Origin: Dethiobacter sp.
GTDB lineage: Bacteria > Bacillota > Dethiobacteria > Dethiobacterales > Dethiobacteraceae
Assembly (NCBI GenBank): GCA_018335875.1
Contig: JAGXRN010000054.1
Span: forward strand, 1-64,000
Length of the DNA: 64,000 nt
Direction of reading: 5' to 3'
Shown: positions 1 through 64,000 of the stretch, one piece after another
How the letters are laid out: every line of letters begins with the position of its first letter
Position numbering within the stretch: the stretch's first letter is position 1
Notes under the pieces: model-generated
Told to the model about the DNA's origin: nothing
The model's database searches: none
What the model saw: only the letters and a program-made list of their open reading frames with translations
Made by a program: the position numbers and the translations under genes

Positions 1-263
1 GCCATTTAAAAACTCCTCCCTGAAATATTGGCTCAAACAATTGAAAAAATGTGGATTTTGTGGTATCCTTGCCTTGCATATTTTGACTCCTTTATATTGG
101 AGATTTGGGCAAGGACTACCCCATATCTCTATTATAAAGGATTTTTTCTATATATGCAAGGGTTTTATGCCTATTTTGCTTGATATTCTCCTGATTACAC
201 CTATTATCTCAAATTATCTTCCTATTTCCATGCTTGACAAATTAAAATTCAATTTATGCAACT
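1..263. other. AT-rich left edge without a supported gene
   Basis: This stretch is AT-rich. A 77-codon forward reading frame runs through it, but it has no convincing ribosome binding site and its hydrophobic composition is what AT-rich noncoding DNA gives. I see no RNA gene. It lies just past the 3' end of the exonuclease gene and presumably continues the accessory element to the left. Confidence 0.4.
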
Positions 264-1064
264 CTAGTGCCTAGATATATTAATAAGACTTTCTTTATTT
301 TTTGATGTTATAGTCTTATTCGAGATTATACTTTTTATCAGAGGGTTAATTATATTGTATGGTTCTGTCTCTGAAAATTTATCATATTCACATATCCATT
401 TCTCTAATAATCTGAATTTACTGTCATTTATATCACTAGTTATACCCGTGATTATTCCATGTAATGAACTTAGTGACTTAATCAAAATTTGTTTTTCTGC
501 TTTTTTAATATAATTATCTTTCAATTGGAATATCGATGTATTTCGTGTCATAGCTGGATATTTGTTATTTATATAACTAAAAACTTTCTGACAGGCAATT
601 GCATCACTAAGTGCATTGTGATGATTTACTAATTCTATATCTAAATGATTGCAGATATTTTTAAGATTATAACCTTCAATATTAAGAGTACATCTAGCAA
701 GTTCTAAAGTACAAATATAGTAAACTTTAGGTAGTTGTAGCATATAGTTTTTAAGAGTTTTTCCAATAACATTCAAATCAAATGCTGCATTATGTGCTAC
801 AACTACTCCGCTTGAAAAATAGTTACTTATTTTTTCCCAAACTTCAGGAAAAATTGGTTTATCTATAACCATTGATTTTGATATTTTATTAATTTCCATA
901 TTTATTCTGTCAAATTTGCATTCAGGATTTATTAAATAATAATCTTTTGAAACAACCATATTATTCCTAACATGAACAATTCCAATTGAACAAATAGAGT
1001 CATTTATGGAGCTTGGTGTCTCTACATCAATAACTGTGTAAGTGGTTATTCTTTCATTTTTCAT
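264..1064 (-). CDS. DEDDh 3'-5' exonuclease (DnaQ/Pol III epsilon type)
   Basis: Predicted 3'-5' exonuclease of the RNase T/DnaQ superfamily, 266 aa. The DEDDh residues are readable: the D-x-E pair at residues 13-15 (VIDVET), the Asp in AHNAAFD near residue 97, and the H-x5-D arrangement in NHHNALSDA near residues 150-157. The C-terminal third (about 180-266) matches nothing I know and may bind a partner. A strong GGAGG lies eight bases before the ATG. Stand-alone exonucleases of this kind are common on phages and integrative elements, which fits this accessory block. It could act in DNA repair, replication proofreading or nucleic-acid turnover. The fold is well supported; the specific role is not. 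Confidence 0.8.
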   Translation of the reverse strand: MKNERITTYTVIDVETPSSINDSICSIGIVHVRNNMVVSKDYYLINPECKFDRINMEINKISKSMVIDKPIFPEVWEKISNYFSSGVVVAHNAAFDLNVIGKTLKNYMLQLPKVYYICTLELARCTLNIEGYNLKNICNHLDIELVNHHNALSDAIACQKVFSYINNKYPAMTRNTSIFQLKDNYIKKAEKQILIKSLSSLHGIITGITSDINDSKFRLLEKWICEYDKFSETEPYNIINPLIKSIISNKTITSKNKESLINISRH

Positions 1065-1128
1065 TTAGTAGACCTCCATCCCATATTTTAAGTAAGGATG
1101 AGTTTCACCTACTCAATAATAGCCTTAT

Positions 1129-1602
1129 TCAAAGAAAAATATTCCAATCTATTAATCTATGATTGCCAAATTCTTTTTTTATATAATTTTTTATTGCTGT
1201 TATGTTAGAAAAATCTTCGGAAATATTTTCAGTAAAGAAATTCAAATCGTGACTAAAAATATTTTTTCTTATTCTAAAGGTTAGGCTTTTCTTTTCTAGT
1301 TTTCCTTCTTTATTTTCTTTTTTATAATCAATTACTGCTTTAAATATTGTTATAAATCTAAACCTTGCTGTTTCTACTCCATTATCTTGAACTACAATTA
1401 ATTTTCCATCCTCTATTTTATTAAATTCCAATATCTCGTCTGAATTGAATAAACCCATACCTTGTCTACAGTTAAGCCCCGATAAAAACTTTTCATACAT
1501 CGGTTCGCTATAAAAATAATCCACTTCTATCAAATTATTATTAGTATAATTAAGCACAATACAGCCAAACTCTTCCAGCATTTCTTGAAGCCTTGTACTC
1601 AA
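1129..1602 (-). CDS. hypothetical protein (157 aa)
   Basis: I do not recognise this protein. It has 157 residues and is mixed acidic/basic, with no signal peptide or membrane segment. The start is TTG, preceded by a strong GGGGGAG. A basic middle (about residues 90-115, rich in Lys and Arg) is followed by an alternating beta/alpha pattern. It lies between the exonuclease and another unknown gene on the same strand, with loose spacing, so an operon is possible but not obvious. Base composition is AT-rich like the rest of the element. It is probably a real gene because the frame is open over its whole length with a good ribosome binding site. Confidence 0.55.
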   Translation of the reverse strand: MSTRLQEMLEEFGCIVLNYTNNNLIEVDYFYSEPMYEKFLSGLNCRQGMGLFNSDEILEFNKIEDGKLIVVQDNGVETARFRFITIFKAVIDYKKENKEGKLEKKSLTFRIRKNIFSHDLNFFTENISEDFSNITAIKNYIKKEFGNHRLIDWNIFL

Positions 1603-1723
1603 TGTTACTCCCCCTCTCTACTAATTCTTTTTTGGGACACAAATTTAGACACAATAAAAACAGAGACCATAGGCAAACTTTTTTCCCTCTGTCAAATTGG
1701 CAAAGAACTTACTTATTCCATTT

Positions 1724-2233
1724 TTAAATATTTGAGTTTTTCCTGCGTTTTAGATTAGCTTCCTTTACCATATTTATTAGCTTTGAATGTGCATTTATAT
1801 TAAATTCTATAGCCTTTTCAACAGCCAGGGGACTATTCTCCCATAGAGCAGGGTATTTACTTCTAATAAAATTAATTAAAGCAATTTTTTCTTTTGCAGT
1901 AGGAATATCAGGAGCTTTAGGAATTGGCAAAGGCTCATCCCCTTTACTTAATTCCTCTACAGTCATAAATCCAAACATATTAAAATTGTAAAATTTATCG
2001 TGTCTTTCCTGTGTAGTCAATACATATTGACCGTGCTCTTCTAATTGAATTCTGTCAAACCCGACACGGATTAGCCGCCAAGGTTTTCTGTTTTTTGTCT
2101 CGTAATAAAGGTTAACCATAAGGACTGAGGAATTCCCCAACTCTGGAATCGCCTTATATGTTGAATCGTTTGGAGTTGGAATTGTATAGACCTTACCTTC
2201 ACTTGTTATATAAAGAAACTTTATTCCAGGCAT
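1724..2233 (-). CDS. hypothetical protein (169 aa)
   Basis: An uncharacterised soluble protein of 169 residues. The N-terminal half is beta-rich (short strands with many aromatic residues, about 1-90), which suggests a small barrel or SH3-like fold. The C-terminal part (about 105-165) looks helical and ends in a basic tail rich in Lys and Arg. There is no Cys motif, signal peptide or transmembrane segment. A GGAG sequence lies about eight bases before the ATG. Neighbours are other unknown genes on the same strand. I cannot assign a function. Confidence 0.55.
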   Translation of the reverse strand: MPGIKFLYITSEGKVYTIPTPNDSTYKAIPELGNSSVLMVNLYYETKNRKPWRLIRVGFDRIQLEEHGQYVLTTQERHDKFYNFNMFGFMTVEELSKGDEPLPIPKAPDIPTAKEKIALINFIRSKYPALWENSPLAVEKAIEFNINAHSKLINMVKEANLKRRKNSNI

Positions 2234-2333
2234 ACGTTTTCTTTTCTCCTTAACCCAAAGATTAATCTTTTTGAAGAAATAATGTATTATTTACTTTTTA
2301 AAACTTTGGTTCGCCAGTAATATTAAAAAAGTC

Positions 2334-3071
2334 TTATTTCCTGTCACTCAACTTCTTAGCTTTTTCAAGTCTTTCAAATAATTTTGGAGGCATAGCTCCT
2401 GGGGCATGCTTCTGCTTCGCAAATCTCTCTAATATTTCTACCTCTTTATCATAGTCCTTTTGTTTGCGGTACATTTTGGCTAAATTTTCATATGGGGCTG
2501 GAGCAACTCCCCAGTCATTCTTTTTGGCTTCTCGTTCAGTCTTTTTAACATCTTTCAGATATTTGGCTTCAAGCTCCTCTGGAGTATATTCTACCTCTGT
2601 TCCCCATATGTCTAATCGAATACCAGGGTGTTTTCCATCTCTAGCTCTAAACATAACCTTTATAGTAGCATATAAAGGGGTGTTGGATTGAGTTTTCTCA
2701 AATACTTCCTCAGCAAAAAAACCCTCAACTATGCCTAGTTGCCCTTGTTGCATATTATTCTTGTCATCAAGCCAAGAGCCATTTACTAGTAAGACTTTTT
2801 TACCCTTGGGTTGCCTCTCAACTGATACTTTTCTATAAGTTCCGTCAATAAAGGAATTAACCGTGCCTTCATTTCTACTGATACCTGACACAAATGCATC
2901 ATATACAACTCTCTTAACATTAGCTGCAGGTTGCTTTTGGTTTATTCTAACAAAGTGGCTTTCATCACCTGGGTTCCTATAATCAATGTTATAACCTGCT
3001 TCACCGTTGATAATAGGAGCCTCTTTAGCACCTTTGGACAACTTATCCTTTACTCCTTTTAAGAGTCCCAT
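2334..3071 (-). CDS. hypothetical protein with C-terminal TPR-like helices
   Basis: About 245 aa, cytoplasmic. The first 25 residues form a basic amphipathic segment. Residues about 30-160 are beta-rich and resemble no domain I can name. Residues about 190-225 have the spacing of a single tetratricopeptide-like helix pair (an A-x-x-Y pattern followed by EVEILERFAK). I place the start at the ATG at 3071 because AGGGGG lies just before it; a TTG two codons upstream is in frame. The gene sits 15 bases after the YaaC-like gene stop on the same strand, so the two are probably co-transcribed. The function is unknown; a role in binding a partner protein is a guess from the TPR-like tail. Confidence 0.6.
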   Translation of the reverse strand: MGLLKGVKDKLSKGAKEAPIINGEAGYNIDYRNPGDESHFVRINQKQPAANVKRVVYDAFVSGISRNEGTVNSFIDGTYRKVSVERQPKGKKVLLVNGSWLDDKNNMQQGQLGIVEGFFAEEVFEKTQSNTPLYATIKVMFRARDGKHPGIRLDIWGTEVEYTPEELEAKYLKDVKKTEREAKKNDWGVAPAPYENLAKMYRKQKDYDKEVEILERFAKQKHAPGAMPPKLFERLEKAKKLSDRK

Positions 3072-3086
3072 ATTCAACCCCCTTAC

Positions 3087-4181
3087 TTAACACCTAAGAC
3101 GTTCTCTCCTACGTTCGTCAGTAATTCTTTCATAAATCTCTGGAAACAATTCATCTGCAATTTCCCTGTTGCTTTTTTGTATGTTAAACGAATTATGAAA
3201 AATGTAATCTTCTCGGAATAAAGCATTTACTACAATATGTAAATACCGTTGTTTACACACATCAATTGATTTGCTAATGATTTCTGATTCAAGTGATATA
3301 TTTGGGTCAACATAAGCACCCCATCGTTCAGGCTGGTATCTGGACATCATTCCGAAAGCGTAGATAATTAAATAGGCAATTGATATTTCATTTAACTTAA
3401 AAATATTTTCTTCTTTTTTGGAGGGGATTCTTAGATACTCTTCACCAGCGATTGATTTAAATAATAAACCTAACTCAGACAAACTTTTTTTGGCATATGT
3501 ATATTTCTCAATAATAAAAGTATCTTCTTTGACTTCTAAGCTATATTCATTTTCTTGCAACAAACTTTTAATTGAGTGTAATTGCTCCTTTAGTTCGCTA
3601 AAATGAATACTATCTATATTGATGATAAATTTTGATTGTCTTTCGCTGTAAAACGGCACAACTCTTGGATGCTTGTTATAAACATGCAAATATAGCTGAT
3701 ATAAATCTGGAAGTTGACTTATTAATTCCTGTAAGTTAGTACTTATATTTAGGAAACTGCCTAAATCATAGATTTTTAATAAATCAGAAAAAGTTCCATA
3801 CTGTCCAATTTTAACTGTTTCATTTGATAGTGACAAAACTCCTTCACCATCTGGTTTATTAGCTCCATGCTTCCTAAACATATTAGTAAAATTTATACCT
3901 GCAGAACTTTTTATCATAACTAATGCCTTTGCTAAATTTAACATTCCATAACTTAGCAATAAGGGTCGTGTCAGTAGAGACACTTGACTTGAAGCTGTAA
4001 AAAACTCTCTTGCCTGTCGGGTACAATAGACTACACTTTTTGTACGCAATTCAACTTCACTGTCAGTTATTTCAGTATGAACTGCGGAAAGATGTCTACC
4101 TACGTATTCTGTGCTTTCAAATAAGCCTAACAGTGACCATAACTCTCTTTGAGCGTCTGTTGTGTATATGATTTTAGGCAT
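3087..4181 (-). CDS. YaaC-like protein
   Basis: A roughly 364-aa helical protein that I match to the YaaC family (named after a Bacillus subtilis gene of unknown function). The resemblance is strongest around residues 75-105, where a LLSYGMLNLAKALVMIKSS segment matches the family signature, and in overall length and helical content. The start is taken as the ATG at 4181, in front of which lies GGGGATG; a frame open further upstream has no ribosome binding site. It probably shares a transcript with the 2334-3071 gene. YaaC proteins are found both in core genomes and in defence or mobile islands, and no biochemical role is established. Confidence 0.6.
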   Translation of the reverse strand: MPKIIYTTDAQRELWSLLGLFESTEYVGRHLSAVHTEITDSEVELRTKSVVYCTRQAREFFTASSQVSLLTRPLLLSYGMLNLAKALVMIKSSAGINFTNMFRKHGANKPDGEGVLSLSNETVKIGQYGTFSDLLKIYDLGSFLNISTNLQELISQLPDLYQLYLHVYNKHPRVVPFYSERQSKFIINIDSIHFSELKEQLHSIKSLLQENEYSLEVKEDTFIIEKYTYAKKSLSELGLLFKSIAGEEYLRIPSKKEENIFKLNEISIAYLIIYAFGMMSRYQPERWGAYVDPNISLESEIISKSIDVCKQRYLHIVVNALFREDYIFHNSFNIQKSNREIADELFPEIYERITDERRRERLRC

Positions 4182-4305
4182 TAAATCACATCCCCTGTAA
4201 ATTATCTTCGATAGTGTCATCTCATAAACAGATATGTTCACCATTCTCCATAAGTTTCCATATTCCTCTATATTAACTTATACGCAATATAGTTGATTCC
4301 CATAA

Positions 4306-4515
4306 CTATTCATCAGGAACATACTCAAACAAATCTCCAGGCTGGCAGTCCAAAGTCTTACATAACTTATCCAAATGGTCAATTTCCAGCCTCTTAACTG
4401 TTCCATGCCATAACTTTGACGCAGTACCAGGCCTTATGCCAGTTTCCTCAGATAACCTCTTCTGTGTCATTCTGTGCCTTCCCATTAATTCAGCTACTTT
4501 TATGTGAATAGTCAT
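4306..4515 (-). CDS. XRE/Cro-type HTH repressor (YozG-like)
   Basis: A 69-aa single-domain DNA-binding protein of the Cro/C1 family. The helix-turn-helix is in the first 45 residues (MTQKRLSEETGIRPGTASKL) and the rest matches short YozG-like regulators (DHLDKLCKTLDCQPGDLFEY). An ATG four codons upstream has GGAGG directly against it, too close to function, so I use the second ATG. It is divergent from an excisionase-like gene, with a roughly 135-bp shared control region that carries an inverted repeat. That arrangement is the usual repressor/early-gene switch of prophages and integrative elements, so it may control lysogeny or excision. Confidence 0.8.
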   Translation of the reverse strand: MTIHIKVAELMGRHRMTQKRLSEETGIRPGTASKLWHGTVKRLEIDHLDKLCKTLDCQPGDLFEYVPDE

Positions 4516-4541
4516 ATATTTATTCATACCTCCTTCTACTA

Positions 4542-4554
4542 TAGTGCACCACTA
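4542..4554. promoter_or_regulatory. inverted repeat between divergent HTH genes, candidate operator
   Basis: TAGTG-CAC-CACTA is a five-base-arm inverted repeat in the gap between the XRE repressor and the excisionase-like gene. A partial second copy (CTAGTG) lies about 45 bases further on. Paired half-sites between divergently transcribed genes are where Cro/C1-type repressors normally bind. The assignment to this repressor is inference. Confidence 0.4.
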
Positions 4555-4650
4555 AATGAAATAATAACCATTAGAAATACTACCGCTAGTGTATTATAAT
4601 TATTATTAGCAGTAGTTTTATTGTCAAAACGGGGATGGAGGTGTAACAAG

Positions 4651-4941
4651 ATGGGAAAAAATAATAAAACAGCACATGCTACAGCAGAGGAAATAGCAAA
4701 AATCATGGAAAAGCCATACTGGACAAGGGAAGAAGCGGCCAAGGTTATCGGTGTGGGGATTAACCAGATGTCGGAATTAATAAATAATGCAGAAGTACCA
4801 GTTTTCCGGTATGGCGGCATCAGGAGAATTCCGCGTGATGAGTTTGTGCAATGGATTTCTGACAAAAGCTTTGATGCAATACAGATTAGGATGGCGGCGC
4901 GCGGAAAAAAGCTCACAGATTTCAGACAAAAAAAAGAATAA
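4651..4941 (+). CDS. excisionase-like HTH (MerR/Xis-type) protein
   Basis: A 96-aa DNA-binding protein. Residues about 30-80 match the helix-turn-helix 'excisionase family' domain: YWTREEAAKVIGV, then a recognition helix, then the wing GGIRRIPRDEFVQWI. The ATG at 4651 has GGAGGTG nine bases ahead; the longer frame from a TTG includes that site and is rejected. Proteins of this type act as recombination directionality factors or as small regulators. It is divergent from the XRE repressor. A second excisionase-like gene (15929-16126) lies near the integrase, so this one is not necessarily the Xis of that integrase. Confidence 0.75.
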   Translation: MGKNNKTAHATAEEIAKIMEKPYWTREEAAKVIGVGINQMSELINNAEVPVFRYGGIRRIPRDEFVQWISDKSFDAIQIRMAARGKKLTDFRQKKE

Positions 4942-4985
4942 CTAAGCCTGCCCTAAAACTGACAAGTGACAGGAAGTGAAACATT

Positions 4986-5378
4986 ATGATTAATTTTAAA
5001 TACATGATTAAAGGCACTCCCATTAACTGGTTTTCCACAACCTTATCAAAAGAACAATTAATTGAACAATATAAACAAGAAGCATCTGAAGCAAGCAGTT
5101 ATGAAGTAAGCCAATATGAAAATATCGTAAATATCAAACATGTCTTTATCGAAAAAGCAGTTAAGTGGATTACTGGAAAAATGCCTCATACAATTAAATA
5201 TTTTTCTATTCCTGATTATGCCGCTCGCGACATGGAGATATGTGCCTTAGCAAAAATGTCAGGCAATGTGACAACTTATATGTTTACAAATAATAAAGAA
5301 TTTGCTGATTTTGTAAGTAAGCAAAGTGGTTTTGATATTTTTGAGGTTGCCATTGCCATAAAAAATCCCCAAGGCTGA
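4986..5378 (+). CDS. hypothetical protein (130 aa)
   Basis: An unrecognised 130-residue soluble protein, probably alpha/beta. There is no Cys-rich motif, signal peptide or membrane helix. AGGAAGTG precedes the ATG at a workable distance. It follows the excisionase-like gene by 44 bases on the same strand and may be expressed with it. Its codon use and AT content match the surrounding element. I cannot assign a function. Confidence 0.55.
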   Translation: MINFKYMIKGTPINWFSTTLSKEQLIEQYKQEASEASSYEVSQYENIVNIKHVFIEKAVKWITGKMPHTIKYFSIPDYAARDMEICALAKMSGNVTTYMFTNNKEFADFVSKQSGFDIFEVAIAIKNPQG

Positions 5379-5674
5379 GGGGGTAAAATTTGACCTTATT
5401 AAAGGGCTGCTATCCGGCAGTTCTTTTTTATTGAAAGGTGAAGCCTTAAAAAATAAAATGGGCAACTAGCTTCCTCATTGTGAGATATTGCTTTATTTCC
5501 ATATATTTTGCATTGCCTTAACTGTTTGGAACAGCTAATATGGTATAGCAGTTTTTATACGAAGATTTATTATAGTTATATATATACTTATTTATTTATT
5601 ATTTTTGCAGGAAATTCTGCGGTTTTCTTTAATTTAATTAGAATTAAAAGGTAAAAAAGGGAGCTTTTGCTGAA

Positions 5675-6526
5675 ATGAAATTAGCAACTACCGTCTTGTC
5701 AAACCAAAAAAAATTATATTACATTTATGAACTTATTATGGCTTTCCTTGCCCTTGCTGTTCTGGCAGTGTTAATTATTGAATTTACCCGTCCCTTAAAT
5801 GAGGCACAACAACTCCTTCTCGCTAAAATTGACTTTTCTATTTTGGCAGTCTTTGCAGTAGACTACTTTTACCGGCTGGCCCGTACTAAAGAAAAATGGA
5901 AGTTCTTTAAAAGTAACATTTTTGACTTAATTGCAATTATGCCTTTTGACAAGGCCTTTCGGTTAGCACGTCTGGCCCGACTAACCAGGCTAACAAGGCT
6001 ATCTCGTACTACACGCCTTTCCAGGGCTACTAGGATTACCAGAGTAGGACGTATTATTGTCATCGGACGTAAGTTTGTTTATAACCTTAAAGGCATTTTA
6101 ACAACCAATGGGCTTCATTATATGCTTTTATTTACAGCTTGCCTGATTATTACTGGAGCTATCAGTATCAAAGCTTTTGAACCAAACATGGACACTTTTG
6201 GGGATGCCCTTTGGTGGGCTCTTGTTACGGCTACAACAGTCGGCTATGGGGATATTTCACCAGAATCTGCAGGCGGTAGAATTGTTGCGGCTATCCTTAT
6301 GCTGGGGGGCATTGGCTTTCTTGGTATGGTCACAGGTAGCATAGCCACATACTTTGTTGATAAATTATCTCACGGCGAACAGAAAAAATCTGTAGCCAGT
6401 GAACAGATAGAATATGTAAAAAACAAACTAAACGAACTGGAAAAATTGGAGAAGGAAGATTTGCAACACATTACACGCATTATTACCAGTGTCTGGGAAG
6501 AAACCAAAATAAACAACGCTAAATGA
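5675..6526 (+). CDS. voltage-gated-type potassium channel
   Basis: A 283-aa integral membrane protein with the six-helix voltage-gated cation channel plan. S1-S3 lie in about residues 15-92, a strongly basic S4 at 96-132, and S5, pore and S6 between about 150 and 240. The selectivity filter TVGYGD is intact, which makes it K+-selective. The C-terminus (about 245-283) is a charged coiled-coil that could tetramerise the channel. S4 is unusual: Arg occurs at every third residue from 96 to 126, eleven in a row. Kv-type S4 helices typically have four to seven. The gene stands alone between an unknown gene and the MBL-fold gene. The family call is firm; gating behaviour is not known. Confidence 0.9.
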   Translation: MKLATTVLSNQKKLYYIYELIMAFLALAVLAVLIIEFTRPLNEAQQLLLAKIDFSILAVFAVDYFYRLARTKEKWKFFKSNIFDLIAIMPFDKAFRLARLARLTRLTRLSRTTRLSRATRITRVGRIIVIGRKFVYNLKGILTTNGLHYMLLFTACLIITGAISIKAFEPNMDTFGDALWWALVTATTVGYGDISPESAGGRIVAAILMLGGIGFLGMVTGSIATYFVDKLSHGEQKKSVASEQIEYVKNKLNELEKLEKEDLQHITRIITSVWEETKINNAK

Positions 6527-6565
6527 TAAAGATTTAATACAAAAAATCATCGGAGGTAAATAAAA

Positions 6566-8053
6566 ATGGGTGACTTTTTGGCATTTATTGGATTATTGGG
6601 CTTTTTCGCAGGCCTAGTAATGCTAATCTACAACTTTATTAAAAAGAAAGTTAAAAAAACTGCAGTTATCATAACAGTAGTATCATTTTTCTTATTTATT
6701 ACAGGTGCAGCTATTTCCGGCCCGTCAGAAAAAGCATCCCCACCAAGCGAACCGCCAGTAACGGCAGTGGGACAACAAGAATCAGAGCAAATAGAATCAG
6801 ATGAAAAAGAAATAGCTGAGGATCAGAGCAGCGAAAAAACTGAAGGAGCGAGCCAGGGTTTGTCTGAAAAAGATAAACCTGTTGCAACTACCCCAGGCGC
6901 AACAGCTCCAGCATCCACCACAACTGTCACCGGACAGATGAAGGTGCATTTTATAGACGTAGGCCAGGGTGATGCAATACTCGTTCAAACACCTACACAA
7001 AATATCCTTATTGATGGCGGTGACCGTGGCAATACTGTCGTCAATTACCTGCGTAATTTAGGCGTAAATAGCCTGGATGTTGTTATCGGTACTCATCCTC
7101 ACGCCGACCATATTGGTGGCCTTATTAACGTCATGCAGAGTATCCCTGTAAAAGAGGTTATTGACCCAGGCGTTGTCCATACAACCAAGACTTTTGAAGA
7201 TTACCTTACTCTCATTGATGAGAAGAACATTATCTTTACTGAAGGCCGTGCCGGTATGTCCCGTGATTTGGGTGGCGGTGCTAAAATGGAAATACTGCAT
7301 CCTGTTTCCCCTTCAAGCCGCCATCTAAACGATGCATCCATAGTAGTCAAAATAACATTTGGTGAAGTCAGCTTCATGCTGACTGGCGATGCCGAGCAAG
7401 CGGCAGAAAATCAGATAAGAAGCCGAGGCTATGACCTTAACAGCACAGTGTTAAAAGTAGGCCATCACGGGAGCCGAACCAGTACAATAACCGCATTTCT
7501 TAATGCAGTTAAGCCGGAAGTAGCCGTTATAATGAGTGGAAAAAATAACACTTACGGCCATCCACATCAGGAAACACTTGCTAAACTTACTGAAGCTGGC
7601 GTAAAAACTTATCGGACTGATTTACATGGGACAATTGTTATTACCACTGACGGACAAACTTATGATATTAACCAGAAACAACCTTATCAGTACACCCCAC
7701 CTAAAGTACCTGAGCCTGCTACTTCCTCCCCCACGCCTACGCCTACTACTCCAACCACTACACCTACGCCTGCTCCCGAAAATAAGCTTTCTGTTATCAG
7801 CTATACAGAAACAGTACCCCAAGGGGGAACAGCTAGCATAACAGTCCAGGGAAAGCCAAACACACAGTACTCAATTACAGTCACTTATAAGTCAGGGCCT
7901 AGCAAAGCTTCTGGTCTGGAAACAAAAACATCAGGCTCTGATGGAAAGGTTAGCTGGACATGGAAAGTCGGCGCAAACACAACTCCTGGCTCTTGGCCAA
8001 TTGACATTAATGGTGGCGGAGAAAGCGTCAGGGTTAATTTTACAGTTCAATAA
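6566..8053 (+). CDS. ComEC/Rec2-like MBL-fold hydrolase, membrane-anchored, with C-terminal Ig-like domain
   Basis: A 495-aa protein with four parts. Residues 1-55 carry two membrane helices. Residues about 60-120 are a low-complexity Glu/Pro/Thr linker. Residues about 125-375 are a metallo-beta-lactamase-fold domain of the ComEC C-terminal type, with HFIDVGQGDA, the metal ligands HPHADHIGG, the TGDAE Asp and GHHGS. A Pro-Thr linker then leads to a beta-sandwich domain (about 405-495). The domain is predicted to sit outside the membrane. It is followed 22 bases later by a DUF3006 gene, a common pairing. Extracellular hydrolases of this type are suspected nucleases or phosphodiesterases; the substrate is unknown. 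GGAGG precedes the ATG. Confidence 0.85.
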   Translation: MGDFLAFIGLLGFFAGLVMLIYNFIKKKVKKTAVIITVVSFFLFITGAAISGPSEKASPPSEPPVTAVGQQESEQIESDEKEIAEDQSSEKTEGASQGLSEKDKPVATTPGATAPASTTTVTGQMKVHFIDVGQGDAILVQTPTQNILIDGGDRGNTVVNYLRNLGVNSLDVVIGTHPHADHIGGLINVMQSIPVKEVIDPGVVHTTKTFEDYLTLIDEKNIIFTEGRAGMSRDLGGGAKMEILHPVSPSSRHLNDASIVVKITFGEVSFMLTGDAEQAAENQIRSRGYDLNSTVLKVGHHGSRTSTITAFLNAVKPEVAVIMSGKNNTYGHPHQETLAKLTEAGVKTYRTDLHGTIVITTDGQTYDINQKQPYQYTPPKVPEPATSSPTPTPTTPTTTPTPAPENKLSVISYTETVPQGGTASITVQGKPNTQYSITVTYKSGPSKASGLETKTSGSDGKVSWTWKVGANTTPGSWPIDINGGGESVRVNFTVQ

Positions 8054-8075
8054 AGCTTTAAATTAGGAGGCCAAT

Positions 8076-8294
8076 ATGAAAGCTATTATTGACCGTTTTG
8101 AAGGTGACTACGCTGTTGTATTATTTGGGGATGAAGAGATAAAAGCGGATATACCAAAAAAACTTCTCCCCAAAGGTGTTCGGGAAGGAAGCTGGTTGAA
8201 AGTGTCTTTTGAACTTGATGCTGAAGGCACAAAGAAGCAGGAGGAGAAAATAAAAAATCTGCTGGACAAATTGAAGAACAAACAAAAAAGTTAA
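8076..8294 (+). CDS. DUF3006 domain protein
   Basis: A 72-aa protein matching DUF3006, a small beta-rich domain starting M-K-A-I-I-D-R-F-E-G-D-Y-A-V-V, with a basic helical tail rich in Lys and Glu. AGGAGG lies ahead of the ATG. DUF3006 genes are repeatedly found next to ComEC-like MBL-fold genes, as here (22-base gap, same strand), so the two are probably translated from one mRNA. The domain resembles small OB- or SH3-like modules, which is only a suggestion that it helps bind nucleic acid. Biochemical function is not known. Confidence 0.8.
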   Translation: MKAIIDRFEGDYAVVLFGDEEIKADIPKKLLPKGVREGSWLKVSFELDAEGTKKQEEKIKNLLDKLKNKQKS

Positions 8295-8322
8295 CGTGGT
8301 ATATTTGGGCCTACACAGATTT

Positions 8323-8391
8323 AAAACGGACAAGCTAATACCAAACCTCATACAAGCTCCTTTTGCCACGTTACAGAGGCAACTGGAGCTT
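8323..8391. repeat. direct repeat copy A containing a hairpin
   Basis: About 70 bases that recur at 9063-9132. The shared core is a hairpin with AGCTCC and TTGCC on the left arm and GGCAA and GGAGCT on the right. The similarity also covers the unpaired 30 bases to the left (GACAAGCTAATACC versus GACAGGCTAATACT). It follows the DUF3006 gene and could act as its terminator, although no T-run follows in this copy. Confidence 0.6.
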
Positions 8392-8463
8392 CTCCTTAAC
8401 AAAATCAATTTTGGCAAGGATGTTTTAAAGTAACCTACAACCCCCTGTCAATAATTACATATA

Positions 8464-8676
8464 CTAAGGATAATCAATACAACTACTGTAATTATCTGCC
8501 CTACACCTGAATAAACGATTAACGCTCTTTTTTAAACCTTTAACAACTCCATACTTTTTAATAGCTATAATTGCGTATTCTGAACAAGTTGGATAAAACC
8601 TACAATTACCAGTCAATTTAGAAAGGCGTTTTTGGTAAAACCTTATTAAAGTGATTATCATTCTAGTCAACGTCAT
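8464..8676 (-). CDS. yidD: YidD membrane protein insertion efficiency factor
   Basis: A 70-aa YidD family protein. The signature is complete: FYQKRLSKLTG, then CRFYPTCSEYA, then the helix containing KKYGVVKG and the RLFRC tail. YidD is a small membrane-associated protein that helps YidC-dependent insertion of membrane proteins. In most Firmicutes it sits in the rpmH-rnpA-yidC cluster near the origin. Here it is alone in an accessory element beside a zinc-ribbon gene, with which it overlaps by 14 bases, and both are flanked by the two direct repeats. It is therefore likely a second, mobile copy. The family call is firm. Confidence 0.9.
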   Translation of the reverse strand: MTLTRMIITLIRFYQKRLSKLTGNCRFYPTCSEYAIIAIKKYGVVKGLKKSVNRLFRCRADNYSSCIDYP

Positions 8677-8911
8677 GCTCCACTACTTCTTTTTTTACGG
8701 CTGTAGAATTACATTTTGGACACTTTGAGAAATCAGTTGTTTTTTTAGTCGGTATCAGTAGTGCAGGAACACAGCCAGTACAACACATCATACTTTTACC
8801 TGCATTGGATAGTGCATCTCCTGTATTCTTTAGCGCATCCTGTTTTCCTACAAACCATTCATTACCACAGGCTTTACAAGTAAATTTTGTTTCTTTTATC
8901 TTCTTGCCCAA
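8663..8911 (-). CDS. small double zinc-ribbon protein
   Basis: An 82-aa protein with one Cys pair near the N-terminus (CKACG, residues about 13-16), a CCTGC cluster in the middle and a second pair near the C-terminus (CPKCN). This is a zinc-ribbon layout split by an insert of about 50 residues. The insert is Ala/Gly-rich and may be weakly membrane-seeking. It overlaps yidD by 14 bases, suggesting coupled translation. I do not know a function; zinc ribbons of this size usually bind nucleic acids or partner proteins. Confidence 0.65.
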   Translation of the reverse strand: MGKKIKETKFTCKACGNEWFVGKQDALKNTGDALSNAGKSMMCCTGCVPALLIPTKKTTDFSKCPKCNSTAVKKEVVEHDVD

Positions 8912-9269
8912 AGTTAATTCCCATCCTTATTTTAAGTATGTTCCCTAGTATCCACACTGGAAAATTATACCCATATATTAGTATTTTATCCAGACTAGGC
9001 TGTAAATAATTAACACAAATACTGAACTGAAGAAAGCCGCACACATTTGCTTTATATCGTGCTTAACAGACAGGCTAATACTTAAACCACCAAGAAGCTC
9101 CTTTTGCCTCGCTTCAGAGGCAACTGGAGCTTTTTACTTGTAATCATCAATGTTGCAGTAAGAGCCATTAAAATAGTAAATATCATAACGGTTGAAAGTA
9201 TAAACAGGCATGTAAAAACAAATGCTACTATGTAAAGAATTATTTCCCGTTTAAGGCAATGGTGAATCA
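8912..9269. other. divergent intergenic region with repeat copy B
   Basis: About 358 bases between the zinc-ribbon gene (minus) and the cytochrome gene (plus). The only structure I can support is the second copy of the direct repeat at 9063-9132. A 62-codon reverse frame at 9082-9270 is read through that repeat and lacks a ribosome binding site, so I do not call it. Confidence 0.5.
9063..9132. repeat. direct repeat copy B containing a hairpin
   Basis: Second copy of the 8323-8391 repeat, in the same orientation. Here the hairpin (AAGCTCC at 9095-9101 paired with GGAGCTT at 9126-9132) is followed by a T-run, so it has the form of a rho-independent terminator on the plus strand. No gene ends just upstream of it, so it is more likely an inserted or duplicated block. 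Confidence 0.6.
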
Positions 9270-9755
9270 ATGAAAATGTATTATAAAATCATTATAATAA
9301 GCCTTGCATCTCTAGCTGCCCTGTACACAGCTTTTACGGGTTTATACTACATTACTTATTCGCCTCAATCATACTGTGCTTCCTGCCATTTTATAGAGCC
9401 GTATGTTCAGTCCTGGGATGAGTCACCCCACCAGTCAGTAAACTGTGTGCACTGTCATGAATTCAGGGGCTTCCTGGGTAAAATTGATTCAAAGGCCAGA
9501 GGAATAAACCATGTTTATCAGACAGTAACAAACCAATATACAGTACCTGGGGGAGCAAGAGTGTTTGAGCAAAATTGTATCGGGTGTCACCTTGGCGATT
9601 ACAGGCAGTTTCCGGATGCAACAAGACTAAGTAATGAAGCAGCTAATCACTATGCTTTGATAAAGGAAGGCCGGTCTTGTTTGGAGTGCCATATGGAAGT
9701 AGGACACACAACCAACATTCTGCTAACGCCTGAATTTGAGAAGAAATGGGAATAA
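9270..9755 (+). CDS. NapC/NirT-like membrane-anchored tetrahaem cytochrome c
   Basis: A 161-aa c-type cytochrome. An N-terminal membrane anchor (about residues 6-30) precedes four CXXCH haem sites: CASCH at 36-40, CVHCH at 59-63, CIGCH at 103-107 and CLECH at 137-141. The first two haems are preceded by SPQSY and by DESPHQSVN, as in the NapC/NrfH family. These proteins take electrons from the quinol pool to a periplasmic (here extracytoplasmic) reductase. No reductase is encoded next to it; the following gene is an unknown membrane protein. An orphan quinol dehydrogenase in an accessory element is unusual. Family call strong, partner unknown. Confidence 0.88.
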   Translation: MKMYYKIIIISLASLAALYTAFTGLYYITYSPQSYCASCHFIEPYVQSWDESPHQSVNCVHCHEFRGFLGKIDSKARGINHVYQTVTNQYTVPGGARVFEQNCIGCHLGDYRQFPDATRLSNEAANHYALIKEGRSCLECHMEVGHTTNILLTPEFEKKWE

Positions 9756-9811
9756 CAATAGCCTGATGCTTTCAAACAAGCATACCTAAAGAGGAAGGTA
9801 AAACTCATAAA

Positions 9812-10267
9812 ATGGATATGAAAGATAGAATCACAAGAGGGTTTATTGCAGGTATTATTAGCGGAATAGTACCATTTGCCCTTAACTTCGGAAGCTATTA
9901 CATAAATTTTACAACTGCGCGCTGGTCAGAATTTATGGGAGTTCTTCTGTTTGGCAGCCCACCTGCCACAATTGGGAAAGTAATATTTGCTGTAATTGCA
10001 GTATTTATATTCCTGGGATTTTTAGGGACTATTTTTGCGCTTACAGTTCCCTTAGTATCAAGCAGGAGTTATTTGTTAAAGGGCTTTATGTATGGAACGG
10101 CTATATGGTTCATATCTTTTTCGGCCACAACTTTTTTTCAAATAGCTGAACTTCAAGCTCCTCCGTTAAAAACGGCTGTAACCAACTTTATTAGTGCTTC
10201 ACTTTGGGGAATAATGTTAGGCTTAACCCTAAACTGGGTTGACGATAGATTAAAGCAGGAAGTATAA
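9812..10267 (+). CDS. hypothetical four-helix membrane protein
   Basis: A 151-aa integral membrane protein with four predicted helices: about residues 12-30, 50-80, 88-110 and 120-140. Small polar residues (Gly, Ser) line the helices and there is no recognisable metal or haem motif. A GAGGAAGG lies somewhat far ahead of the ATG. It follows the tetrahaem cytochrome by 56 bases on the same strand, so a joint role is possible. I do not recognise the family with confidence; it recalls the YqhR-type membrane proteins of Bacilli but the match is loose. Confidence 0.55.
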   Translation: MDMKDRITRGFIAGIISGIVPFALNFGSYYINFTTARWSEFMGVLLFGSPPATIGKVIFAVIAVFIFLGFLGTIFALTVPLVSSRSYLLKGFMYGTAIWFISFSATTFFQIAELQAPPLKTAVTNFISASLWGIMLGLTLNWVDDRLKQEV

Positions 10268-10359
10268 AAGCTATAACTACCATGTTTCTGTTCTTGAATA
10301 TTAATAGCACTTTTAAAGTACAATATTAAAAAATCCGGTTTCAATTAAAGGAGCAAATA

Positions 10360-11340
10360 ATGACACCAACTTCAATTTTCAAAAGGGCCAGAGGTGGAAG
10401 AGAACAAATTGATATCCAGGAAGCATACAATATTTGGAACCTTTTAAAAGCCAGATATCTTAGTGCCCAAACGGTTCAGCTTTTTAGTAACTTTGTCCAC
10501 GACAGGGATTTATCGATTGTACTTAACACACTGTTAACTCATTTCAAGCAACAAATAGATATATTGGAAAAAGAGGGTAGAAAGTTTAAAATTACCCTGC
10601 CGACCAGGCCTCCACTAGATATAAAGTTCTCGACCAGTATTAATGATATTACAGATGAGTATATTTATCATAAGATTATTGCTGATATGATGGCTCAGCT
10701 TTTCTCTCTCACCCATGCATTACGCTCTACAACTACAAATGACACCTTAAGGGTGCATGTTATTAACGATTTAACAGGTCATATAAAAGACTTTGAAATG
10801 TTATACAAGTACGGGAAGATGAAAGGCTGGGAAGAGCCTCCACCTGCTTATAAAACTGCCACACCGGTTATGCGTGAACAGCTTTCGACAGCCGAGGCCT
10901 TTCATATTTGGGACCATATTGCCCAAAGATATGACCAACTGGAACTAACCGCTTTTTTCCATGGCTTTGCACATGACCTCGATTTTAGGGCAATATTACT
11001 GGCTGGACAAACTATCCTTAATAAACAAGTTAGTATGCTCGAACAGTATGCACTTAACTTTGAGGTAACACTTCCCAAAAGACCTGCGGCATCGGTAAAA
11101 TCTCCCATCGACCCAGAAACAATGACTGATAAAATGATGTTTAGCTATATTTTTAATGGTATTATCGGTTCGGTAGATTTACATATAAAAGCAATTATAG
11201 AGACTATTAAAAATGACGCTCTGCGGCAGATATGGTTAAACCTGTTTAAAGAGGAATTACAGATGTATGATAAATATGTCAAGTATGGAAAAATGAAAGG
11301 ATGGACAAAAGTAGTGCCAATTTACGGAGAACCGGTTTAA
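10360..11340 (+). CDS. DUF3231-like two-repeat helical (ferritin-like) protein, copy 1
   Basis: A 326-aa soluble helical protein built from two related halves (about residues 15-165 and 175-325). Each half begins with an EA(Y/F)xIW segment, contains an (F/L)xHDxDF stretch and an LPxRPP turn, and ends with a Y-K-Y-G-K-M-K-G-W signature. This matches my memory of the DUF3231/coat-F-type ferritin-like proteins of spore formers, which also come as tandem domains. AAAGGAG precedes the ATG. The next gene is a full-length paralogue with the same two-half plan. A sporulation-related role is suggested by the family, not shown. Confidence 0.7.
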   Translation: MTPTSIFKRARGGREQIDIQEAYNIWNLLKARYLSAQTVQLFSNFVHDRDLSIVLNTLLTHFKQQIDILEKEGRKFKITLPTRPPLDIKFSTSINDITDEYIYHKIIADMMAQLFSLTHALRSTTTNDTLRVHVINDLTGHIKDFEMLYKYGKMKGWEEPPPAYKTATPVMREQLSTAEAFHIWDHIAQRYDQLELTAFFHGFAHDLDFRAILLAGQTILNKQVSMLEQYALNFEVTLPKRPAASVKSPIDPETMTDKMMFSYIFNGIIGSVDLHIKAIIETIKNDALRQIWLNLFKEELQMYDKYVKYGKMKGWTKVVPIYGEPV

Positions 11341-11402
11341 TAATTATCTAACTGGATGACTCCTATTCCCATCAATGTTAAAAAGAAAAGCAGGTGAACA
11401 GC

Positions 11403-12380
11403 TTGGGCATTTCCATTTTTAAACAATCAAGAGGACTAAAACAGGAGATAGACATCAAGGAAGCCTTTAATCTCTGGAACATGTTGAGAGCCAGGTATCA
11501 CAGCACGGATACCATTCGGTTATTAAAAGACATGACCCATGACCGTGACTTTACTATGCTTTTGACAAATCTCGTGAATGAGTGGGACAAGCATATACAG
11601 CAATATGAAGATGCGGCAAAAGCTTTACAGCTTAAAGTCCCGAAAAGACCCCCCTATGACTATAGAACCAGTGCTAAAATAAATCAGGTTACAGACGACT
11701 TTATCTTTAAGAGAATTTATAACGATATAGTGGCACAAATGTACCCCCTCATTACAGCATATCGGACGTCTACAACTAATGATATGCTCAGGAAAATCAT
11801 CCGCAACGATTTGGAGAAACACCTTGAGAATTTTGAAATGGTTTATAAATATGGAAAGCTTAAAGGGTGGATGGATGAACCTCCCGCCTACAAGACTTCT
11901 AAATCTAAGTTAACTGAAGCATTGACGACAGGTGAGGCATTTCATATTCTCGACCATATTGCCCAGAGATACCATCAACTTCAGCTTACACAGTTTTTCC
12001 TCAGCTTTGCTCATGATAAAGAATTTCGGCTTATCTTGAGTCAGGGAATTAAAAGGCTTGAAACTGAGGCAAAAACGCTGCAGGAGTTATGCCTTAAATA
12101 TGAAATACTGTTGCCCAGTCGCCCTCCTGTTTCAACTCCTGTTACCATCGAGCCTGAGTCGGCAGAAGACAGCTTCATGTATGAAGTTATTTTGAGTGGC
12201 ATGCAAAGTGCCATTGATTTGCATGTCCGTGCTGTGATTGAGTGTATAAGAAATGATGGTCTCCGTAGTGTGTTTTATGACCTTTTTGCCACCGAGCTAA
12301 AGATGCATGAAAGCACTTTAAAATATGGTAAAGCTAAGGGATGGATAATAACAATTCCCATCTATTCAGAGCCGGTATAA
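11403..12380 (+). CDS. DUF3231-like two-repeat helical (ferritin-like) protein, copy 2
   Basis: A roughly 325-aa paralogue of the preceding gene with the same two-half structure and the same repeated Y-K-Y-G-K-x-K-G-W ending in each half. I place the start at a TTG at 11403 because AGGTG lies six bases before it and because this gives the same short N-terminus as copy 1. A GTG three codons upstream overlaps that ribosome binding site. The two paralogues are 60 bases apart and probably form one transcript ending at the hairpin at 12427-12456. Between them they hold four copies of one domain. Confidence 0.7.
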   Translation: MGISIFKQSRGLKQEIDIKEAFNLWNMLRARYHSTDTIRLLKDMTHDRDFTMLLTNLVNEWDKHIQQYEDAAKALQLKVPKRPPYDYRTSAKINQVTDDFIFKRIYNDIVAQMYPLITAYRTSTTNDMLRKIIRNDLEKHLENFEMVYKYGKLKGWMDEPPAYKTSKSKLTEALTTGEAFHILDHIAQRYHQLQLTQFFLSFAHDKEFRLILSQGIKRLETEAKTLQELCLKYEILLPSRPPVSTPVTIEPESAEDSFMYEVILSGMQSAIDLHVRAVIECIRNDGLRSVFYDLFATELKMHESTLKYGKAKGWIITIPIYSEPV

Positions 12381-12426
12381 ACCCAAAACGAGGGAAAAGC
12401 TTCATTTTACGTGGAAGCCAAAATAA

Positions 12427-12456
12427 TAATGGACTGCTGGTAGCAGCAGTCCATTA
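12427..12456. terminator. perfect 13-bp hairpin after the DUF3231-like pair
   Basis: TAATGGACTGCTG (12427-12439), a four-base loop GTAG, and the exact complement (12444-12456). It lies 46 bases after the second DUF3231-like stop codon. No clean T-run follows on the plus strand, so it may terminate convergent transcripts or protect an mRNA end. Confidence 0.55.
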
Positions 12457-12475
12457 GATATGTTAATGCTTACAA

Positions 12476-12709
12476 TCAAACTAACTGTTCATCTTTTTCA
12501 ATTTTTTCTATTGTTGCACCCTGTTTTTGTATTTTTTCAACCTCTGCTTTCATTTCTAGTTCCGTCATTTTTCCAAAACTCCCCATCCGCGAACCTCTTG
12601 GCATAACATAAAAAATCCGGTAATTGTACCTTTCCACTTTTTACCGTCCACCCTTCCGGTAAAATAATCTGCTCATAGTAATAGTGAGGTACAATATGTT
12701 GTTAGACAT
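12476..12709 (-). pseudogene. frameshifted remnant of a small hypothetical gene
   Basis: Read on the minus strand, three consecutive frames each continue one another. An ATG at 12709 with AGAAGGA upstream opens MSNNI. A second frame then reads VPHYYYEQIILPEGW and continues to FADGEFWK. A third frame continues MTELEMKAEVEKIQKQGAT and ends EKDEQLV at 12476. The middle frame has no start of its own and the last frame has no ribosome binding site. This is what a gene of about 75 codons with two indels looks like. The protein is not one I recognise. A 42-codon frame at 12476-12604 could still be translated. Confidence 0.45.
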
Positions 12710-13051
12710 TATTTTGAATTTTCCTTCTATAAGTAATAACTTTTTCTGGGTTTTTTTCGCTTACCAACCTAAAATAGCCCCCAGTACCAGATAAAATGAG
12801 AACCACCTAAAAGACAGAGCGTTCTTCTGCCTGCGACACTTAAGCCAATGCAGCCGCTTTCTCTGCCTACTCAATAGGTTTTTTTTGTATTATTGCCTAC
12901 TTATCCTATCTGAATACCGGTATTGTTCGGAGGATGTGCGGAGAAAATGCGGAGCATGTTGTCAGGCTTGCCAAACGGGGAAGTTGATGATGAATTTAAA
13001 AGCTTAATTTCAAGCTCCGATATTTTACCCATGTTTTTTAACCTCTTGTTT
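12710..13051. other. gene-poor stretch in the element
   Basis: About 340 bases between the decayed gene and the ArpU/RinA-like gene. A 63-codon forward frame at 12923-13114 overlaps the end of the real minus-strand gene and has no good start. I see no RNA gene or strong hairpin here. Confidence 0.4.
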
Positions 13052-13396
13052 TTAAATTCCCAACCGGTGAGCAAAAACCATCAAAATCTCTTTTTCCAAC
13101 CGGTAAAGTGTTGACTGGCTCATACTAAGCTGGTTCTCTATCTCAAACTGGGAGTTTCCTTTAAAGTATTTAAGTTCCACAAGCCGCCGCCGCTCTGTCT
13201 GTAGGACGGCCAGCACGTCCTCCACTGCCTGCACGTAAAAGTTAACCTTTGCCCATTGTTCCTGTAGCCTTATCAGCCGGAAGGCGGCTTTTGCTGTCGG
13301 GTCAGTTAATGCTGTTTGACTGGACACGCGATTTTCCCAAGTTGCGGCAGGGAAGGACTGTGCCAACTCTTGCCGCTGAACTTCAAGCTGTGCCAA
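13052..13396 (-). CDS. ArpU/RinA-like phage transcriptional regulator (sigma region 4-like HTH)
   Basis: A protein of at least 114 aa. The C-terminal half (about residues 55-110) has ERRRLVELKYFKGNSQFEIE followed by a recognition helix, the sigma-70 region-4-like HTH seen in the ArpU and RinA families that control late genes of Gram-positive phages. The start is uncertain. TTG at 13396 has little upstream, while the frame stays open to an ATT at 13481-13483 that sits six bases after a strong GAGGGGGTG. That extension would give about 143 aa, closer to the family's size. It lies downstream of the dnaB-type helicase on the same strand. Confidence 0.65.
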   Translation of the reverse strand: MAQLEVQRQELAQSFPAATWENRVSSQTALTDPTAKAAFRLIRLQEQWAKVNFYVQAVEDVLAVLQTERRRLVELKYFKGNSQFEIENQLSMSQSTLYRLEKEILMVFAHRLGI

Positions 13397-13511
13397 CTCT
13401 TTTTTAAATAAGGGATATCGCCGCAGTACAGCCTGAATAAAACGCTTTTCGTGGAGTGTAAGGTCAGTGCCACCTACGCAAATAGGCTCACCCCCTCAAA
13501 AGTTTTTAAGG

Positions 13512-14807
13512 CTATTGGTATTTGAATTTACTCATATTTTTGAATTTTGGCTCACTACTTGAAAATGTTAATACGCATCTCCCAGGGGAACCGTCACGGT
13601 TTTTTTCTATGATGACATCCGCTTCACCAGGACGTTTTGACGTGTAATATTCATCCCGATAGATGAACATAATTACATCGGCATCTTGTTCAATGTTACC
13701 ACTCCCACGCAAATCAGCCATTAAAGGCATAGGAGGCTTTCGATATTCTACCTGTCTGTTTAGCTGGCATAAAAGCACTACAGGCACGTTCAACTCCTTC
13801 CCCATTACCTGAAGTGAGTTTACAATACTCCCCAGGTGTTCATCCCCTGTCATGCCTTTCTGCCGCTTATCAGCTATCTTGCCAAGGTAATCAATGATGA
13901 CAAGGCCAAGGCCATTATCATACTTTTCGCGGTAACACCGGCTTCTGATGTCCTTTGTTGTCACACTTTTGTCAACCACCCTTATCCTCCGCTTAGTAAG
14001 TTCACCAATTCCGGAGATAGCTTTAATTTGTTCTTCTTCCGTTAATGTCCGTGCCTTGTAATGATTGCCGTTTATTTCTGATATGGAGCATATCAGCCTG
14101 TCCGTAATCCGCTCCTTAGTCATCTCCATCGTGAAGTATAGGGTATTTACGTCTTTACTTACATTCAGCGCAATATCACAGGCTAACTGAGTTTTTCCCA
14201 TTCCAGGCCGTCCAGCGATTATAATTAACTGTCCGTCAGCCATGAAATTAATAATTTTGTCAATGTCAATAAAGCCGGTTTTTATGCCATTTGTTTTTTT
14301 ATTTTCGTAATAGTCGTTATACCGTTGTTTTGCAAGGTTGCTTATTTCATGAACTTCCACATGTGGTAATACATTGGCCGCTTCTTTTAATTTTTTATCA
14401 ATTTCTAAAAAAGCTTCAGCAACGGAATACTCACTTTCATTAAGTGCAATTTGCGCTCCCTCAAAACAAGCCTTGTATTGCCTGCGTCTCGCCGACTTAC
14501 TTTTTACTATTTTCGCGTAGTTATCCACAAGTGATGGAGTTGCCAATTCAGCAAGTTTTGTAATTTCTGCTATACCAGCGAATCCAGGCTGTTTTTCCAG
14601 CATATAGGAATTCAAGGCTACTATATCCGCGGGGCTTCCTGCTTCATAAAATTCCAGAATTCCTTGAAATAAAAGCCGGTTTTGGCTAACATAAAAGTCA
14701 GATGGCGCTATTTCTGATAAAACCAATGGAATGTTTTGGTTGTCCAAAATTAACGACCCTAATAACGCCCGTTCAGATTCAATATCGTGCGGCAACTTAT
14801 GCATCAT
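13512..14807 (-). CDS. dnaB: replicative DNA helicase, DnaB type
   Basis: A 431-aa DnaB-family hexameric helicase. The N-terminal DnaB domain (residues 1-110, beginning LPHDIESERALLGSLI) is followed by the RecA-like ATPase domain: Walker A GRPGMGKTQ near residue 200, Walker B LVIIDYLG, the sensor LCQLNRQVE and an arginine-finger region. It is somewhat shorter than chromosomal DnaB proteins of about 440-470 aa. GGAGGAG precedes the ATG, and the gene overlaps the upstream replication protein by 11 bases. Together with that initiator-like gene it forms a phage/ICE replication module, so it is probably the element's own helicase and not the host copy. Confidence 0.9.
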   Translation of the reverse strand: MMHKLPHDIESERALLGSLILDNQNIPLVLSEIAPSDFYVSQNRLLFQGILEFYEAGSPADIVALNSYMLEKQPGFAGIAEITKLAELATPSLVDNYAKIVKSKSARRRQYKACFEGAQIALNESEYSVAEAFLEIDKKLKEAANVLPHVEVHEISNLAKQRYNDYYENKKTNGIKTGFIDIDKIINFMADGQLIIIAGRPGMGKTQLACDIALNVSKDVNTLYFTMEMTKERITDRLICSISEINGNHYKARTLTEEEQIKAISGIGELTKRRIRVVDKSVTTKDIRSRCYREKYDNGLGLVIIDYLGKIADKRQKGMTGDEHLGSIVNSLQVMGKELNVPVVLLCQLNRQVEYRKPPMPLMADLRGSGNIEQDADVIMFIYRDEYYTSKRPGEADVIIEKNRDGSPGRCVLTFSSSEPKFKNMSKFKYQ

Positions 14808-15555
14808 ATTGCTCCTCCATCAATGCGCGCACATTGGGAGACATATTAACGCTTTCCCAGCCAGAGATTATTGGCTTCTCTTTTTCATCCTTGGAAGGCT
14901 TTTTATCTGTATAATTTTCATCTAAGTAATCAACATAACCAGAATTAAGAAAGGTGCTACCATGTTGGATAAACTGTTCTTCCTTGCCGGTAGTTTCTTT
15001 TTTGTATCTCTCTATACAAGCTTCAATTTTTTGTACACCAATTTTATGTAGCTTCTTTTTTTGTGCTTCGGAAATTTTACCCTTACCTTTTTTCTTTGGG
15101 TACAAAGACCATAGATACTCAAACGTGACCATATGAGGGTTAAGGGAATCAGTATGAGGGTTAAGGGAATCAGACGGGCAGCTTCCATGCTCGTCCTGTT
15201 TTTGCACCGTGTTAATACAGTGCATATCTGGTGCTGGTATGATACTAGCCTGTTCTTTTATGTGAGGGTGCTGGTGCCGTAGAAAATTTTTAATTTGTAT
15301 ATACCGTTCGCCATTAACCTCATAACGGATAATAAACTGCTCCTGATTATTAGCAAGGCTGTTAAGAAGGGTGTCAATGTCGCAGTTATCATAAGGCAAA
15401 ACATCCGCTTTAATGCGTTTTGGACGGTCTTCAAGCCTCCCCTCCCTATCCGCCAATGTCCATAAACCAGCAAACAATATTCTGGCTAACGGGTCTAATT
15501 CGGCAAGGTGTTCATTTTTGAAGAACCCTGGTTTTATGTTGCGTGACCGAGCCAC
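14797..15555 (-). CDS. phage replication initiator-like protein (replisome organiser type)
   Basis: About 252 aa. The N-terminus ARSRNIKPGFFKNE followed by LAELDPLARILFAGLW and EDRPKRIKADVLPYDN is the signature of a widespread phage replication protein with a winged-helix N-terminal domain. The middle (about residues 125-145) is a linker with two copies of SLNPH. The C-terminal helical part (about 150-225) probably contacts the helicase. The GTG at 15555 has GAGGTG six bases before it; the frame is open upstream, but that part belongs to the overlapping zinc-finger gene. It is translated just before DnaB, which overlaps its last codons. Confidence 0.75.
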   Translation of the reverse strand: MARSRNIKPGFFKNEHLAELDPLARILFAGLWTLADREGRLEDRPKRIKADVLPYDNCDIDTLLNSLANNQEQFIIRYEVNGERYIQIKNFLRHQHPHIKEQASIIPAPDMHCINTVQKQDEHGSCPSDSLNPHTDSLNPHMVTFEYLWSLYPKKKGKGKISEAQKKKLHKIGVQKIEACIERYKKETTGKEEQFIQHGSTFLNSGYVDYLDENYTDKKPSKDEKEKPIISGWESVNMSPNVRALMEEQYDA

Positions 15556-15850
15556 CCTCATCACCTCGCATATCATCACATATAACTGTCTCCCAATGAT
15601 ACCGGCCCATAATTTTGATAATTTTTTCAGCGAAACGACACACTGTTTCATAAGAAAGTCCTGTCTCTGCGCAGAATTCATGAGCGGCTAAAAAAACAGC
15701 ATTCTCGGCGCGTTGCTTAGGAGTTTTGAGTTGAATACCTTGAAAAGCATTATAACACCTGCGGCATACATTTATTTTCCTCGATGAAGGATTTTCTCTC
15801 CTGAATACAAGCTCTGCTGGATTAAGGCATATTTCACACTCGAATATCAT
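15512..15850 (-). CDS. small Cys-rich (zinc-finger-like) hypothetical protein
   Basis: A 112-aa protein with an N-terminal CEIC (residues about 5-8) and a CRRC (about 29-32), a four-Cys zinc-binding arrangement, followed by a helical region (40-90). GGGGGTG lies ahead of the ATG. It overlaps the start of the replication initiator gene by about 44 bases in another frame, implying translational coupling. Small zinc-finger proteins of unknown role are common directly upstream of phage replication genes. No specific function can be given. Confidence 0.55.
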   Translation of the reverse strand: MIFECEICLNPAELVFRRENPSSRKINVCRRCYNAFQGIQLKTPKQRAENAVFLAAHEFCAETGLSYETVCRFAEKIIKIMGRYHWETVICDDMRGDEGGSVTQHKTRVLQK

Positions 15851-15928
15851 CTCAAAACACCCCCTATTTAGCTAGTGTACACATGGTTACTTTAGAGTCC
15901 GGCCTTCAAAAAAGGGCCGTTTTTTTAA

Positions 15929-16126
15929 TTATCTTTGAAAATTTTCATCTAATCCTGCCAAATAGCTAACAGGAATCCGGATAGCGGAACCGAAACGGCT
16001 TGCTGGGATGGCCCCACTTTTAATGAGTTTGTACGTCAAAGAGCGTGAATTGCCGGTAATCCTATTAAATTCTGGTACAGTCAAAAACATTTTCTCTCGC
16101 AGTAATTTTTTTACCTCAATATCCAT
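15929..16126 (-). CDS. excisionase-family HTH protein
   Basis: A 65-aa DNA-binding protein: FLTVPEFNRITGNSRSLTYK, then a short second helix, then GSAIRIPVSYLAGL. This is the winged HTH of the excisionase/MerR-like family that binds DNA and directs a tyrosine integrase towards excision. It lies 1.3 kb from the integrase, first in the leftward replication module, so it is the more likely Xis of this element. GGGAG precedes the ATG. The gap to the rightward gene at 16426 is about 300 bases and AT-rich, and presumably holds divergent promoters. Confidence 0.75.
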   Translation of the reverse strand: MDIEVKKLLREKMFLTVPEFNRITGNSRSLTYKLIKSGAIPASRFGSAIRIPVSYLAGLDENFQR

Positions 16127-16425
16127 AAATTACATCTCCCTCTCTCTTGATTTTTTGTGCGTTTAAGTATATTATAAATCCACAGAGTAGAATTTTCAAT
16201 ACTATAACAAAGCAAGATATAGTATCGAAATATTGTCATAGCGGTAATTTTAAAGTTTCATGGTCTATTTATAATAACAAAAAATTTCCATAGTAATAAA
16301 ATTTAAGATTTTCTCATTTCTTTTGTTTACTTTTAAACACTTTTGTCTACTTTTAAAACATTCTCCTAAGCTTAAAAATTTCCAAAAAAAATTTCTTGAA
16401 ATTATAAAATTTGGAGGCGATATTA

Positions 16426-17328
16426 TTGTATTTTTCCTGGTCAGTTCCCAAAAAAGGCTACACCTGGGTGAAAATCCACCCTGATGCAACAGAAAAAAGC
16501 GAAGGCCTTTTCCTTGTAGAAAAATACGGAGAGCCAAAAAGAAGGATTTATTCACCACTTGAAGATGAACCTGAATTGTTTTCCAGATTTGCCAAGCTTG
16601 AACCCACGTCAACAAAAGCAATTCTGAAGTTTGCCAACAAATATGGAAATTTAACTAAAGGCAACCTAATTGTACCTGACAGTCATAATAAAATAGAAAA
16701 ACCAATTAATATTGAACCTTTTAAGCTGTGGTGCAATGAAATATCTGAGTTTGCCCTTACTTATCGAATCTGGCGATGCCTTGAAGAACAAAGGTTTGAA
16801 GATTTAGGCCTCTATATACGTTGGGATAAAATTGACGGAACGGATGTATTCTATGTAATTTCACCCTTCAGTAACTCTCGTTACTTAACTGCAAATAATC
16901 CCCAAAGTGAGGCTATATTCAATACCTTTACCCAAAATGACCTTATCGCTCCAGCTAAATTCTTTTTGCAAACGATATTATCTCGAAAGCTAAAAGGCGG
17001 CATTTCATTAATGCCTCTTGAAGACAGCTCCTGGAACCTGTACCCGTACATTATGCCGGATAACTTACTTCGTGCTCTTTGGCTTCAGATGTATTTGGCT
17101 GTGACAGGAGAAAAAACATTTATTCAGTGCGAGTGGTGCGGCTATTTGCTGGAGGTGACAGAAAAGACCCGCATCACTAGAAAATATCATGATAATTGCC
17201 GTATGGCCATGTGGCGACAAAAAAAGAACGTAGTAAACTTATCAGAACAAGGCAAGACCATTGATGAAATCGCCGCCGAAACCAAATTACCACGTGAAAA
17301 AGTAGCTGAGTGGCTGGAGGAAAATTAA
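16426..17328 (+). CDS. hypothetical protein with zinc-ribbon and C-terminal HTH
   Basis: About 300 aa. I recognise no catalytic domain in residues 1-225. Residues about 233-260 contain CEWCG and a C-R-M-A-M-W-R segment preceded by a conserved YHDNC, a zinc-ribbon similar to those in CGNR-type proteins. The last 35 residues (LSEQGKTIDEIAAETKLPRE and on) form a helix-turn-helix. I start at TTG 16426, eight bases after GGAGGCG; the frame open further upstream begins inside that ribosome binding site. It lies directly upstream of the integrase on the same strand. A role as an element-encoded regulator is plausible but inferred. Confidence 0.6.
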   Translation: MYFSWSVPKKGYTWVKIHPDATEKSEGLFLVEKYGEPKRRIYSPLEDEPELFSRFAKLEPTSTKAILKFANKYGNLTKGNLIVPDSHNKIEKPINIEPFKLWCNEISEFALTYRIWRCLEEQRFEDLGLYIRWDKIDGTDVFYVISPFSNSRYLTANNPQSEAIFNTFTQNDLIAPAKFFLQTILSRKLKGGISLMPLEDSSWNLYPYIMPDNLLRALWLQMYLAVTGEKTFIQCEWCGYLLEVTEKTRITRKYHDNCRMAMWRQKKNVVNLSEQGKTIDEIAAETKLPREKVAEWLEEN

Positions 17329-17405
17329 AAAAATAAGTCTTACCTCTTAACTATTGATTAAGAGGAGGCTTATATATGCCCGTAATATAAAGGCTTATAA
17401 AGTGT

Positions 17406-17423
17406 CCACCACAATTTCACCAC
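17406..17423. repeat. inverted GTGGTG repeat left of the integrase gene
   Basis: Read on the minus strand this is GTGGTGAAATTGTGGTGG. It differs by only two bases in 18 from GTGGTGGAATTGTGGTGA at 18629-18646, just past the integrase gene, but lies in the opposite orientation. Such iterated short sites around an integrase gene are typical arm-type integrase or excisionase binding sites. The assignment is inference. Confidence 0.5.
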
Positions 17424-17441
17424 GAAAGGAGGGTAAAATTA

Positions 17442-18596
17442 ATGGGTAGCATTCGCAGGCAAGGCAAAGATTCTTGGGAAATACGCTGGTGTGCAAACGG
17501 CGAAAGAGGTAGGGAAACCATCAATGGCAAAAAAAGTAGTGCTAAAAACCGGCTTGCCGAAATTGAATACAAGATAGCTAATGGTACGTTTGTACCTCCT
17601 ACAAAAATAACCTTGGCTGAATTTCTGGAGAAACAATGGCTCGTTCACATTAAGCCTAATATTCGTCAAACTACGTATGACAGCTATGAAAGCACAATAC
17701 GAAACCACATTAACCCAACACTTGGCAAATTAACCTTAACTAAAATTAAACCATTGGATATTCAACAATTATTGACGGATAAACAGGGTGATGGCTCACG
17801 AGCTGACGGTGAGTCCGGCAAGCTTTCCCCCACTACGGTAAGGTATATCCGTAAAGTATTAAGAGCCGCATTAAACAAGGCTGTTAAATGGCGGATAATT
17901 GCATACAATGCGGCAATACAAACAGAAATAACAGAACAAACTGAACATGAACACAAAACTTGGAATATAAAGCAGATTTTTCAGTTTTTAGACCATACAA
18001 AAAATGATAGACTCTACCCTGTGTATTTGACGACCATTTTTACCGGAATGCGGCGCGGTGAAGTCTTGGGCCTTCGTTGGGGTGATATAGACCTGGAAAA
18101 AAGAACAGCCTTAATATCGCAGGCATTAATCCCAGTTAAGGGTAAACCAACTATTTCCAACGTTAAGACTAAAAACGGCCTCCGCAAAATACCGCTGTCT
18201 CCTTATCTGATAAAAGCATTAAAACATCATCTGACACTGATGAAAGCAGAACGGCGAGGGGAAAACAACATCACTGAATATCCTTCTCCTGATGATTTTG
18301 TTTTTACAAAGATTGAAGGCGGTTTCTATGACCCAAACTACGTAAGCAGACAGTTTAAAAAAACTATAGAAGCCGCTGGTTTATTAAAAATTTGTTTTCA
18401 TGAGCTTCGCCATTCACACGCTACGATACTTTATGCTCTAGGTGTGAATGACAGGCTTATCAGTGAACGGCTCGGCCATGCAGATGTGAAATTCACCATT
18501 AACACCTATACTCATTCTGAACCTGACCAGCAGGCTCAAGCTATCCTAAAATTTGATGAGCTTTTTGAGCAGCAAGTAAAAAAAGAAAGCATATAA
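17442..18596 (+). CDS. int: tyrosine site-specific recombinase (phage-type integrase)
   Basis: A 384-aa integrase of the Tn916/phage type. In order: an N-terminal arm-binding domain (about 1-60, starting MGSIRRQGKDSWEIRW), a SAM-like core-binding domain (about 65-165), and a catalytic domain (about 175-375). The catalytic residues are visible: Arg in TGMRRGEVLGLRW, Lys in VKTKNGLRKIP, H-x-x-R in HELRHSHAT, and the Tyr nucleophile in INTYTHSEP. A strong AAAGGAGGG precedes the ATG. The gene ends 118 bases from the 3' end of tRNA-Pro and points towards it, the usual arrangement for an element integrated into a tRNA 3' end. GTGGTG-type repeats lie on both sides. Confidence 0.93.
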   Translation: MGSIRRQGKDSWEIRWCANGERGRETINGKKSSAKNRLAEIEYKIANGTFVPPTKITLAEFLEKQWLVHIKPNIRQTTYDSYESTIRNHINPTLGKLTLTKIKPLDIQQLLTDKQGDGSRADGESGKLSPTTVRYIRKVLRAALNKAVKWRIIAYNAAIQTEITEQTEHEHKTWNIKQIFQFLDHTKNDRLYPVYLTTIFTGMRRGEVLGLRWGDIDLEKRTALISQALIPVKGKPTISNVKTKNGLRKIPLSPYLIKALKHHLTLMKAERRGENNITEYPSPDDFVFTKIEGGFYDPNYVSRQFKKTIEAAGLLKICFHELRHSHATILYALGVNDRLISERLGHADVKFTINTYTHSEPDQQAQAILKFDELFEQQVKKESI

Positions 18597-18610
18597 AATG
18601 GAGGTTCAAT

Positions 18611-18651
18611 GTGGTGAAACCAGTACATGTGGTGGAATTGTGGTGAAATTG
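18611..18651. repeat. three tandem GTGGTG(A/G)AA repeats right of the integrase gene
   Basis: Three direct copies: GTGGTGAAAC at 18611, GTGGTGGAATTG at 18629 and GTGGTGAAATTG at 18640. They lie between the integrase stop codon and tRNA-Pro and are inverted relative to the copy at 17406-17423. They are candidate arm-type recombinase sites. Confidence 0.55.
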
Positions 18652-18668
18652 CAGTTTTGGAAGGAAAT

Positions 18669-18702
18669 AAAAAAATCACCGGAGCTAATAACTCCCGTGA
18701 TT
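18669..18702 (-). terminator. terminator downstream of tRNA-Pro
   Basis: Read leftwards, AATCACGGGAG and CTCCGGTGATT form an 11-bp stem with one mismatch and a seven-base loop, followed directly by a run of seven T. It lies 11 bases after the tRNA 3' end, inside the integrated element if the tRNA is the attachment site. Confidence 0.75.
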
Positions 18703-18713
18703 ATTGGCTTTTA

Positions 18714-18790
18714 TGGTCGGAGCGACAGGATTTGAACCTGCGGCCTCTTGACCCCCAGTCAAGCGCGCTACCAAGCTGCGCCACGCCCCG
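18714..18790 (-). tRNA. tRNA-Pro (anticodon GGG), probable attachment site
   Basis: A 77-nt tRNA folds cleanly on the minus strand. The acceptor stem is CGGGGCG with CGCTCCG, the D-arm contains AGCTTGGTA, the anticodon stem is CTTGA with TCAAG around loop CTGGGGG (anticodon GGG, Pro), and the T-arm loop is TTCAAAT. The encoded CCA ends at 18714. Its 3' end faces the integrase gene, so it is the probable integration site. I found no second copy of the tRNA 3' end to the left within the window, so the other element boundary lies outside. Confidence 0.93.
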
Positions 18791-18882
18791 ACGCTATGTT
18801 ATTATACAATATGTCTGGTGCAATTTCAAGCGTAAATGCAGTAAGGAATTTATTTACATATCGCGGCAGGGTATACTGGTAC

Positions 18883-18908
18883 AAAGGCCCGTGCTAACAC
18901 GGGCCTTT
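18883..18908 (-). terminator. terminator of the porCDAB operon
   Basis: AAAGGCCCGTG, a four-base loop and CACGGGCCTTT form a perfect 11-bp stem eight bases after the porB stop codon on the minus strand. Confidence 0.85.
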
Positions 18909-18915
18909 AATATAG

Positions 18916-19848
18916 CTATTTCTCGCCGCAGCGCTCTAGCAGGCGCTCATACTGTTTGTCGATGAAGGCCTGAAGTTGATCAATGACCCCTTCGTTTTCG
19001 GGTTTGAAAAGGTGGCTGAAGCGGCCCTGCAGCTCAAGATATTCACGTATTGGTTTTTTGTTGCGGATTTTTTGAGTGAGGCGCCAGATACCGTCTTCTA
19101 CTTCGTAAAGAGGCCAGATGCATGTTTCTGTGGCAAGCTTGGTGATTTCGATTGTCTTTTCCATGGGATAGCGCCAGCCGCGCTGGCAGGGGGCGAGGAT
19201 ATTGATCAGTGTGGCGCCGTCTGTCTGAAAAGCTTTTTGCGCTTTGGTAAAAGTGTCGCGCCAGTTGTGGATGCCTGCTTGTGCCACGTAGGGGATGTTG
19301 TGGGCGGCGGCGATGGCTGTCAGGTCTTTGCGGTTTTCAGCTTTACCGGAGCTTTTTTCACCGTGGGGAGAGGTGGTAGTCCAGGTGCCCAGTTGGGTGG
19401 CACCTGAGCGTTGGATGCCGGTGTTCATATAGGCTTCGTTGTTGTAGCAGACATAGAGGGCGCGGTGGCCGCGCTCAAGCATGCCTGAAAGTGCCTGAAA
19501 ACCGATATCGTAGGTTCCGCCGTCTCCGGCGAAGACTACAAAGTAGGTGTCCTTGTTTATTTTACCCTGTTTTTTAAGGGCGCGGTATGCTGTTTCCGCG
19601 CCGCTGATGGTGGCGGCGGCATTTTCAAAGGCACTGTGGATAAAAGATACCCTCCAGGCATTATATGGGTAGATGGCTGTGGATACCGCCAGGCAGCTGG
19701 TTGCACCGCTGACTACAATGTGAGAGTTCTCAGGTGCAGCAAGAAGAATCTGCCGTACAGCTATTGAAGCGCCGCACCCTGGGCACAGTCGGTGCCCGCC
19801 GGCGAGGTGGTCGGTCTTCTTAACTATTTCGGACAATTTTATAGCCAT
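18916..19848 (-). CDS. porB: 2-oxoacid (pyruvate):ferredoxin oxidoreductase, beta subunit
   Basis: A 310-aa thiamine-diphosphate-binding subunit of a four-subunit 2-oxoacid:ferredoxin oxidoreductase. The N-terminal CPGCGAS supplies two Fe-S Cys residues. The TPP-Mg motif runs from GDGGTYDIGFQAL to the NN in CYNNEAYMNTG. The SHSAFENAAAT-like region (here FIHSAFENAAAT) matches PorB of anaerobes. Length is normal for the family. It is last in the order gamma-delta-alpha-beta and is followed by a terminator. The complex oxidatively decarboxylates a 2-oxoacid to acyl-CoA, CO2 and reduced ferredoxin. Pyruvate is the default substrate, but the link to the amino-acid cluster upstream leaves other 2-oxoacids possible. 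Confidence 0.93.
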   Translation of the reverse strand: MAIKLSEIVKKTDHLAGGHRLCPGCGASIAVRQILLAAPENSHIVVSGATSCLAVSTAIYPYNAWRVSFIHSAFENAAATISGAETAYRALKKQGKINKDTYFVVFAGDGGTYDIGFQALSGMLERGHRALYVCYNNEAYMNTGIQRSGATQLGTWTTTSPHGEKSSGKAENRKDLTAIAAAHNIPYVAQAGIHNWRDTFTKAQKAFQTDGATLINILAPCQRGWRYPMEKTIEITKLATETCIWPLYEVEDGIWRLTQKIRNKKPIREYLELQGRFSHLFKPENEGVIDQLQAFIDKQYERLLERCGEK

Positions 19849-19881
19849 TTATATCCCTCCGTTATAGTCTTCTGACGCGTC

Positions 19882-21048
19882 TTATTCGCGGACGCCAAGG
19901 TAAGTGACAAGATTGTTTGATTTAATTGAAGCAACAGCCTGCAGAATCAGGTCTACATTTAAGTCACGGCCGCCGAGGCCGTAGATAAAGTTCTGAATAA
20001 GCGGGCGTTTCTCTGCATCATAAAAAGATGAGCGTGTTTCTACAAAAACAGGGCCGCCGAGTTCTCCGGCCAGAGTATCGGAGCGGTCAAATACTGCCAC
20101 TGTGCTGACATGGGAGAGGGCCGCTGCCAGTTCTTTTGACGGGAATGGCCTGTACATACGCAGTTTTAACAGCCCGGCACGGACGCCTTTTGCACGCAGT
20201 TCATCCACAGCGGCCTTCATGGTGCCGGCTGCCGAACCCAGGGCAATCAGGGCCAGATCGGCATCATCCATTTTGTATGTCTCAAAGAAACTGTAAGGGC
20301 GGCCTGAGATGCGGCCGTATTCTTCGCCAATTTGTTTAATTGCGGCAGGTGCGTTTTTCATTCCTTCGGCCTGGGCACGTTTGACCTCAAAGTAATAGCC
20401 GTGAAGGCCGTCAAAAGAACCCCAGGAAGTCGGGTTCTGGTCGTCTAAAAGCGAGTTCTCAAGCTTGTGTGTGCCGATGAATTTGCCTGCAGCTTCGTCG
20501 TCTATTAAATCCAGCCTGTCAATAGAATGGCTGATGATAAAGCCGTCCATCATAACCATTACCGGCAGCAGTACATCTTTGTGTTCAGCGATGCGGATAG
20601 CCTGTAGTATATTGTCATAAGCTTCCTGGGCATTTTCTGAATAAAGCTGAATCCAGCCGGAGTCCCTTGCTCCCATGCTGTCGCTGTGGTCGCAGTGTAT
20701 ATTTACAGGCGAGGAAAGAGTACGATTGACGTTTGTCATAACTATCGGCAGCCGTAAACCAGAGGCGATATAGAGTATTTCCCACATCAGGGCCAGACCC
20801 TGTGATGAGGTGGCTGTCATTACCCGGGCTCCGGAAGCAGCAGCACCTATGGCAGCGCTCATGGCGCTGTGTTCACTTTCAACATTTATCATTTCAGTAT
20901 TAACCGCGCCGTCAGCCACCATCTGAGAAAATGTCTCTACGATGGATGTCTGAGGTGTAATGGGGTACGCGGGTACTACGTCGGGGTTAATCTGACGCAT
21001 AGCTTCAGCTACAGCATCAGTCCCGACCAGAGCAACTGTCCTTTGCAT
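19882..21048 (-). CDS. porA: 2-oxoacid (pyruvate):ferredoxin oxidoreductase, alpha subunit
   Basis: A 388-aa subunit with the pyrimidine-binding TPP domain (residues about 5-230; AYPITPQTSIVE, VESEHSAMSAAIGAAASGAR, TATSSQGLALMWE) and the transketolase C-terminal-like domain (about 260-365). These are the standard PorA signatures, including the Glu in VESEH that activates TPP. GGAGAG lies ahead of the ATG, and the gaps to porD (22 bases) and porB (33 bases) are short, as in an operon. It works with porB, porC and porD in the cytoplasm. Substrate specificity cannot be read with certainty; overall it is closest in style to pyruvate enzymes. Confidence 0.93.
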   Translation of the reverse strand: MQRTVALVGTDAVAEAMRQINPDVVPAYPITPQTSIVETFSQMVADGAVNTEMINVESEHSAMSAAIGAAASGARVMTATSSQGLALMWEILYIASGLRLPIVMTNVNRTLSSPVNIHCDHSDSMGARDSGWIQLYSENAQEAYDNILQAIRIAEHKDVLLPVMVMMDGFIISHSIDRLDLIDDEAAGKFIGTHKLENSLLDDQNPTSWGSFDGLHGYYFEVKRAQAEGMKNAPAAIKQIGEEYGRISGRPYSFFETYKMDDADLALIALGSAAGTMKAAVDELRAKGVRAGLLKLRMYRPFPSKELAAALSHVSTVAVFDRSDTLAGELGGPVFVETRSSFYDAEKRPLIQNFIYGLGGRDLNVDLILQAVASIKSNNLVTYLGVRE

Positions 21049-21070
21049 TTTTTACTCTCCTCCCGCCATC

Positions 21071-21436
21071 TCAGGCACTTTTTTCTTCTTTTGGTTTTTC
21101 TTCGGGTAAAAGACACTTCTCAAGGCCCAGCGCCTCAGCCTCATTCATCATGTGTATCGCTTTGGGCGGGCATACTTCTGCGCAGATGCCGCACCCTTTA
21201 CAGTGCTGCAGGTTAAACCCGGCCATCTTTTCGCCGTCGATAACAATGGATGTATCCGGGCAAAAGATAAAGCAGATAAAGCAGTGGACACACTTATCCA
21301 GGTTGAGTATCGGCCTGATTGAACGCCAGCCGCCGGTGGCATAGCCGTCCGTGGTGGCTGCTTCCGGAATTACAGACCCAATCGGGTGCTCCTGCCAGCC
21401 CCATTCTTTTATTTTGCTGATATCCCATTTACTCAC
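21071..21436 (-). CDS. porD: 2-oxoacid:ferredoxin oxidoreductase, delta (2x4Fe-4S) subunit
   Basis: A 121-aa ferredoxin-like electron-transfer subunit. Two 4Fe-4S motifs are present, CVHCFICFIFCP (about residues 50-61) and CKGCGICAEVCP (about 79-90). An N-terminal extension (WGWQEHPIGSVIPE) is typical of PorD. Translation starts at GTG eight bases after GGAGG and overlaps the end of porC by eight bases. A charged Lys/Glu-rich tail follows the second cluster. It passes electrons from the TPP centre to soluble ferredoxin. Confidence 0.92.
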   Translation of the reverse strand: MSKWDISKIKEWGWQEHPIGSVIPEAATTDGYATGGWRSIRPILNLDKCVHCFICFIFCPDTSIVIDGEKMAGFNLQHCKGCGICAEVCPPKAIHMMNEAEALGLEKCLLPEEKPKEEKSA

Positions 21437-22007
21437 CTATCTGCACCTCCTCAAAGGCTGTCTTTAGTGCTTCCAGGTTGCCCCTGACAACTTTATCCGA
21501 AAACTTGTGTCCAAAGGATTCCTGAATAAATTCCAGGGCTTCTTCCTCCGTAAGCAATCCGCTTACTTTAAGGAGAGAACCCAGCATTGGTATATTGGGC
21601 ATGGAGCGGCCCAATTTCTCCATGGATATCCTGGTCGCATCTACTGTGGCTACTTTGTAGCCGTACAAACCGTATTTCTCGGTGACAGTAGCGGGGCATT
21701 CCCCTGTATTGATGATAATGCTGCCGGCTTCAATCAGGCCGGCTTTAAAGTCTACTACATCACACAGAGAAGGATCCACAACAACAACCAGTTGTGGCGA
21801 CGTTACACCGCAATACATGTGGATGGGTTCATCACTCAGACGATTAAAACACTGGATTGGCGCCCCCATCCTTTCAGGGCCGTACTCAGGAAAAGCCTGG
21901 AAATACAAACCTTTACTCAGGGCCATCTCAGCCAATACTTTGGCTGCGGTAACTGCACCCTGCCCCCCTCTGGCATGCCAACGAATTTCAGTGATATTTT
22001 TGCCCAT
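21429..22007 (-). CDS. porC: 2-oxoacid:ferredoxin oxidoreductase, gamma subunit
   Basis: A 192-aa gamma subunit, first gene of the por operon. The start TEIRWHARGGQGAVTAAKVLAE is the family hallmark (CoA-proximal domain), followed by FPEYGPERMGAPIQCFNRL. The ATG at 22007 has GGGGAG six bases before it; a longer frame from 22025 includes that site and is rejected. The operon leader between this gene and the KamB-like gene is 114 bases and contains the 14-mer TCATTGATGAGTAT, which is repeated exactly upstream of the PLP-enzyme gene about 8.5 kb away. Confidence 0.92.
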   Translation of the reverse strand: MGKNITEIRWHARGGQGAVTAAKVLAEMALSKGLYFQAFPEYGPERMGAPIQCFNRLSDEPIHMYCGVTSPQLVVVVDPSLCDVVDFKAGLIEAGSIIINTGECPATVTEKYGLYGYKVATVDATRISMEKLGRSMPNIPMLGSLLKVSGLLTEEEALEFIQESFGHKFSDKVVRGNLEALKTAFEEVQIGE

Positions 22008-22044
22008 ACTTGGCTCCCCTTTCACTAGACTCAGGTTGCTCTTC

Positions 22045-22058
22045 TCATTGATGAGTAT
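22045..22058. promoter_or_regulatory. candidate operator, copy 1 (upstream of porC)
   Basis: TCATTGATGAGTAT lies 38 bases before the porC start. It contains the short inverted repeat TCAT-TG-ATGA. An identical 14-mer in the same orientation occurs at 30582-30595 upstream of the PLP-enzyme gene. The FCD-domain regulator encoded nearby is the obvious candidate to bind both, but that is inference. Confidence 0.5.
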
Positions 22059-22121
22059 TGCTTTCCCGCATTTTTTCTTTCTTGATGCCTGCCTGTAATT
22101 CCTTCTTCACAATAAAAGACA

Positions 22122-23147
22122 TTAACCACTACAATTGATAAGCGAGTTTATTATGCCGGCTAATTTTTCTCCTCCCTGGCGCACTATGTCTACTACAGGA
22201 ACTGTCAGTCCGGAGTTAAAGGCCTGCCAAAGGTTGTCGGCATGAAGCATAGCGCTGCCGTAGTGTCCGTTAACCTTGTTGTAGTGCGGATAAAACGGAT
22301 TAACTGTGACGGCAAGGAGCGGGAGAGGGGAATGCACCCCAACTCTGCCTCCTTTTTTATTATAATGCAAGAGCTTTGCCGCCATTTTTTCCAAATCTCC
22401 GCACAGGAGCAGTTTGACAGGATCATGAAACACCAGCCCTGGCAGGGGAGAAAAAAGCTCAAGGCTTTCTGCAATCGGCAAGAAAGGCTTAATATCAACT
22501 ACTCCTGAGAATTCTACTGTCTTATAGATGAAGCCTCCGGCACCCGGCCACAGACCGGTATCACTTTCAACAAGAAGAGACGGGAGGCTAAAAACCGGCT
22601 CTACAGCAGGCAAAACGGGCAATGACAAAAGGTATTCAATGGCCAGAGCCTCCTGTAACAGCTGTGTGGGGCATGTATTACGGGAGGCCCCGGTGGCAAT
22701 GATCAGGCCGTCGGCTGCGCTCATAGGCGCCAGGCGGCCCAAAGCGCCATCAACGAGCAGCAATTTAAGGTTGTACTTTTTAAGGCGGCTGATAATATCC
22801 CTCAGTGCATTCTCACTGTTTGGGCCGGCTAGCACAACAAGGCCGCCGCGCAAAACTCTGCCGATCACCAGTCTGCCAAGCGGTGTACTGATGTCTGTCA
22901 TTTCCAGTTTCTGCAGAGACGCGCTCCCTGCCGGCAAACAGTTCTCAGCTGTTACTACCAGTGCGCCTTCAGGGATATGCAGTCTTGGTTTTGGCAGTCC
23001 CGTGACATTGTCAATTGCTTCGCCATCATAACCGATACTGGTGATGCCAAGCATTGCCGGATCCGGTATACTGTTAATCAAAGATATTGTGGTCGTTGTT
23101 TTGCCTGTGTTTTTGGCCGTGCCGGCAACACCAAGAATCCTCATCAT
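22122..23147 (-). CDS. KamB-like P-loop reactivase of a B12-dependent aminomutase
   Basis: A 341-aa P-loop protein. The Walker A is GTAKNTGKT (residues 9-17). From there to about residue 185 it follows, as I recall it, the KamB pattern of lysine 5,6-aminomutase reactivase: SIGYDGE, VTGLPKPRL, a STPLG-x-L-x-IGRVL block, and VDGALGR before a GLIIATGA strand. KamB helps replace inactivated adenosylcobalamin in the aminomutase. The C-terminal 150 residues extend beyond that core. The ATG overlaps the stop of the cobalamin-domain gene (TAATG), so the two are coupled in translation. No KamC gene is present here. The P-loop is certain; the reactivase role rests on family and context. Confidence 0.72.
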   Translation of the reverse strand: MMRILGVAGTAKNTGKTTTTISLINSIPDPAMLGITSIGYDGEAIDNVTGLPKPRLHIPEGALVVTAENCLPAGSASLQKLEMTDISTPLGRLVIGRVLRGGLVVLAGPNSENALRDIISRLKKYNLKLLLVDGALGRLAPMSAADGLIIATGASRNTCPTQLLQEALAIEYLLSLPVLPAVEPVFSLPSLLVESDTGLWPGAGGFIYKTVEFSGVVDIKPFLPIAESLELFSPLPGLVFHDPVKLLLCGDLEKMAAKLLHYNKKGGRVGVHSPLPLLAVTVNPFYPHYNKVNGHYGSAMLHADNLWQAFNSGLTVPVVDIVRQGGEKLAGIINSLINCSG

Positions 23148-24964
23148 TAAACCCTGTAGACGGTTCCGGCCCCGGCCCTGCCCGGGTAGGCGCCTTCTTC
23201 ACGGCTGCCCAGCACACCTTGCTGCAGTGCCTGCGCAAAATCACCCACTTCTAGTACCTGGCGTAAAACCTGTTCAATACCTGCCTCCAGGTGCTCCGCC
23301 CACTGGCGTGCACTGGCTGTAGGTTCAATGGTTGCTGTTCCCAGAAACCTGAATGCTTCTTTAACTGCCTTCAGTGTGTCTATTCTTGAAGCAGCTGCAA
23401 TTGGCCCTCCTGAATATGCTTCATCTGAAGACGCAATGGAAATCGCCTCCACGCCCAGGGAGGCGGCCAATGCGGCATGCAGTCCGGTCGAGACGGATGA
23501 TTGTACCCGCTCTTCCGTCTGCGTGAGAAAGCCAATGGGCGCACCGGCCCAGATGGGCGCATTGATAATATTTCTGAGAGCCAAAATCTTCGCCACGTTA
23601 AAGTCAATATAATTATCACTCATGTTCCCATTAATCATAACCTCGGGTGAGTAACAAAAGAGCGGCTGTAATATGGGCATGGCGCCAAGGGCAAGTGACA
23701 GGTTAGAAACTATAAGCATGCCCGCAAACGCTTTGTATGCAGGTACTCCGGATAGTTCTTCGTTGGTTACCACATCAAACGGCATACCATATTGGGCGGC
23801 AAATTTAATTGCCTGCACACCATCCACGATCATTCTTTCCGGGTCTGTGCCCGCGCCAAGACAGCCGTAGGCAATATTAATTTTAGTAAGGTCTGCCCCC
23901 GCATTGCCTGCCAGCAGTACTGTTTCTGCAGTGTTCACTCCCCGGTGTGCACGTACCTGCCAGAGAGTCGATTCCTGCAGCGACTCTTTTATACACTTTA
24001 GGTTTTCAGGCGTTATAACCGACCCATCTTCGTGGTGGGTCAGATACCCCTCCAAAAATCCTTCGCTGCGCGCTCCCCAGGATGGATCGAAATGCACCAC
24101 GCCGTCGGCACCCCAGGCTTCGGAGGCTTTTATATGCGCTATATCCATAGATGGGCAACCCGTCCCGTATTGTACAAATACGCCCGGTTTCTGGCGGGTG
24201 TGGCGGATGTTCTCCGGATTCATGCGGGACCTGGTTTGCTCTACATACCGGCTGATGGCAGCCAGCTCTTCTATTCCAAGCTTTCTTGTCTGAGGATGAA
24301 GGCATCCTGACGTATAGTATTTACTGACTATATCATCACAGAGGCTGGCATATTCTTTTTTGTGGCAGGCAGTACTTTCGCCCTGGCTTTCGTCTGTGAG
24401 GATCTGGCGGCGCAGCAGCGCCCGCTGCACGCCCGGACTAGTCCTCTCCTTTGACCAGTCCAGGATCTGTGCGGTAATCTGGTCAAGCAGTCCCTTGATA
24501 GGCCTGTTCTTAAATTCATACCGGTAATCACCAATCAGATTGTAGCGGTTGTGTTTGTTCATGCAGCGTGCAGGTATATATTCCCTGCCCTCGACAAAGG
24601 CCACCGTTTCTTCCACGGTGGTGCCGGGACCAAAGCCGCCGTCAAACCCCAGTTCAGCGGCCAGTTCAGGCCTGATAGCCATTCCACCCACGGCAATTTT
24701 AACCCTCTCGCGCAATCCGGCAGCATCCAGCAGGTCGACAAATCTGGCCAGCACTTCTTCCACTCCATACCCAAGTGTCCGGCTGATTAGTACTGTATCT
24801 GCCTGGTGCTCCATAATACCGCGTATTATCTCCTGCGGAGAATAATCAGGAGGGTAGAGCCAGGTAATATGCCCTGCTTCTTCCAATCCGCGGCGAATCA
24901 TCTTCAGGCCAATGTCGTGCACCGGATCCATCGGTGCCAGCACAACCTTTTTTATAATGCTCAT
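23147..24964 (-). CDS. cobalamin-binding/TIM-barrel mutase of unknown substrate (KamDE/OraE-related)
   Basis: A roughly 605-aa cytoplasmic protein. Residues 1-140 form a B12-binding Rossmann domain: a PVHDIG loop with His16 as the likely cobalt ligand, then VLISRTLG, VGGMAIRPE and a GFGPG turn near the end, which resembles KamE/OraE. Residues about 215-560 look like the TIM barrel of class III aminomutases or glutamate mutase (VQYGTGCPSMDIAHIK, VRAHRGVNTAET). In OraE the B12 domain is C-terminal, so the order is reversed. The loop reads D-P-V-H where the family has D-x-H, and the insert carrying the PLP-binding Lys in KamE is absent. The start is chosen at ATG 24964 after AAAGGAGG; it overlaps the upstream stop. 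Chemistry and substrate are unknown. Confidence 0.7.
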   Translation of the reverse strand: MSIIKKVVLAPMDPVHDIGLKMIRRGLEEAGHITWLYPPDYSPQEIIRGIMEHQADTVLISRTLGYGVEEVLARFVDLLDAAGLRERVKIAVGGMAIRPELAAELGFDGGFGPGTTVEETVAFVEGREYIPARCMNKHNRYNLIGDYRYEFKNRPIKGLLDQITAQILDWSKERTSPGVQRALLRRQILTDESQGESTACHKKEYASLCDDIVSKYYTSGCLHPQTRKLGIEELAAISRYVEQTRSRMNPENIRHTRQKPGVFVQYGTGCPSMDIAHIKASEAWGADGVVHFDPSWGARSEGFLEGYLTHHEDGSVITPENLKCIKESLQESTLWQVRAHRGVNTAETVLLAGNAGADLTKINIAYGCLGAGTDPERMIVDGVQAIKFAAQYGMPFDVVTNEELSGVPAYKAFAGMLIVSNLSLALGAMPILQPLFCYSPEVMINGNMSDNYIDFNVAKILALRNIINAPIWAGAPIGFLTQTEERVQSSVSTGLHAALAASLGVEAISIASSDEAYSGGPIAAASRIDTLKAVKEAFRFLGTATIEPTASARQWAEHLEAGIEQVLRQVLEVGDFAQALQQGVLGSREEGAYPGRAGAGTVYRV

Positions 24965-25194
24965 TGCTGTGCCTCCTTTAGCCAACCGTACATATCCCCT
25001 GCCCGGAATACATACCCCCGCGCTCTTACTCTGGCTCCCGGCCCGAGGTGCTTGCAGTAGACCACGTCGATGTCCCTTAAGCCCATATCAGTCATAATCT
25101 GTCGTATAGTTCTAATTGCTTCATCCTCGTCCTTAGCGACGATGAATGTTTCAATATCCAGGGCATCCATAACTTTGTCCAGCCCGTTGGCCAT
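24961..25194 (-). CDS. 77-aa subunit, possibly a detached KamE N-terminal-like domain
   Basis: A 77-aa alpha/beta protein: a helix (EDEAIRTIRQIMTDMGL), a strand (IDVVYC), then KHLGPGARVRARGYV (residues 48-62). The helix-strand-(K)xLGPG order is like the N-terminal dimerisation domain of KamE as I remember it, which would make this a free-standing piece of the same enzyme. The ATG at 25194 lies seven bases after GGAGG; the longer frame is rejected. Its stop overlaps the start of the mutase gene (ATGA), so the two are translationally coupled, as expected for two subunits of one complex. The homology is tentative. Confidence 0.55.
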   Translation of the reverse strand: MANGLDKVMDALDIETFIVAKDEDEAIRTIRQIMTDMGLRDIDVVYCKHLGPGARVRARGYVFRAGDMYGWLKEAQQ

Positions 25195-25228
25195 CTTGCT
25201 GCCTCCTCCCGGAAAGGCTATGTTATTT

Positions 25229-25960
25229 TTAAGAATGATTCGCTTCTTCGTCGATGTGGGCAAACGACCAGTATTTGTGGACATCTGCCATCAGGTTTTC
25301 AATATGCTCTACCATTGCTTGCTCTGCGGCCACGGGGTTGCGCCCCGCCACAGCATTAAATATTTTAAGATGGTCGGTAAATATTTTGCTGTGTACTTTC
25401 TTGCGGATATAGCCAAGCACAGGTGAGAGCTGAGCGTCCTGACGGATAAGGTTGAGTGCAGCCTTTAAAACTCTGTTTCCCGCAGCATCTGTAAGTGCGT
25501 TGTGAAAATACAAGTCGCCCACTTCCACATTATTATCAGAGTTGAGGTAAGAAGTTACTGATATCTCCAGGCTAGCCAACTGCTCATCATTTATTTTTAA
25601 AGCAGCAAGGCGGGCTATCTCTCTTTCAATTGCTTTACGGGCTACCAGTATTTCCAGCAGTTCTTCTTTGTTTCGTGAGTTCACGAGTTTCGTAAGCTGC
25701 TGGCTGAAAAGCAGTCGGTTTTTCTCATGCGTCAGAGTATGGAGGTAGTTTCTGCCCACACTGGTTATAATGCGCCCTTTAAAACCTTGTTTTTCAGTAA
25801 ATCCTCTTTCATCCAATTCACGCAACAAGCGCCCGCAAGTAGCTTCGCTGACCTGGTGGCCGGTGGTAATCAGAGCAAGACATGCACTCCCCGAACCTAC
25901 CGGCTTGTCGCTTTGACTGATAAAATCAAGTAAAAAGAAAAGCTGTCCTTTTTCTTCCAT
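25229..25960 (-). CDS. transcriptional regulator: NrpR/RNase R-type winged helix plus FCD ligand domain
   Basis: A 243-aa regulator. Residues about 85-230 are an FCD effector domain (helical; ILVARKAIEREIARLAA, then YFHNALTDAAGN, then DHLKIFNAVAGRNP), normally fused to a GntR winged helix. Here residues 1-75 instead resemble the winged helix at the N-terminus of archaeal NrpR and RNase R (SQSDKPVGS, LLRELDERGFTEKQGFKGR). FCD domains bind small organic acids, so this protein probably senses a pathway intermediate. It is first in the mutase operon, 34 bases before the 77-aa gene, with AAGGGGAAAG before the ATG. The binding site may be the 14-mer found upstream of porC and the PLP gene. Confidence 0.78.
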   Translation of the reverse strand: MEEKGQLFFLLDFISQSDKPVGSGSACLALITTGHQVSEATCGRLLRELDERGFTEKQGFKGRIITSVGRNYLHTLTHEKNRLLFSQQLTKLVNSRNKEELLEILVARKAIEREIARLAALKINDEQLASLEISVTSYLNSDNNVEVGDLYFHNALTDAAGNRVLKAALNLIRQDAQLSPVLGYIRKKVHSKIFTDHLKIFNAVAGRNPVAAEQAMVEHIENLMADVHKYWSFAHIDEEANHS

Positions 25961-26033
25961 TACTTTCCCCTTCCAAGCAGTAATGTTTCCCGGTCGTAGG
26001 GTAAAGCGGCAAATCCCTTAGTAGTAGATTTTT

Positions 26034-26067
26034 GAAATAACCGCCAGTAAGCACTGGCGGTTATTTC
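26034..26067 (-). terminator. terminator of the permease gene
   Basis: A perfect 15-bp stem (GAAATAACCGCCAGT with its complement, four-base loop), followed leftwards by AAAAATC. It lies 27 bases after the permease stop codon and separates that transcript from the regulator operon. Confidence 0.8.
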
Positions 26068-26094
26068 TTCCTGTAAGGAAATTAATCCGCCAGA

Positions 26095-27522
26095 TTACAT
26101 CAAAAACATTGCAACTATGGCTGCTACAGTAAGGCCGCTAATAACAGGGATAAAGTTCTTACGCGCCAGGTCAAGCGGGTTAACCCCGGCAATACCGGCT
26201 GTGGCCACCAGGCCAAAAGCCCAGGCTGCGAGAGTTCCGCCACCGGACCATACGGCGCCCATCTGGCCGATTGCGGCCAGAGCTTCCACACGCACCCCGG
26301 CAATGGGGCCAAGGGCGGCGGCTAAGCTGGCAGTCAGCGGCAGGCCGGAGAATCCAGAACCATCGAGGCCGGTGATAATACCAATAATCACGTTGCCGAA
26401 AGAAAGAGCAAACTTGTTCATTGGCAGTGCATTAGCCAATGCTCTCCCCAAGTCAAAGAGCAGGGCAGGAGCGCCTTCACCAAGGATTTGGGTGGCAGCG
26501 CCGGCGCCCAGGAAGAAGAAACCGGCAATGGGGATAACAGGGGCAAAAATTTTAATCGCATAATTCAGGCCGTAGCGAATATGCTCCACTATTGATTCCA
26601 GTGCCTTGTTGCCGTCTGCAGCAATACTGTTGATAATCAACATTAAAACTGCCGCTCCGCCCAGTAAAGCGGTGGCGTCGCCGCCGCGCAGGTGAGGCAT
26701 AGAGGGGATATACTTGGTGAGAATCATCAGGGCTACTATTGCGATAAAAGTAACGGGGACAAGGATCGCCATTGTACGGGCATGCGGAGATGTTTCAGTC
26801 TCCGATGTTGCTGCCATCAGGCTGGTCTCAGCCACAAAAGTACCGCTTTTTACTTTTGCATAGTTGGCTGAAATTTCCTTGTGCATCATCATATAGGCGA
26901 CACCGATGGCAACAATACCTGCCACCCAGGAAAGAATAGCAACGTCAGTGAGCATGGAGCCGCTCACCAGGCCTGCGGTACGCTCGCTCAGGCCGGGTGC
27001 GCCCTGGATAATCAAGTCACCGGAGAGGCCCATGCCGTGGCCAAAGATGTTGACAGCCATGGCGGCAGCCATGGCAGGCAGGCCTGCACTGATAGCGACC
27101 GGCACCAGCATGACGCCGACAAGGGCTGTGGCGGGAGTAGGCCAGAAGAACAGGGCGCAGATATACATCACGCTGCCCAGTGCAAAGAAACCGATATGAG
27201 GATTTTTCAGCAGCCGGCGCGCCGGCGCCACCATCAGATTATCGGCGCCTAATTTGGACATAGCTTTAAGCATGGCCACCATGAGGGCGATAACCAGCAT
27301 GATATCAAACAAATCCTCACCGGCGGTCAGCAGTGCACGGAAAGAAGTCTGGATAGCGAAAACAATCTGGCTGACCGCAGACCCCTCGGCGTAAAGCAGG
27401 CCGAGAAGAAAGATACCCACAAGACTGGGCATGACTACGTCACGCCTTTTAATCATAGTAATAATAACAACAAGAACAATTAACAGGTACAGCCAATGGG
27501 AAAGTGTCAATGTTACATCCAT
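26095..27522 (-). CDS. secondary transporter of the ion-transporter (DcuC/CitM/NhaC-like) superfamily
   Basis: A 475-aa integral membrane protein with about 11-13 hydrophobic helices and two halves separated by a polar loop near residues 230-250. Each half has a Gly/Pro-rich re-entrant-looking stretch (FFWPTPATALVGVMLVP in the first, GLDGSGFSGLPLTASLAAAL in the second). This fits the inverted-repeat fold of the ion-transporter superfamily, which moves carboxylates, amino acids or Na+/H+. The substrate cannot be read. Its own promoter region (27523-27776) carries four TATTTAC elements. Between the mutase operon and the FAD/PLP pair, it is the likely uptake system for the pathway's substrate. 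Confidence 0.7.
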   Translation of the reverse strand: MDVTLTLSHWLYLLIVLVVIITMIKRRDVVMPSLVGIFLLGLLYAEGSAVSQIVFAIQTSFRALLTAGEDLFDIMLVIALMVAMLKAMSKLGADNLMVAPARRLLKNPHIGFFALGSVMYICALFFWPTPATALVGVMLVPVAISAGLPAMAAAMAVNIFGHGMGLSGDLIIQGAPGLSERTAGLVSGSMLTDVAILSWVAGIVAIGVAYMMMHKEISANYAKVKSGTFVAETSLMAATSETETSPHARTMAILVPVTFIAIVALMILTKYIPSMPHLRGGDATALLGGAAVLMLIINSIAADGNKALESIVEHIRYGLNYAIKIFAPVIPIAGFFFLGAGAATQILGEGAPALLFDLGRALANALPMNKFALSFGNVIIGIITGLDGSGFSGLPLTASLAAALGPIAGVRVEALAAIGQMGAVWSGGGTLAAWAFGLVATAGIAGVNPLDLARKNFIPVISGLTVAAIVAMFLM

Positions 27523-27634
27523 TTTATAACCTCCCTCTTTTTTCTACTGTGCTCAAACGAGTTTCCCGCTTATAAATAACTTCTCCTCACATCCTTTCTT
27601 TTTTTCACATCTGTACACGCCTACGCCACGCAGG

Positions 27635-27742
27635 AAGTAAATACGGCAAGCAGGTCGCTTATGACTTTTTATGGACACGCATTGAGTATTTACTTTCAGG
27701 TTAATCACAGTAGTTAATATATTTACTATTCAGTATATTTAC
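27635..27742. promoter_or_regulatory. TATTTAC repeat cluster upstream of the permease
   Basis: Within 108 bases there are four copies of TATTTAC: one inverted (27637-27643) and three direct (27687-27693, 27720-27726, 27736-27742). AAGTAAATAC at 27635-27644 and GTATTTACTT at 27686-27695 form a perfect 10-base inverted repeat. They sit upstream of the permease gene in an otherwise empty 254-base gap, so they are probably regulator binding sites. Confidence 0.5.
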
Positions 27743-27776
27743 GGTGCCAATATGGTGTTTAGGCCATGGGTCACTG

Positions 27777-29063
27777 TTAATGGCTGACGAGCCGGCTGTC
27801 AAAGACATCCGTCAGGCCGCAGGCCTCCACGCGGTGGCGGATAGCAGTCTTGTTTATGGTATAAAGGTCAAGTGCTTTCAAATGGTCAAAGAGCACTGAG
27901 CCCGAAAAGGTATACTTTAGGCCAAGGCCACCTGGAGCTGCCATTTGTTCTTTAACCCAGGCAATGGATTCACCGACCATCAATGTACGCGGCAATTCGA
28001 GAGGCTTTTTCCCAAGTTCAAAGCGCACTGCATTATGGCCGGCAAGAGTCCCTGTAATAATCGCTTCGGTATGGCCTACCAGCAGGCCGGCTTTTTCACC
28101 ACCGCAGAACAGGTTGTCCACGCCTTCCACCTGCAGGCAGTTATCACGCGGCGAGAGCGCAAGGTATCGCATTGAATTGCCCATGCCTCCGCTGTAAGGA
28201 TCTTCATAGCGAGCTTCCTCGAAGCCGGGAATCTGGCGCAGCACTTCCAGCGGAAAGAAAGGACTCATTAATTTGGCATGACCGGTGTCAAGTAGAATAA
28301 CATTGGCTGCATACTCCGGCAAAGCATACTGCTGGCACGCTTTTTTGTCCAGAGAATCTCCCTTTTGCAATTCTTCGGGGACAGGTATCACGGCAACGCC
28401 GTTTCTTTCAAGTGTTTCGATAATATCTTTGCTCAGTGATTCCTTAAAAAGCTTGCACGATCCACTCATGGCGCCGATGGTACCGTCAGACTTCTCGCCC
28501 ATAAACTCCTCAACACCGGCTTTGGCAGCTATGCTTACCCGGGTGCCGAAAGTGGGGCAGCGCAGTATACACATGGCACAGCCTTTGCCGTACTTGGTAC
28601 AATTGGCCATGCCTCCCGCAGTACCTGTAGCCTCAACAAACACATCCGCCTCCAGGAATGTTCCATCCTTCAATTTCACTGCCTTAATTCGCCGGCCATC
28701 CATCTCCACGTCACGCGCAGTGTTCACAAGAATTATCTTTACGCCCAGTTCTTGCAGCAGTTGCTTTACAGCAGGCTCAATTTTGGCCACGTCGTACAGT
28801 GAAGCATGTTTGTGGCCCGGAAACTCCATATCGCGGTGCCGGGAAACTCTGTCGGTAACATCAAACAGGTCTCCGCCACCCAGGGCAATGGCTTCTTCAG
28901 TAGCTGTCCAACGGCCATTGTTGCGCATTATTCCCCCGACCAGTCCAGTCCCAAGCAGCATGTCAGTCCTTTCCACAATACTTACCCGGGCGCCGGCCTT
29001 GGCGGCTGAAACCGCCGCGGCCGTTCCACTCCACCCTCCACCGACAACAACCATTTTTACCAC
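27777..29063 (-). CDS. FAD-dependent oxidoreductase with internal Cys cluster
   Basis: A 428-aa flavoprotein. The N-terminal VVVGGGWSGTAAA (residues 5-17) with a following acidic strand end is an FAD-binding Rossmann motif, and a second dinucleotide-like segment (VDNLFCGGEKAGL) lies near residue 320. Cys155, 162, 165 and 169 are spaced C-x6-C-x2-C-x3-C-P, which could hold a 4Fe-4S cluster in the substrate domain. That makes it more like a flavin/Fe-S oxidoreductase than MnmG/TrmFO. The GTG start has GGAGG eight bases before it. It is 34 bases from the PLP-enzyme gene and almost certainly co-transcribed with it. Its substrate is unknown; oxidation of an amino-acid-derived intermediate is inferred. 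Confidence 0.72.
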   Translation of the reverse strand: MVKMVVVGGGWSGTAAAVSAAKAGARVSIVERTDMLLGTGLVGGIMRNNGRWTATEEAIALGGGDLFDVTDRVSRHRDMEFPGHKHASLYDVAKIEPAVKQLLQELGVKIILVNTARDVEMDGRRIKAVKLKDGTFLEADVFVEATGTAGGMANCTKYGKGCAMCILRCPTFGTRVSIAAKAGVEEFMGEKSDGTIGAMSGSCKLFKESLSKDIIETLERNGVAVIPVPEELQKGDSLDKKACQQYALPEYAANVILLDTGHAKLMSPFFPLEVLRQIPGFEEARYEDPYSGGMGNSMRYLALSPRDNCLQVEGVDNLFCGGEKAGLLVGHTEAIITGTLAGHNAVRFELGKKPLELPRTLMVGESIAWVKEQMAAPGGLGLKYTFSGSVLFDHLKALDLYTINKTAIRHRVEACGLTDVFDSRLVSH

Positions 29064-29096
29064 TTAAACTGCCTCCTCTCTTTCCTCCCTGAGAGC

Positions 29097-30542
29097 TTAA
29101 TTGTAGGCGTACTTACAGACGATTTCAATCAGCCTGACAAGCGCCTTGATTGCCAGGCGAGACCTGTCCTCAAGCAGGCGGCCGTGTTCATCTGTGGTGC
29201 CAAGCCCCGGTGAAATATAGATATTGGCGTCATAAGCGATGGTCGGTATAACACCCATTTGGGCAAGACCTGACTGCAGGATGTTTGATCCGGCATACAT
29301 ATCTTCGATGGTAAAAATGGGTATACCCTGTCCATTGGCCCATGTTCCTTCATAGTTAACTTCCACTGCTGTTGAATTGTGGCTCTTGCTGATAATAATG
29401 CCCTTGCGCAATGATGCATCAAGCTGCGCGAATTCCTCTTCCACCACACGATACAAATCATCTACTGGCTGAGTTACCACTTCCGGTTTAGCAAGAAGAG
29501 CCTTCATTGCAGCGATTTGGCCCAGTAATGCTTCCTTGCCTGGATCTTGTGTCACATAAGCTGCCTTGCCGTAAGATGCTGTTGTGCCCCAACGGTCGCC
29601 GTGCATGCCAAGGGCCCTGCGGATAGGCACCATGTATTCTTCCTTACCGATAACCAGGCCGCTGGTGGTAGCGCCGCTTGCTTTATCCATGCTGTAAATA
29701 ACCACATGCGCGCCTGTCTTGCGTATATCAGTGCCAACAAAGGGAATTCCCCAGGCATTGTCTATCACATAGGGGATATCGTATTGATTTGCCAGGGCGG
29801 CAAGTCTCTTTTGCAGGATTGGGGTGCCGTCTTCATCTTTTTGTCCATAGCCGTAACCCGGAGTTTCATAACCAAGTGAAGTGATGCCCGTTAGTTCTCC
29901 GGCATGACGCCCGGCCACTTCCGCCATTTTTAACGCTGTCTTTTCAGCGTCGACACCGGATAACAAGGGAACAGGCCAGTACTTAATACCGTGTACAGGA
30001 TACTCGGCTCCGACCATGGGAACTATCAGTGTGTCCATATTATTCTGGCGCTTGCCCGAAAATCCGGCTTCACCTGCTGTGGAACCGCGGTCTGCAAACA
30101 CATCTTTGAAACGGGGCGGGAAAGGACGTCCATAGCCGCCGTGATGATGCAGGTGTTTCTCCGCAGGTATTAGGTAACGGGTGCGGTAGTTATCCCCCCT
30201 GCCCATGCTGGGCGGTGTGAACAGTGAGTCGAATGTCACCCAGAGGCCAGCTTCACAGGTATTTACCGGTGCTGCGTCATATTCATCACCATAGTAAGTT
30301 TTAACCAGTTCACGGATTTCATCCACCAGTTTGGCCAAGGGTGTGACTTCTTTGCCGCCCTCTTCACAGTAGCGCGAGATATCTTCGCGCAAAGGAGCAG
30401 GACAACCGGAGATGGCCCCAGTCAGCCCGAATTTTCCCTTCAGATTATCTGGTATCCCTATTGTGGAAGCAACTTCCCTCGCTTCCTGGTAGATTGAGCC
30501 AATATTCGCCTGTAGTTTTTTATACATCTGAAACTTAAACAT
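29097..30542 (-). CDS. fold-type I PLP-dependent enzyme of unknown specificity
   Basis: A 481-aa PLP enzyme. The cofactor residues are visible: a strand ending IDNAWG with Asp261 for the pyridine nitrogen, and Lys287 in YSMDKASGATTSG for the internal aldimine. The 26-residue spacing fits fold type I (aminotransferase, desulfurase, SelA/SepSecS-like). A His-rich segment (KHLHHHGGYGR, about 129-139) and a C-terminal domain follow the usual plan. GGAG lies seven bases before the ATG. It heads the transcript that also carries the FAD enzyme, just downstream of a terminator and the shared 14-mer. It could be an aminotransferase, lyase or decarboxylase; sequence alone does not decide. Confidence 0.75.
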   Translation of the reverse strand: MFKFQMYKKLQANIGSIYQEAREVASTIGIPDNLKGKFGLTGAISGCPAPLREDISRYCEEGGKEVTPLAKLVDEIRELVKTYYGDEYDAAPVNTCEAGLWVTFDSLFTPPSMGRGDNYRTRYLIPAEKHLHHHGGYGRPFPPRFKDVFADRGSTAGEAGFSGKRQNNMDTLIVPMVGAEYPVHGIKYWPVPLLSGVDAEKTALKMAEVAGRHAGELTGITSLGYETPGYGYGQKDEDGTPILQKRLAALANQYDIPYVIDNAWGIPFVGTDIRKTGAHVVIYSMDKASGATTSGLVIGKEEYMVPIRRALGMHGDRWGTTASYGKAAYVTQDPGKEALLGQIAAMKALLAKPEVVTQPVDDLYRVVEEEFAQLDASLRKGIIISKSHNSTAVEVNYEGTWANGQGIPIFTIEDMYAGSNILQSGLAQMGVIPTIAYDANIYISPGLGTTDEHGRLLEDRSRLAIKALVRLIEIVCKYAYN

Positions 30543-30581
30543 TTCACCACTCCTATCTTTATTCTTTGTGCTTGCTCCTCA

Positions 30582-30595
30582 TCATTGATGAGTAT
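30582..30595. promoter_or_regulatory. candidate operator, copy 2 (upstream of the PLP-enzyme gene)
   Basis: TCATTGATGAGTAT, identical over 14 bases and in the same orientation as the copy at 22045-22058 upstream of porC. Here it lies 40 bases before the PLP-enzyme start. Confidence 0.5.
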
Positions 30596-30633
30596 ACGTT
30601 CTACAACATCACCGGGAATTCCTTTTTTAAATC

Positions 30634-30660
30634 AAAAAAAAATCCGGGAATTATTCCCGG
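30634..30660 (-). terminator. terminator before the PLP/FAD transcript
   Basis: CCGGGAA-TAA-TTCCCGG followed leftwards by a run of nine T. It ends the transcript that carries the small genes at 30673-31593. Confidence 0.85.
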
Positions 30661-30672
30661 TTATTACAATAA

Positions 30673-30786
30673 TTAAAATAATTTTATCCCGCCGCACAAG
30701 CAGGCCAGTAAAAACAGCATTGTTGTCCACACTAAGCCCCCTGCCAGATAAACATACGCGGAAACGCCTCCGGTTGTATTTTTCAA
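30673..30786 (-). CDS. 37-aa single-pass membrane peptide
   Basis: A short reading frame of 37 codons: a polar head of about eight residues, then one hydrophobic helix (about residues 10-33, AYVYLAGGLVWTTMLFLLAC), then a short basic tail. It starts at TTG with AAAGGAG nine bases before it, and ends just ahead of a strong terminator, so it is the last gene of its transcript. Very small membrane peptides of this size accompany secondary transporters in many bacteria. With the permease 3.2 kb away, such a role is plausible but unproven. Too short for usual gene callers. Confidence 0.55.
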   Translation of the reverse strand: MKNTTGGVSAYVYLAGGLVWTTMLFLLACLCGGIKLF

Positions 30787-30804
30787 ATCGCCAGACTCCT
30801 TTCT

Positions 30805-31053
30805 TCAATGTTCAAGTGTAAACAACCTGAGCTCGAGCTCTTCCACGGGAAATGCCGGCCCTGGGCAATCGCGCAAGTGTGTTACAACATTATAAAAAGG
30901 TATGTTATGTTTATTCATGAGTGTATAAATCTCTGCAACGAGGGAATCCATCTCTTTTACAGTCACATGAAATTCGCCGGCAAAAGCTTGGCGGCATTTC
31001 TCATTGTGAACAGTAATTTTTTGCATTTTTTTCATCACTCCCATATTTAACAT
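30805..31053 (-). CDS. hypothetical protein (82 aa)
   Basis: An unrecognised 82-aa alpha/beta protein, possibly shorter at the N-terminus: GGGAG lies ahead of the inner ATG codons, so the start may be up to nine codons later than given. It has two Cys (about residues 20 and 63) without a clear metal motif. It ends 18 bases before the 37-aa membrane peptide and follows the 158-aa unknown gene by about 60 bases, so the three form one small transcript ending at 30634. Function unknown. Confidence 0.5.
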   Translation of the reverse strand: MLNMGVMKKMQKITVHNEKCRQAFAGEFHVTVKEMDSLVAEIYTLMNKHNIPFYNVVTHLRDCPGPAFPVEELELRLFTLEH

Positions 31054-31116
31054 ATACTCTCACGACTCTAAGTGTGAAACACTGAACTTAATCCTACTGG
31101 CTTTGTCAGCCGGTGT

Positions 31117-31593
31117 TTAGGAAACTGCCCTGAAAAGCCGGCTGCAGAGAAAGGCGGAAATGGGTATAATATACCTCCCGCGACCATCCCAACCGATTGC
31201 GACATCAGGCCGGGAAAAAGGAACGTCATACTTTTTTCCCTGCTCGTTTATAAGACGAACGCCAAAACTATCCGCCAGTATTGCCGGGTCCAATATCAGG
31301 TTAGTCTCCACAACAAGGTTTACATCGTCGCACACGACCGGCAGGTCAATATTCTTACCCGGCCTCGCTTCCACCGGCCCCAAACCCGCAGGTAAAGACG
31401 ACAGGCTGTAGGTATATGTCCGCCCAAGGCCGGCAACCCTTTTTTCACTGCCAATGAAGCACAGGAAAGTATACCGATCAAGACCCTCACTGCCGGCGAT
31501 TGGCGTGCCGCTCTGCACAAGCGCTGTTTTAAAGTATGTATCAAGCTTTATTGACAATGGTTTTTCGGCATAGATTTCAAAAGCTGCTTTCAA
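31117..31593 (-). CDS. hypothetical protein (158 aa)
   Basis: An unrecognised protein of about 158 residues, beta-rich, with a Cys pair region (VVCDDVN) and no signal peptide or membrane helix. I start at TTG 31593, six bases after AGGTG; the GTG three codons upstream overlaps that site. It is first in the small transcript that also holds the 82-aa and 37-aa genes. It is separated from aspartate kinase by about 120 bases with no clear terminator. It may belong to the amino-acid cluster by position, but nothing in the sequence proves this. Confidence 0.5.
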   Translation of the reverse strand: MKAAFEIYAEKPLSIKLDTYFKTALVQSGTPIAGSEGLDRYTFLCFIGSEKRVAGLGRTYTYSLSSLPAGLGPVEARPGKNIDLPVVCDDVNLVVETNLILDPAILADSFGVRLINEQGKKYDVPFSRPDVAIGWDGRGRYIIPISAFLCSRLFRAVS

Positions 31594-31723
31594 ACCGCTC
31601 ACCTCTTTTAATATTTTTCAGGATATAGATTATGCGAGTGTGCAGTAGTTGGTGATTGAATAGGATAAAAAAAAGACCACTATTATTCAGCAGTCGCGTC
31701 ACAATAATATTTTCATAAAAGAA

Positions 31724-32941
31724 TCAGGCTTCTTCGCCAAGACAAAATTCTAAATGCAGTGACTTTACCGCATTCGCCACATCCTTTTGTGGTATAAGGC
31801 ATGAAATACTGATGTGAGAATCCACAGTCTGCAAGATCTCAGTACCCACCTGATTTAATGCCCTTACTACCCGGACCATTACACCGGAATTGCCGCGCAT
31901 ACCGGACCTGACAACCGAGACTTTGGCAAAACCTGCTCTTACCTCCGCAGGACACCCTGCGGCATTAAAAGCATCCGCCACTCTTTGTGCCTCCGTGGCG
32001 GGGACGGTAAAAATTTTTTCCTGTGGGGAAAAACTGATTAATTCGAAACTGATGCCGGACGAAGATTGCTTGCGCAGTATTTCCTCTATATCTTTAGCCT
32101 GCGGGTCTGCCAGGCGTACCTGCGCCAAGCCCTCAACATGGGTAATACCACTGATAACTTTTTCTCTGGAAATATAACCTTTTTCATCACAGATTTTTTT
32201 ATGTGTCACAAGTGTCCCTCCATTATACTCACCGGTTTTTTTAAATAGCAGGGGCAGATTATACTGGAGGGCAATATCTACGGCTCGTGGATGTATAACT
32301 TTTGCGCCTTCCCGCGACATCAGAAGGACTTCCTGGTACCCGATATTTTGTATAGGCTTAGCCTCGGGTACCAGGCGTGGGTCAGCAGTCATTACTGAGT
32401 CCACATCCGAGTAGATCTCAACCCGCTCGGATTCCAGTGCTGCGGCCAGGGCAACAGCCGTTGTATCTGACCCGCCTCGACCCAATGTATTTACCTCACA
32501 ATTTTCACTTATTCCCTGAAACCCTGCTACGACAACGATAATGCCTGCCGAAGCAAGCTTGAGAATACGTTCTTTTTTTATGCGCAGAATTTCGGCATGC
32601 CCAAACACACCGTCTGTAATAATCCCTGCCTGCCATCCTGTGAGGGCAACCGCCTCTGCACCTGTACCGTTTATTTGCGCCGCAAGCACAGCTGCTGCCA
32701 TAAGCTCTCCGCAGGAAATCAGCAGGTCAATTTCCCTTGGCGAAGCCATGGGGGAAACATTTCGTATCATGTCAAGAAAAGTATCGGTTGCATAGGGTTC
32801 ACCCTTTCTGCCCATAGCGGACACCACAACCACCGGTTGGTAGCCATCATGTTTTGCAGCCAGAATGTGTTCTTTTACAAGCTCACGCATTTTATGACTG
32901 CAAAGTGAAGAGCCCCCGAACTTTTGGATAATTAGCCGCAC
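31724..32941 (-). CDS. lysC: aspartate kinase (monofunctional, ACT-regulated)
   Basis: About 405 aa. It phosphorylates aspartate, the first step to Lys, Met, Thr and diaminopimelate (needed for spore cell wall). The kinase domain (residues 1-245) has IIQKFGGSS at the N-terminus, GRGGSDTTAVALA for substrate binding and the EIYSDVDSVMTADPR segment. Two ACT domains follow (about 265-405). I start at GTG 32941, six bases after GAGGTG. It is monocistronic, with a 255-base divergent gap to the DUF2294 gene. Which amino acid inhibits it cannot be read from the sequence. Confidence 0.93.
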   Translation of the reverse strand: MRLIIQKFGGSSLCSHKMRELVKEHILAAKHDGYQPVVVVSAMGRKGEPYATDTFLDMIRNVSPMASPREIDLLISCGELMAAAVLAAQINGTGAEAVALTGWQAGIITDGVFGHAEILRIKKERILKLASAGIIVVVAGFQGISENCEVNTLGRGGSDTTAVALAAALESERVEIYSDVDSVMTADPRLVPEAKPIQNIGYQEVLLMSREGAKVIHPRAVDIALQYNLPLLFKKTGEYNGGTLVTHKKICDEKGYISREKVISGITHVEGLAQVRLADPQAKDIEEILRKQSSSGISFELISFSPQEKIFTVPATEAQRVADAFNAAGCPAEVRAGFAKVSVVRSGMRGNSGVMVRVVRALNQVGTEILQTVDSHISISCLIPQKDVANAVKSLHLEFCLGEEA

Positions 32942-33196
32942 TGAGTCCACCTCTTTTTTTGTCCTAATACTTCAGCACTAAGATTACCTTATTATTTGCT
33001 CCAGCAAAGACACACAACTTCAGCTTTTGACAAACCCAATAAATCTTTCAACCTGATAATTAATATATTGAAAACGGCTTAAAAGCGTGACTCCACACAG
33101 TAAATCTAAAACCAGCCAGCGCCCATGCCGGGAGTAAGATATTTTTTAAATATTTAGTAATTTTTTAAAAAGGATTTTTAATAAAAAGGTCGAAAT

Positions 33197-33589
33197 ATGA
33201 GTTTAAAGGAGACGGTGGTGTCAAACGTGCACATGACTCTTGGAGAATTGAAACAGAGCATTATGCGGATTTACAATACAGTTAACCAGGAGATCTTTGA
33301 GATCGGGGTTAAACGTCTGCGTGTGGATGTGGTCGGTAATAAAATAGTCATCTTAGCCGAGCATCAGAGGCTCGCCGGCCTGAGATCACTCGATATTACC
33401 AATAGGTTCGTCACACGCATGGCTGATGTTGCCCTGCTTGATGAAAATAAAGCCAGAATGAAAGCAGCCCTAGAGAAACACTTCCCTGAGATAAAGATAA
33501 AAACCATACTTAAAGATTACGACCCCTTCACAGAAACTGCAGGTATGATTATTGTCACTGAACAGTTACTGGAAGAGTTGTATATGTAG
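33197..33589 (+). CDS. DUF2294 family protein
   Basis: A 130-aa protein matching DUF2294: N-terminal helix (LGELKQSIMRIYNTVNQEIF), a beta hairpin (VGNKIVILAEHQRL), a long helix with the pattern LLDENKARMKAALEKHFPEI, and a final strand (AGMIIVTEQLLEEL). Two starts are possible: the ATG at 33197 with a weak ribosome binding site, or GTG eight codons on, six bases after AAAGGAG. Members are often annotated as Na+-translocating or regulatory proteins without evidence. It stands alone between aspartate kinase (divergent) and the structured leader of the nif3-like operon. Confidence 0.65.
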   Translation: MSLKETVVSNVHMTLGELKQSIMRIYNTVNQEIFEIGVKRLRVDVVGNKIVILAEHQRLAGLRSLDITNRFVTRMADVALLDENKARMKAALEKHFPEIKIKTILKDYDPFTETAGMIIVTEQLLEELYM

Positions 33590-33823
33590 GCCAGGGGCAG
33601 GCTGTCTTAAGCAGTTCTATTGCAAAAAGTAAAACAGTGGTTGCGGGAACTCCACTTGCGGAGAGCCCAGGAAACCGCCGGTTTAGGTGTATCCAATACA
33701 AGGCTCTCGGCCTGGTATTGCTGCGCTTATACTCGGCGTTTTTATTTTTAGAGCTGCTATTGTCAATACGCTACCGGGGGGGTGAAAATGGCTGATATCT
33801 AAAATAAAGAAAGGAGGAAAACT
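33590..33823 (+). promoter_or_regulatory. structured 5' leader of the nif3-like/Gate operon, unknown class
   Basis: The 234 bases before the Nif3-like gene can form a long-range stem GAGAGCC (33661-33667) with GGCTCTC (33702-33708) enclosing a tight AAACCG/CGGTTT hairpin (33672-33684). A T-rich stretch (TTTTTATTTTT) follows at about 33739-33749. I compared it by memory with common riboswitch consensus motifs and none fits. It might be an attenuator or an unnamed riboswitch. Confidence 0.35.
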
Positions 33824-34840
33824 ATGCCGCAGACTGTTGTCGCCGACGTTGTGGCCGCCCTCGACCGCATTACGGGCGGACGGGTTATCACAGACGTCTC
33901 GGACCTGACATCGGGCAAAAATCCCTATGTAGTGATCAAGTCTTCCAACATTCCCGGCAAAGCGATTGCGGAGCTTCCGGGACTGGTCTTTGGTGATTTG
34001 AACAAATCTGTAAAAAGGCTGGCTGTGGCTATGACTCTGACAGAACAAAGCATAGAACTGGCTGGCGCCACAGGAGTTGACGCCATCGTCGCTCATCACC
34101 CGGTGGCTGACGCAGCCAGTTCCGGTGGTGTCCCCCTGAAGTTTTACCTTTCCCTCTATGGCCTGGCAGTGCTTGAACTGCACGAGGCCTTTCACGGACT
34201 CCATCCAGGCATACCATTCATACACGGGCACCGCACGTTCAGGGTGGACGTGGCTTATGGCGGTATCCCCGGCAATGTGATTTTCTTTGGCAAAGCGCTG
34301 GAAAATGTAAAGACTGTGGGTGATATCCTGCGGAGGCTGGAGACCTTTTCCGGGCGCGCGCAGGAAAGCAAACTTCTCAACAGCGAAATGGAAATCAGGG
34401 GGTGCCCTGATATCCAGGAAACAGTTATCGCCAACGGCCCCCTTCTCTTCAATGGTGAAGAGAGCAGCGCCGTTTCGACCATTATCCATATCACACCGCA
34501 TGGTGGCCTGACGCCTCAGCACCTGGAACAGGCGGTGCGTGAACACCCTGATGCTGATACTGTCATCTGCAGCATCAGCAGGGTAAAAGCTGACAGTCCT
34601 TTGGTGCAAAAAGCCAGGGAGCTTGGGCTTAATTTCATCGTCGGCAATACTCACGCCCTGGAAATACTGGAAAACGGGATGCCGCTGGCTTATGCCATCC
34701 GCTCCCTGCTGCCGGAAGTGGAAGTAGTCCTTTTCCGCGAACGCGTAACAAGTGTGCCCCTTGACAGTGCTGGATCAGAGGCAATCCGCGACTATGCGCG
34801 GGACATTGCCGGCAAATACCTGACAGTCAAAAAAGATTAA
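33824..34840 (+). CDS. Nif3-like dinuclear-metal protein
   Basis: A 338-aa protein related to the NIF3/YqfO family. The metal-binding HHP is in VDAIVAHHPVAD (residues about 83-94), and the C-terminal metal strand is in VGNTHALE (about 275-282). In between, residues 170-260 form an insert, as in longer family members. Family proteins are hexameric with two metal ions; proposed roles (cyclohydrolase-like, metal chaperone) are unproven. GGAGG is well placed before the ATG. It is followed 20 bases later by a Gate-domain permease on the same strand. The pairing suggests metabolism or transport of one compound, perhaps sensed by the leader. Confidence 0.7.
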   Translation: MPQTVVADVVAALDRITGGRVITDVSDLTSGKNPYVVIKSSNIPGKAIAELPGLVFGDLNKSVKRLAVAMTLTEQSIELAGATGVDAIVAHHPVADAASSGGVPLKFYLSLYGLAVLELHEAFHGLHPGIPFIHGHRTFRVDVAYGGIPGNVIFFGKALENVKTVGDILRRLETFSGRAQESKLLNSEMEIRGCPDIQETVIANGPLLFNGEESSAVSTIIHITPHGGLTPQHLEQAVREHPDADTVICSISRVKADSPLVQKARELGLNFIVGNTHALEILENGMPLAYAIRSLLPEVEVVLFRERVTSVPLDSAGSEAIRDYARDIAGKYLTVKKD

Positions 34841-34860
34841 TAATAAGGGAGGTTAACAAA

Positions 34861-35985
34861 ATGACTCAACCGGAAGTTAAAACCACACCCGCTAAGCGGG
34901 CAATGACCACAATGGAATTCGTAGGAATTGGCTTGATTATCCTGTCACTGGTCGGTCTTCTCTTTAAACCCAACACCATTGCCGGTGTTTTTGATGCCAT
35001 GGTCAACAACGCATATGTAATCTTCCGTGTATTTATCTTCGGCAACTGGAACAACGGAGTGTGGTCCCCCTCTACTGTTGGTGTAGCCATCATAGTTAGC
35101 GTAATGGTAGGACGCATCCTGGAGCGCCTCGGTTTCACCGACGCTTTGCTGCGCATCTTTGTCCCTATCATGAAGTACATCGGGGTAAATTCTGCAGTGA
35201 CAATACCTGCGGTGTATAACATCCTTGGCGATATCAACGCTGCCGGACGTATTGCCGGCCCCATCCTGGTAAAAGCCAAAGCTACCAAAGATGAACAGAA
35301 AATAGCTATTGCCACCATGGTTCAGTCACAGCAATCATTCTCTACATTCATGCTTGGCCTCCTGGCCATGACAGCCGTGGGCATCAAAGTTTTTCCGGTA
35401 GTTATACTGGTGCTGTTCTTACCATTAATTGTGGTGCCCCTTATCCTTCGTTTCACCATCTATCGCGATACAAAAGCAGTCTCTCTTGACGATCTACCGC
35501 ATTTTACACCAGCCACTCCTCCTATCCCCACACTTTTCGGCGCTGCCAGGGAAGGCGCGGAGCTTTTATTCATGCTCATTATTCCTGCCGGAGTTGTGAT
35601 TTTTGCCATTATCGGCGGCCTTGATTTCTTAGGTGTGTGGGCTCCTGTCAGGGATGCGCTGACCGGCATGCTAACCGCTTTTTCCATACACCCCGATACC
35701 GGAATATTATCCATCCTGGTCTCGCCTACTTTGGCCATGGGTATACTGAGCGGAACATTGGCCGCTAACGCTGCCGCCGTTGCGCCGCGCCTGGTGCTCG
35801 GTTCCTTTGTTCTTGCCTCATCAGGCTTTCCCTTCTCCGTAATTTTTGGGCAAATCCCCGCTGTGTGGGGAAGCTGCACCGACTTAAACGAGAAAGAAGC
35901 CATGGGAGCAGCAGTGCTTGGCGCCGTAATGCGGCTGGCAACAGCGGCTGTCATCGCCTTGGTCCTGGCCCCGCTATTCCTCTAA
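34861..35985 (+). CDS. Gate-domain (nucleoside recognition) membrane transporter
   Basis: A 374-aa membrane protein with two nucleoside-recognition/Gate domains (about residues 55-190 and 235-370) and about nine helices. Typical features are the GRILERLGFTDALLRIFVPI helix, the polar loop with YNILGDINAAGRI, and the second-half GSCTDLNEKEAMGAAVLG. Gate proteins are permeases or transporter-associated gates in Firmicutes; the spore proteins SpmA/SpmB belong to the same superfamily. It follows the Nif3-like gene in one operon that ends at the strong hairpin at 36015-36050. The substrate is unknown. Confidence 0.75.
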   Translation: MTQPEVKTTPAKRAMTTMEFVGIGLIILSLVGLLFKPNTIAGVFDAMVNNAYVIFRVFIFGNWNNGVWSPSTVGVAIIVSVMVGRILERLGFTDALLRIFVPIMKYIGVNSAVTIPAVYNILGDINAAGRIAGPILVKAKATKDEQKIAIATMVQSQQSFSTFMLGLLAMTAVGIKVFPVVILVLFLPLIVVPLILRFTIYRDTKAVSLDDLPHFTPATPPIPTLFGAAREGAELLFMLIIPAGVVIFAIIGGLDFLGVWAPVRDALTGMLTAFSIHPDTGILSILVSPTLAMGILSGTLAANAAAVAPRLVLGSFVLASSGFPFSVIFGQIPAVWGSCTDLNEKEAMGAAVLGAVMRLATAAVIALVLAPLFL

Positions 35986-36014
35986 AACACAAGTTGCGAA
36001 TAAAACCTGAAACA

Positions 36015-36050
36015 GTAAAAGAGCCGCGGAACAATCCGCGGCTCTTTTAC
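36015..36050. terminator. bidirectional terminator
   Basis: GTAAAAGAGCCGCGGA and its exact complement form a 16-bp stem with loop ACAA. It has T-rich flanks on both strands and lies between the Gate gene (plus) and the YqhV-like gene (minus), so it serves both. Confidence 0.88.
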
Positions 36051-36078
36051 TTATAGTTTATAATTCAATTCAGCTCTT

Positions 36079-36336
36079 TTAGCGTGTGCCGAGCAGTATG
36101 AGTGTTGTGCCTGCCAGCAGCATCGCCAGTTTACGGGGGTCCAGCTGGGCGCTGAGGCCAATCAGGCCAATGGCGCTGACGGAAAGAAAAACAAAAGGAC
36201 CAATGCTTCCCAATATCCCGTTAATGCGGACAGACTGGCTTAGGTCGTTGAAGTAAAACATCAAAAGTCCTCCTCCCAGGCTCAGTATCCCGAAGAAGAC
36301 CCTTGTCAGCCCCATTACAATAACTTTACCATCCAC
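36079..36336 (-). CDS. yqhV: YqhV-like (DUF2619) small membrane protein
   Basis: An 85-aa protein with three hydrophobic helices (about residues 8-28, 40-62, 66-84). The family pattern of YqhV/DUF2619 is visible: an R in the first helix, FYFNDLSQSVRINGILGSIGP, and a G-L-I-G-L-S-A-Q-L turn. YqhV lies near spoIIIA in Bacillus, and its function is unknown. Here it is the last gene on the strand of the ilv cluster, 43 bases after the ilvB paralogue, so it may be co-transcribed. The start is uncertain: the GTG given has GGAGG about 13 bases away, and an inner ATG is possible. Confidence 0.7.
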   Translation of the reverse strand: MDGKVIVMGLTRVFFGILSLGGGLLMFYFNDLSQSVRINGILGSIGPFVFLSVSAIGLIGLSAQLDPRKLAMLLAGTTLILLGTR

Positions 36337-36378
36337 AGATACTTAATCCTCCTTGCTTACCATTTTTACTGCTGCTGA

Positions 36379-38046
36379 TTAAGTTCCTACCATGTCGCTG
36401 ATAGTGCAGTTTGGCGGTACCATAGGATAAACATTCTCTCCGGCTTTAACTCTAAAATCGATAACTACAGGGCCTGGAGTTTCCATGGCTTTGCGCAGAG
36501 CGGGTACTACCTGGGCTGAGGTTTCCGCCCGCAGACCTGTTGCGCCGTATGCCTGTGCCAGCTTGACAAAATCGGGCAATTGGTTTAAGTCCACTGATTG
36601 GAAGCGGCCGCGGAAGAACATTTCCTGCCACTGTCGGACTAAACCGAGGCATTGATTATTGAGGATGGCGACTTTTATCGGCAGATTGTAGGCCACAGCC
36701 GTAGACAGTTCTCTGGCATTCATTTGAAAGCTGCCATCGCCTGCCACACAAAAGACAAGATCATCGGGCCGGCCGGCCTGGACGCCGATAGAGGCTGGAA
36801 AGCCGTAGCCCATGGTCCCCAACCCTCCTGAGGAAGCCAGAGAACGCGGGAGTGTGAAGCGGTAGTAAAGGGCGGTCCACATCTGGTGCTGCCCCACATC
36901 AGTGGTGATAAGAGCTTTACCGCCTGTCTGTTCATAGATTTGTTCAATCACATACTGTGGGCTGATGATACCATCGTCCTGCTGATAGCGCAGGGGAGAA
37001 AAGCGGCGCCATTCTTCTATGCGAGCCAGCCACTCTTTTGTTTCCGGAGGCTCCAACTCACTTAGAAACCTGGTAAGCACAGTTTTAACATCACCGACGA
37101 TGGGAATATCCACGCTTACATTTTTACCGATTTCCGCCGGGTCTATATCGATATGAATAATTTTCGCATTGCTGGCAAAAGTGCTGGTTTTACATGTAAC
37201 CCTGTCGTCAAAACGGGCTCCTATTGCCATAATCAGATCGGCTTCATGAACAGCCATGTTGGCCCAGTAAGTGCCGTGCATACCCAGCATCCCCAGAGCC
37301 AGGGGGTGGCCGCCGGGGAAACCCGGCAGGCCCATGAGGGTAGTCGCCACAGGTACCTCTGCCCTTTCCGCCAACTGGCGCAGCTCGTCATACGCTCCGG
37401 AGTAGATTACACCGCCGCCGGCATAAATAATAGGCCTTTTTGATTTTGCCAATAATTTGGCAGCCCAGCTTATCTGGCCCGGATGACCCTGGTATGTAGG
37501 GTGGTAACCGGGAATAATAACTTTTTTCGGGTATTTAAATATGCCTGTAGACTCCTGAACGTCTCTTGGTATATCGATGAGGACAGGCCCGCACCTGCCT
37601 GTGGTGGCTATATAGAAAGCTTCTTTGATTGTTCGCGGCAGCTCGCGTACATCCTCTACAACATAGCTGTGTTTTGTCACCGGCAGTGTCATTGCATTGA
37701 TGTCGACTTCCCGGAATATATCGTTGGATTTTGGCGATGTGGCGTCTTCACCGGTAAAAACCACTATTGGGACGGAGTCCATAAAGGCCGTGGCGAGGCC
37801 GGTTATAAGGTCCGTGGCAATTGAGCCTGAGATGGCAAAAACAATACCGGGCTTGCCTGTAGCGCGCGCGTAGCCGTCAGCGGCATGCGCTGCTCCCTGT
37901 TCGTGTCTAGATATTATATACTGAATTTTAGCGGCGAGAAGCTGTTCATGCAGGCTGAAGGGCACTCCGCCCGGAAAACCAAAGATAGTATCCACATTCT
38001 CCTGCTGTAAAGCTTCTATCACCATCTGGCAGCCGTTGATTCTCAT
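36379..38046 (-). CDS. ilvB: acetolactate synthase-like large subunit, divergent copy
   Basis: About 555 aa, with all three TPP-enzyme domains: N-terminal Pyr domain with the catalytic Glu in RHEQGAAHAADG, central FAD-type domain, and C-terminal PP domain with GDGSFQMNARELSTA and NNQCLGLVRQWQEMF. It departs from ordinary acetohydroxyacid synthases at two sites: SGSIATD replaces SGPGATN, and TGEDA replaces TGQVA. The Trp that favours 2-ketobutyrate (W464 of E. coli AHAS II) is present. The start is ATG 38046, with AGGTG seven bases upstream. It follows ilvN in the same operon, so two large subunits may share one regulatory subunit, or this copy may have another 2-oxoacid substrate. Confidence 0.8.
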   Translation of the reverse strand: MRINGCQMVIEALQQENVDTIFGFPGGVPFSLHEQLLAAKIQYIISRHEQGAAHAADGYARATGKPGIVFAISGSIATDLITGLATAFMDSVPIVVFTGEDATSPKSNDIFREVDINAMTLPVTKHSYVVEDVRELPRTIKEAFYIATTGRCGPVLIDIPRDVQESTGIFKYPKKVIIPGYHPTYQGHPGQISWAAKLLAKSKRPIIYAGGGVIYSGAYDELRQLAERAEVPVATTLMGLPGFPGGHPLALGMLGMHGTYWANMAVHEADLIMAIGARFDDRVTCKTSTFASNAKIIHIDIDPAEIGKNVSVDIPIVGDVKTVLTRFLSELEPPETKEWLARIEEWRRFSPLRYQQDDGIISPQYVIEQIYEQTGGKALITTDVGQHQMWTALYYRFTLPRSLASSGGLGTMGYGFPASIGVQAGRPDDLVFCVAGDGSFQMNARELSTAVAYNLPIKVAILNNQCLGLVRQWQEMFFRGRFQSVDLNQLPDFVKLAQAYGATGLRAETSAQVVPALRKAMETPGPVVIDFRVKAGENVYPMVPPNCTISDMVGT

Positions 38047-38076
38047 ACTCTGCACCTCGTTGCATCGCTATTGTGT

Positions 38077-38592
38077 TTACTGGCCTTTTTCCTTGGCTTC
38101 CCCGTTTCTGGTAGTCTTGTTCCCTCGCAGCAGCGATATCTTACCAGTCCGCACAATTTCAAGTATGCCGTAAGACGATAGCAGCATAATTATAGCTTCT
38201 ATCTTTTCCTCATTCCCGGTGACCTCGGCAATGAGAGATTGATGCGAAACATCAACTACCTTGGCACGGAAAGTTTCAAAAATTTGCTGTATTTCCGCTC
38301 TGTTTGCGGAGTTGGCGCGTACTTTGATCATGGCAAGTTCCCGGTGCACTGAAGGTTCATTGGTCAGATTGGAGACTTTAAGCACATTAATGAGCTTGTA
38401 GAGCTGTTTTATTATTTGTTCCAGTGTTGGCTCATCAGCCTCCACCTCAATGGTCATGCGGGAAATAGTTTTATCCACGGTTGTGCCCACAGCAAGGCTC
38501 TCAATATTAAAGCCGCGGCGGGCAAACAGGCCCGCTACCCTGACAAGCACGCCCGGTTTATTGTCTACAAGCACAGCCAGTACATGTCTCAT
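38077..38592 (-). CDS. ilvN: acetolactate synthase small (regulatory) subunit
   Basis: A 171-aa regulatory subunit. The ACT domain is at the N-terminus (residues 1-75; LVDNKPGVLVRVAGLFARRGFNIES), followed by the AHAS small-subunit C-terminal domain (about 85-160; RELAMIKVRANSANR, a metabolite-responsive region). The length is normal for IlvN/IlvH. It binds valine, leucine or isoleucine to inhibit the enzyme and raises its activity. The ATG overlaps the last codon of the upstream large-subunit gene (ATGA). It lies between two large-subunit genes, an uncommon order. Confidence 0.92.
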   Translation of the reverse strand: MRHVLAVLVDNKPGVLVRVAGLFARRGFNIESLAVGTTVDKTISRMTIEVEADEPTLEQIIKQLYKLINVLKVSNLTNEPSVHRELAMIKVRANSANRAEIQQIFETFRAKVVDVSHQSLIAEVTGNEEKIEAIIMLLSSYGILEIVRTGKISLLRGNKTTRNGEAKEKGQ

Positions 38593-40268
38593 TTTTTTGT
38601 CCCCCTAATCATCTCGTTTATCTGGGCACTGGGAGGCACCATGGGAAACACATTTTCATCGGCCTTTACCCTGAAATCTATTACCACAGGCCCCGGTGTC
38701 TCCATGGCACGACGCAGTGCAGGCGCCACCTCGGCCGGTTTATCAACACGCAGGCCAACGGCGCCGTAAGCTTCGGCCAGCTTGGCAAAATCAGGGCCTT
38801 TCTCCAGCTGTACTGAATGGTAGCGGCCGCGGCAGAACAGTTCCTGCAGTTGGCGGACCATGCCAAGATAGCCGTTATTGATAATGGCCACTTTGACAGG
38901 AATGTTATAGGCCACTGCTGTTGCCAGTTCCTGAGCGTTCATAAGGAAGCTGCCATCCCCGGCTATACAGAAAACAAGCTCGTCAGGGCGGCCGACCTGT
39001 ACTCCCAGAGAAGCGGGGAATCCGTAGCCCATAGCGCCCAGGCCGCCGGATGATGCCAGGGAGCGTGGACGCGAAAAGCGGTAATACTGGGCAGTCCACA
39101 TCTGGTGCTGGCCAACCTCGGTGGTGATAAGGGCCTTTCCTTCTGTTTGCTCGTAAATCTGTTCTATCACAAACTGCGGGGCAATCTCCCCGTCCATATC
39201 CTGCTCGTAGTGCAGCGGCCCCTGCTGTTTCCATTCTTCTATCTGTTCAAGCCAGAGCGTTGTGTCGACGGGCTCCACTTTCTTTACCAGTTCGCAAAGC
39301 ACCAAATTGGCGTCGCCTACTATAGGGATGTCGACACCGATATTTTTTCCGATTTCCGCCGGGTCAATATCAATATGAATTATCTTTTTCCCCTCGACAA
39401 AGCGGCTTACATTGCCGGTGACTCTTTCATCAAACCGTGCGCCCACTGCTATGATAAGGTCTGCTTCGCTTACAGCCATATTGGACCAGTAATTGCCGTG
39501 CATACCCAACATACCAAGCGACAGGCGATGGTTTCCCGGGAAGCCTGTGAGCCCCATCAGAGTGGTCGTAACAGGGATATTAGTCAGCTCTGCAAGCTGC
39601 AGCAGGTAATTATCGGCTCCGGAAAAAACGATGCCTCCGCCAGAGTATATGACAGGCCTCTCGGCCTGCGCTATCATTTTGGCGGCACGGGCAATTTGAC
39701 CGGGGTGGCCGTGGTAAGTAGGATTGTAACCCGGTATATTTACTCCGGCAGGGTAGTCAAACTTACCCTCGGCTGCCTGGATATCTTTGGGCAGGTCGAT
39801 AAGCACAGGGCCGCACCTCCCCGTGGTGGCGATATGAAAAGCTTCTTTGATAATTACCGGCAGTTGGTTGACATCCTTTACCAGGTAACTGTGCTTTGTC
39901 ACCGGATAGGTAATGCCTGTTATATCTGCTTCCTGGAAAGCGTCTGTCCCAATCAGGGAGATAGCTACCTGGCCGGTGAAGATTACCATCGGCACTGAAT
40001 CCATATAAGCAGTGGTGATGCCTGTTACCAGGTTGGTGGCGCCGGGCCCCGATGTGGCAAACACAACGCCGGGCCTCCCGGTGGCACGGGCATAACCGTC
40101 TGCCGCGTGCGTTGCCCCCTGCTCATGGCGGGCCAGAATATGCCTGATGTCGGAATCATAAAGCTGGTCATAGAGGCTGAGCACCGCACCGCCGGGATAA
40201 CCGAAGATAGTATCGACTCCCTCTTTTTTTAAAGAATGAATAACCATTTGTGCACCATTTAATTTCAT
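38589..40268 (-). CDS. ilvB: acetolactate synthase large subunit
   Basis: A 559-aa TPP/FAD enzyme joining two pyruvate, or pyruvate and 2-ketobutyrate, in branched-chain amino acid synthesis. The canonical motifs are intact: RHEQGATHAADG (catalytic Glu), TSGPGATNLVTG, FTGQVA, and the TPP motif GDGSFLMNAQELATA with INNGYLG. One position is notable: the conserved Trp in MVRQWQ is Leu here (MVRQLQELF). That is the residue changed in herbicide-resistant AHAS variants and linked to 2-ketobutyrate preference. It is first in the operon, directly under T-box control, and overlaps ilvN by four bases. Confidence 0.92.
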   Translation of the reverse strand: MKLNGAQMVIHSLKKEGVDTIFGYPGGAVLSLYDQLYDSDIRHILARHEQGATHAADGYARATGRPGVVFATSGPGATNLVTGITTAYMDSVPMVIFTGQVAISLIGTDAFQEADITGITYPVTKHSYLVKDVNQLPVIIKEAFHIATTGRCGPVLIDLPKDIQAAEGKFDYPAGVNIPGYNPTYHGHPGQIARAAKMIAQAERPVIYSGGGIVFSGADNYLLQLAELTNIPVTTTLMGLTGFPGNHRLSLGMLGMHGNYWSNMAVSEADLIIAVGARFDERVTGNVSRFVEGKKIIHIDIDPAEIGKNIGVDIPIVGDANLVLCELVKKVEPVDTTLWLEQIEEWKQQGPLHYEQDMDGEIAPQFVIEQIYEQTEGKALITTEVGQHQMWTAQYYRFSRPRSLASSGGLGAMGYGFPASLGVQVGRPDELVFCIAGDGSFLMNAQELATAVAYNIPVKVAIINNGYLGMVRQLQELFCRGRYHSVQLEKGPDFAKLAEAYGAVGLRVDKPAEVAPALRRAMETPGPVVIDFRVKADENVFPMVPPSAQINEMIRGTKK

Positions 40269-40319
40269 ATCTCGTTCACCTCTGTCTTGGCGCCATGCCT
40301 GTTTTTTTGTAAGTAATAT

Positions 40320-40545
40320 AAAAAAACCTTACGCCCAATCTGGCAAGGGGCGAAAGGATTTTCCTCCGCGGTACCACCCTTATTCTCCGGCTAAAACCGA
40401 ACTCATGGCAATATTGCTGTTAACGGAGTGCTCCGGCCAGGCTTACTCGATACAACTTTCAGCTGGCGGCTAAAAGGCGATTTTCCTCCGGTTGTTTTAC
40501 CGGTTCGCAGCTAACACCGGTTCTCTGAAAAAACTCTTCCGGAAT
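40320..40545 (-). promoter_or_regulatory. T-box riboswitch leader of the ilv operon
   Basis: The T-box core AGGGTGGTACCGCG is exact (40367-40380 on the minus strand). Upstream is a stem I with the conserved AGAGAACCGGTG and GCTGCGAACC distal elements. Downstream is a terminator CCTTTCGCCC/GGGCGTAAGG followed by seven T (40320-40357), which competes with the antiterminator. The leader senses uncharged tRNA and switches the ilvB-ilvN-ilvB operon. I cannot fix the specifier codon with certainty; by context it should be Leu, Ile or Val. Confidence 0.92.
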
Positions 40546-40687
40546 ACTCTCCTTGTCATTGCCTTAAATATAAAAATATTGTTTTCTATTATAAACATAC
40601 AGAAGGAGATTGTCAATATATTTTACTATTCGTGTTGCTCTGGGGCTCTGTCGTATTTTAAACACTTTTATACTATATTTGCCGGGT

Positions 40688-41971
40688 TCAGTCACCATCC
40701 TCAACATGAGTCAGGCCTTTAATGAGTAGCATCTCCTGCATTGTAACAGGTACTAGCCCTTTTTCTTCCAGGCCGGCCAGTATTTTGGGCAGTGCTGCCA
40801 CTGTATTGTAGCGATTGCCCCCCTGTGCCGTTATTAAATTACCGCTGTCGTGAAACAGCAGGATATCGCCGCCGATGACACTATCCAGAATTTTCTGAGT
40901 AATTATCCGACTGCTTGACTCACGCCAATCCTGTGAACTTATGGACCACAGAACCATGGTATATTGCCTGTCAGCAACTATATCACGCACAACCTGGTTG
41001 TACAAGCCGCGGGGGGGGCGGAAGAAATATACTTTTTTCCCTGTTACTTCCTCGATTATTTTTTCACCGTAGACTATCTCTTCCAGTATTTTATCAGGAG
41101 ATAGCGGCACCATGCTGCGATGTGTGTAGGTATGATTGCCAATGTCGTGTCCCTCTGCCACAATGCGGCGGGCAATGTCGGGGTACTGCCTGACGTGCCG
41201 GCCTACCATAAAAAAGGTGGCTTTTACATTATGCGCTGCCAGGATATCCAGAATGGCGGGTGTATAAGCAGGGTCAGGACCGTCATCGAAAGTAATTGCC
41301 ACAAAAGGTAGTTCCGGGTTGCCCTGGCGAATCATATCAAGCTGGATGCCAAAACCACGGTAAACATAATTTGTAAAAAAACCGGTTGTCAGGAGAGAAC
41401 TTATTAAAAGCACAAATGCAGCCTGCCGCACCATTCTCTTGCGATAGCCGTTCTCGCCAAGCAGGTGGTAACCTACCAGCAGGGCTGAAAAAATGCCGAA
41501 AACGATGTAGAGATCAAAACCCTTTACCTGCCACAGTGATACAGGCAAAGCCAGCATAGTTAATATGCTGCTTGGCATTACACTGGAGAAAGAAAGATAG
41601 CTAATCAACCAGATAGCAATCAGGTAAGGCAATACCTCGGGGGCAAAGACTAAAAGGATGCCAAACAGGACGCCAATGCCTGTCCCGCCCCGAAAACGTG
41701 TAAAACACGACCAATAGTGGCCGCAAAGCACAGCAATGCCGGCCAGTGCCTGAGCCATGGCCGTACCAATGAGTACCCGGGCCAAAAGTACAGCAAATGC
41801 ACCTTTTAACAGGTTGGCAAAAAATGAAGAAAAATATTTTTTATCCCCTGGAAATTCCCATAGTAAGGGGAAACTGCTGTGGCAGATATGCCTGCACACC
41901 TTCTCAGTTGGCAGTGAACCCAGAAAATAGCCCAAAAGCGCTATAAATAAAAAAGTGTCCCTGGCAAACAA
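40688..41971 (-). CDS. PlsY-like acyltransferase fused to CE4 polysaccharide deacetylase
   Basis: About 427 aa. Residues about 1-180 are a multi-pass membrane domain like PlsY (glycerol-3-phosphate acyltransferase): FLGSLPTEK near the start and GHYWSCFTRFRGGTGIG in the middle. Residues about 215-420 are a carbohydrate-esterase-4 deacetylase: FVAITFDDGPDP (catalytic base and metal Asp), HTYTHRS (metal His), and FRPPRG. The fused enzyme would sit in the membrane with the deacetylase outside. The start is near a TTG after GGGGGAG. The PlsY half departs from the canonical SGNxGxxN loop, so it may be a scaffold rather than an active acyltransferase. A separate intact plsY lies at 44840. Confidence 0.8.
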   Translation of the reverse strand: MFARDTFLFIALLGYFLGSLPTEKVCRHICHSSFPLLWEFPGDKKYFSSFFANLLKGAFAVLLARVLIGTAMAQALAGIAVLCGHYWSCFTRFRGGTGIGVLFGILLVFAPEVLPYLIAIWLISYLSFSSVMPSSILTMLALPVSLWQVKGFDLYIVFGIFSALLVGYHLLGENGYRKRMVRQAAFVLLISSLLTTGFFTNYVYRGFGIQLDMIRQGNPELPFVAITFDDGPDPAYTPAILDILAAHNVKATFFMVGRHVRQYPDIARRIVAEGHDIGNHTYTHRSMVPLSPDKILEEIVYGEKIIEEVTGKKVYFFRPPRGLYNQVVRDIVADRQYTMVLWSISSQDWRESSSRIITQKILDSVIGGDILLFHDSGNLITAQGGNRYNTVAALPKILAGLEEKGLVPVTMQEMLLIKGLTHVEDGD

Positions 41972-42070
41972 CAGTACTCCCCCAGGCAATATTTATTTGT
42001 CTTTTCTTAAATTATATCTTATATATTGAAATATGGATACAATAATTTTCTATACATTCTAATGCTTTAC

Positions 42071-42100
42071 AAAAAAATAATGCGTGGAGACCACGCATTT
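42071..42100 (-). terminator. terminator of spoIVA
   Basis: AATGCGTGG-TCT-CCACGCATT followed leftwards by a T-rich run, 20 bases after the spoIVA stop codon. Confidence 0.85.
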
Positions 42101-42119
42101 ACTCATTTTTAGGTAGATT

Positions 42120-43598
42120 TTAGAGAATAATGGCTATCAAACCGCCGCTGCCTTCATTAATGATCTTTTCCAGAGTTTCCTGGAGCTTTTCCTGGGCGTT
42201 TGGAGGCATGTTGCCCAGTTTGTTGAAAATACCGTCTTTGACAACAGCATGGAGTGACTTGCCGAATATTTCTGACTGCCATATTTTTTCAGGATTTTCC
42301 TCGAATTCCCCCATGATATAGTTTACAAGTTCTTCGCTTTGTTTTTCAGTGCCCACGATTGGAGAGAATTCTGACTTTACATCAACACGGATTATGTGCA
42401 AGGACGGGGCGCTGGCACGCAGCCTGACACCAAACCTGCCGCCCTGGCGGATTATTTCCGGCTCCTCCAAAGACATTTCATCAAGCATGGGCGGAACAAT
42501 ACCATATCCGACCTCACGCACCTGCTCCAGGGCCTCTTCCAGCTTATCGTACTGGCGCTTGGCAAATACGCTCTCTTTTAGAATCCGCAGCAAATCTGCC
42601 TGATCCTTAATCTCAATTTCGCAGATCTCGCTCAAAACCTGCTCAAAAAGGGCTTCGGGCGCCTGGATATCTATAACCGCCTTGCCTGTGCCCAGATTCA
42701 TTTCCTTTAGCTGGATAGATTCTACAATGTCATAGACGCTGAGGTCTTCCACCATTCCGTCTATGTCACGCAGCCTGTTGATTTTAACCACATTTTCTTT
42801 GATACTGGCTGAATAGCGTTCGCGCAGCCAGTGGTCCTCATCAAGCACTTCCACCCAGGTGGGCAGATTAATACTGACCTCACGCACAGGAAATTCATAG
42901 AGTACTTCCTGGAATATTACATTAATGTCCTCTTCCATCAACTGTACAACATTTAAAGGTATGACAGGCACATTGTATTTCTCTGCCAGTTCTTCTTTTA
43001 CCTCTAAAGCTTCCTGGGAGTAGGGACGGGTTGAATTAAGCAGGATAATAAATGGCTTCCCCAGTTCCCTTAACTCGTCTACGACGCGCTGTTCAGCTTC
43101 AAGGTATTCGTAGCGCGGGAGGTCAGTGATTGTTCCGTCGGTAACAACAACAACACCGATGGTGGAATGATCGTCAATGACCTTTCGTGTCCCGACTTCA
43201 GCGGCTTCTTCAAAAGGTATGTCATAGTCAAACCATGGCGTGGTTACCATACGCGGTGCCCCTTCATCCTCATAACCGACAGCGCCGCCCACGGCATAAC
43301 CCACACAGTCAACAAGGCGTACCCGCATTGATATATTGTCGCGAATGGTAATCTCTATAGCTTCGTCCGGAACAAACTTTGGTTCGGTTGTCATAATTGT
43401 CCGTCCGGCACTGCTCTGCGGCAGTTCGTCCCTGGCTCTCTCCTGGTCAAGGGGATCCTTTATATTGGGGATTACCAGCAATTCCATGAATTTCTTGATA
43501 AAAGTTGACTTTCCGGTACGGACCGGACCCACAACACCCAGGTAGATATCTCCACCTGTTCTCTCTATTAAATGGTTTAACAGATCAAATTGTACCAA
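42120..43598 (-). CDS. spoIVA: stage IV sporulation protein A (spore coat ATPase)
   Basis: 492 aa when started at TTG 43598, seven bases after GGAGG. This is the family's usual length; a longer frame from 43628 adds ten residues that include that site. SpoIVA polymerises on the forespore surface in an ATP-dependent way and is the base layer of the spore coat. Visible parts are the TRAFAC-type Walker A GPVRTGKST, the ERTGGDIYLGVVG start, DCVGYAVGGA, and the all-conserved middle and C-terminal domains. It sits in the usual cluster with gpsA, plsY and der, but 229 bases away from gpsA and with its own terminator. Expression is expected in the mother cell under sigma E. Confidence 0.95.
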   Translation of the reverse strand: MVQFDLLNHLIERTGGDIYLGVVGPVRTGKSTFIKKFMELLVIPNIKDPLDQERARDELPQSSAGRTIMTTEPKFVPDEAIEITIRDNISMRVRLVDCVGYAVGGAVGYEDEGAPRMVTTPWFDYDIPFEEAAEVGTRKVIDDHSTIGVVVVTDGTITDLPRYEYLEAEQRVVDELRELGKPFIILLNSTRPYSQEALEVKEELAEKYNVPVIPLNVVQLMEEDINVIFQEVLYEFPVREVSINLPTWVEVLDEDHWLRERYSASIKENVVKINRLRDIDGMVEDLSVYDIVESIQLKEMNLGTGKAVIDIQAPEALFEQVLSEICEIEIKDQADLLRILKESVFAKRQYDKLEEALEQVREVGYGIVPPMLDEMSLEEPEIIRQGGRFGVRLRASAPSLHIIRVDVKSEFSPIVGTEKQSEELVNYIMGEFEENPEKIWQSEIFGKSLHAVVKDGIFNKLGNMPPNAQEKLQETLEKIINEGSGGLIAIIL

Positions 43599-43778
43599 AT
43601 CCTTCCCTCCTTTATCAGATAGTTGCAAGGTAAATAGATCCCTCCCCTTCCAAACTTTTGTGGTCCTAAAGTTCTAAACAAAACTGCTATGCAGTGCTGC
43701 ATGCAGGCTTTAACAATATATTTATATGAGGCAGTCCAATGATTATTACCTTATACAGGGGAAAAACGGCAAAAACAC

Positions 43779-43803
43779 AAAAAAAAACACTCGTCAAGAG
43801 TGC
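43779..43803 (-). terminator. terminator of the gpsA operon
   Basis: CACTC-TTGAC-GAGTG followed leftwards by nine T, 24 bases after the gpsA stop codon. It separates gpsA from spoIVA. Confidence 0.85.
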
Positions 43804-43826
43804 TTTGTTTCACTGCCTGCATTTTT

Positions 43827-44843
43827 TTACCAGTCATAGGAAATAATATCCTCTTTTTCGTGGGTCTTTCCTCTCTGCATCAGGTCTCCCACCGCTTGGC
43901 GCGGATCTTTTCCGTTAAAAAGCATCTGATTCATTTCATATGTAATAGGCATTTCCACATCGTACTGCTGTGAGAGGCTCCAGGCCGTGTGAGTGGTGCG
44001 TACGCCTTCAGCCACCATCCGCATCCCTGCCAGCAGTTCCTGGAGTTTTTTCCCCTGGCCCAGGGCATAGCCGAGATTGCGGTTGCGGCTGTGCTTTGAA
44101 GTACAGGTTACCACCAGGTCTCCGATACCTGACAGCCCGGCAAAAGTGAGGGGGTCCGCTCCGAGGCGGACGCCAAGACGGGCGATTTCTATTATCCCTC
44201 TTGTCATCAGGGCCGCCTTTGTGTTGTCCCCGAAGCCAAGGCCGTCCGATATGCCTGCCCCAAGCGCAATTACATTTTTTAAGGCGCCACCAAGCTCAAC
44301 CCCAACCAGATCTTTATTGGTGTAAACACGAAAATAGCGTGTCATTAATAGCTCCTGCACTCTCTCCGCAGTTAGGCGGTCATTTGCCGAAACAACCGAA
44401 GCGGAAGGAATAAACCTGCTCACTTCCTCAGCGTGGTTTGGCCCTGAAAGCACAGAGACTAAAGAAGAGGGAAGTTCTTCATTCAAAACAACTGACATCC
44501 GCAGCAGGGTTTCCTCTTCAAGCCCTTTGGCACAGTTCACAACCACTGCACCCTCTCTGATAAAAGGAGCAAGCATCCTGGCCGTTGTTCTGACAGCGTG
44601 GCTTGGCACAACCAGGACCAGGAAATCCTTTCCCCGTACAGCCTGCTCCAGGTCTGCTGTAGGAAAGACATTAGGCGGCAGTATGAGCCCGGGGAGATAG
44701 TCCGGGTTCTGTCCCGTCTCCCTGATTGCAGTGCAAAGCTCCTCACGCCGCGCCCAGAGTGTGACTTTCTCACACTTGCCCGCAAGCACCAGTGACAGTG
44801 CCGTCCCCCAACTCCCCGCCCCGATAACAGATACATTACTCAT
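43827..44843 (-). CDS. gpsA: NAD(P)H-dependent glycerol-3-phosphate dehydrogenase
   Basis: A 338-aa cytoplasmic enzyme that reduces dihydroxyacetone phosphate to sn-glycerol-3-phosphate for phospholipid synthesis. The Rossmann motif GAGSWGTALS is at residues 8-17. The catalytic Lys lies in GGALKNVIALGAG and the substrate-binding region in KHSRNRNLG. The length is normal. It overlaps plsY by four bases (ATGA), which is fitting because PlsY uses its product. Last gene of the der-plsY-gpsA run, with a terminator beyond. Confidence 0.95.
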   Translation of the reverse strand: MSNVSVIGAGSWGTALSLVLAGKCEKVTLWARREELCTAIRETGQNPDYLPGLILPPNVFPTADLEQAVRGKDFLVLVVPSHAVRTTARMLAPFIREGAVVVNCAKGLEEETLLRMSVVLNEELPSSLVSVLSGPNHAEEVSRFIPSASVVSANDRLTAERVQELLMTRYFRVYTNKDLVGVELGGALKNVIALGAGISDGLGFGDNTKAALMTRGIIEIARLGVRLGADPLTFAGLSGIGDLVVTCTSKHSRNRNLGYALGQGKKLQELLAGMRMVAEGVRTTHTAWSLSQQYDVEMPITYEMNQMLFNGKDPRQAVGDLMQRGKTHEKEDIISYDW

Positions 44844-45460
44844 TTTTGTTTTTCCACCTTTTTGTCAATGGCCACTCTTTTACCCAGCTTGTTTTCTGTG
44901 CCGCTCATGAGGCGTCCGATATTCTGTTTATGACGCCAGACTGTAAGCACAGCCAGCACAAAACCAAAGAAAATAAACGCCGGTGGCTTTTGAAAGGCAA
45001 CCATCAGTGTCGGGACAAGGACGGCGCCTGTAATGGAGCCAAGAGATACATAACGTGTGAGTGCAATAACAGCAATTGCTGCAATAAATACAATAAGCAT
45101 GACATCAGGAGTGAGCCCTGCCAGGACCCCCACAGTGGTGGCCACCCCGCGTCCTCCTTTAAAACCAAAGAAAAGCGGCCAGTTGTGCCCGGCAACTACC
45201 GCTACCCCGGCAAGCATAACCACCAGCGGCATTTCTGTCAACATGTCCGCTATATAAATAGCAGAGAATCCTTTTGCCACATCAAGTGCAAACACCAAGA
45301 GGCCGGGGCCAGTCCCCAGGGTCCGCTGTACATTGGTGGAGCCCGTGTTTCCACTGCCGTACTGCCGGATATCCACTCCTTTCAGCAGACGTCCTGCCAT
45401 GTAACCAAAAGACACAGAACCAATTAGATAAGCAGCAAGCAGGGCTATGATAACATTCAA
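44840..45460 (-). CDS. plsY: glycerol-3-phosphate acyltransferase PlsY
   Basis: A 206-aa integral membrane enzyme that transfers an acyl group from acyl-phosphate to glycerol-3-phosphate, the first step of phospholipid synthesis. All three family motifs are present: IGSVSFGY at the first helix, the GSGNTGSTN loop (about residues 36-44), and GHNWPLFFGFKGGRGVATT. Five to six helices are predicted. The C-terminal tail is basic. A good GGAGGAAGG precedes the ATG, and it overlaps both der and gpsA by four bases, so the three are translated together. Confidence 0.95.
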   Translation of the reverse strand: MNVIIALLAAYLIGSVSFGYMAGRLLKGVDIRQYGSGNTGSTNVQRTLGTGPGLLVFALDVAKGFSAIYIADMLTEMPLVVMLAGVAVVAGHNWPLFFGFKGGRGVATTVGVLAGLTPDVMLIVFIAAIAVIALTRYVSLGSITGAVLVPTLMVAFQKPPAFIFFGFVLAVLTVWRHKQNIGRLMSGTENKLGKRVAIDKKVEKQK

Positions 45461-46791
45461 GCGCCTTCCTCCTTTTTTGTTCTCTTTCGCACCAGTATGC
45501 GCAGCGGCGTCCCCTCAAAACCGTAACTTTCACGCAGCCTGTTTTCTATAAACCTCATATAAGAAAAGTGTGCCAGTTCAGGTTCATTGACAAAAACTGC
45601 AAATGTTGGTGGTTTGACTTTCACTTGAGTCATATAATAAATTTTCAGCTGCTTGCCTTTTTTTGTCGGCGGCGGCGTTACAGCCATGGCATCACTTAAA
45701 AGATCGTTTAGTTTGCCGGTGCTGACGCGCAGAGCGTGCTGCTCGGCAACATAGTCCACAAGTTCAAACACGCGCTGCACCCGCTGCCCTGTCAGCGCCG
45801 AAATAAAAAGAATTGGCGCATAGCTGAGATAAGCCAGTTCCCTGCGGATATTCTCACGGTAATCATCCATTGCTTTGTCATCTTTTTCCAGCTTATCCCA
45901 TTTATTAACAACCAAAACCAGCGCCCGGCCCGCCTCATGGGCAATCCCTGCAATCCGCTTATCCTGTTCTGTTACGCCTTCCGCCGCGTCAAGCAGCATC
46001 AGCACCACATCAGCGTCTTCAGCCGCCCGCATGGAGCGGAGTATCGAATAGTACTCCACAGACTCTTCCACCTTACTTTTACGGCGGATGCCGGCAGTAT
46101 CTACAAACTTGTAGCGGCGCCCCTCACGCTCAATCAACAGGTCGATGGCATCACGTGTGGTGCCGGGGATATCGCTTACTATCACACGCTCAACGCCGGC
46201 AAGCCTGTTGACAAGCGATGACTTGCCCACATTGGGCCGGCCGATAACGGCGATACCCAGATCATCCTCATCCGAGGGCATTTCAGCTTCAGGCAGGAGG
46301 GCAATTACTTTATCCAGCAGGTCGCCGGTGCCAAGACCGTGGGCTGAGGAAACGAGGCTGGGCTCACCAAGGCCCATACGGTAAAACTCAGCCGCACTGG
46401 CCTCACCGATGCCGGAATCGGCCTTGTTTGCTACCAGAATGACATGTTTTTCAGTTTTACGCAGCAGCGCTGCCATCTCAACATCAAGTGCCACCGGACC
46501 GGTGCGCACATCAACCACCAGCAGGATTACCTGCGCCTCATCAAGGGCCAGCCTGACCTGGCGCAATATTTCCCTGGAAATATTATCCTCCTCAAACGTT
46601 AACCCGCCTGTATCGATGAGCCAAAACTCCCTCCCTGTCCATTCCACCCGCCCGTAAATACGGTCCCGGGTAACCCCCGGTGTACTCTCTTCAATGGCGA
46701 GCCGTTTTCTGATCAGACGGTTAAAGAGTGTCGATTTTCCCACATTAGGCCTGCCTACGATGGCTACTACGGGATGAGACACATAAGTCAC
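45457..46791 (-). CDS. der: ribosome biogenesis GTPase Der (EngA)
   Basis: A 444-aa GTPase with two tandem G domains and a KH-like C-terminal domain, required for 50S subunit assembly. G1 of each domain reads GRPNVGKST and GRPNVGKSS. The other GTP motifs are visible (DTGG, NKAD; DTAG, NKWD). The C-terminal KH domain begins near residue 350 (RVSTGKLNDLLSDAM) and ends with a basic tail. The length and order are normal for the family. It overlaps the DUF512 gene and plsY by four bases each. Confidence 0.96.
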   Translation of the reverse strand: MTYVSHPVVAIVGRPNVGKSTLFNRLIRKRLAIEESTPGVTRDRIYGRVEWTGREFWLIDTGGLTFEEDNISREILRQVRLALDEAQVILLVVDVRTGPVALDVEMAALLRKTEKHVILVANKADSGIGEASAAEFYRMGLGEPSLVSSAHGLGTGDLLDKVIALLPEAEMPSDEDDLGIAVIGRPNVGKSSLVNRLAGVERVIVSDIPGTTRDAIDLLIEREGRRYKFVDTAGIRRKSKVEESVEYYSILRSMRAAEDADVVLMLLDAAEGVTEQDKRIAGIAHEAGRALVLVVNKWDKLEKDDKAMDDYRENIRRELAYLSYAPILFISALTGQRVQRVFELVDYVAEQHALRVSTGKLNDLLSDAMAVTPPPTKKGKQLKIYYMTQVKVKPPTFAVFVNEPELAHFSYMRFIENRLRESYGFEGTPLRILVRKRTKKEEGA

Positions 46792-48113
46792 CTGCTTTCA
46801 GTTTCAAAAAGATTAAAGAGAAAATCATCAAGAGAAGAAACTATCCTTAATTCTTTTCCCAGTTTGTCCGACAATTCATCTACAGTATACCCATCGAGGA
46901 AAAGGTTTTTGCCCTCCCTCAGCATAACGCGGGGAAGGTAAACTGTGCCTGCCTGCATATGGTTTTCCAGTGAAGCCAGTATGTCATGGCCTGTTAAAAG
47001 GCCGGCTACCGTAACGTGGCCGCCGAAAAATGTGTTGGCAGCCAATACCAGGCGAAGTGTCAGATTTTTAATTTCATTTAGGCGGTTGACAATGGGCTCG
47101 AGGTAATGACCGGCGGAGACGCCCGTAACCACCGTAGCAGTTGTCTCTTTTGCCAGTGACGGCGGCAGCCTGTTTTGCCAGGCTTCCCAGTCGTTATAAA
47201 GCAGGCGCGCCAAGCCTACTCCGTTTTCAAGCTGGGGGTATTCTTCATACTCTTGGTGAGACGGAATAACTTGCCCCGCCAGGGTATAAAACTCATCGGA
47301 GGCAAAGATAAACCGTCCTCCTCTTTCTTTCAGGCTCTTTAGCTGCCAGCTCTTTACCTGCTGTAGTAGTTTTTGTGCCGCCATCCCGTCACAGGGGTAA
47401 AGATTGTAAAGTCCCTGCCGGTGGCCTGTAAGGCCCACCGGCACCACAGCCAGGCTGTGTACCGACGTCAGGTTGTATAAATCATTAATAGTGCGCTCCA
47501 GGTGCATACCGTCATTTATGCCTGGGCACAGCACCACCTGTGCATGAAAAACTATTCCCGCCTCCGACAATTTTTTAAGCACATCCATAATCAACCCGGC
47601 GCGGTTATGGTTTAAAAGGCAGCGCCTAAGCTCTGGTTCCGTGGCATGGACTGAAACATAAAGCGGGGAAAGATGCAGGCGCATGATTCTTTCAAGGTCG
47701 GTGTCTGTCAGGTTAGTTAATGTAACGTAGCTGCCGGAGATAAATGACAGGCGGTAATCGTCATCTTTTAAGTAAAGCGAGCGGCGCAACTCCTTTGGCA
47801 GTTGGTCCACAAAGCAAAACAGGCAGCGGTTCTGGCAGGGACGGACAGCATCGATGGTGGGAGAGTCAAAGACAATACCCAAAGACTCATCATAGTCTTT
47901 CTCAATTTCATATTCCGTGAGCCCACCGTTTTTACCCGCCACTGTCAGGATAAGTTCCTCGCAGCCCTCAGCCAGCCGCCAGTCCAGGATGTCTCCTGGT
48001 TCAATCCCGTTTATGTAAATTATGTGGTCTCCGGGACTGATACCAAGTTCTTCGGCAATTGAGCCCGCAACCACACTTTCCACCTGACTGCCTTTTTGCA
48101 TGTGCACACCCAT
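46788..48113 (-). CDS. DUF512 family radical-SAM protein with PDZ-like domain
   Basis: A 441-aa protein. A PDZ-like N-terminus (residues about 5-60; SIAEELGISPGDHIIYING) is followed by a radical-SAM-like domain with C-x3-C-x2-C (CQNRCLFC, about residues 90-97) and then the DUF512 domain in the C-terminal half. The Fe-S motif and the SAM-type barrel imply radical chemistry, but the substrate is unknown. It is conserved next to der in many Clostridia and is probably an iron-sulfur enzyme of anaerobes. It overlaps der by four bases, so der, plsY and gpsA follow it in one operon. The exact start is uncertain by four codons. Confidence 0.9.
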   Translation of the reverse strand: MGVHMQKGSQVESVVAGSIAEELGISPGDHIIYINGIEPGDILDWRLAEGCEELILTVAGKNGGLTEYEIEKDYDESLGIVFDSPTIDAVRPCQNRCLFCFVDQLPKELRRSLYLKDDDYRLSFISGSYVTLTNLTDTDLERIMRLHLSPLYVSVHATEPELRRCLLNHNRAGLIMDVLKKLSEAGIVFHAQVVLCPGINDGMHLERTINDLYNLTSVHSLAVVPVGLTGHRQGLYNLYPCDGMAAQKLLQQVKSWQLKSLKERGGRFIFASDEFYTLAGQVIPSHQEYEEYPQLENGVGLARLLYNDWEAWQNRLPPSLAKETTATVVTGVSAGHYLEPIVNRLNEIKNLTLRLVLAANTFFGGHVTVAGLLTGHDILASLENHMQAGTVYLPRVMLREGKNLFLDGYTVDELSDKLGKELRIVSSLDDFLFNLFETESR

Positions 48114-48277
48114 TTCCGCTATACTTACATCATTATCCTACAAGCAGGAGACAGTGTCAAACAGAACGCTCATTCCCACAGGGCCATTTAAGTAAATTTC
48201 ACTATGCGCGAAATATATTTTCATAATGCGATTTTTTTATTGACAGATGACCCCTCTATTGCTTAAAACTTTTTGTT

Positions 48278-48754
48278 CGTGACAGTGTGGGTTACCGCGT
48301 CGGCATTCATATGAAGGAATATAAGGAATCAAAGCCTGCTGTGGTAATCGGCGGCGCCTGCGGCGATTTCCTCGGTGAATACATGGCCGGGGGCACACAG
48401 CAAGTTTTATTACCCCACATACCCGGTCCATACAGGCCTGAAACCAACTCAGGTTGAAATGGCTTCCCCCTGCGAAGCATCCTGCCCGGTAGGCATCCCA
48501 ACCGGACGCTTCCTGCGCCACCTGAGGTTGGGGGAAAACAAGGAAGCCCTCGACCTCATTGACGGTTAACGAGAAGAGCCTCAGCGCTGCACTGTGGGCT
48601 ATGCGTGATGTGCGATGACTGTGTTAACGCCTGTCCACGCCAGGCGCGCAAACGCGATGGTGACAGTTTCGAAGTAGACCTGACACTCTGCGGAGGCTGC
48701 GGCAGCTGCGCCGCCGCCTGCAAAGGCGGCGCCATCCGCATGGTGCCCCGCTAA
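48278..48754 (+). pseudogene. decayed glutamate synthase-type cluster (GXGXG domain, GltD-like N-terminus, ferredoxin)
   Basis: Three adjacent coding fragments from different frames. First, DSVGYRVGIHMKEYKESKP and VVIGGACGDFLGEYMAGG, the GXGXG domain of glutamate synthase. Second, shifted frame, FYYPTYPVHTGLKPTQ and CEASCPVGIPTGRFLRHL, the Cys-rich N-terminus of a GltD-like NAD(P)H oxidoreductase, ending at a stop soon after. Third, another frame, CVMCDDCVNACP and CGGCGSCAAAC, a 2x4Fe-4S ferredoxin segment. Each is far shorter than the intact protein, and the catalytic parts are missing. A multi-gene operon has therefore collapsed to under 500 bases by deletions. It lies between the DUF512 gene and the metal ATPase. 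Confidence 0.82.
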
Positions 48755-48756
48755 CA

Positions 48757-48818
48757 GAAAAAGCCAGGGGGACGTTCTTCTTCTGTGCGAAGATGAGCAA
48801 AGGGCCGTCCCCCTGGCT
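48757..48818 (-). terminator. terminator of the metal ATPase gene
   Basis: AGCCAGGGGGACG (48762-48774) pairs exactly with CGTCCCCCTGGCT (48806-48818) across a 31-base loop, followed leftwards by TTTTT. It is one of three terminators in the window that share a GGGGACGG-type core. Confidence 0.8.
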
Positions 48819-48821
48819 GTT

Positions 48822-50942
48822 TTAGTTTGGCTTATCTGTATCATTGAAGTAAAGGAGTCGCATACCGTTTGCCGTGACCAGCAGAGATGCCCCCATATCG
48901 GCCACGATGGCCAGCCACAAAGTCAGCCAACCCGGGAAAACCAACAGAATTGCCAATCCTTTGATGAGCAGTGAGAGGGCGATATTCTGCCTGATTACCG
49001 ATATGGTACGCCGTGAAAGTTCAAGCAGGAAGGGAATTTTCTCCAGTTCGTCGCCCATCAGCGTTACGTCGGCCGTTTCCATGGCCGTAGGGTTGCCGGC
49101 GCCGCCCATGGCGATGCCCAGGTCGGCTGAGGCCAGGGCCGGTGCGTCGTTAATGCCGTCTCCCACCATGGCAACTTTCCCATAGGCCTGGCGAAAGTTC
49201 TGCACCATGGCTTCCTTTTCTTCCGGTAAAAGCTCAGCAAAAACATCGTCCAGCTCAAGGCCATATGCCATAGCCTCCGCGACGCCTTTACGGTCACCTG
49301 TCAGTACAGACAGCCGTATTATGCCCATTTTACGCAGCCTTCTAAGCACAAGAGAAATCTCAGCCCGCAGAGTGTCTCTTACCAGTAGGGCGCCCAGAAT
49401 ATTTTCCTTTGACGCAAGGTATAGTGCTGTCTCACTTCCTGCGCTGATCTCACGGGCCCTCGCCATATCAACGCCCTTCTCCGCCAGAAAAGCCTCCGTA
49501 CCGAGAAAGTAAGCAGAATTACCTACTGTTCCTGAAACGCCTTTGCCCGGGTAAGCATGAAAACTGTCCACAGGCAGAAGCTGCAAGCCCAATTCGACAG
49601 CGTAGGCGCGTACAGTCTCTGCCAGCAGGTGCTCGGAATACGCTTCCAGGCTTGCCGCTGCACGCACCACATCATCTTTGCCAAAGTCCTCAAAAGCCTC
49701 CACCCTCACCACTGCCGGCCTGCCGGTTGTAAGTGTGCCGGTCTTATCAAAGACCATGGCTCTGACAAGGCCTGCCTGCTCCAGGTATGCTCCGCCTTTA
49801 ATGAGAACACCGTGCCGGGCAGCATTGGTCAGGGCCGCAGCTATGGATACCGGCGTTGACACCACCAGCGCGCACGGACAAGCCACAATTAGCAGGGCCA
49901 GACCGCGGTAAATCCACGTATGCCAATCCCCTGCATCAATGAGCAGGCCGCCAAAGATTATTGCGCCCGCCAGGCCAATCACAGCCGGGGTATAAACGCG
50001 CGCAAAACGGTCGATAAACTGTTGGAATGGAGCGCGGCGCAGCTGTGCTTCTTCCACCAGTCTCACAATCCTTGCCAGTGTGGTATCCGCCGCTGTGCCC
50101 TTTACACTGACACGCAGTGACCCGCTGCCGTTTAGTGTACCCGCGTAAACCGTGCTTCCTTCTTGTTTGGCCACAGGCAGCGACTCTCCGGTGATGGCTG
50201 CCTCAGTCACAAAAGAAGAACCCGACAAAATCGTGCCATCTAAGGGTATCCTCTCGCCGGGGCGGATAACAATTTCTTCTTCAGCCAGCACTTCATCAAC
50301 GCTCACGGTTTCCACCGCACCCTCGCGCAGGCGGTGAGCCAGCTGAGGTGCTGCATTCATCAGCGCGCTGATCGACCTGCGGTTTTTTTCAGCGGTGTAT
50401 GTTTCAAGAGCATTACTGGCCGCAAACAGAAAAGCCACAGTGGCTGCCTCCCACCATTCACCGATGATAAGCGCCCCGGCCACAGCAACTGTCATCAAAA
50501 CATTGATATCAAATGTACGGCTTTTGAGGGCGTTAAACCCTCGCCTGAATGTAGCATGGCCGCCAACGGCCACAGCTATGAACAGAAATACCCCGCTTAA
50601 AGTACCGCTAACCCGGGATAACAGCAGGGCAGCTGCCAGGGCGGCAGCGGAGATAATTGCATAAATAACCCTTGTTTTAGCCAGTGTCCATTTTTCGCTG
50701 TCTCCATCGATTGTCGCCAGGCGGTAGCCGCTGGCGGTGATTGTTTCATAAACGCCGTCAAGCGATCCGTGAAAGAATATATAGAGCTTGCCTGTGGCAA
50801 AGGAAATTGCTGCCTCCGACACATTTTCCAGTCCCCGTATTCTCTCTTCAAGCTTTTTTGCACAGTCAGGGCAGTCCAGGCCTTCCAGGAGCAGTGTTTT
50901 CCCCTGCCGGCGCTGTGCTGTTGCCTCAGAATTTGCTGCCAA
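48822..50942 (-). CDS. cadA: heavy-metal (Zn/Cd/Pb-type) P1B ATPase
   Basis: A 706-aa metal-exporting P-type ATPase. The order is: an N-terminal HMA domain with GLDCPDC (metal-binding CxxC, residues about 20-25), eight membrane helices, the actuator domain with TGES, the transmembrane CPC motif (in VACPCALVVS), the phosphorylation site DKTGTLTTG, and the nucleotide domain ending GDGINDAPA. The CPC plus a single HMA fits the Zn2+/Cd2+/Pb2+ class. It starts at TTG after GGGGGAAG. It lies 20 bases from its ArsR-family regulator, which is transcribed first. It pumps metal out of the cytoplasm. Confidence 0.93.
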   Translation of the reverse strand: MAANSEATAQRRQGKTLLLEGLDCPDCAKKLEERIRGLENVSEAAISFATGKLYIFFHGSLDGVYETITASGYRLATIDGDSEKWTLAKTRVIYAIISAAALAAALLLSRVSGTLSGVFLFIAVAVGGHATFRRGFNALKSRTFDINVLMTVAVAGALIIGEWWEAATVAFLFAASNALETYTAEKNRRSISALMNAAPQLAHRLREGAVETVSVDEVLAEEEIVIRPGERIPLDGTILSGSSFVTEAAITGESLPVAKQEGSTVYAGTLNGSGSLRVSVKGTAADTTLARIVRLVEEAQLRRAPFQQFIDRFARVYTPAVIGLAGAIIFGGLLIDAGDWHTWIYRGLALLIVACPCALVVSTPVSIAAALTNAARHGVLIKGGAYLEQAGLVRAMVFDKTGTLTTGRPAVVRVEAFEDFGKDDVVRAAASLEAYSEHLLAETVRAYAVELGLQLLPVDSFHAYPGKGVSGTVGNSAYFLGTEAFLAEKGVDMARAREISAGSETALYLASKENILGALLVRDTLRAEISLVLRRLRKMGIIRLSVLTGDRKGVAEAMAYGLELDDVFAELLPEEKEAMVQNFRQAYGKVAMVGDGINDAPALASADLGIAMGGAGNPTAMETADVTLMGDELEKIPFLLELSRRTISVIRQNIALSLLIKGLAILLVFPGWLTLWLAIVADMGASLLVTANGMRLLYFNDTDKPN

Positions 50943-50961
50943 GATGCTTCCCCCAGTTTAG

Positions 50962-51336
50962 CTAATATTTTGATCTGAAGCTGTGCTCCACATGTGCCAG
51001 CCCTGTCTCAAGCAGCATATGGATATGGTCGTCATCAAGGGAGTAATAGACAAGCTTCCCGGAACGCCGTGCCCTGACAAGCCCCAAATCTTTAAGCATT
51101 CTCAGGTGATGGCAAACAGCAGGAGCACTCATAGCCAACACTTCACCCAGCTCACATACACAGAGCTCCCCCTCATAAAGTGACAGTAATATTTTAAGAC
51201 GGTTTGTCTCCCCCAACGCCTGAAATGTCCTGGCCAGCCTGGCCAGCAGCGCATTGTCAGGAGCTCTTTCCCTGGCAGCGTCCACTGCCGTCCTGTCAAC
51301 CGAATACATCTCACATCTTTCAAAATCATCACTCAT
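50962..51336 (-). CDS. cadC: ArsR/SmtB family metal-responsive repressor (CadC-like)
   Basis: A 124-aa winged-helix repressor. The metal-sensing ELCVCEL (two Cys one residue apart, near residue 60) lies ahead of the recognition helix SAPAVCHHLRMLKDLG. A Cys near the N-terminus and the DDDHIHMLLETGLAHVEH segment (a candidate alpha-5 metal site) complete the pattern of CadC/SmtB regulators. It releases DNA when Zn, Cd or Pb binds. It is first in the operon, directly ahead of the ATPase gene. An AT-rich inverted repeat lies just upstream. Confidence 0.92.
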   Translation of the reverse strand: MSDDFERCEMYSVDRTAVDAARERAPDNALLARLARTFQALGETNRLKILLSLYEGELCVCELGEVLAMSAPAVCHHLRMLKDLGLVRARRSGKLVYYSLDDDHIHMLLETGLAHVEHSFRSKY

Positions 51337-51350
51337 TTATCTCACCACCA

Positions 51351-51376
51351 TTAAACGTTTGCTTAATCGTTAATAT
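51351..51376. promoter_or_regulatory. AT-rich inverted repeat upstream of arsR/cadC
   Basis: TTAAACG and CGTTAA half-sites about ten bases apart lie roughly 15-40 bases before the regulator start. ArsR-family repressors bind imperfect AT-rich inverted repeats in exactly this place. Match to a published operator is not claimed. Confidence 0.45.
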
Positions 51377-51407
51377 TATATTAACTCCCACGTCAAAATG
51401 TCAACAC

Positions 51408-51438
51408 AAAAAAGGCAGCTTCTTAAACGCCGCCTTTT
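51408..51438 (-). terminator. terminator of the DUF3189-spoIIP transcript
   Basis: AAAAGGCGGC and GCTGCCTTTT form a stem with one mismatch, followed leftwards by T. It lies between the DUF3189 gene and the regulator start. Confidence 0.7.
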
Positions 51439-51454
51439 AAAGCAGACAGGATTA

Positions 51455-51480
51455 AAGACAGCGGAACCGTCCCCTGTCTT
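51455..51480. repeat. GGAACCGTCCCC hairpin element
   Basis: AAGACAG and CTGTCTT bracket GGAACCGTCCCC (51463-51474). The same 12-mer, inverted (GGGGACGGTTCC), is at 55562-55573 within a terminator, and a variant is at 48767-48818. It lies next to the end of the DUF3189 gene. Confidence 0.6.
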
Positions 51481-51919
51481 AATTTTTGTCTTTACCGCTT
51501 ATTTTTACCAGGTCGGTGAAGCGGTTTTGTGCAAAGCGGCAGGCAAGACGCAGTTGCTGCTTTTTCAATCCCGTTTTGCCAAAAAGGCGTTTAAGAGTTA
51601 CTACCTGTGGGTTTTCTGGCAGGCAGGGCCGTACCTGGACTTCCCTGGCATTAATACTGTAAATAGTCAGCAGGCTCATAATCGCGCGCTCTACCACGTC
51701 TGGCTGAGCTTTTGCGCATGTGATATAGACCTTGTTTTTTGTCTGGTCTTCACCCACGCAGTAAAGTTTCCCGTCATCTTTTTTACCATCTCTGAAATGG
51801 TGGAGAGCTAACAGCGCTTCGAGATTCGGCACCTCTTTTGCGTCGAGGCGTCCAAGGTGAAGGGCGGCTGCCACAGCCGGCAGGTAGAGGTCACCGAGCC
51901 CAAGGTATATATAATTCAT
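51479..51919 (-). CDS. DUF3189 family protein, copy 1
   Basis: A 146-aa protein of the DUF3189 family: YIYLGLGDLYLPAVAAALHLGRL at the N-terminus, then a helical region and a basic tail. It overlaps the other DUF3189 gene by four bases (ATGA) and is thus translated with it. In Clostridia these genes commonly precede YIEGIA and spoIIP, as here. The family is of unknown function, but the context points to sporulation. This copy is the more divergent: it lacks the N-terminal HCYGGAHSS segment of copy 2 and ends in a Lys/Arg-rich stretch. Confidence 0.8.
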   Translation of the reverse strand: MNYIYLGLGDLYLPAVAAALHLGRLDAKEVPNLEALLALHHFRDGKKDDGKLYCVGEDQTKNKVYITCAKAQPDVVERAIMSLLTIYSINAREVQVRPCLPENPQVVTLKRLFGKTGLKKQQLRLACRFAQNRFTDLVKISGKDKN

Positions 51920-52377
51920 GGGCCTACCTCTTTTTTTGTCTGTGCCACCAGTTCAACAAGTTTCGGGTAGGCCTGGCGCGTACCGTTTAACACTATGGGC
52001 CTTCCCAGTTTGACCAGGCCAAGGCGCCGCGAGATATAACCGCCCACACGCATTTTGATATTGACACAATGCAGAGTATCCTTAAAATGCAAATCTTTTT
52101 CTTTATCAAAGATTTTTGCTACTTCAAGCAATGTTTTTTTCACTGTTTCGCCTGCGTTTCTGCAGCCGACTGAATAGACCTGTCTGCCTTCCTCATCAAA
52201 GTCAAAAAAATGAATCTGTCCATGGGCTTCCTTACTCTGCCTGTCAAAGAGGGTCAGTTTCATCAGTTCTTCATTATCAATCTCTTTGTCGCTTTTAAAT
52301 TTACCAAGATGAATGGCGGCAGCGACAATGGAAGAATGCGCGCCGCCATAGCAGTGATAGATAATTTTCTTTGTCAT
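51916..52377 (-). CDS. DUF3189 family protein, copy 2
   Basis: A 153-aa protein of the DUF3189 family with the typical start IIYHCYGGAHSSIVAAAIHLGKF. The following HFFDFDEEGRQVYSVGCRNAG and the C-terminal GGYISRRLGLVKLGRP segment fit full-length members. It belongs to the sporulation-associated run and overlaps copy 1 by four bases. Paired DUF3189 genes suggest a heteromeric protein. Biochemical role unknown. Confidence 0.85.
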   Translation of the reverse strand: MTKKIIYHCYGGAHSSIVAAAIHLGKFKSDKEIDNEELMKLTLFDRQSKEAHGQIHFFDFDEEGRQVYSVGCRNAGETVKKTLLEVAKIFDKEKDLHFKDTLHCVNIKMRVGGYISRRLGLVKLGRPIVLNGTRQAYPKLVELVAQTKKEVGP

Positions 52378-52421
52378 ATAGTCCTCGTTTGTGTAGAAAT
52401 GGTAATTTTAAGATTTGAGTT

Positions 52422-52610
52422 TTAGTGCTTGACAAGGATATAGATCCCATTGGCAAGCTCATGGGCCACTGCTTCCAGTACCCTTGACAGCGTGAGGGCC
52501 ATTATTTCTTTTTCATCCTCGTCTTTGGCATAAAAAACAGGGACGCCGCGAATTTTACCTTTTTCTGTTGTCACGGCGGCCAGGATAAGTTTTTTAATGG
52601 CTACTTCCAC
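52422..52610 (-). CDS. YIEGIA-associated capping complex subunit
   Basis: A 62-aa protein matching the small 'capping complex subunit for YIEGIA' family: VAIKKLILAAVTTEKGKIRGVPVFY, then a helix with DEKEIMALTLSRVLEAVAHEL, ending NGIYILVKH. It starts at GTG; the GGAGGG is about 12 bases upstream. It lies 18 bases before the YIEGIA gene's stop and is transcribed after it. Known to occur with YIEGIA in spore-forming Clostridia, where the pair is thought to act in spore formation. Confidence 0.85.
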   Translation of the reverse strand: MEVAIKKLILAAVTTEKGKIRGVPVFYAKDEDEKEIMALTLSRVLEAVAHELANGIYILVKH

Positions 52611-52628
52611 AGTTGTTAAAAACCCTCC

Positions 52629-53519
52629 TTAATCGGATGCACACCTGCCGGCCTTGGTGGAGAGAGGCCTTACAACCGCGCTTTCCAGTACAGGCACATT
52701 TTTTACCGCCTCCACCAGGCATTTCCCATCCGGCTCGATTGGCACAATAATCATCGCTATCCGCCCTGTTTCCAGGTTGCGACGGACAAGGGGCGTGAAT
52801 TCGGCGGTATCCACGTCGCGGTGTATACCCAAAATTCGCGCCGCACTATGTGCTATTGCCTGCCGCTGGCCCACACTGGCCAGGATTTCGCGTGCATTAT
52901 CATCATAAGGTTCAAGAATGACAGCTCTGGCCCTTTTATTATAGATTTCCTTTACTTCCGGCAGGCCGAGGTTCATAATGTGTATCTCTTCGATAAACAG
53001 GTTTGGCCCTTCAAAGCGGAACTGTGCCTGTCTTACTTTGGCTATGTCTTTAATAATCATGCCGCGCATGTAGCGCCGTGTAAAAAACAGAGCCGCCGCT
53101 CCGGCCACAGCCCCGGCCAGAAACCCCTGCCAAAAAGCAAAGACAGACGAAACCAAAGCAACAAACATTACCAGATAGTTGCGTGCTTCAAAGGTCCTGG
53201 CAATACCCTCGATAAAATCTGTGCCGCGCGCGACCATCTCTGATTTTTCAAATTCCTGCAGCATCTGCCTTTCCATGTTTCGCACTTCCCTGAACTGAGT
53301 GGCAGCCAGGGCCAGAAAGGTTACAGCTGTGTATTCCTCAGCCACAATAGCCGGGACGGCCACCGCTCCGAGGGTGGCCGCCACAAAGCCCAGGGCAAGA
53401 TGGTTAATTACCGCATGCGGGTAAGAAGGGTACTGGCGAATGTCACGGCGCATCATCAGGTACCTGGCTAATGAACCCATTACCACGCCGGTAATTATAA
53501 CAACCAAATCCCTGCTCAC
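52629..53519 (-). CDS. YIEGIA family sporulation membrane protein
   Basis: About 296 aa. The namesake motif reads F-I-E-G-I-A here (TDFIEGIARTFEARNYL). Several membrane helices lie in the N-terminal half (residues about 5-25, 45-65, 120-150) and a soluble C-terminal domain follows (about 165-290). I start at GTG 53519, eight bases after GAAGGGAG, giving the family's usual length. A longer frame would overlap the SpoIIP tail. It follows spoIIP directly. Function is not established, though family members are restricted to endospore formers. Confidence 0.88.
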   Translation of the reverse strand: MSRDLVVIITGVVMGSLARYLMMRRDIRQYPSYPHAVINHLALGFVAATLGAVAVPAIVAEEYTAVTFLALAATQFREVRNMERQMLQEFEKSEMVARGTDFIEGIARTFEARNYLVMFVALVSSVFAFWQGFLAGAVAGAAALFFTRRYMRGMIIKDIAKVRQAQFRFEGPNLFIEEIHIMNLGLPEVKEIYNKRARAVILEPYDDNAREILASVGQRQAIAHSAARILGIHRDVDTAEFTPLVRRNLETGRIAMIIVPIEPDGKCLVEAVKNVPVLESAVVRPLSTKAGRCASD

Positions 53520-53523
53520 AGGG

Positions 53524-54747
53524 TCAACTCCCTTCAGGACCTGAGTCATCCTGCTCTTCTTTTGTTTCTTCACTGCTGTCCTGCTCAGACTTGTCACTGG
53601 GAGCTCCCAGGAAGTTCATAAACTCCTTATTTTTGAACTGCCGCAGCTTTTGCTTCATTTCTTCGATACCGCCCGTGCTGATCATCAGATAGGCAGCCAC
53701 AGCAATAATGGAAACAAGTATCAGCCAGAGAAATGCGCGCAGCGCTGTCCCTCCCGGTCCGCCCGGTGTGGTGGGGCCGCCGGCAAATTCTCCGCCCTCA
53801 TCAGTGCCGTAGAGGTAGATAGAAAGCACATCGGCGAAAAGGTCGACTGACTCCTCCGCCTGGCCTTTATCGTTGGTATGCGAACCTACTTCAATTAGTG
53901 TGGCGCGCGGCGACATATCCTGGTTGTAGCTGCCCCTGGCCAGAAAGATCCCTTTAATCAGGCCTGGATACTTCTCGTCGGCCACTTTCTTCAGGCCTTC
54001 GGCAAATTCACGGTTGTTGGCCATATTCTGGTTCTGGCGGCCTACCACCAGCTGTATCTGCACCCTCTGCTGCCCTTGTACCTCAGCCAGGTACTCGCCT
54101 TCCGGCACCGCATCCCTGTGCACATCAACCATGGCATCAGGGCCCTGCTTGAGAGCTTCTTCAGCAGTGCGGCGCGAACGCTGATAGGCGCCGGCATCGT
54201 GGGGGGTGTGGGGTTCTTCGGAACGAACGACCTCAATGCCTTTCTGTTCGAGTGACTGGGCCAACGAGTTGCCGACGTCGATAATTCCGCCGCCTGGGTC
54301 TTTGCTCTCTGTGCCGTCACCCTTAATATATGATTCAGCGCCATGCGAATTATAGATTGCTATTTTTCTTGCCTGCCCTCCCCGCTGCACCGGTATAGCA
54401 TTGCGCAGCAGGCGCTCAGCCCTGGCAAACCATCCTTCATCCGCACTGCCGCCGGGTGCGGCCAGAACCACTCTTTCCACCAGTTGTGCCGTGGCCTGGC
54501 CTTCTTCCACCGCAATTACCCTATAGTAGTTGTTGTCGGAGTTGATATATTCATCCCCGGGGTGGATACGGCGAGCTGTCCTCATAATGACTGTGCCGTC
54601 CCCGTCAACCATGGTGTAGACAGTGTCACTTTTGTGCTCAAACTCATCAAAAATATCTTCAAGATCAACCGCTGCCACAGTGACGCTGAAAATGAGCAGG
54701 CAGACAGCAAAACAGAGGGTTAGATTTCTTAATGTCCTATTCTTCAT
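53524..54747 (-). CDS. spoIIP: stage II sporulation protein P (SpoIIP), with extra C-terminal membrane helix
   Basis: About 407 aa. SpoIIP is the amidase and endopeptidase that thins septal peptidoglycan during engulfment. Visible: an N-terminal signal anchor (residues about 8-28), a linker, and the catalytic domain (about 125-310) with YNSHGAESY, DVHRDAVP and the NQDMSPRATLIEVGSHTN stretch. After it come a Gly/Pro linker, a second membrane helix (about 340-360) and an acidic cytoplasmic-type tail. The second helix is not part of the usual protein. ATG 54747 is preceded by AAAGGAGG; the longer frame from 54807 is rejected. It follows DUF1614 with a short overlap. Confidence 0.9.
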   Translation of the reverse strand: MKNRTLRNLTLCFAVCLLIFSVTVAAVDLEDIFDEFEHKSDTVYTMVDGDGTVIMRTARRIHPGDEYINSDNNYYRVIAVEEGQATAQLVERVVLAAPGGSADEGWFARAERLLRNAIPVQRGGQARKIAIYNSHGAESYIKGDGTESKDPGGGIIDVGNSLAQSLEQKGIEVVRSEEPHTPHDAGAYQRSRRTAEEALKQGPDAMVDVHRDAVPEGEYLAEVQGQQRVQIQLVVGRQNQNMANNREFAEGLKKVADEKYPGLIKGIFLARGSYNQDMSPRATLIEVGSHTNDKGQAEESVDLFADVLSIYLYGTDEGGEFAGGPTTPGGPGGTALRAFLWLILVSIIAVAAYLMISTGGIEEMKQKLRQFKNKEFMNFLGAPSDKSEQDSSEETKEEQDDSGPEGS

Positions 54748-55453
54748 AACCGTCCCCCTCCTTTCCTTCCCCGTCTTCCCTGTCCAGTTCCTCGGCAAAC
54801 TCCTCATCGGAAAGTCCCCTGCGCAGATTTTCCGGTCGGTCCATGGACGGACCCCCCTGTACGCGTTCCCTTGTCTCTCCGATTATCTCGGCCAGGAGCA
54901 GTGCAAGAATACCACCGATTACTATACTGTCAAACACACCGGCTCCCCCGATAACCATCCGCCCCGAGCCGCCCCTTATCATTATCTCAATGCGTGAGAA
55001 AATGTCTGTCAGGAGCAGTCCCATTGAGCCTGCAATAAAGGCGGAGCGACGGGAACGGCCTGCCAGATAACCGACTACACCGGCAATAATTGCAAAGAGA
55101 TAAATCGGGTCAAGGAAGAAATTGTAGGTTGGCTCAAGCGGCATTATCTTCATTGCCGCATAGACGACTGCCGCGGTTACAAGCGTTGCGACTATGGCCC
55201 TGATTTTCTCCTTGGCAGTCCCTGCCCGCACTATCAGGTAAACGGCGAGGCCAATGGGGACAATACCGCCCCCGATGTTGATTAATACATTGTCGCTTAG
55301 TGGAATATCGGGCAGAAAACCACCTACCAGCAGCGCCCCCACAAAAAGCAGCGCCGCCCTGTCTGTCAGGCGCAACCTGTCAAGCACCCGCTGAGCCGCC
55401 CCAAGGTAAATCAGGATAGCTGCAGCAAGCAAAACGATCATGCCTATGGTCAT
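54737..55453 (-). CDS. DUF1614 membrane protein
   Basis: About 238 aa, with five to seven hydrophobic helices and a family pattern of DUF1614: ADPLDLSDN-type segment (here FLPDIPLSDNVLINIGGGIVPI), GGAGVFDSIVIGGILALLLAE near the end, and an acidic Asp/Glu-rich C-terminal tail. It overlaps spoIIP by about 11 bases. It starts at ATG 55453, with GGAGG upstream; the frame begins four codons earlier at a GTG that overlaps that site. In many Clostridia it is a neighbour of spoIIP, and its function is unknown. Confidence 0.85.
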   Translation of the reverse strand: MTIGMIVLLAAAILIYLGAAQRVLDRLRLTDRAALLFVGALLVGGFLPDIPLSDNVLINIGGGIVPIGLAVYLIVRAGTAKEKIRAIVATLVTAAVVYAAMKIMPLEPTYNFFLDPIYLFAIIAGVVGYLAGRSRRSAFIAGSMGLLLTDIFSRIEIMIRGGSGRMVIGGAGVFDSIVIGGILALLLAEIIGETRERVQGGPSMDRPENLRRGLSDEEFAEELDREDGEGKEGDGYEE

Positions 55454-55546
55454 AAATCCATACACCTCCAGAGTTGGTTAGATAGCGGTGTATCGCCATA
55501 ATTAGCGTAACCGAAAGCTATCAATTTATGCTATTTAGCAAACGTG

Positions 55547-55585
55547 AAAAAAAGAAGACAAGGGGACGGTTCCCTTGCCTTCTTT
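55547..55585 (-). terminator. terminator with GGGGACGGTTCC core
   Basis: AAGAAGGCAAGGGA and its near-complement close on GGAACCGTCCCC, followed leftwards by seven T. It ends the transcript of the 55610 gene. Confidence 0.75.
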
Positions 55586-55609
55586 TTGTCTTCCCTTTGG
55601 CAGTTAAGA

Positions 55610-56020
55610 TTAACCTGCCTGTTCCATTTTTTGAAATCTGTTCTGTACCGGGCCGAGTATCTGCTCCACTTCCTGGCTGTCAACGTCCATCACATAGGGT
55701 AAACCTGTTACCTGCGACCCTTCCTGTGTCAATGAGACCAAATCTTCCCTGGAAATATGGTCCGGACTAAACTTACGGGCACCGCACATCAGTTGCTGCA
55801 GGCCTGTGGTGAGGCGGTCCAGATAGGTGTAAACTCCCACAGCTCCTGCCGGGATATCGTTGAAGCGTTGGCCGTACTTTGCTTTTAGCTTGTGTGAGGC
55901 GGCAAAGACCTGTTCCGTCGACTCCCCGTGTTTGCGCAGCTCAGCAGTCAGTTTGCCATCACTGCACATCCTGCCCACAGTCTTGCCAACCATGGCTGCT
56001 GTAAGAGGTGCACGGGCCAT
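55610..56020 (-). CDS. hypothetical protein (136 aa), start doubtful
   Basis: An unrecognised soluble protein, mostly helical, ending in a charged segment. The ATG at 56020 has no ribosome binding site. The frame stays open only seven codons further up (FNKAIG before the Met) and then meets a stop. A different upstream frame (starting about 56060) looks like the missing N-terminal part, so the gene may have lost its beginning to a frameshift. It lies alone between two terminator/operon boundaries and is minus strand like its neighbours. Confidence 0.45.
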   Translation of the reverse strand: MARAPLTAAMVGKTVGRMCSDGKLTAELRKHGESTEQVFAASHKLKAKYGQRFNDIPAGAVGVYTYLDRLTTGLQQLMCGARKFSPDHISREDLVSLTQEGSQVTGLPYVMDVDSQEVEQILGPVQNRFQKMEQAG

Positions 56021-56098
56021 GCCGATAGCTTTATTGAATTATCCACGCCAACGCCTGTTTCCACATTTACTAACTGAGGCCTTTTAGGGAAAAGCAGG

Positions 56099-56752
56099 CT
56101 ATCCGGCTGCCTGCATGCTTTCAGAGGCTGCGACTCTGCTTATTGTTTTAACAAGCAGGTAGACAAGGGGCGTGTCGCAAAGGGCGATAGTGAGCTTGAT
56201 AATATATTGGCCAATAATCATGGCAAACAGTGGGGAACCGGTCCCGTAAAATGCAAGCACAATAAAGATTGCTGTATCGATAAGCTGAGAAACAGCGGTG
56301 GAAAGATTGTTCCGCAGCCAAAGGTGGCGGCCGCGTGTTTTATCCTTCCAGAATAAAAACGCCCAGATATCGTGGTGCTGGCTGATAAGATATGCCGTCA
56401 GGCTGGCCAGCACAATCCTGAGGTTGCCCCCAAGTATCAGTTCAAACGCATCCTGATGCCCCCAAAACGGTGCCGCCGGCATCAGAATCGATATCCTGAT
56501 AAAAAGCGCAGAAATAATGGTGACAACAAAACCTACATTTACCACAAATTTTGTTCTTTCTTTCCCCCACAACTCCGCCATTGTGTCTGTTGCGGCAAAG
56601 GTAAGAGAGTAGCAGATAACGGCGGCCGGGGCGAAAACTCCTGCCACGGCAATAATTTTGCCCGCAATGATATTGCTTACCACCAACAACACCACAAAAC
56701 TGCAACTTAAAAGAAGGAAGATTTTCTCCTGCCTGGCAAGCCCGTTATTCAT
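56099..56752 (-). CDS. yhhQ: queuosine precursor transporter (VUT/YhhQ family)
   Basis: About 217 aa, six helices. The family pattern is visible: an N-terminal helix with VSNIIAGKIIAVAG, a conserved TDTMAELWGKE segment at the end of the third helix, and a terminal TPLVYLLVK. It imports preQ0/preQ1, queuosine precursors. The start at ATG 56752 follows GGGGGAAGCAGGA; a longer frame would extend into queF. It is coupled to queF by a short overlap and lies downstream of the preQ1 riboswitch, so both steps of the salvage/synthesis respond to preQ1. Confidence 0.88.
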   Translation of the reverse strand: MNNGLARQEKIFLLLSCSFVVLLVVSNIIAGKIIAVAGVFAPAAVICYSLTFAATDTMAELWGKERTKFVVNVGFVVTIISALFIRISILMPAAPFWGHQDAFELILGGNLRIVLASLTAYLISQHHDIWAFLFWKDKTRGRHLWLRNNLSTAVSQLIDTAIFIVLAFYGTGSPLFAMIIGQYIIKLTIALCDTPLVYLLVKTISRVAASESMQAAG

Positions 56753-57137
56753 TCCTGCTTCCCCCTGCATACGAAGTGGCTGAAATGCGGATGCCGCCGC
56801 GGGGTTTTTGAATCACGGTTGCTTTGCACCAGAGGGGGCTGCAGGCTGCAAACACATCAAAAGCAATCCGGCTGGCCAGGGCCTCGCAAAATACGCCTTC
56901 ATTTCTGAAGCTCCACAGATACAGTTTGAGGCTCTTGCTTTCAATGCACAAATCTACGGGCGCGTACTCAATCACCACAGTTTCCCAATCGGGCTGCCCC
57001 GTTACAGGGCACAGGCTGGTCACTTCATCGCTTTCCAGCACAACTGTTTCCAAACCTGCCGGCTTAGGGAACACATCCAGCCTGCGGCTGGGCTCTTTTA
57101 CTTCTTTCCCCAACGCGTGAAACTCATACTTACTCAT
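56745..57137 (-). CDS. queF: preQ0 reductase QueF (NADPH-dependent 7-cyano-7-deazaguanine reductase)
   Basis: A 130-aa type I QueF that reduces preQ0 to preQ1 with NADPH for queuosine tRNA modification. Cys43 (nucleophile, in SLCPVTGQPD), Asp50 (general acid) and the ESKSLKLYLWSFRNEG substrate loop are intact. The next motif, normally FHE, reads FCE here (Cys84-Glu85); the Glu is kept but the His is Cys. GGAGG sits seven bases before the ATG and is part of the riboswitch. Size and other motifs match the family. Confidence 0.92.
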   Translation of the reverse strand: MSKYEFHALGKEVKEPSRRLDVFPKPAGLETVVLESDEVTSLCPVTGQPDWETVVIEYAPVDLCIESKSLKLYLWSFRNEGVFCEALASRIAFDVFAACSPLWCKATVIQKPRGGIRISATSYAGGSRNE

Positions 57138-57145
57138 GGCAATAC

Positions 57146-57183
57146 CTCCTTTGTTTTGTTAAGGCGGGTAACTGCGACCGCCG
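57146..57183 (-). promoter_or_regulatory. preQ1-I riboswitch
   Basis: On the minus strand, a GGCGG/CCGCC stem encloses the loop TCGCAGTTAC and is followed by the tail TTAACAAAACAAAGG leading straight into the Shine-Dalgarno. This is almost base for base the preQ1-I aptamer known from Thermoanaerobacter tengcongensis (GGGTCGCAGTAACCCC then TTAACAAAACAAGG). The tail forms the pseudoknot, which hides the ribosome binding site when preQ1 binds. It controls queF and, through coupling, the transporter. Confidence 0.95.
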
Positions 57184-57202
57184 AAAACTTCTTATAAAAA
57201 CA

Positions 57203-57487
57203 TTATTCCTGAAACATCTGCACTTCTGTGGGGCCTGCTAAGGCATCTCCGATTGCCTGCCGAAGCGCTTTCATGTGCGACGTCTTCCTGTGAAATTCAA
57301 GGGCCTCCATGTCCACATAGATTTCAACAAAGACAATTTCAGTGGGGTCCTCTATGGACACATAAGGTATATACTGCAGGCACTCCTTTTCATTTGCCCT
57401 AACCTCTTTTGCCATTTTAACGCACTCTTCCGCCAGCACTTTTTCCATTCCCGGTTTTGCCTTCAGCTTTGCCACCAATGTAATCAT
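57203..57487 (-). CDS. putative quinol monooxygenase (ABM domain)
   Basis: About 94 aa, one antibiotic-biosynthesis-monooxygenase (dimeric ferredoxin-like) domain: ITLVAKLKAKPGMEKVL, EKECLQYIPYVS, then EIVFVEIYVDMEALEFHRKTSH and LAGPTEVQMF. The His in the helix pattern EFHRKTSHMKAL is conserved. ATG 57487 is preceded by AAGGGG. A longer frame from 57505 includes that site. It stands next to the E3 gene and may belong to the same transcript. Substrate unknown; small quinones or cofactor-free oxidation are typical for the family. Confidence 0.8.
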   Translation of the reverse strand: MITLVAKLKAKPGMEKVLAEECVKMAKEVRANEKECLQYIPYVSIEDPTEIVFVEIYVDMEALEFHRKTSHMKALRQAIGDALAGPTEVQMFQE

Positions 57488-57536
57488 TACTAAAACCCCT
57501 TTCATTTTTAATTATATATAACATTGAAATGCACCC

Positions 57537-58922
57537 TTATACATGCAGTGAGCGGTTAAGGGCCATCATAGCCGCTTCTTTTAATGATTCGGCAACGCTT
57601 GGATGTGCGTGAATGGTGGCTGCCAAGTCATCTAAAGTCGCTTCCAGGGAAATTGCCAGCGCCGCTTCACCAACAAGCTCCGAGGCTTGCGGACCCACGA
57701 TATGAATCCCAAGTATCCGGTTAAACCTTACAGCAGCGACTATCTTGACAAAACCGTCATAGTCTCCCAAAATGATTGCTTTTCCGCTGCCCCGGAGAGG
57801 GAATTTAGCTACAACAAGCTCGTACCCCCTCTCTCTCGCCTCCTGTTCGGAGAGGCCAACAGACCCTATTTCCGGAAAAGTAAAAATTGACTTTGGGACA
57901 CTTAGGTAGTTCATCGTCCGGGATGAACCCAGGGCGTTTTCCACAGCTACTGCAGCTTCTTCGTATGCCACATGGGCAAATAATTCCCTGCCGGTAACAT
58001 CGCCGGCTGCATATATCCCTTCTGCAGAAGTACGCATGTATTCATCCACCATAATGCTGCCGTTGTTGGTCTTAACACCAACTGCATCCAGGCCAAGATT
58101 GATTGTGTCAGGAACACGTCCTGCGGCAAGCAGAACTTTATCAATTGCCAGCTTCCTGCTGTCACTGCCGCTTTTATATACAATCTCCTTTTTACCGTCA
58201 GGCAGATCCGATATATTTTCAATATCTGCGTCCAGGCATACTTCTATTCCCTGGAGAGTCATGTTTTTTTCCAGGGCCCGCCCGCAGTCAGCATCGCTGT
58301 TGGCAATTAAACGGGGAAGCATTTCAATTACTGTGACTTCACTGCCAAAAGCGCGGAAAATTGAAGCGAACTCGCAACCGATGACACCACCGCCGATTAC
58401 TGCAATCCTGGCAGGAAGTTGTGTCAAAGACAGTGCTGCACTGCTGTCGATAATATTGGCGCCATCGATACCCGGTATTGGCGGCAAAAAATTTTTTGAG
58501 CCTGTGGCAATTATAATCCTGCCTGCCTTGATTCTTAACCCGCTTCCTTCTACCGCGAGCGTTCTGCTGTCGGCAAACTCCGCCCGCCCCCAAACCTGTT
58601 CCACATTACCCCTTTTTAAAAGTCCGCCTACTCCGTCTGTCAGTTCCCTGACAATCTGGTCCTTGCGCTCGATAACTTTCTTTAAATTAACCCTGCAGCC
58701 GTCAACCTCGATGCCAAAGAGATCCGCTTTCTCCATTTCCCTTATCATCTGAGCACTTTTGTAGAGAGTTTTGGTTGGGATGCAGCCGGAGTTTAAACAG
58801 CTGCCGCCCACTTTTTTTTCTTCAATCAGGCAGACTTTTGCCCCCAGCTGAGTGCCCCGGATGGCAGCAGCATAACCTGCAGGGCCTCCGCCTATGATCG
58901 CCAGGTCAAAATCTTTTTGCAT
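57537..58922 (-). CDS. lpdA: dihydrolipoyl dehydrogenase (E3)
   Basis: A 461-aa FAD-dependent dihydrolipoamide dehydrogenase. The redox disulfide is CLNSGC (near residues 40-45), the FAD motif is IIGGGPAGYAAA, the NAD motif is GGGVIGCEFA, and the C-terminal base pair is in AHPSVAESLKEA. The start is ATG 58922, six bases after GAGGAG; the longer frame includes that site. It regenerates the lipoyl group of the E2 component encoded just upstream. Last catalytic gene of the dehydrogenase cluster. Confidence 0.93.
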   Translation of the reverse strand: MQKDFDLAIIGGGPAGYAAAIRGTQLGAKVCLIEEKKVGGSCLNSGCIPTKTLYKSAQMIREMEKADLFGIEVDGCRVNLKKVIERKDQIVRELTDGVGGLLKRGNVEQVWGRAEFADSRTLAVEGSGLRIKAGRIIIATGSKNFLPPIPGIDGANIIDSSAALSLTQLPARIAVIGGGVIGCEFASIFRAFGSEVTVIEMLPRLIANSDADCGRALEKNMTLQGIEVCLDADIENISDLPDGKKEIVYKSGSDSRKLAIDKVLLAAGRVPDTINLGLDAVGVKTNNGSIMVDEYMRTSAEGIYAAGDVTGRELFAHVAYEEAAVAVENALGSSRTMNYLSVPKSIFTFPEIGSVGLSEQEARERGYELVVAKFPLRGSGKAIILGDYDGFVKIVAAVRFNRILGIHIVGPQASELVGEAALAISLEATLDDLAATIHAHPSVAESLKEAAMMALNRSLHV

Positions 58923-59052
58923 GGTACACTCCTCAACAGTCATCGCACAAAAACCTCGCCCCTGCCGGCCCGCGGGGCATCAAGCTCAGCAAAATGGAGG
59001 CCGGGCCCAGGTTTAGACTTAACAATTGCTTTCAAAATTAGGCCTCCCCCTT

Positions 59053-60222
59053 TTAACTGAGCAGCATTTCAGGCTCTTCAAGCAGCCCCTTGATTGTGAG
59101 CCTAAACTCGGCGGCAGGCACACCCTGTATAAAACGATGGTCATAAGTCAGGCACAGGTTTGCCATATAGCGGGCGGCAATTTCTTCGCCAATGAATACC
59201 GGGCGTTTTACAGCTGCGCCAATACCCAGGATTGCCCCCTGAGGCGGGATTATTACCGGTGTAAATATCTGAACCTGATACAGCCCCACATTGGAGATGG
59301 TAAAAGTCCCCCCTGTTACATCATCGCGGCTCAATCTGCCTGCACGGGCCTTATCGGCAAGCAGCCTGATTTGCCCGGCTATCTGTTTTACAGTAAGTTT
59401 GTCCGCGTCCCGAATCACAGGCACAATTATTGTGTCCACAAGCGACACTGCCAGCCCGATATGATAATATTTCTTGATAACAACGCTGTCAGCTGCCAGC
59501 GAGGCATTGAGCATGGGATGTTTTTTAAGGGCCATTGCCACCGCCCTCACAAAGAAGGCGTTTAATGTGAGGTGGACACCGTCCTTTTCCCAGGCGGGCG
59601 TAAGCCTCTTGCGCAGTTCAATCAACCCTGTGAGGTCAACTTCAGTGGTGGAAGTGACATGAACGGCAGTATCATGGCTGTTCCGTACATTGGCCGCCAA
59701 TATCTTTTGCGCACCGGTTAAGGGAAGAACCACTTCCTCACCTGCCGCAGCCGAAGACGTGATGATTTTATCAACTGTCTTTGTCTCCGTTTTCATTGAC
59801 TCTAGATAGTTTAAAACATCTTCTTCCTTAATCCTGCCTCCCGGCCCGCTGCCGGAAAGACCGGACAGTTTTATCCCGTGCTCTTTGGCCAGCCGTTTTG
59901 CCACCGGTGTGGCCCTGACAAAACCATCATCTTCTGCCTCCCCCCGGGCTGCGGTATTTTCCGGTATTTCTTCCACAGTTTCGCCTGTCAGCGCAATCAC
60001 TGCTATATCCTCATAAACCGGGACAGTGGCCCCTTCTGCATAAAGCACCTTTATCAAAGTTCCCGTTGCAGGGGACTCCAGTTCAAGTGTCACTTTATCT
60101 GTTAATATTTCCGCCAGCAGTTCACCCTTTTTCACTGCCTGGCCTTCCTTTTTATGCCACCGTGCGATAACCCCCTCTGTCATTGTCATGCCGCTCTTGG
60201 GCATGGTTACATTAACAGGCAT
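59053..60222 (-). CDS. 2-oxoacid dehydrogenase complex, dihydrolipoamide acyltransferase (E2)
   Basis: A 389-aa E2 subunit. In order: one lipoyl domain (residues about 1-75; lipoyl Lys in TDKVTLE), a hinge, a peripheral-subunit-binding domain (about 105-140; ATPVAKRLAKEHGI and GSGPGGRIKEEDV), another hinge, and the catalytic acyltransferase domain (about 165-389), with the active-site His in TYDHRFIQG near the C-terminus. A single lipoyl domain is like acetoin or pyruvate complexes. It sits between E1 and E3 genes with short gaps. GGGAG precedes the ATG. Confidence 0.92.
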   Translation of the reverse strand: MPVNVTMPKSGMTMTEGVIARWHKKEGQAVKKGELLAEILTDKVTLELESPATGTLIKVLYAEGATVPVYEDIAVIALTGETVEEIPENTAARGEAEDDGFVRATPVAKRLAKEHGIKLSGLSGSGPGGRIKEEDVLNYLESMKTETKTVDKIITSSAAAGEEVVLPLTGAQKILAANVRNSHDTAVHVTSTTEVDLTGLIELRKRLTPAWEKDGVHLTLNAFFVRAVAMALKKHPMLNASLAADSVVIKKYYHIGLAVSLVDTIIVPVIRDADKLTVKQIAGQIRLLADKARAGRLSRDDVTGGTFTISNVGLYQVQIFTPVIIPPQGAILGIGAAVKRPVFIGEEIAARYMANLCLTYDHRFIQGVPAAEFRLTIKGLLEEPEMLLS

Positions 60223-60243
60223 CTTATCAACTCCCTGTATGCT

Positions 60244-61218
60244 TTACGCAAGTAAGGCTTTTGCCGATTTAATTATCTGCTCCTCGCCCTGAATAAAGAA
60301 TTTTTCCATGGTAGGGCTAAAAGGCACCGGTATATCAGGCGCTCCTATTCTTGTTACAGGTGCGTCTAAATAATCGAAGGCCTCAAGCGCTATTACTGCT
60401 GCTATTTCTGCACCGGCGCCGCCTGTGAGGCAGGCCTCATGAACAATTAACACCCGTTTTGTCTTACGTACAGAACGTAATATAGTATCCTTATCCAGGG
60501 GCAGGAGAGTGCGCGGGTCTACAACCTCGGCGCTGATCCCGTCTTTAGCCAGTTCTTCCGCTGCCCTCTGTGCTTTTAACACCATTTGGGAGGTGGCAAT
60601 AATGGTGATATCACTGCCCTGGCGTTTAATATCCGCTTTGCCAAGAGGAACCAGGTACTCTTCCTCGGGGACAGGGCCCTTGGTGGCATACAATAATTTG
60701 TGCTCCAGGAAAACAACAGGATTATTGTCCCTGATTGCAGATTTCAGCAGTCCTTTGGCATCATAGGGGGTGGAGGGCAGTACCAGCTTGATGCCGGGGA
60801 TATTCATCAACCAGCCTTCCACACTCTGGCAGTGGTGCGCGCCCGAGCTGGTACCGGCGCCCTGTGCAGCGCGCACCACCATGGGCACCGATATTTCACC
60901 GGCTGACATGTAACACATCTTAGCAGCGCTATTGGCGATATGGTCCATCACCAGGGGCAAAAAGTCTGCAAACATAATTTCGGCAACCGGCCTCACCCCA
61001 ACCATTGCCGCTCCCACCGACGCGCCCGCAATCACCGACTCAGACAGTGGGGTGTCTTTAACCCTGTCTTCGCCAAACTCTTCAAACAGCCCCTGTGTAA
61101 CTTTAAAAGCACCACCATAACAGGCAATATCCTCACCCAGCAGGAAAACCCTGCTGTCGCGGTTCATTTCTTCCCTCAATGCTTCACGCAGTGCTTCACG
61201 GTATGTAATTTCCCTCAT
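60244..61218 (-). CDS. 2-oxoacid dehydrogenase complex, E1 beta
   Basis: A 324-aa E1 beta subunit with LREEMNRDSRVFLLGEDIACYGGAFKVTQGL at the start in short, the TPP-activating Glu in LGEDI, TPLSESVIAG, and a conserved C-terminal transketolase domain (MEKFFIQGEEQI). Length is typical for pyruvate, acetoin or branched-chain dehydrogenases. GGAGAG precedes the ATG. It is encoded directly after E1 alpha. The chemistry is oxidative decarboxylation of a 2-oxoacid or acetoin. Which substrate is meant cannot be told from sequence. Confidence 0.92.
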   Translation of the reverse strand: MREITYREALREALREEMNRDSRVFLLGEDIACYGGAFKVTQGLFEEFGEDRVKDTPLSESVIAGASVGAAMVGVRPVAEIMFADFLPLVMDHIANSAAKMCYMSAGEISVPMVVRAAQGAGTSSGAHHCQSVEGWLMNIPGIKLVLPSTPYDAKGLLKSAIRDNNPVVFLEHKLLYATKGPVPEEEYLVPLGKADIKRQGSDITIIATSQMVLKAQRAAEELAKDGISAEVVDPRTLLPLDKDTILRSVRKTKRVLIVHEACLTGGAGAEIAAVIALEAFDYLDAPVTRIGAPDIPVPFSPTMEKFFIQGEEQIIKSAKALLA

Positions 61219-61250
61219 TTGAGCTCTCTCTCCTTTTACTACTCGTATTA

Positions 61251-62213
61251 CTACAGTGAAAATACATCCCCCAGGGCTTCTTCCGGGGCGGGAAACGGGC
61301 TTTCCTCGGCAAATTTTACCGATTCGTCAATTATTTTTTGCACCTGCATTTCCATGATGGATACCATCTTTTCGCTGAGGACACCTTTCTCAAGCAGGTA
61401 TGCCTCAAAGCGCTTAACAGGGCAATCACTGCGCATTGCCGCCGTTTCCTGCGCACAGCGATAGAGATCCTTATCATTCTCTGAATGGCCGCGCCACCTT
61501 TTTGTCTTGCATTCCAGGAGCGTGGGGCCCTCTCCGGCCCTGGCCCTGGCAACCGCCCTTTGCGTGGCTTCAAACACAGCTATAATATCGTTGCCATCAA
61601 CAATTACACCGGGTATGCCGTAACCGGGTGCGCGGTCGGCCACATTTTGGATTGCCATCTGTTTTTGCTGGCAGGTTCCGATGGCATATGCATTGTTTTC
61701 ACAGACAAAAACTATGGGGAGTTTCCAGACAGAGGCCAGGTTTAAAGATTCATGAAAATCACCCCTGCTGCTGGCGCCGTCGCCAAAAGTGGTGATAACC
61801 ACACTATCCTTGCCCATTTGTTTAATCCCAAGCGCCGCGCCTGTTGCGATGGGTATTGACGACCCAATGAGGCCGGTGCCGGGCAGGACTCCAAGCTTCA
61901 AATCCCCCATGTGATGTGAGGTGGCTTTGCCCCCGGCAGGCCCGGTTTTTTTGCCGAACATCCCCGCCATCATCAAATTGGCTGACACTCCCTTTGTATA
62001 GAACATCCCCCTCGCCCGCAGGGAGGGTAAAACGTAATCATCCTGCCTCAGCTTAAATGTGGTGCCAACAGCAATAGCTTCCTCGCCGAGACTAGAATGA
62101 TGAAGTTCCGGTAGTCCGCGACTGGCGTAAATCTCGCAGATCTTTTCATCATTTCTGCGCGCAAAAAGCAGTAAACGGTACATTTCCAACAGTTCTTCAT
62201 TACTTAGCGTCAA
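61251..62213 (-). CDS. 2-oxoacid dehydrogenase complex, E1 alpha
   Basis: A 320-aa E1 alpha subunit. The TPP-binding motif runs from GDGASSRGDFHESLN to FVCENNAYAIG, and a phosphorylation-loop-like region follows at the RWRGHSENDKD stretch. Short length (no extended N-terminus) is shared with bacterial PDH and acetoin dehydrogenase (AcoA). It starts at TTG, nine bases after GGAGG. It heads the E1 alpha-E1 beta-E2-E3 order, with the SDR gene upstream. Both the complex and the Por enzyme in this window oxidise 2-oxoacids by different electron carriers. Confidence 0.92.
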   Translation of the reverse strand: MTLSNEELLEMYRLLLFARRNDEKICEIYASRGLPELHHSSLGEEAIAVGTTFKLRQDDYVLPSLRARGMFYTKGVSANLMMAGMFGKKTGPAGGKATSHHMGDLKLGVLPGTGLIGSSIPIATGAALGIKQMGKDSVVITTFGDGASSRGDFHESLNLASVWKLPIVFVCENNAYAIGTCQQKQMAIQNVADRAPGYGIPGVIVDGNDIIAVFEATQRAVARARAGEGPTLLECKTKRWRGHSENDKDLYRCAQETAAMRSDCPVKRFEAYLLEKGVLSEKMVSIMEMQVQKIIDESVKFAEESPFPAPEEALGDVFSL

Positions 62214-62229
62214 TGTAATCCCTCCTGTA

Positions 62230-63000
62230 TTAAAGCATCAGACTGCCGCCGTTTACATCCACAGTCACTCCTGTTATATAGCCGGCGAGGTCAGAGACAA
62301 GAAATAGAGCTGTGTTGGCAATATCTTCGTGTGTCCCCAGCCTGTTTACCGGAATCTTCTGAAGATATAGTTCGTTAATCTCACTTGGCACATCTCTGAT
62401 CATTTCGCTTTCAATCCGTCCCGGCGCAATGGCGTTTACATTGATCCCGTAAGGAGCCAACTCACCTGCCAGCGCCCTGGTCAGGCCGATAACCGCCGCC
62501 TTTGATGCCAGGTAGTGCGCCCCGGGAATGGCGCTGTAAGTTCTGCCTGCAAGCGAAGACATATTAATGATTTTTCCATAGCCCTGCTTAACCATTTCCC
62601 TGGCACAAGCCCGGGCGCAATAAAATGAACCGTGAAGATTAACCCCAATCACTCTCTCCCACTCATCGGTGTCCATCTCCACAACAGTTACTTTGGCCCC
62701 GTCTTTTTTTGGCGACACTCCCGCATTGTTGATAAGTATATCCACGCGGCCAAAGCTGCCAATAGTGTCCTCTACCAACCTGTTTACCTGTGCTTTATCG
62801 GAAACATCCGCTACTATGGCCAATGCTCCCACACCTTCTGCCTCCGCTTCCCGGGCAGTCTTTTGCGCCTGTTCCGCCAGCACGTCGGCGATAACCACAT
62901 TTGCCCCCTCTCTGGCCAGCGCCAGAGCAATACCTCTTCCTATACCCCTGCCGCCGCCCGTAATGACAGCAATCCTGCCCTTTAGCCCATAATCAGCCAC
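62230..63000 (-). CDS. short-chain dehydrogenase/reductase (FabG-like)
   Basis: A 256-aa SDR. The NAD(P) motif is TGGGRGIGRGIA, the NNAG strand motif is NNAGVSPKK, and the catalytic triad is Ser (SSLAGRTYS), Tyr and Lys in HYLASKAA. It resembles 3-oxoacyl-ACP reductase and diol/acetoin-type reductases. It starts at GTG after GGAGGG and is 17 bases from the E1 alpha gene, so it is almost certainly in the same operon. A carbonyl or hydroxyacyl intermediate is the likely substrate; the specificity is unknown. Confidence 0.88.
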   Translation of the reverse strand: MADYGLKGRIAVITGGGRGIGRGIALALAREGANVVIADVLAEQAQKTAREAEAEGVGALAIVADVSDKAQVNRLVEDTIGSFGRVDILINNAGVSPKKDGAKVTVVEMDTDEWERVIGVNLHGSFYCARACAREMVKQGYGKIINMSSLAGRTYSAIPGAHYLASKAAVIGLTRALAGELAPYGINVNAIAPGRIESEMIRDVPSEINELYLQKIPVNRLGTHEDIANTALFLVSDLAGYITGVTVDVNGGSLML

Positions 63001-63311
63001 TACTGCATCCCTCCCTGTAGAATATTGTTTAGTATTTGTACAACCCGTTCACCTATTTTTTCTTTGCTGCAGGGAATCAGGTTAACAGCCTCACCTGCCA
63101 CTGAAATCTCCGGGATACAAAGCTGTGGGCGGGTGGCACAGTCCACAGCGCAGCCGCTGATTACAAGAAGCATGGTAAGGCCGCCGGCATCCCATTTCTC
63201 AAATTTTGCCTCCGGCAGGACACTCTCTGCTCGTTCTTTTATCTGCAATAGAATATGAGCTGAAGGTATTTGCGGATTGCAGTTGCCGCAGAGCTTTACA
63301 CCTATGGCCAT
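63000..63311 (-). CDS. small Cys-rich protein (CGNCNP motif)
   Basis: About 103 aa, alpha/beta. Cys occur in LCGNCNP (residues about 8-12), in ISGCAVDCATRPQLC (about 55-68) and in PCSKEK. The pattern suggests a metal or Fe-S site. The start at ATG 63311 is preceded by GGAG; longer frames would overlap the neighbouring pseudogene. It overlaps the SDR gene by one base. I know the type only as an uncharacterised protein next to similar catabolic genes in Clostridia. Confidence 0.65.
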   Translation of the reverse strand: MAIGVKLCGNCNPQIPSAHILLQIKERAESVLPEAKFEKWDAGGLTMLLVISGCAVDCATRPQLCIPEISVAGEAVNLIPCSKEKIGERVVQILNNILQGGMQ

Positions 63312-63327
63312 TTTTTTCTCCATTGGA

Positions 63328-63922
63328 TTATGAGCCGGTCTCCCTTTCCTTTCCCTCTTTGTCGAGACTGGCAAGCCTTTTGGCCAGCCCAATCTTATGA
63401 GGAAGATGCCCCCTGGCGCACATATCGGGGTCCTGCTGCCTGCCAGGCGGCAGGCCCCTGTCGCCCTTGGGGTCAGTCATAGAACCTGCCACCATTTTAT
63501 CAGTGTCCTGCAGGTACTGCACATATTTTTTAATTCTTACATGGTAGACGGTACCCAGTTTATGGTCTATATCATATGTAGTGCTGTAGAGGGCATTTAT
63601 CCCGTCAAAACCAACACAGCGCTGAAAACATGAGCCTGTGCGCTGGGCAATGGCCCGCAGCATTTTTACTTTTTTCACAAGGTCATCGGCGCTCTGGTGG
63701 ATGTGGGTAAAGCGGTTTATCTTTCTGCCTGTAAGGTGTGAGAAAGTCGAGACAAGGTCTTCAAACTCCGGGTCATGGGCCATCTCGTAAGTAAGCGCGG
63801 CAGCGTTGATATGGGGACGAAAAAGTTCATGTTCGGCAATACTCCCTATTTTCTCCCCGAACGCATAAACCACTGTTTTTAAATCGCGCAGGCTGTCGGG
63901 TATATTCCCGGCCGTTCATCAT
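63328..63922 (-). pseudogene. truncated, frameshifted 4-hydroxybutyryl-CoA dehydratase/HpaB-type gene
   Basis: From an ATG at 63922 (with GGAAGGAG upstream) the frame reads MMNGREY and then jumps by one base; the next frame gives DSLRDLKTVVYAFGE and about 150 further residues of the family: RPHINAAALTYEMAHDPEF, FSHLTGRKINRFTHIHQS, the Fe-S-ligand-like SCFQRC, and TDPKGDRGLPPG. The sequence then departs from the family after QQDPDM and ends in a junk tail. Intact proteins of this family are nearly 500 aa. Two lesions, a one-base insertion and a large C-terminal deletion, mark it as dead. Confidence 0.85.
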
Positions 63923-64000
63923 AAAAAACACTCCTTCCCGGTTTACATGTGCGCAGTATCTATCTATAAAGAAATTTTAACATGCCTGCGCCAAGGCGTC

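Follow-up and report, generated by a model that had tools for sequence, protein, structure and literature searches.

Does the unbroken row of arginines in the putative voltage-sensing helix of a bacterial channel constitute a genuine sensor, and, if so, by what steps could it have grown and what could it do? The question is raised by a gene at positions 5675–6526 of the window, which is the 64,000-nucleotide stretch of Dethiobacter sp. DNA analyzed in the present study (features lie on the forward strand unless stated otherwise). Its product, a protein of 283 residues, is matched by the Pfam models Ion_trans (3.7e-22, 79.1 bits against a cut-off of 25) and Ion_trans_2 (1.5e-17, 63.7 bits against a cut-off of 22.5) and, over residues 9–257, by the profile of phrog_7872 (5.7e-71); it is the sole Ion_trans_2 match in its own genome. 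A CNBD was sought by Pfam in the channel, and Ion_trans and Ion_trans_2 were the only domains found, leaving the earlier suggestion of nucleotide binding without support; the lipid binding suggested alongside it is possible. Residues 188–193 (6236–6253) read TVGYGD, the K+ selectivity filter, in keeping with the Ion_trans_2 match; NaChBac-type channels have a Na+-type filter, and the window protein is therefore not one of them. In an alignment of 19 sequences (A2), F60 of S2 (5852–5854) is invariant, and both D63 of S2 (5861–5863) and D84 of S3 (5924–5926) are D or E in every row. We take F60, as the equivalent of F233 of Kv1.2, to be the plug of the charge transfer center, of which D63 and D84 are presumably the acidic partners. 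Judged by its sequence, the protein is a K+-selective, six-helix channel of the Kv type and a member of the KvLm-like family represented by phrog_7872.

The ladder, described in the sequence-only reading as eleven arginines followed by Arg132, is real. Arginine occupies residues 96, 99, 102 and so on to 126 in a strict i+3 register, the codons running from that of R96, which starts at 5960, to that of R126, which ends at 6052; V129, R132 and K133 follow (6068–6073 for the last two), and the residues separating the rungs are hydrophobic or small. That the sensor is exceptional was also borne out, as only 3 of 52 non-redundant relatives, all of the window channel's own clade, reach a run of 11 or 12. 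A match at 1e-10 was obtained in 10 of the 97 genomes of the class, and five of these ten, including that of the window, have a long ladder. The four nearest homologues found, which belong to the same class, possess unbroken R/K ladders of 11–12 rungs: L039 (62% identity to the window channel, 11 rungs), L040 (55% identity, 12 rungs, with one extra rung in the best alignment), and the fragments L041 and L002 (11 rungs each), where rung numbers come from alignment and run counts and a count begun from another start gives 12–13. A long ladder common among homologues, which had been named as grounds for discarding the claim, is thus found locally, in 5 of the 97 class genomes, but not elsewhere, the ladders of the family at large being shorter. 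Two of the five copies in the clade are incomplete, which tells against the functional reading preferred below: L002 is divided between two frames, L041 has an early stop, and in each case the contig ends within or soon after S4. When the window channel was compared with L039, L041 and L002, all 33 rung comparisons had R or K on both sides, against 25 identical residues out of 60 between the rungs, which suggests that the ladder predates these lineages and has been kept by selection; the rung codons were identical in just 8 of the 33.

The notion that the coding DNA is a run of similar 9-base units is true only trivially, as a consequence of the three-residue period of the protein, because base identity at lag 9 (0.451) is no higher than that of a synonymous-codon null (0.458 ± 0.035). 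Five members tested in a similar way, four of them homologues of the window channel, had no significant lag-9 excess over the null, and Tandem Repeats Finder reported just 2.3 copies with a score of 35, at 5981–6001. Recent growth by tandem repetition of DNA is therefore not supported, and we reject tandem expansion as the direct origin of the ladder.

Growth of another kind emerged from the family as a whole. A scan of viral contigs with alignment A1 yielded 45 related loci, and others came from plasmid and phage records and from additional genomes. The first sample comprised 60 unique family ORFs scoring at least 150 bits, of which 38 were kept at less than 80% identity; the second comprised 82 new ORFs, of which 32 were not identical to earlier ones and 14 were kept. 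The fragments L002 and L041 were left out of the resulting 52. The segment measured was that between the anchors F95 and N145, which contains S4 and the S4–S5 segment and, at 51 residues in the window channel (5957–6109), is itself a multiple of three. In the first sample, 35 of the 38 lengths were 27, 30, 33, 36, 39, 42, 45, 48, 51 or 54, and the other three, each of 38 residues, formed one clade; the second sample, used as a test, gave 13 multiples of three out of 14. Pooled, the rule holds in 48 of 52 non-redundant members, with L135, L138, L141 and L197 as the exceptions, and with the more conservative anchor P90 in place of F95, 46 of 52 fall in one residue class. Length changes were also inferred by parsimony, on a tree for which IQ-TREE was given the alignment with the S4 columns removed: in F95–N145, 21 of 22 changes were multiples of three (P = 1.4e-9 against a chance of one in three), as were 20 of 23 in P90–N145 (P = 1.6e-7), compared with 2 of 9 in the S1–S2 loop, from which two of the 52 members were omitted as too short, and 1 of 7 in the turret. 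An earlier FastTree tree of the 38 members gave 17 of 18, with 1 of 8 and 2 of 7 for the two control segments. The controls are loops rather than helices because no other helix of the family varies in length. This rule of whole rungs is what the present study chiefly adds, and the ladder of the window, real and conserved, marks the extreme of a series in which sensors are graded by length. The proposal that the ladder has grown, which failed at the level of DNA repeats, thus stands on the evolutionary scale, where nearly all length changes are whole three-residue rungs.

Quantized lengths could also come from a mutational bias toward 9-base indels, and this counts against the reading that we prefer, in which the rungs are functional units. 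According to that alternative, slippage in the Arg-x-x repeat would have set the lengths under little selection on rung number, and slippage in a ladder with 9-base periodicity would be expected to favor 9-base steps. We nevertheless think it unlikely, since the five members tested have no DNA repeat signal beyond that of the protein itself, the rungs stay R/K throughout although their codons are so seldom identical, and the rule is kept even where the ladder is poor, as in L145 and L130. Poor ladders, with segments of 36 residues, are likewise found in L013, where two channel genes of the family adjoin each other.

The longest R/K run in i+3 register grows with the length of the F95–N145 segment, and subtracting three times the run from the span leaves 18 residues in 27 of 52 members and 21 in 15 of 52; commonly, then, each rung accounts for three residues of the segment, and the remainder is a tail of fixed length. 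The viral member L047 has a run of ten, and runs of nine occur in L026 and L030, more distant channels outside the family. Since the turn from P90 to F95, which is six residues long in 37 of 38 members, ties the outer end of S4 to S3, added rungs should extend its inner end. Modeled as an α-helix, the eleven rungs wind evenly around the axis (resultant 0.09) and would make a cationic rod of about 45 Å, and they would face one side only if the helix were 3-10; the core of a membrane measures about 30 Å. A review describes S4 as crossing the constriction as a 3-10 helix and relaxing to an α-helix away from it (PMC13095418). The AlphaFold2 model of the window channel has pLDDT values of about 47–56 at residues 91–120 and a pTM of 0.42, which fix neither a long helix nor a break, and the model of the shorter L045 is also weak at S4. 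The models join the inner part of S4 and S5 as one helix, a feature that bears on the non-domain-swapped arrangement of the KvAP and Kv10–12 type, in which the S4–S5 linker does not form an interfacial helix, with S4 itself at low confidence. The best Foldseek hits were Kv4.2 and Kv2.1, with TM-scores by query of 0.29–0.37 among the 50 best matches listed; models and hits alike are compatible with a Kv fold and do not fix the S4 geometry.

The same even spiral and the excess of the rod over the membrane core can be turned into a different explanation, namely that the inner rungs serve mainly as an anchor for lipid or nucleic acid, an Arg-rich interfacial helix that binds phosphates rather than carrying gating charge. 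This appears improbable to us, because neither a strict i+3 phase nor length changes by whole rungs would be necessary for mere binding, and because of the hydrophobic or small character of the residues between the rungs.

We instead propose a Kv-type channel with an S4 that gained its length by whole rungs and works as a screw through the charge transfer center, a reading that we hold to be about evenly poised between right and wrong. S4 would pass the single charge transfer center rung by rung, with some four to six rungs in the membrane field at once, and the remaining rungs would make up an inner, polybasic stretch of helix that lies either in the cytosol or against anionic head groups. 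The lengths would be quantized because an insertion other than of whole rungs would put the ladder out of register with one end or the other. Opening would most likely occur on depolarization and let K+ flow outward, by analogy with KvLm and KvAP, and extra rungs would set the range of S4 travel and the stability of the down state. Why many charges should be needed is not obvious, given that KvLm is reported to gate strongly with only two S4 charges (PMC2853561).

The long S4 might also recall HCN and KAT1, in which it is described as a common feature (PMC11189445); by analogy with HCN, a long S4 is compatible with opening on hyperpolarization, again a point against our reading. In an inward rectifier of that kind, S4 would reach into the cytosol and shut the gate when up, and the best NCBIfam match of the window channel, far under its cut-off, is indeed the model of a hyperpolarization-activated archaeal channel (5.6e-19). 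We regard such polarity as doubtful, because the window channel has no CNBD by Pfam, because its nearest characterized relatives, KvLm and KvAP, are reported to be depolarization-activated (PMC2853561), and because KvAP has a long S4 too (PMC7403406).

The channel gene lies in a low-GC stretch that takes up the initial 18.7 kb of the window. GC content there is about 0.28–0.45, before it settles at about 0.5 after a step from 0.43 to 0.52 at a tRNA-Pro gene (18,714–18,790, reverse strand), which bounds the stretch on the right and is the likely integration site. This stretch (1–18,790) contains phage-type replication genes (DnaB and a replication initiator) and, at 17,442–18,596, a tyrosine integrase (phrog_1, 3.6e-72) of the element that apparently carries the channel; its low GC, replication genes, integrase and tRNA-Pro end suggest that an integrated phage-like element probably carries the channel. 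No attachment-site repeat of at least 13 bases was found between 18,601–18,800 and 1–18,590, and the left end may precede the contig start. That the gene is merely decayed cargo of the element, with a ladder devoid of any present role, seems very improbable despite the low-GC stretch, the integrase at tRNA-Pro and the broken appearance of L002 and L041, because the frame, filter and sensor of the window copy are intact and the conservation of the rungs indicates selection.

Downstream of the channel lies a gene for a ComEC-like protein of the metallo-β-lactamase fold with an N-terminal hydrophobic stretch (6566–8053). A ComEC-like gene adjoins the channel in L039 (2–849) as well, there in the opposite order, upstream, and a small protein of 90 residues, which we assume to be DUF3006-like, is encoded between the two. 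Farther along the window, two adjoining, clearly similar genes (10,360–11,340 and 11,394–12,380; 326 and 328 residues) look by eye like a tandem duplication.

The phrog_7872 family is common in temperate phages. The channel homologue lies beside repressor genes in phages JNU_P5 and PLE2, in the latter near an integrase, and an integrase follows it in the viral contigs L048 and L054. In Gram-positive bacteria, complete Kv-type channels were observed both in temperate phages and in viral contigs (L138, L139, L048, L054 and L047), by repressor genes and often with an integrase. Two viral homologues, L088 (2974–3756) and L085 (2980–3741), have the degenerate filter GYEG instead of GYGD with the sensor otherwise intact, L088 being on the same contig as the intact, ten-rung L047. 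In L146 (4353–6060), which holds the L040 homologue, twelve rungs are combined with the filter GYYD, and the genes beside it are, we presume from their appearance, Ku and LigD. A channel neighbor is annotated as a DUF1887 CARF protein in L134 (2808–3965), and another matches the abortive-infection family phrog_2158 in L083 (4339–5373); a link to phage defense is possible. A wider and more tentative idea, which we judge possible but less probable than the screw itself, is that S4 evolves modularly in single rungs, from about 3 to 12, each adding one more register at the charge transfer center, with rung number setting S4 travel and voltage range and with temperate phages and plasmids spreading the graded series.

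The reach of the searches should be kept in mind. Scans of the viral contigs with single proteins as queries, the window channel and L135, found nothing, and order-wide searches covered 3, 5 and 1 genomes. A DNA pattern for Arg ladders matched 128 of 398 genomes, swamped by low-complexity sequence, and its reversed control also matched freely, so that it gives no rate for long ladders. Title searches, mainly of open-access literature, found no report on whole-rung growth of S4 and none on phage Kv channels. To our knowledge, most work on the number of S4 charges in gating and on the relation of S4 length to polarity and voltage range has relied on mutants of individual channels. The family offers a natural series of homologous channels whose sensors differ by whole rungs, from about 3 to 12, while the pore, the S3–S4 turn and the segment after the ladder stay nearly constant, and the effect of sensor length is therefore directly testable. 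PHROGs assigns no known function to phrog_7872. Those of its members that were read in this analysis are channels of the Kv type, and this identity suggests a function for the phage family.

The nearest solved sequences by profile are 6uwm (2.1e-37, the best full-length match), which we take to be KvAP, and the pore of Lmo2059/KvLm, 4h33 (2.3e-37). KvLm (Lmo2059 of Listeria monocytogenes) shares with the window channel the profile family, the S3–S4 anchor and the SN/TN anchor. L232, a channel from Listeria, matches the Lmo2059 crystal sequence in how its pore reads and has, by hand count, an S4–S5 segment of 33 residues with a degenerate ladder; read from it, KvLm obeys the multiple of three, as does the window channel with 51, and stands at the short end of the family. 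KvLm is described as strongly voltage-dependent with a short S4, its two charges contrasting with the eleven in a row of the window (PMC2853561). KvAP of Aeropyrum pernix resembles the window channel in its long S4, reported to be 13 residues longer than that of Kv1.2 and to break on polarization in simulations (PMC7403406), but the six S4 charges listed for it, R117, R120, R123, R126, R133 and K136 (PMC6882556), are half of the twelve arginines of the window. HCN and KAT1 are similar in that their S4 is likewise of unusual length and charged at every third residue (PMC11189445), and they differ in carrying a CNBD. The S4 of HCN is described as having seven R/K with Ser/Thr midway, in contrast to eleven rungs in a row, and the same source mentions up to eight S4 R/K in named protist channels (PMC7576140). 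The sperm exchanger SLC9C1 also has a long S4, of some 60 Å (PMC10620092), but, being an exchanger, it has neither a channel pore nor an S4–S5 linker.

Follow-up and report, generated by a model that had tools for sequence, protein, structure and literature searches.

Two overlapping genes in a Dethiobacter genome probably encode a PLP-independent adenosylcobalamin mutase built on an aminomutase scaffold

In a 64,000-nucleotide stretch of Dethiobacter sp. DNA (hereafter the window), two overlapping genes on the reverse strand encode what is probably an adenosylcobalamin (AdoCbl)-dependent radical mutase that shares its descent with the lysine 5,6- and ornithine 4,5-aminomutases and is independent of PLP. 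The larger gene (23147..24964, reverse strand, ATG at 24964 to TAA at 23147) encodes a 605-aa mutase subunit, identified by Pfam model PF02310, by its hhalign and Foldseek matches to KamD (8t0v_A) and by 34 homologues. The smaller gene (24961..25194, reverse strand), whose TGA overlaps the mutase ATG in the sequence ATGA, encodes a 77-aa protein, p77, a free-standing OAM dimerisation domain according to its AF2 model, Foldseek and PF16554. Domain mapping shows that p77 followed by the 605-aa protein is equivalent to KamE followed by KamD, except that the two genes are split between the dimerisation domain and the B12 domain, whereas KamE and KamD are split between the B12 domain and the barrel.

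The 605-aa protein comprises a B12 domain (residues 1-128), a KamD/OraS-like accessory segment (approximately 155-250), an eight-strand barrel (approximately 260-545) and a C-terminal tail. PF02310 matches residues 12-121 (E = 2.6e-13) and is the sole Pfam domain above cut-off; in the other 480 residues no Pfam model reaches its cut-off, and PF09043 is not among the models reached by the protein. An earlier note on this DNA had described the B12 domain as N-terminal, as opposed to C-terminal in OraE and a separate subunit in KamE, and the PDB matches agree: the matching segment of OraE is residues 612-727 of 763 (3kow) and the KamE match is a separate chain. IcmF has its B12 domain at the N-terminus too, so this placement by itself does not set the family apart. 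The GFGPG end of the domain, which the note had also reported as kept, lies at residues 110-114.

Two comparisons place the barrel closest to KamD. First, hhalign aligned KamD with the barrel part of the 605-aa family over 420 columns, covering the whole barrel (global P 2.3e-8, local P 8.3e-7), the alignment opening in the accessory segment with 'DWSKERTSPGVQRALLR' in the 605-aa family and 'SWIGDYTTTTTERAAARLL' in KamD. The OraE and MutE profiles scored below KamD; the OraE comparison is weak, its profile containing two sequences only, and the global alignment of MutE collapsed, so that we used only its local C-terminal match. All three alignments are small, and the profile matches rest on this small and narrow base. 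Second, a Foldseek search with the AF2 model (three rows), itself of low confidence, returned KamD first (8t0v_A, E = 2.6e-10, 503 columns), followed by IcmF, glutamate mutase E and OraE. The barrel of this model is poor (pLDDT 54), which leaves its active-site geometry unclear and its strand ends approximate, and we used only the match at the level of fold. A check for a different barrel fold did not refute the earlier reading: with this low-confidence model Foldseek found a KamD-type fold.

The p77 model (AF2, three rows) is a beta-alpha-beta-beta fold with pLDDT 83. Its seven best Foldseek matches among 350,542 PDB chains are all OraE or KamE (rmsd 1.1-3.3 Å); the small size of the domain keeps the E-values modest (0.007-0.02), but nothing else ranks ahead of these two proteins. 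PF16554 is the commonest Pfam match of p77 family members (17 of 30, best 4.6e-4), although below its curated cut-off. The partner protein is thus of the aminomutase type, as had been proposed, and specifically an OraE/KamE-type dimerisation domain.

The cobalamin His loop, D-P-V-H-D (residues 13-17; 24914..24928, reverse strand), reads M-D-P-V-H-D-I-G in the window, with His16 as its histidine, and the acidic residue had been suspected to be one place off. Indeed, all 34 homologues carry D-P-V-H-D-[IVM]-G-x-K, with D13, P14, V15, H16, D17 and G19 invariant, and in every one the pattern is D-x-x-H-x-x-G and not the canonical D-x-H-x-x-G. When other B12 domains were searched for the pattern, 48 loops emerged, every one with the Asp at His-2, compared with His-3 in the 605-aa family (seven further pattern matches do not resemble B12 loops). 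The strand preceding the loop is the same length as in 1y80, which indicates substitution and not insertion: judging from these alignments, the canonical Asp is now Pro and the residue before it is now Asp, so that the acidic residue has really moved by one position. The displaced Asp and the other features of the loop, like the N-terminal position of the B12 domain, are traits of the family and not an oddity of one genome. H-D-I-G is common to corrinoid proteins, and the likeness to the HDIG of methyl-corrinoid proteins might suggest a corrinoid methyltransferase or a corrinoid-carrier fusion; set against the KamD-type barrel, the OAM dimerisation partner, the KamB-like reactivase and the AdoCbl-site Glu described below, we consider this explanation very improbable.

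In KamE and OraE the PLP lysine (K144 and K629, respectively) lies 11 residues after the cobalamin His. The 605-aa family has no conserved Lys at this point, where position 27 is an invariant Leu, and profile alignments of the family with KamE begin only after the PLP-lysine segment, so that this segment is absent, as the earlier note had suspected. In KamD/KamE, PLP is contacted by Lys144, by Ser238 (pyridine nitrogen), Tyr263 (stacking), Asn299 (phenolic oxygen) and Tyr236, and its phosphate by Arg184, Arg268, Ser189 and the amides of residues 187-189 (PMC3958899). Three motifs are visible in both the KamD and OraE sequences: R-[HT]-T-[GA]-Q-S, [NS]-Y-x-S-G and Y-x-[IV]-[IL]-[FY]-R. In the aligned columns of the 605-aa family the phosphate loop RxTGQS is replaced by D293-P-S-W-G-A-R299, Y236-x-S238 of KamD becomes A339-H340-R341, R268 aligns with the variable position 371 and N299, mapped by eye, falls on L404. 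The sole KamD contact kept in these columns is Tyr263, as Y366; RxTGQS, Ser238, Arg268 and Asn299 are without counterpart.

We also looked, as set beforehand, for a PLP Lys elsewhere in the Rossmann domain. The only invariant Lys there is K21, at His+5, where the sequence of methylmalonyl-CoA mutase, a PLP-free enzyme, carries a Lys as well; K21 was rejected as a PLP lysine, and the reading of a missing PLP site stands. The barrel has two invariant lysines, K361 and K411, either of which could in principle bind PLP. These are the basis of the most serious competing explanation, that the enzyme remains an aminomutase dependent on both PLP and AdoCbl, its Schiff-base Lys having moved into the barrel (K361 or K411) and the phosphate being held through a different loop, SWGAR, together with R299 and R377. 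KamD is the closest barrel, p77 and the KamB-like partner are of aminomutase type, and K361, K411, Y366 and R341 are all invariant. In the alignment R341 takes the place of the Ser through which KamD contacts the pyridine nitrogen, and in some other PLP enzymes an Arg fills this role. On the other hand, the Lys segment, RxTGQS, Ser238 and Asn299 are all lost, p77 has no conserved Lys in its family alignment, and K361, in the low-confidence model, lies before its strand, on the side away from the active site. On balance we regard retention of PLP as unlikely. Taken together, the aligned sequences support, but do not prove, the loss of PLP in the 605-aa family: for the PLP independence proposed earlier, the case has grown, in that most of the KamD contacts are gone as well as the lysine, while the invariance of K361 and K411 leaves PLP binding some probability. 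The accompanying suggestion that the enzyme is more like a carbon-skeleton mutase is one we still only infer; by both sequence and fold its barrel resembles KamD more closely than it does glutamate mutase.

Features of an AdoCbl site are apparent in the barrel of the putative PLP-free mutase. D514 and E515 are invariant in the family, and the local MutE match, in the last barrel repeat, pairs S-S-D-E515-A with K-T-P-H-E-A (the MutE motif being H-E-A-L-G). We take the Glu of the MutE motif to be the residue found at the ribose of AdoCbl in glutamate mutase, Glu330. In OraE, Glu338 is reported to assist Co-C cleavage (PMC4413051), and E515, paired by eye, may correspond to that residue. Invariant residues are enriched behind the predicted C-terminal ends of the barrel strands (39, against an expectation of 24.5; p = 7e-4, with strand ends taken from the low-confidence model) and include R299, R338, H340 and R341; such a pile-up is as expected of a working barrel. 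The invariant arginines R299, R338, R341 and R377 are candidates for an equivalent of the arginine claw by which MutE binds a dicarboxylate.

The gene downstream of the mutase encodes a KamB-like reactivase (22122..23147, reverse strand), conserved in the cluster, whose start overlaps the mutase stop in the sequence TAATG. It scores 188 bits against NCBIfam reactivase_KamB (cut-off 210), and its homologue in locus L002 exceeds that cut-off with 248 bits. Together these features strongly suggest an AdoCbl radical enzyme with a KamB-type reactivase. On the other side of p77, also on the reverse strand, are an FCD-domain transcriptional regulator (25229..25960; PF07729, PF08461) conserved in the clusters, a membrane transporter (26095..27522; no Pfam match) conserved in many of them, an FAD-dependent oxidoreductase with a conserved Cys motif (27777..29063; PF01134/PF12831 and alignment), again conserved in the clusters, and a PLP fold-type-I enzyme with a lyase/sulfhydrylase-like core around SMDKASG (29097..30542), which has homologues in the barrel genomes. 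Directly downstream of the reactivase gene, a four-subunit 2-oxoacid:ferredoxin oxidoreductase (18916..22025, reverse strand) is kept in the closest relative, L048. The oxidoreductase genes adjoin a tRNA-Pro (18714-18790) beside which a run of DnaB-like, DnaD-like and tyrosine-integrase-like genes ends; this region (13512-18790) is possibly an integrated element. Elsewhere in the window (36379-40268), two adjacent acetolactate-synthase-like large-subunit genes have a small-subunit-like gene between them.

Homologues of the 605-aa protein occur in genomes of the same family (78% and 75% identity), in UBA3567 (67%) and in Candidatus Formimonas warabiya DCMF (62%), with one fragment at 46%. Whole-genome searches covered Bacillota, and a profile search of 300 sampled genomes found barrel homologues in 28, among them that of the window; a viral collection contained no relatives. 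Most loci carry a cluster of DUF6917, RidA, the PLP fold-I enzyme, the FAD enzyme, the transporter, the FCD-type regulator, p77, the mutase and the KamB-like gene. DUF6917 has precisely the same distribution as the barrel, 28 of the 300 genomes; the chance of an identical set would be 5e-40 were the genomes independent, an overstatement because they share ancestry. Strong homologues of the PLP fold-I enzyme are present in the same 28 genomes plus one. In genome G174, p77, the KamB-like gene, the regulator and an FAD enzyme are in a second locus (L147, G174:C41), apart from the mutase and PLP genes, and p77 was not found in G115, a genome 78% complete. In related genomes, the N-terminal segment of a different family of 555 aa (L093 1387-3054, L094 1405-3072) is B12-like (GNDVHVAG), and the family matches glutamate mutase E weakly; here is another architecture in which B12 comes first.

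In the window genome, which has a contamination figure of 6%, DUF6917 and RidA are absent from the mutase locus. Its DUF6917 gene sits on a different contig (L129 8704-15238, G000:C56), accompanied by genes for a TctA-like transporter, a TPP enzyme and an L-glutamate gamma-semialdehyde dehydrogenase that exceeds its curated cut-off; the regulator in this second context is from the same family as that of the mutase cluster. L137 contains a similar set of DUF6917, TctA-like, TPP and regulator genes. PLP fold-I paralogues are also found with no mutase nearby, some of them adjoining RidA, DUF6917 or the FAD enzyme (L134-L142), which suggests that the PLP/RidA/DUF6917 module serves several substrates.

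RidA belongs to an enamine/imine deaminase family, and its presence in the cluster together with a PLP enzyme of lyase-type core could indicate an AdoCbl-dependent eliminase (an ammonia or water lyase) in place of a mutase. We find this improbable, as the fold matches, KamD, IcmF, MutE and OraE, are all mutases, and RidA may instead serve the PLP enzyme.

For the PLP-independent mutase that we favour, we propose the following mechanism. p77 would provide the dimerisation domain, and the 605-aa chain the B12 Rossmann domain, the accessory segment and the substrate barrel. AdoCbl would bind base-off; His16 would be its ligand, with the displaced Asp13/Pro14 tuning the interaction, and homolysis would deliver the 5'-deoxyadenosyl radical into the barrel near E515. 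With no PLP aldimine, a carboxylate-bearing substrate would be bound directly, probably through arginines, by the invariant R299, R338, H340 and R341 and probably R377 behind the barrel strands, and would undergo a 1,2-rearrangement. The KamB-like protein would reload inactivated cobalamin, and the adjacent PLP enzyme, RidA and the FAD enzyme would process the intermediate, amino or imino, which in the window may be on its way to a 2-oxoacid for the ferredoxin oxidoreductase. Glutamate, beta-alanine and P5C-linked compounds are candidate substrates, among which the evidence does not separate.

A literature search on DCMF metaproteomics, DUF6917 and PLP-free or unassigned AdoCbl mutases returned nothing on the 605-aa family. 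It is conceivable, if rather short of an even bet, that the family constitutes an unrecognised class of AdoCbl radical enzyme, in which an aminomutase scaffold was domain-shuffled and stripped of PLP, and that it performs a new rearrangement within an anaerobic catabolic pathway that is widespread and has the uncharacterised protein DUF6917 as its other exclusive component. Two roles are ascribed to PLP in the aminomutases: helping the radical shift of the amino group and, by way of its link to the lysine, keeping the B12 domain at a distance as long as substrate is absent. A PLP-free natural relative, if confirmed, would show how radical formation is gated otherwise on the same scaffold, and what chemistry results. 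The family is common in Bacillota, with a barrel that Pfam does not match above cut-off; its exact co-occurrence gives DUF6917 a first functional context, and the family outlines a new B12 pathway that can be tested in concrete terms.

Finally, the system can be compared with four known ones. IcmF (fused isobutyryl-CoA mutase, PDB 4xc6) has the same N-terminal B12 domain, but acts on a CoA substrate, has its B12 domain and barrel separated by a GTPase domain and lacks an OAM dimerisation partner; neither the CoA-mutase barrel nor the GTPase domain of IcmF and the methylmalonyl-CoA mutases has a Pfam match in the 605-aa protein. Glutamate mutase (MutS/MutE, PDB 6h9e) is PLP-independent and has in common with the window family the Glu-Ala motif of the last repeat and an Arg after strand 3; it differs in its separate MutS subunit and in lacking the OAM dimerisation domain, and its family model PF06368 gives the window protein 11.5 bits (cut-off 26.6, E = 0.1). 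D-ornithine 4,5-aminomutase (OraS/OraE, PDB 3kow, 3kp1) has the same domain types, and the p77 model superposes on the OraE dimerisation domain with an rmsd of about 1.1 Å over 54 columns; OraE, however, runs barrel, dimerisation domain and B12 domain in one chain with PLP on K629, unlike the window proteins in both order and PLP site. D-lysine 5,6-aminomutase (KamD/KamE, PDB 1xrs, 8t0v, 9q1a) shares the barrel with its N-terminal accessory segment, the GFGPG-ended B12 domain, the dimerisation domain and a KamB-type reactivase. In the window, by contrast, the B12 domain is fused ahead of the barrel, the dimerisation domain is a separate 77-aa gene, the PLP Lys and most PLP contacts are gone, the His-loop Asp is displaced, and the barrel is about 20% identical to that of KamD.
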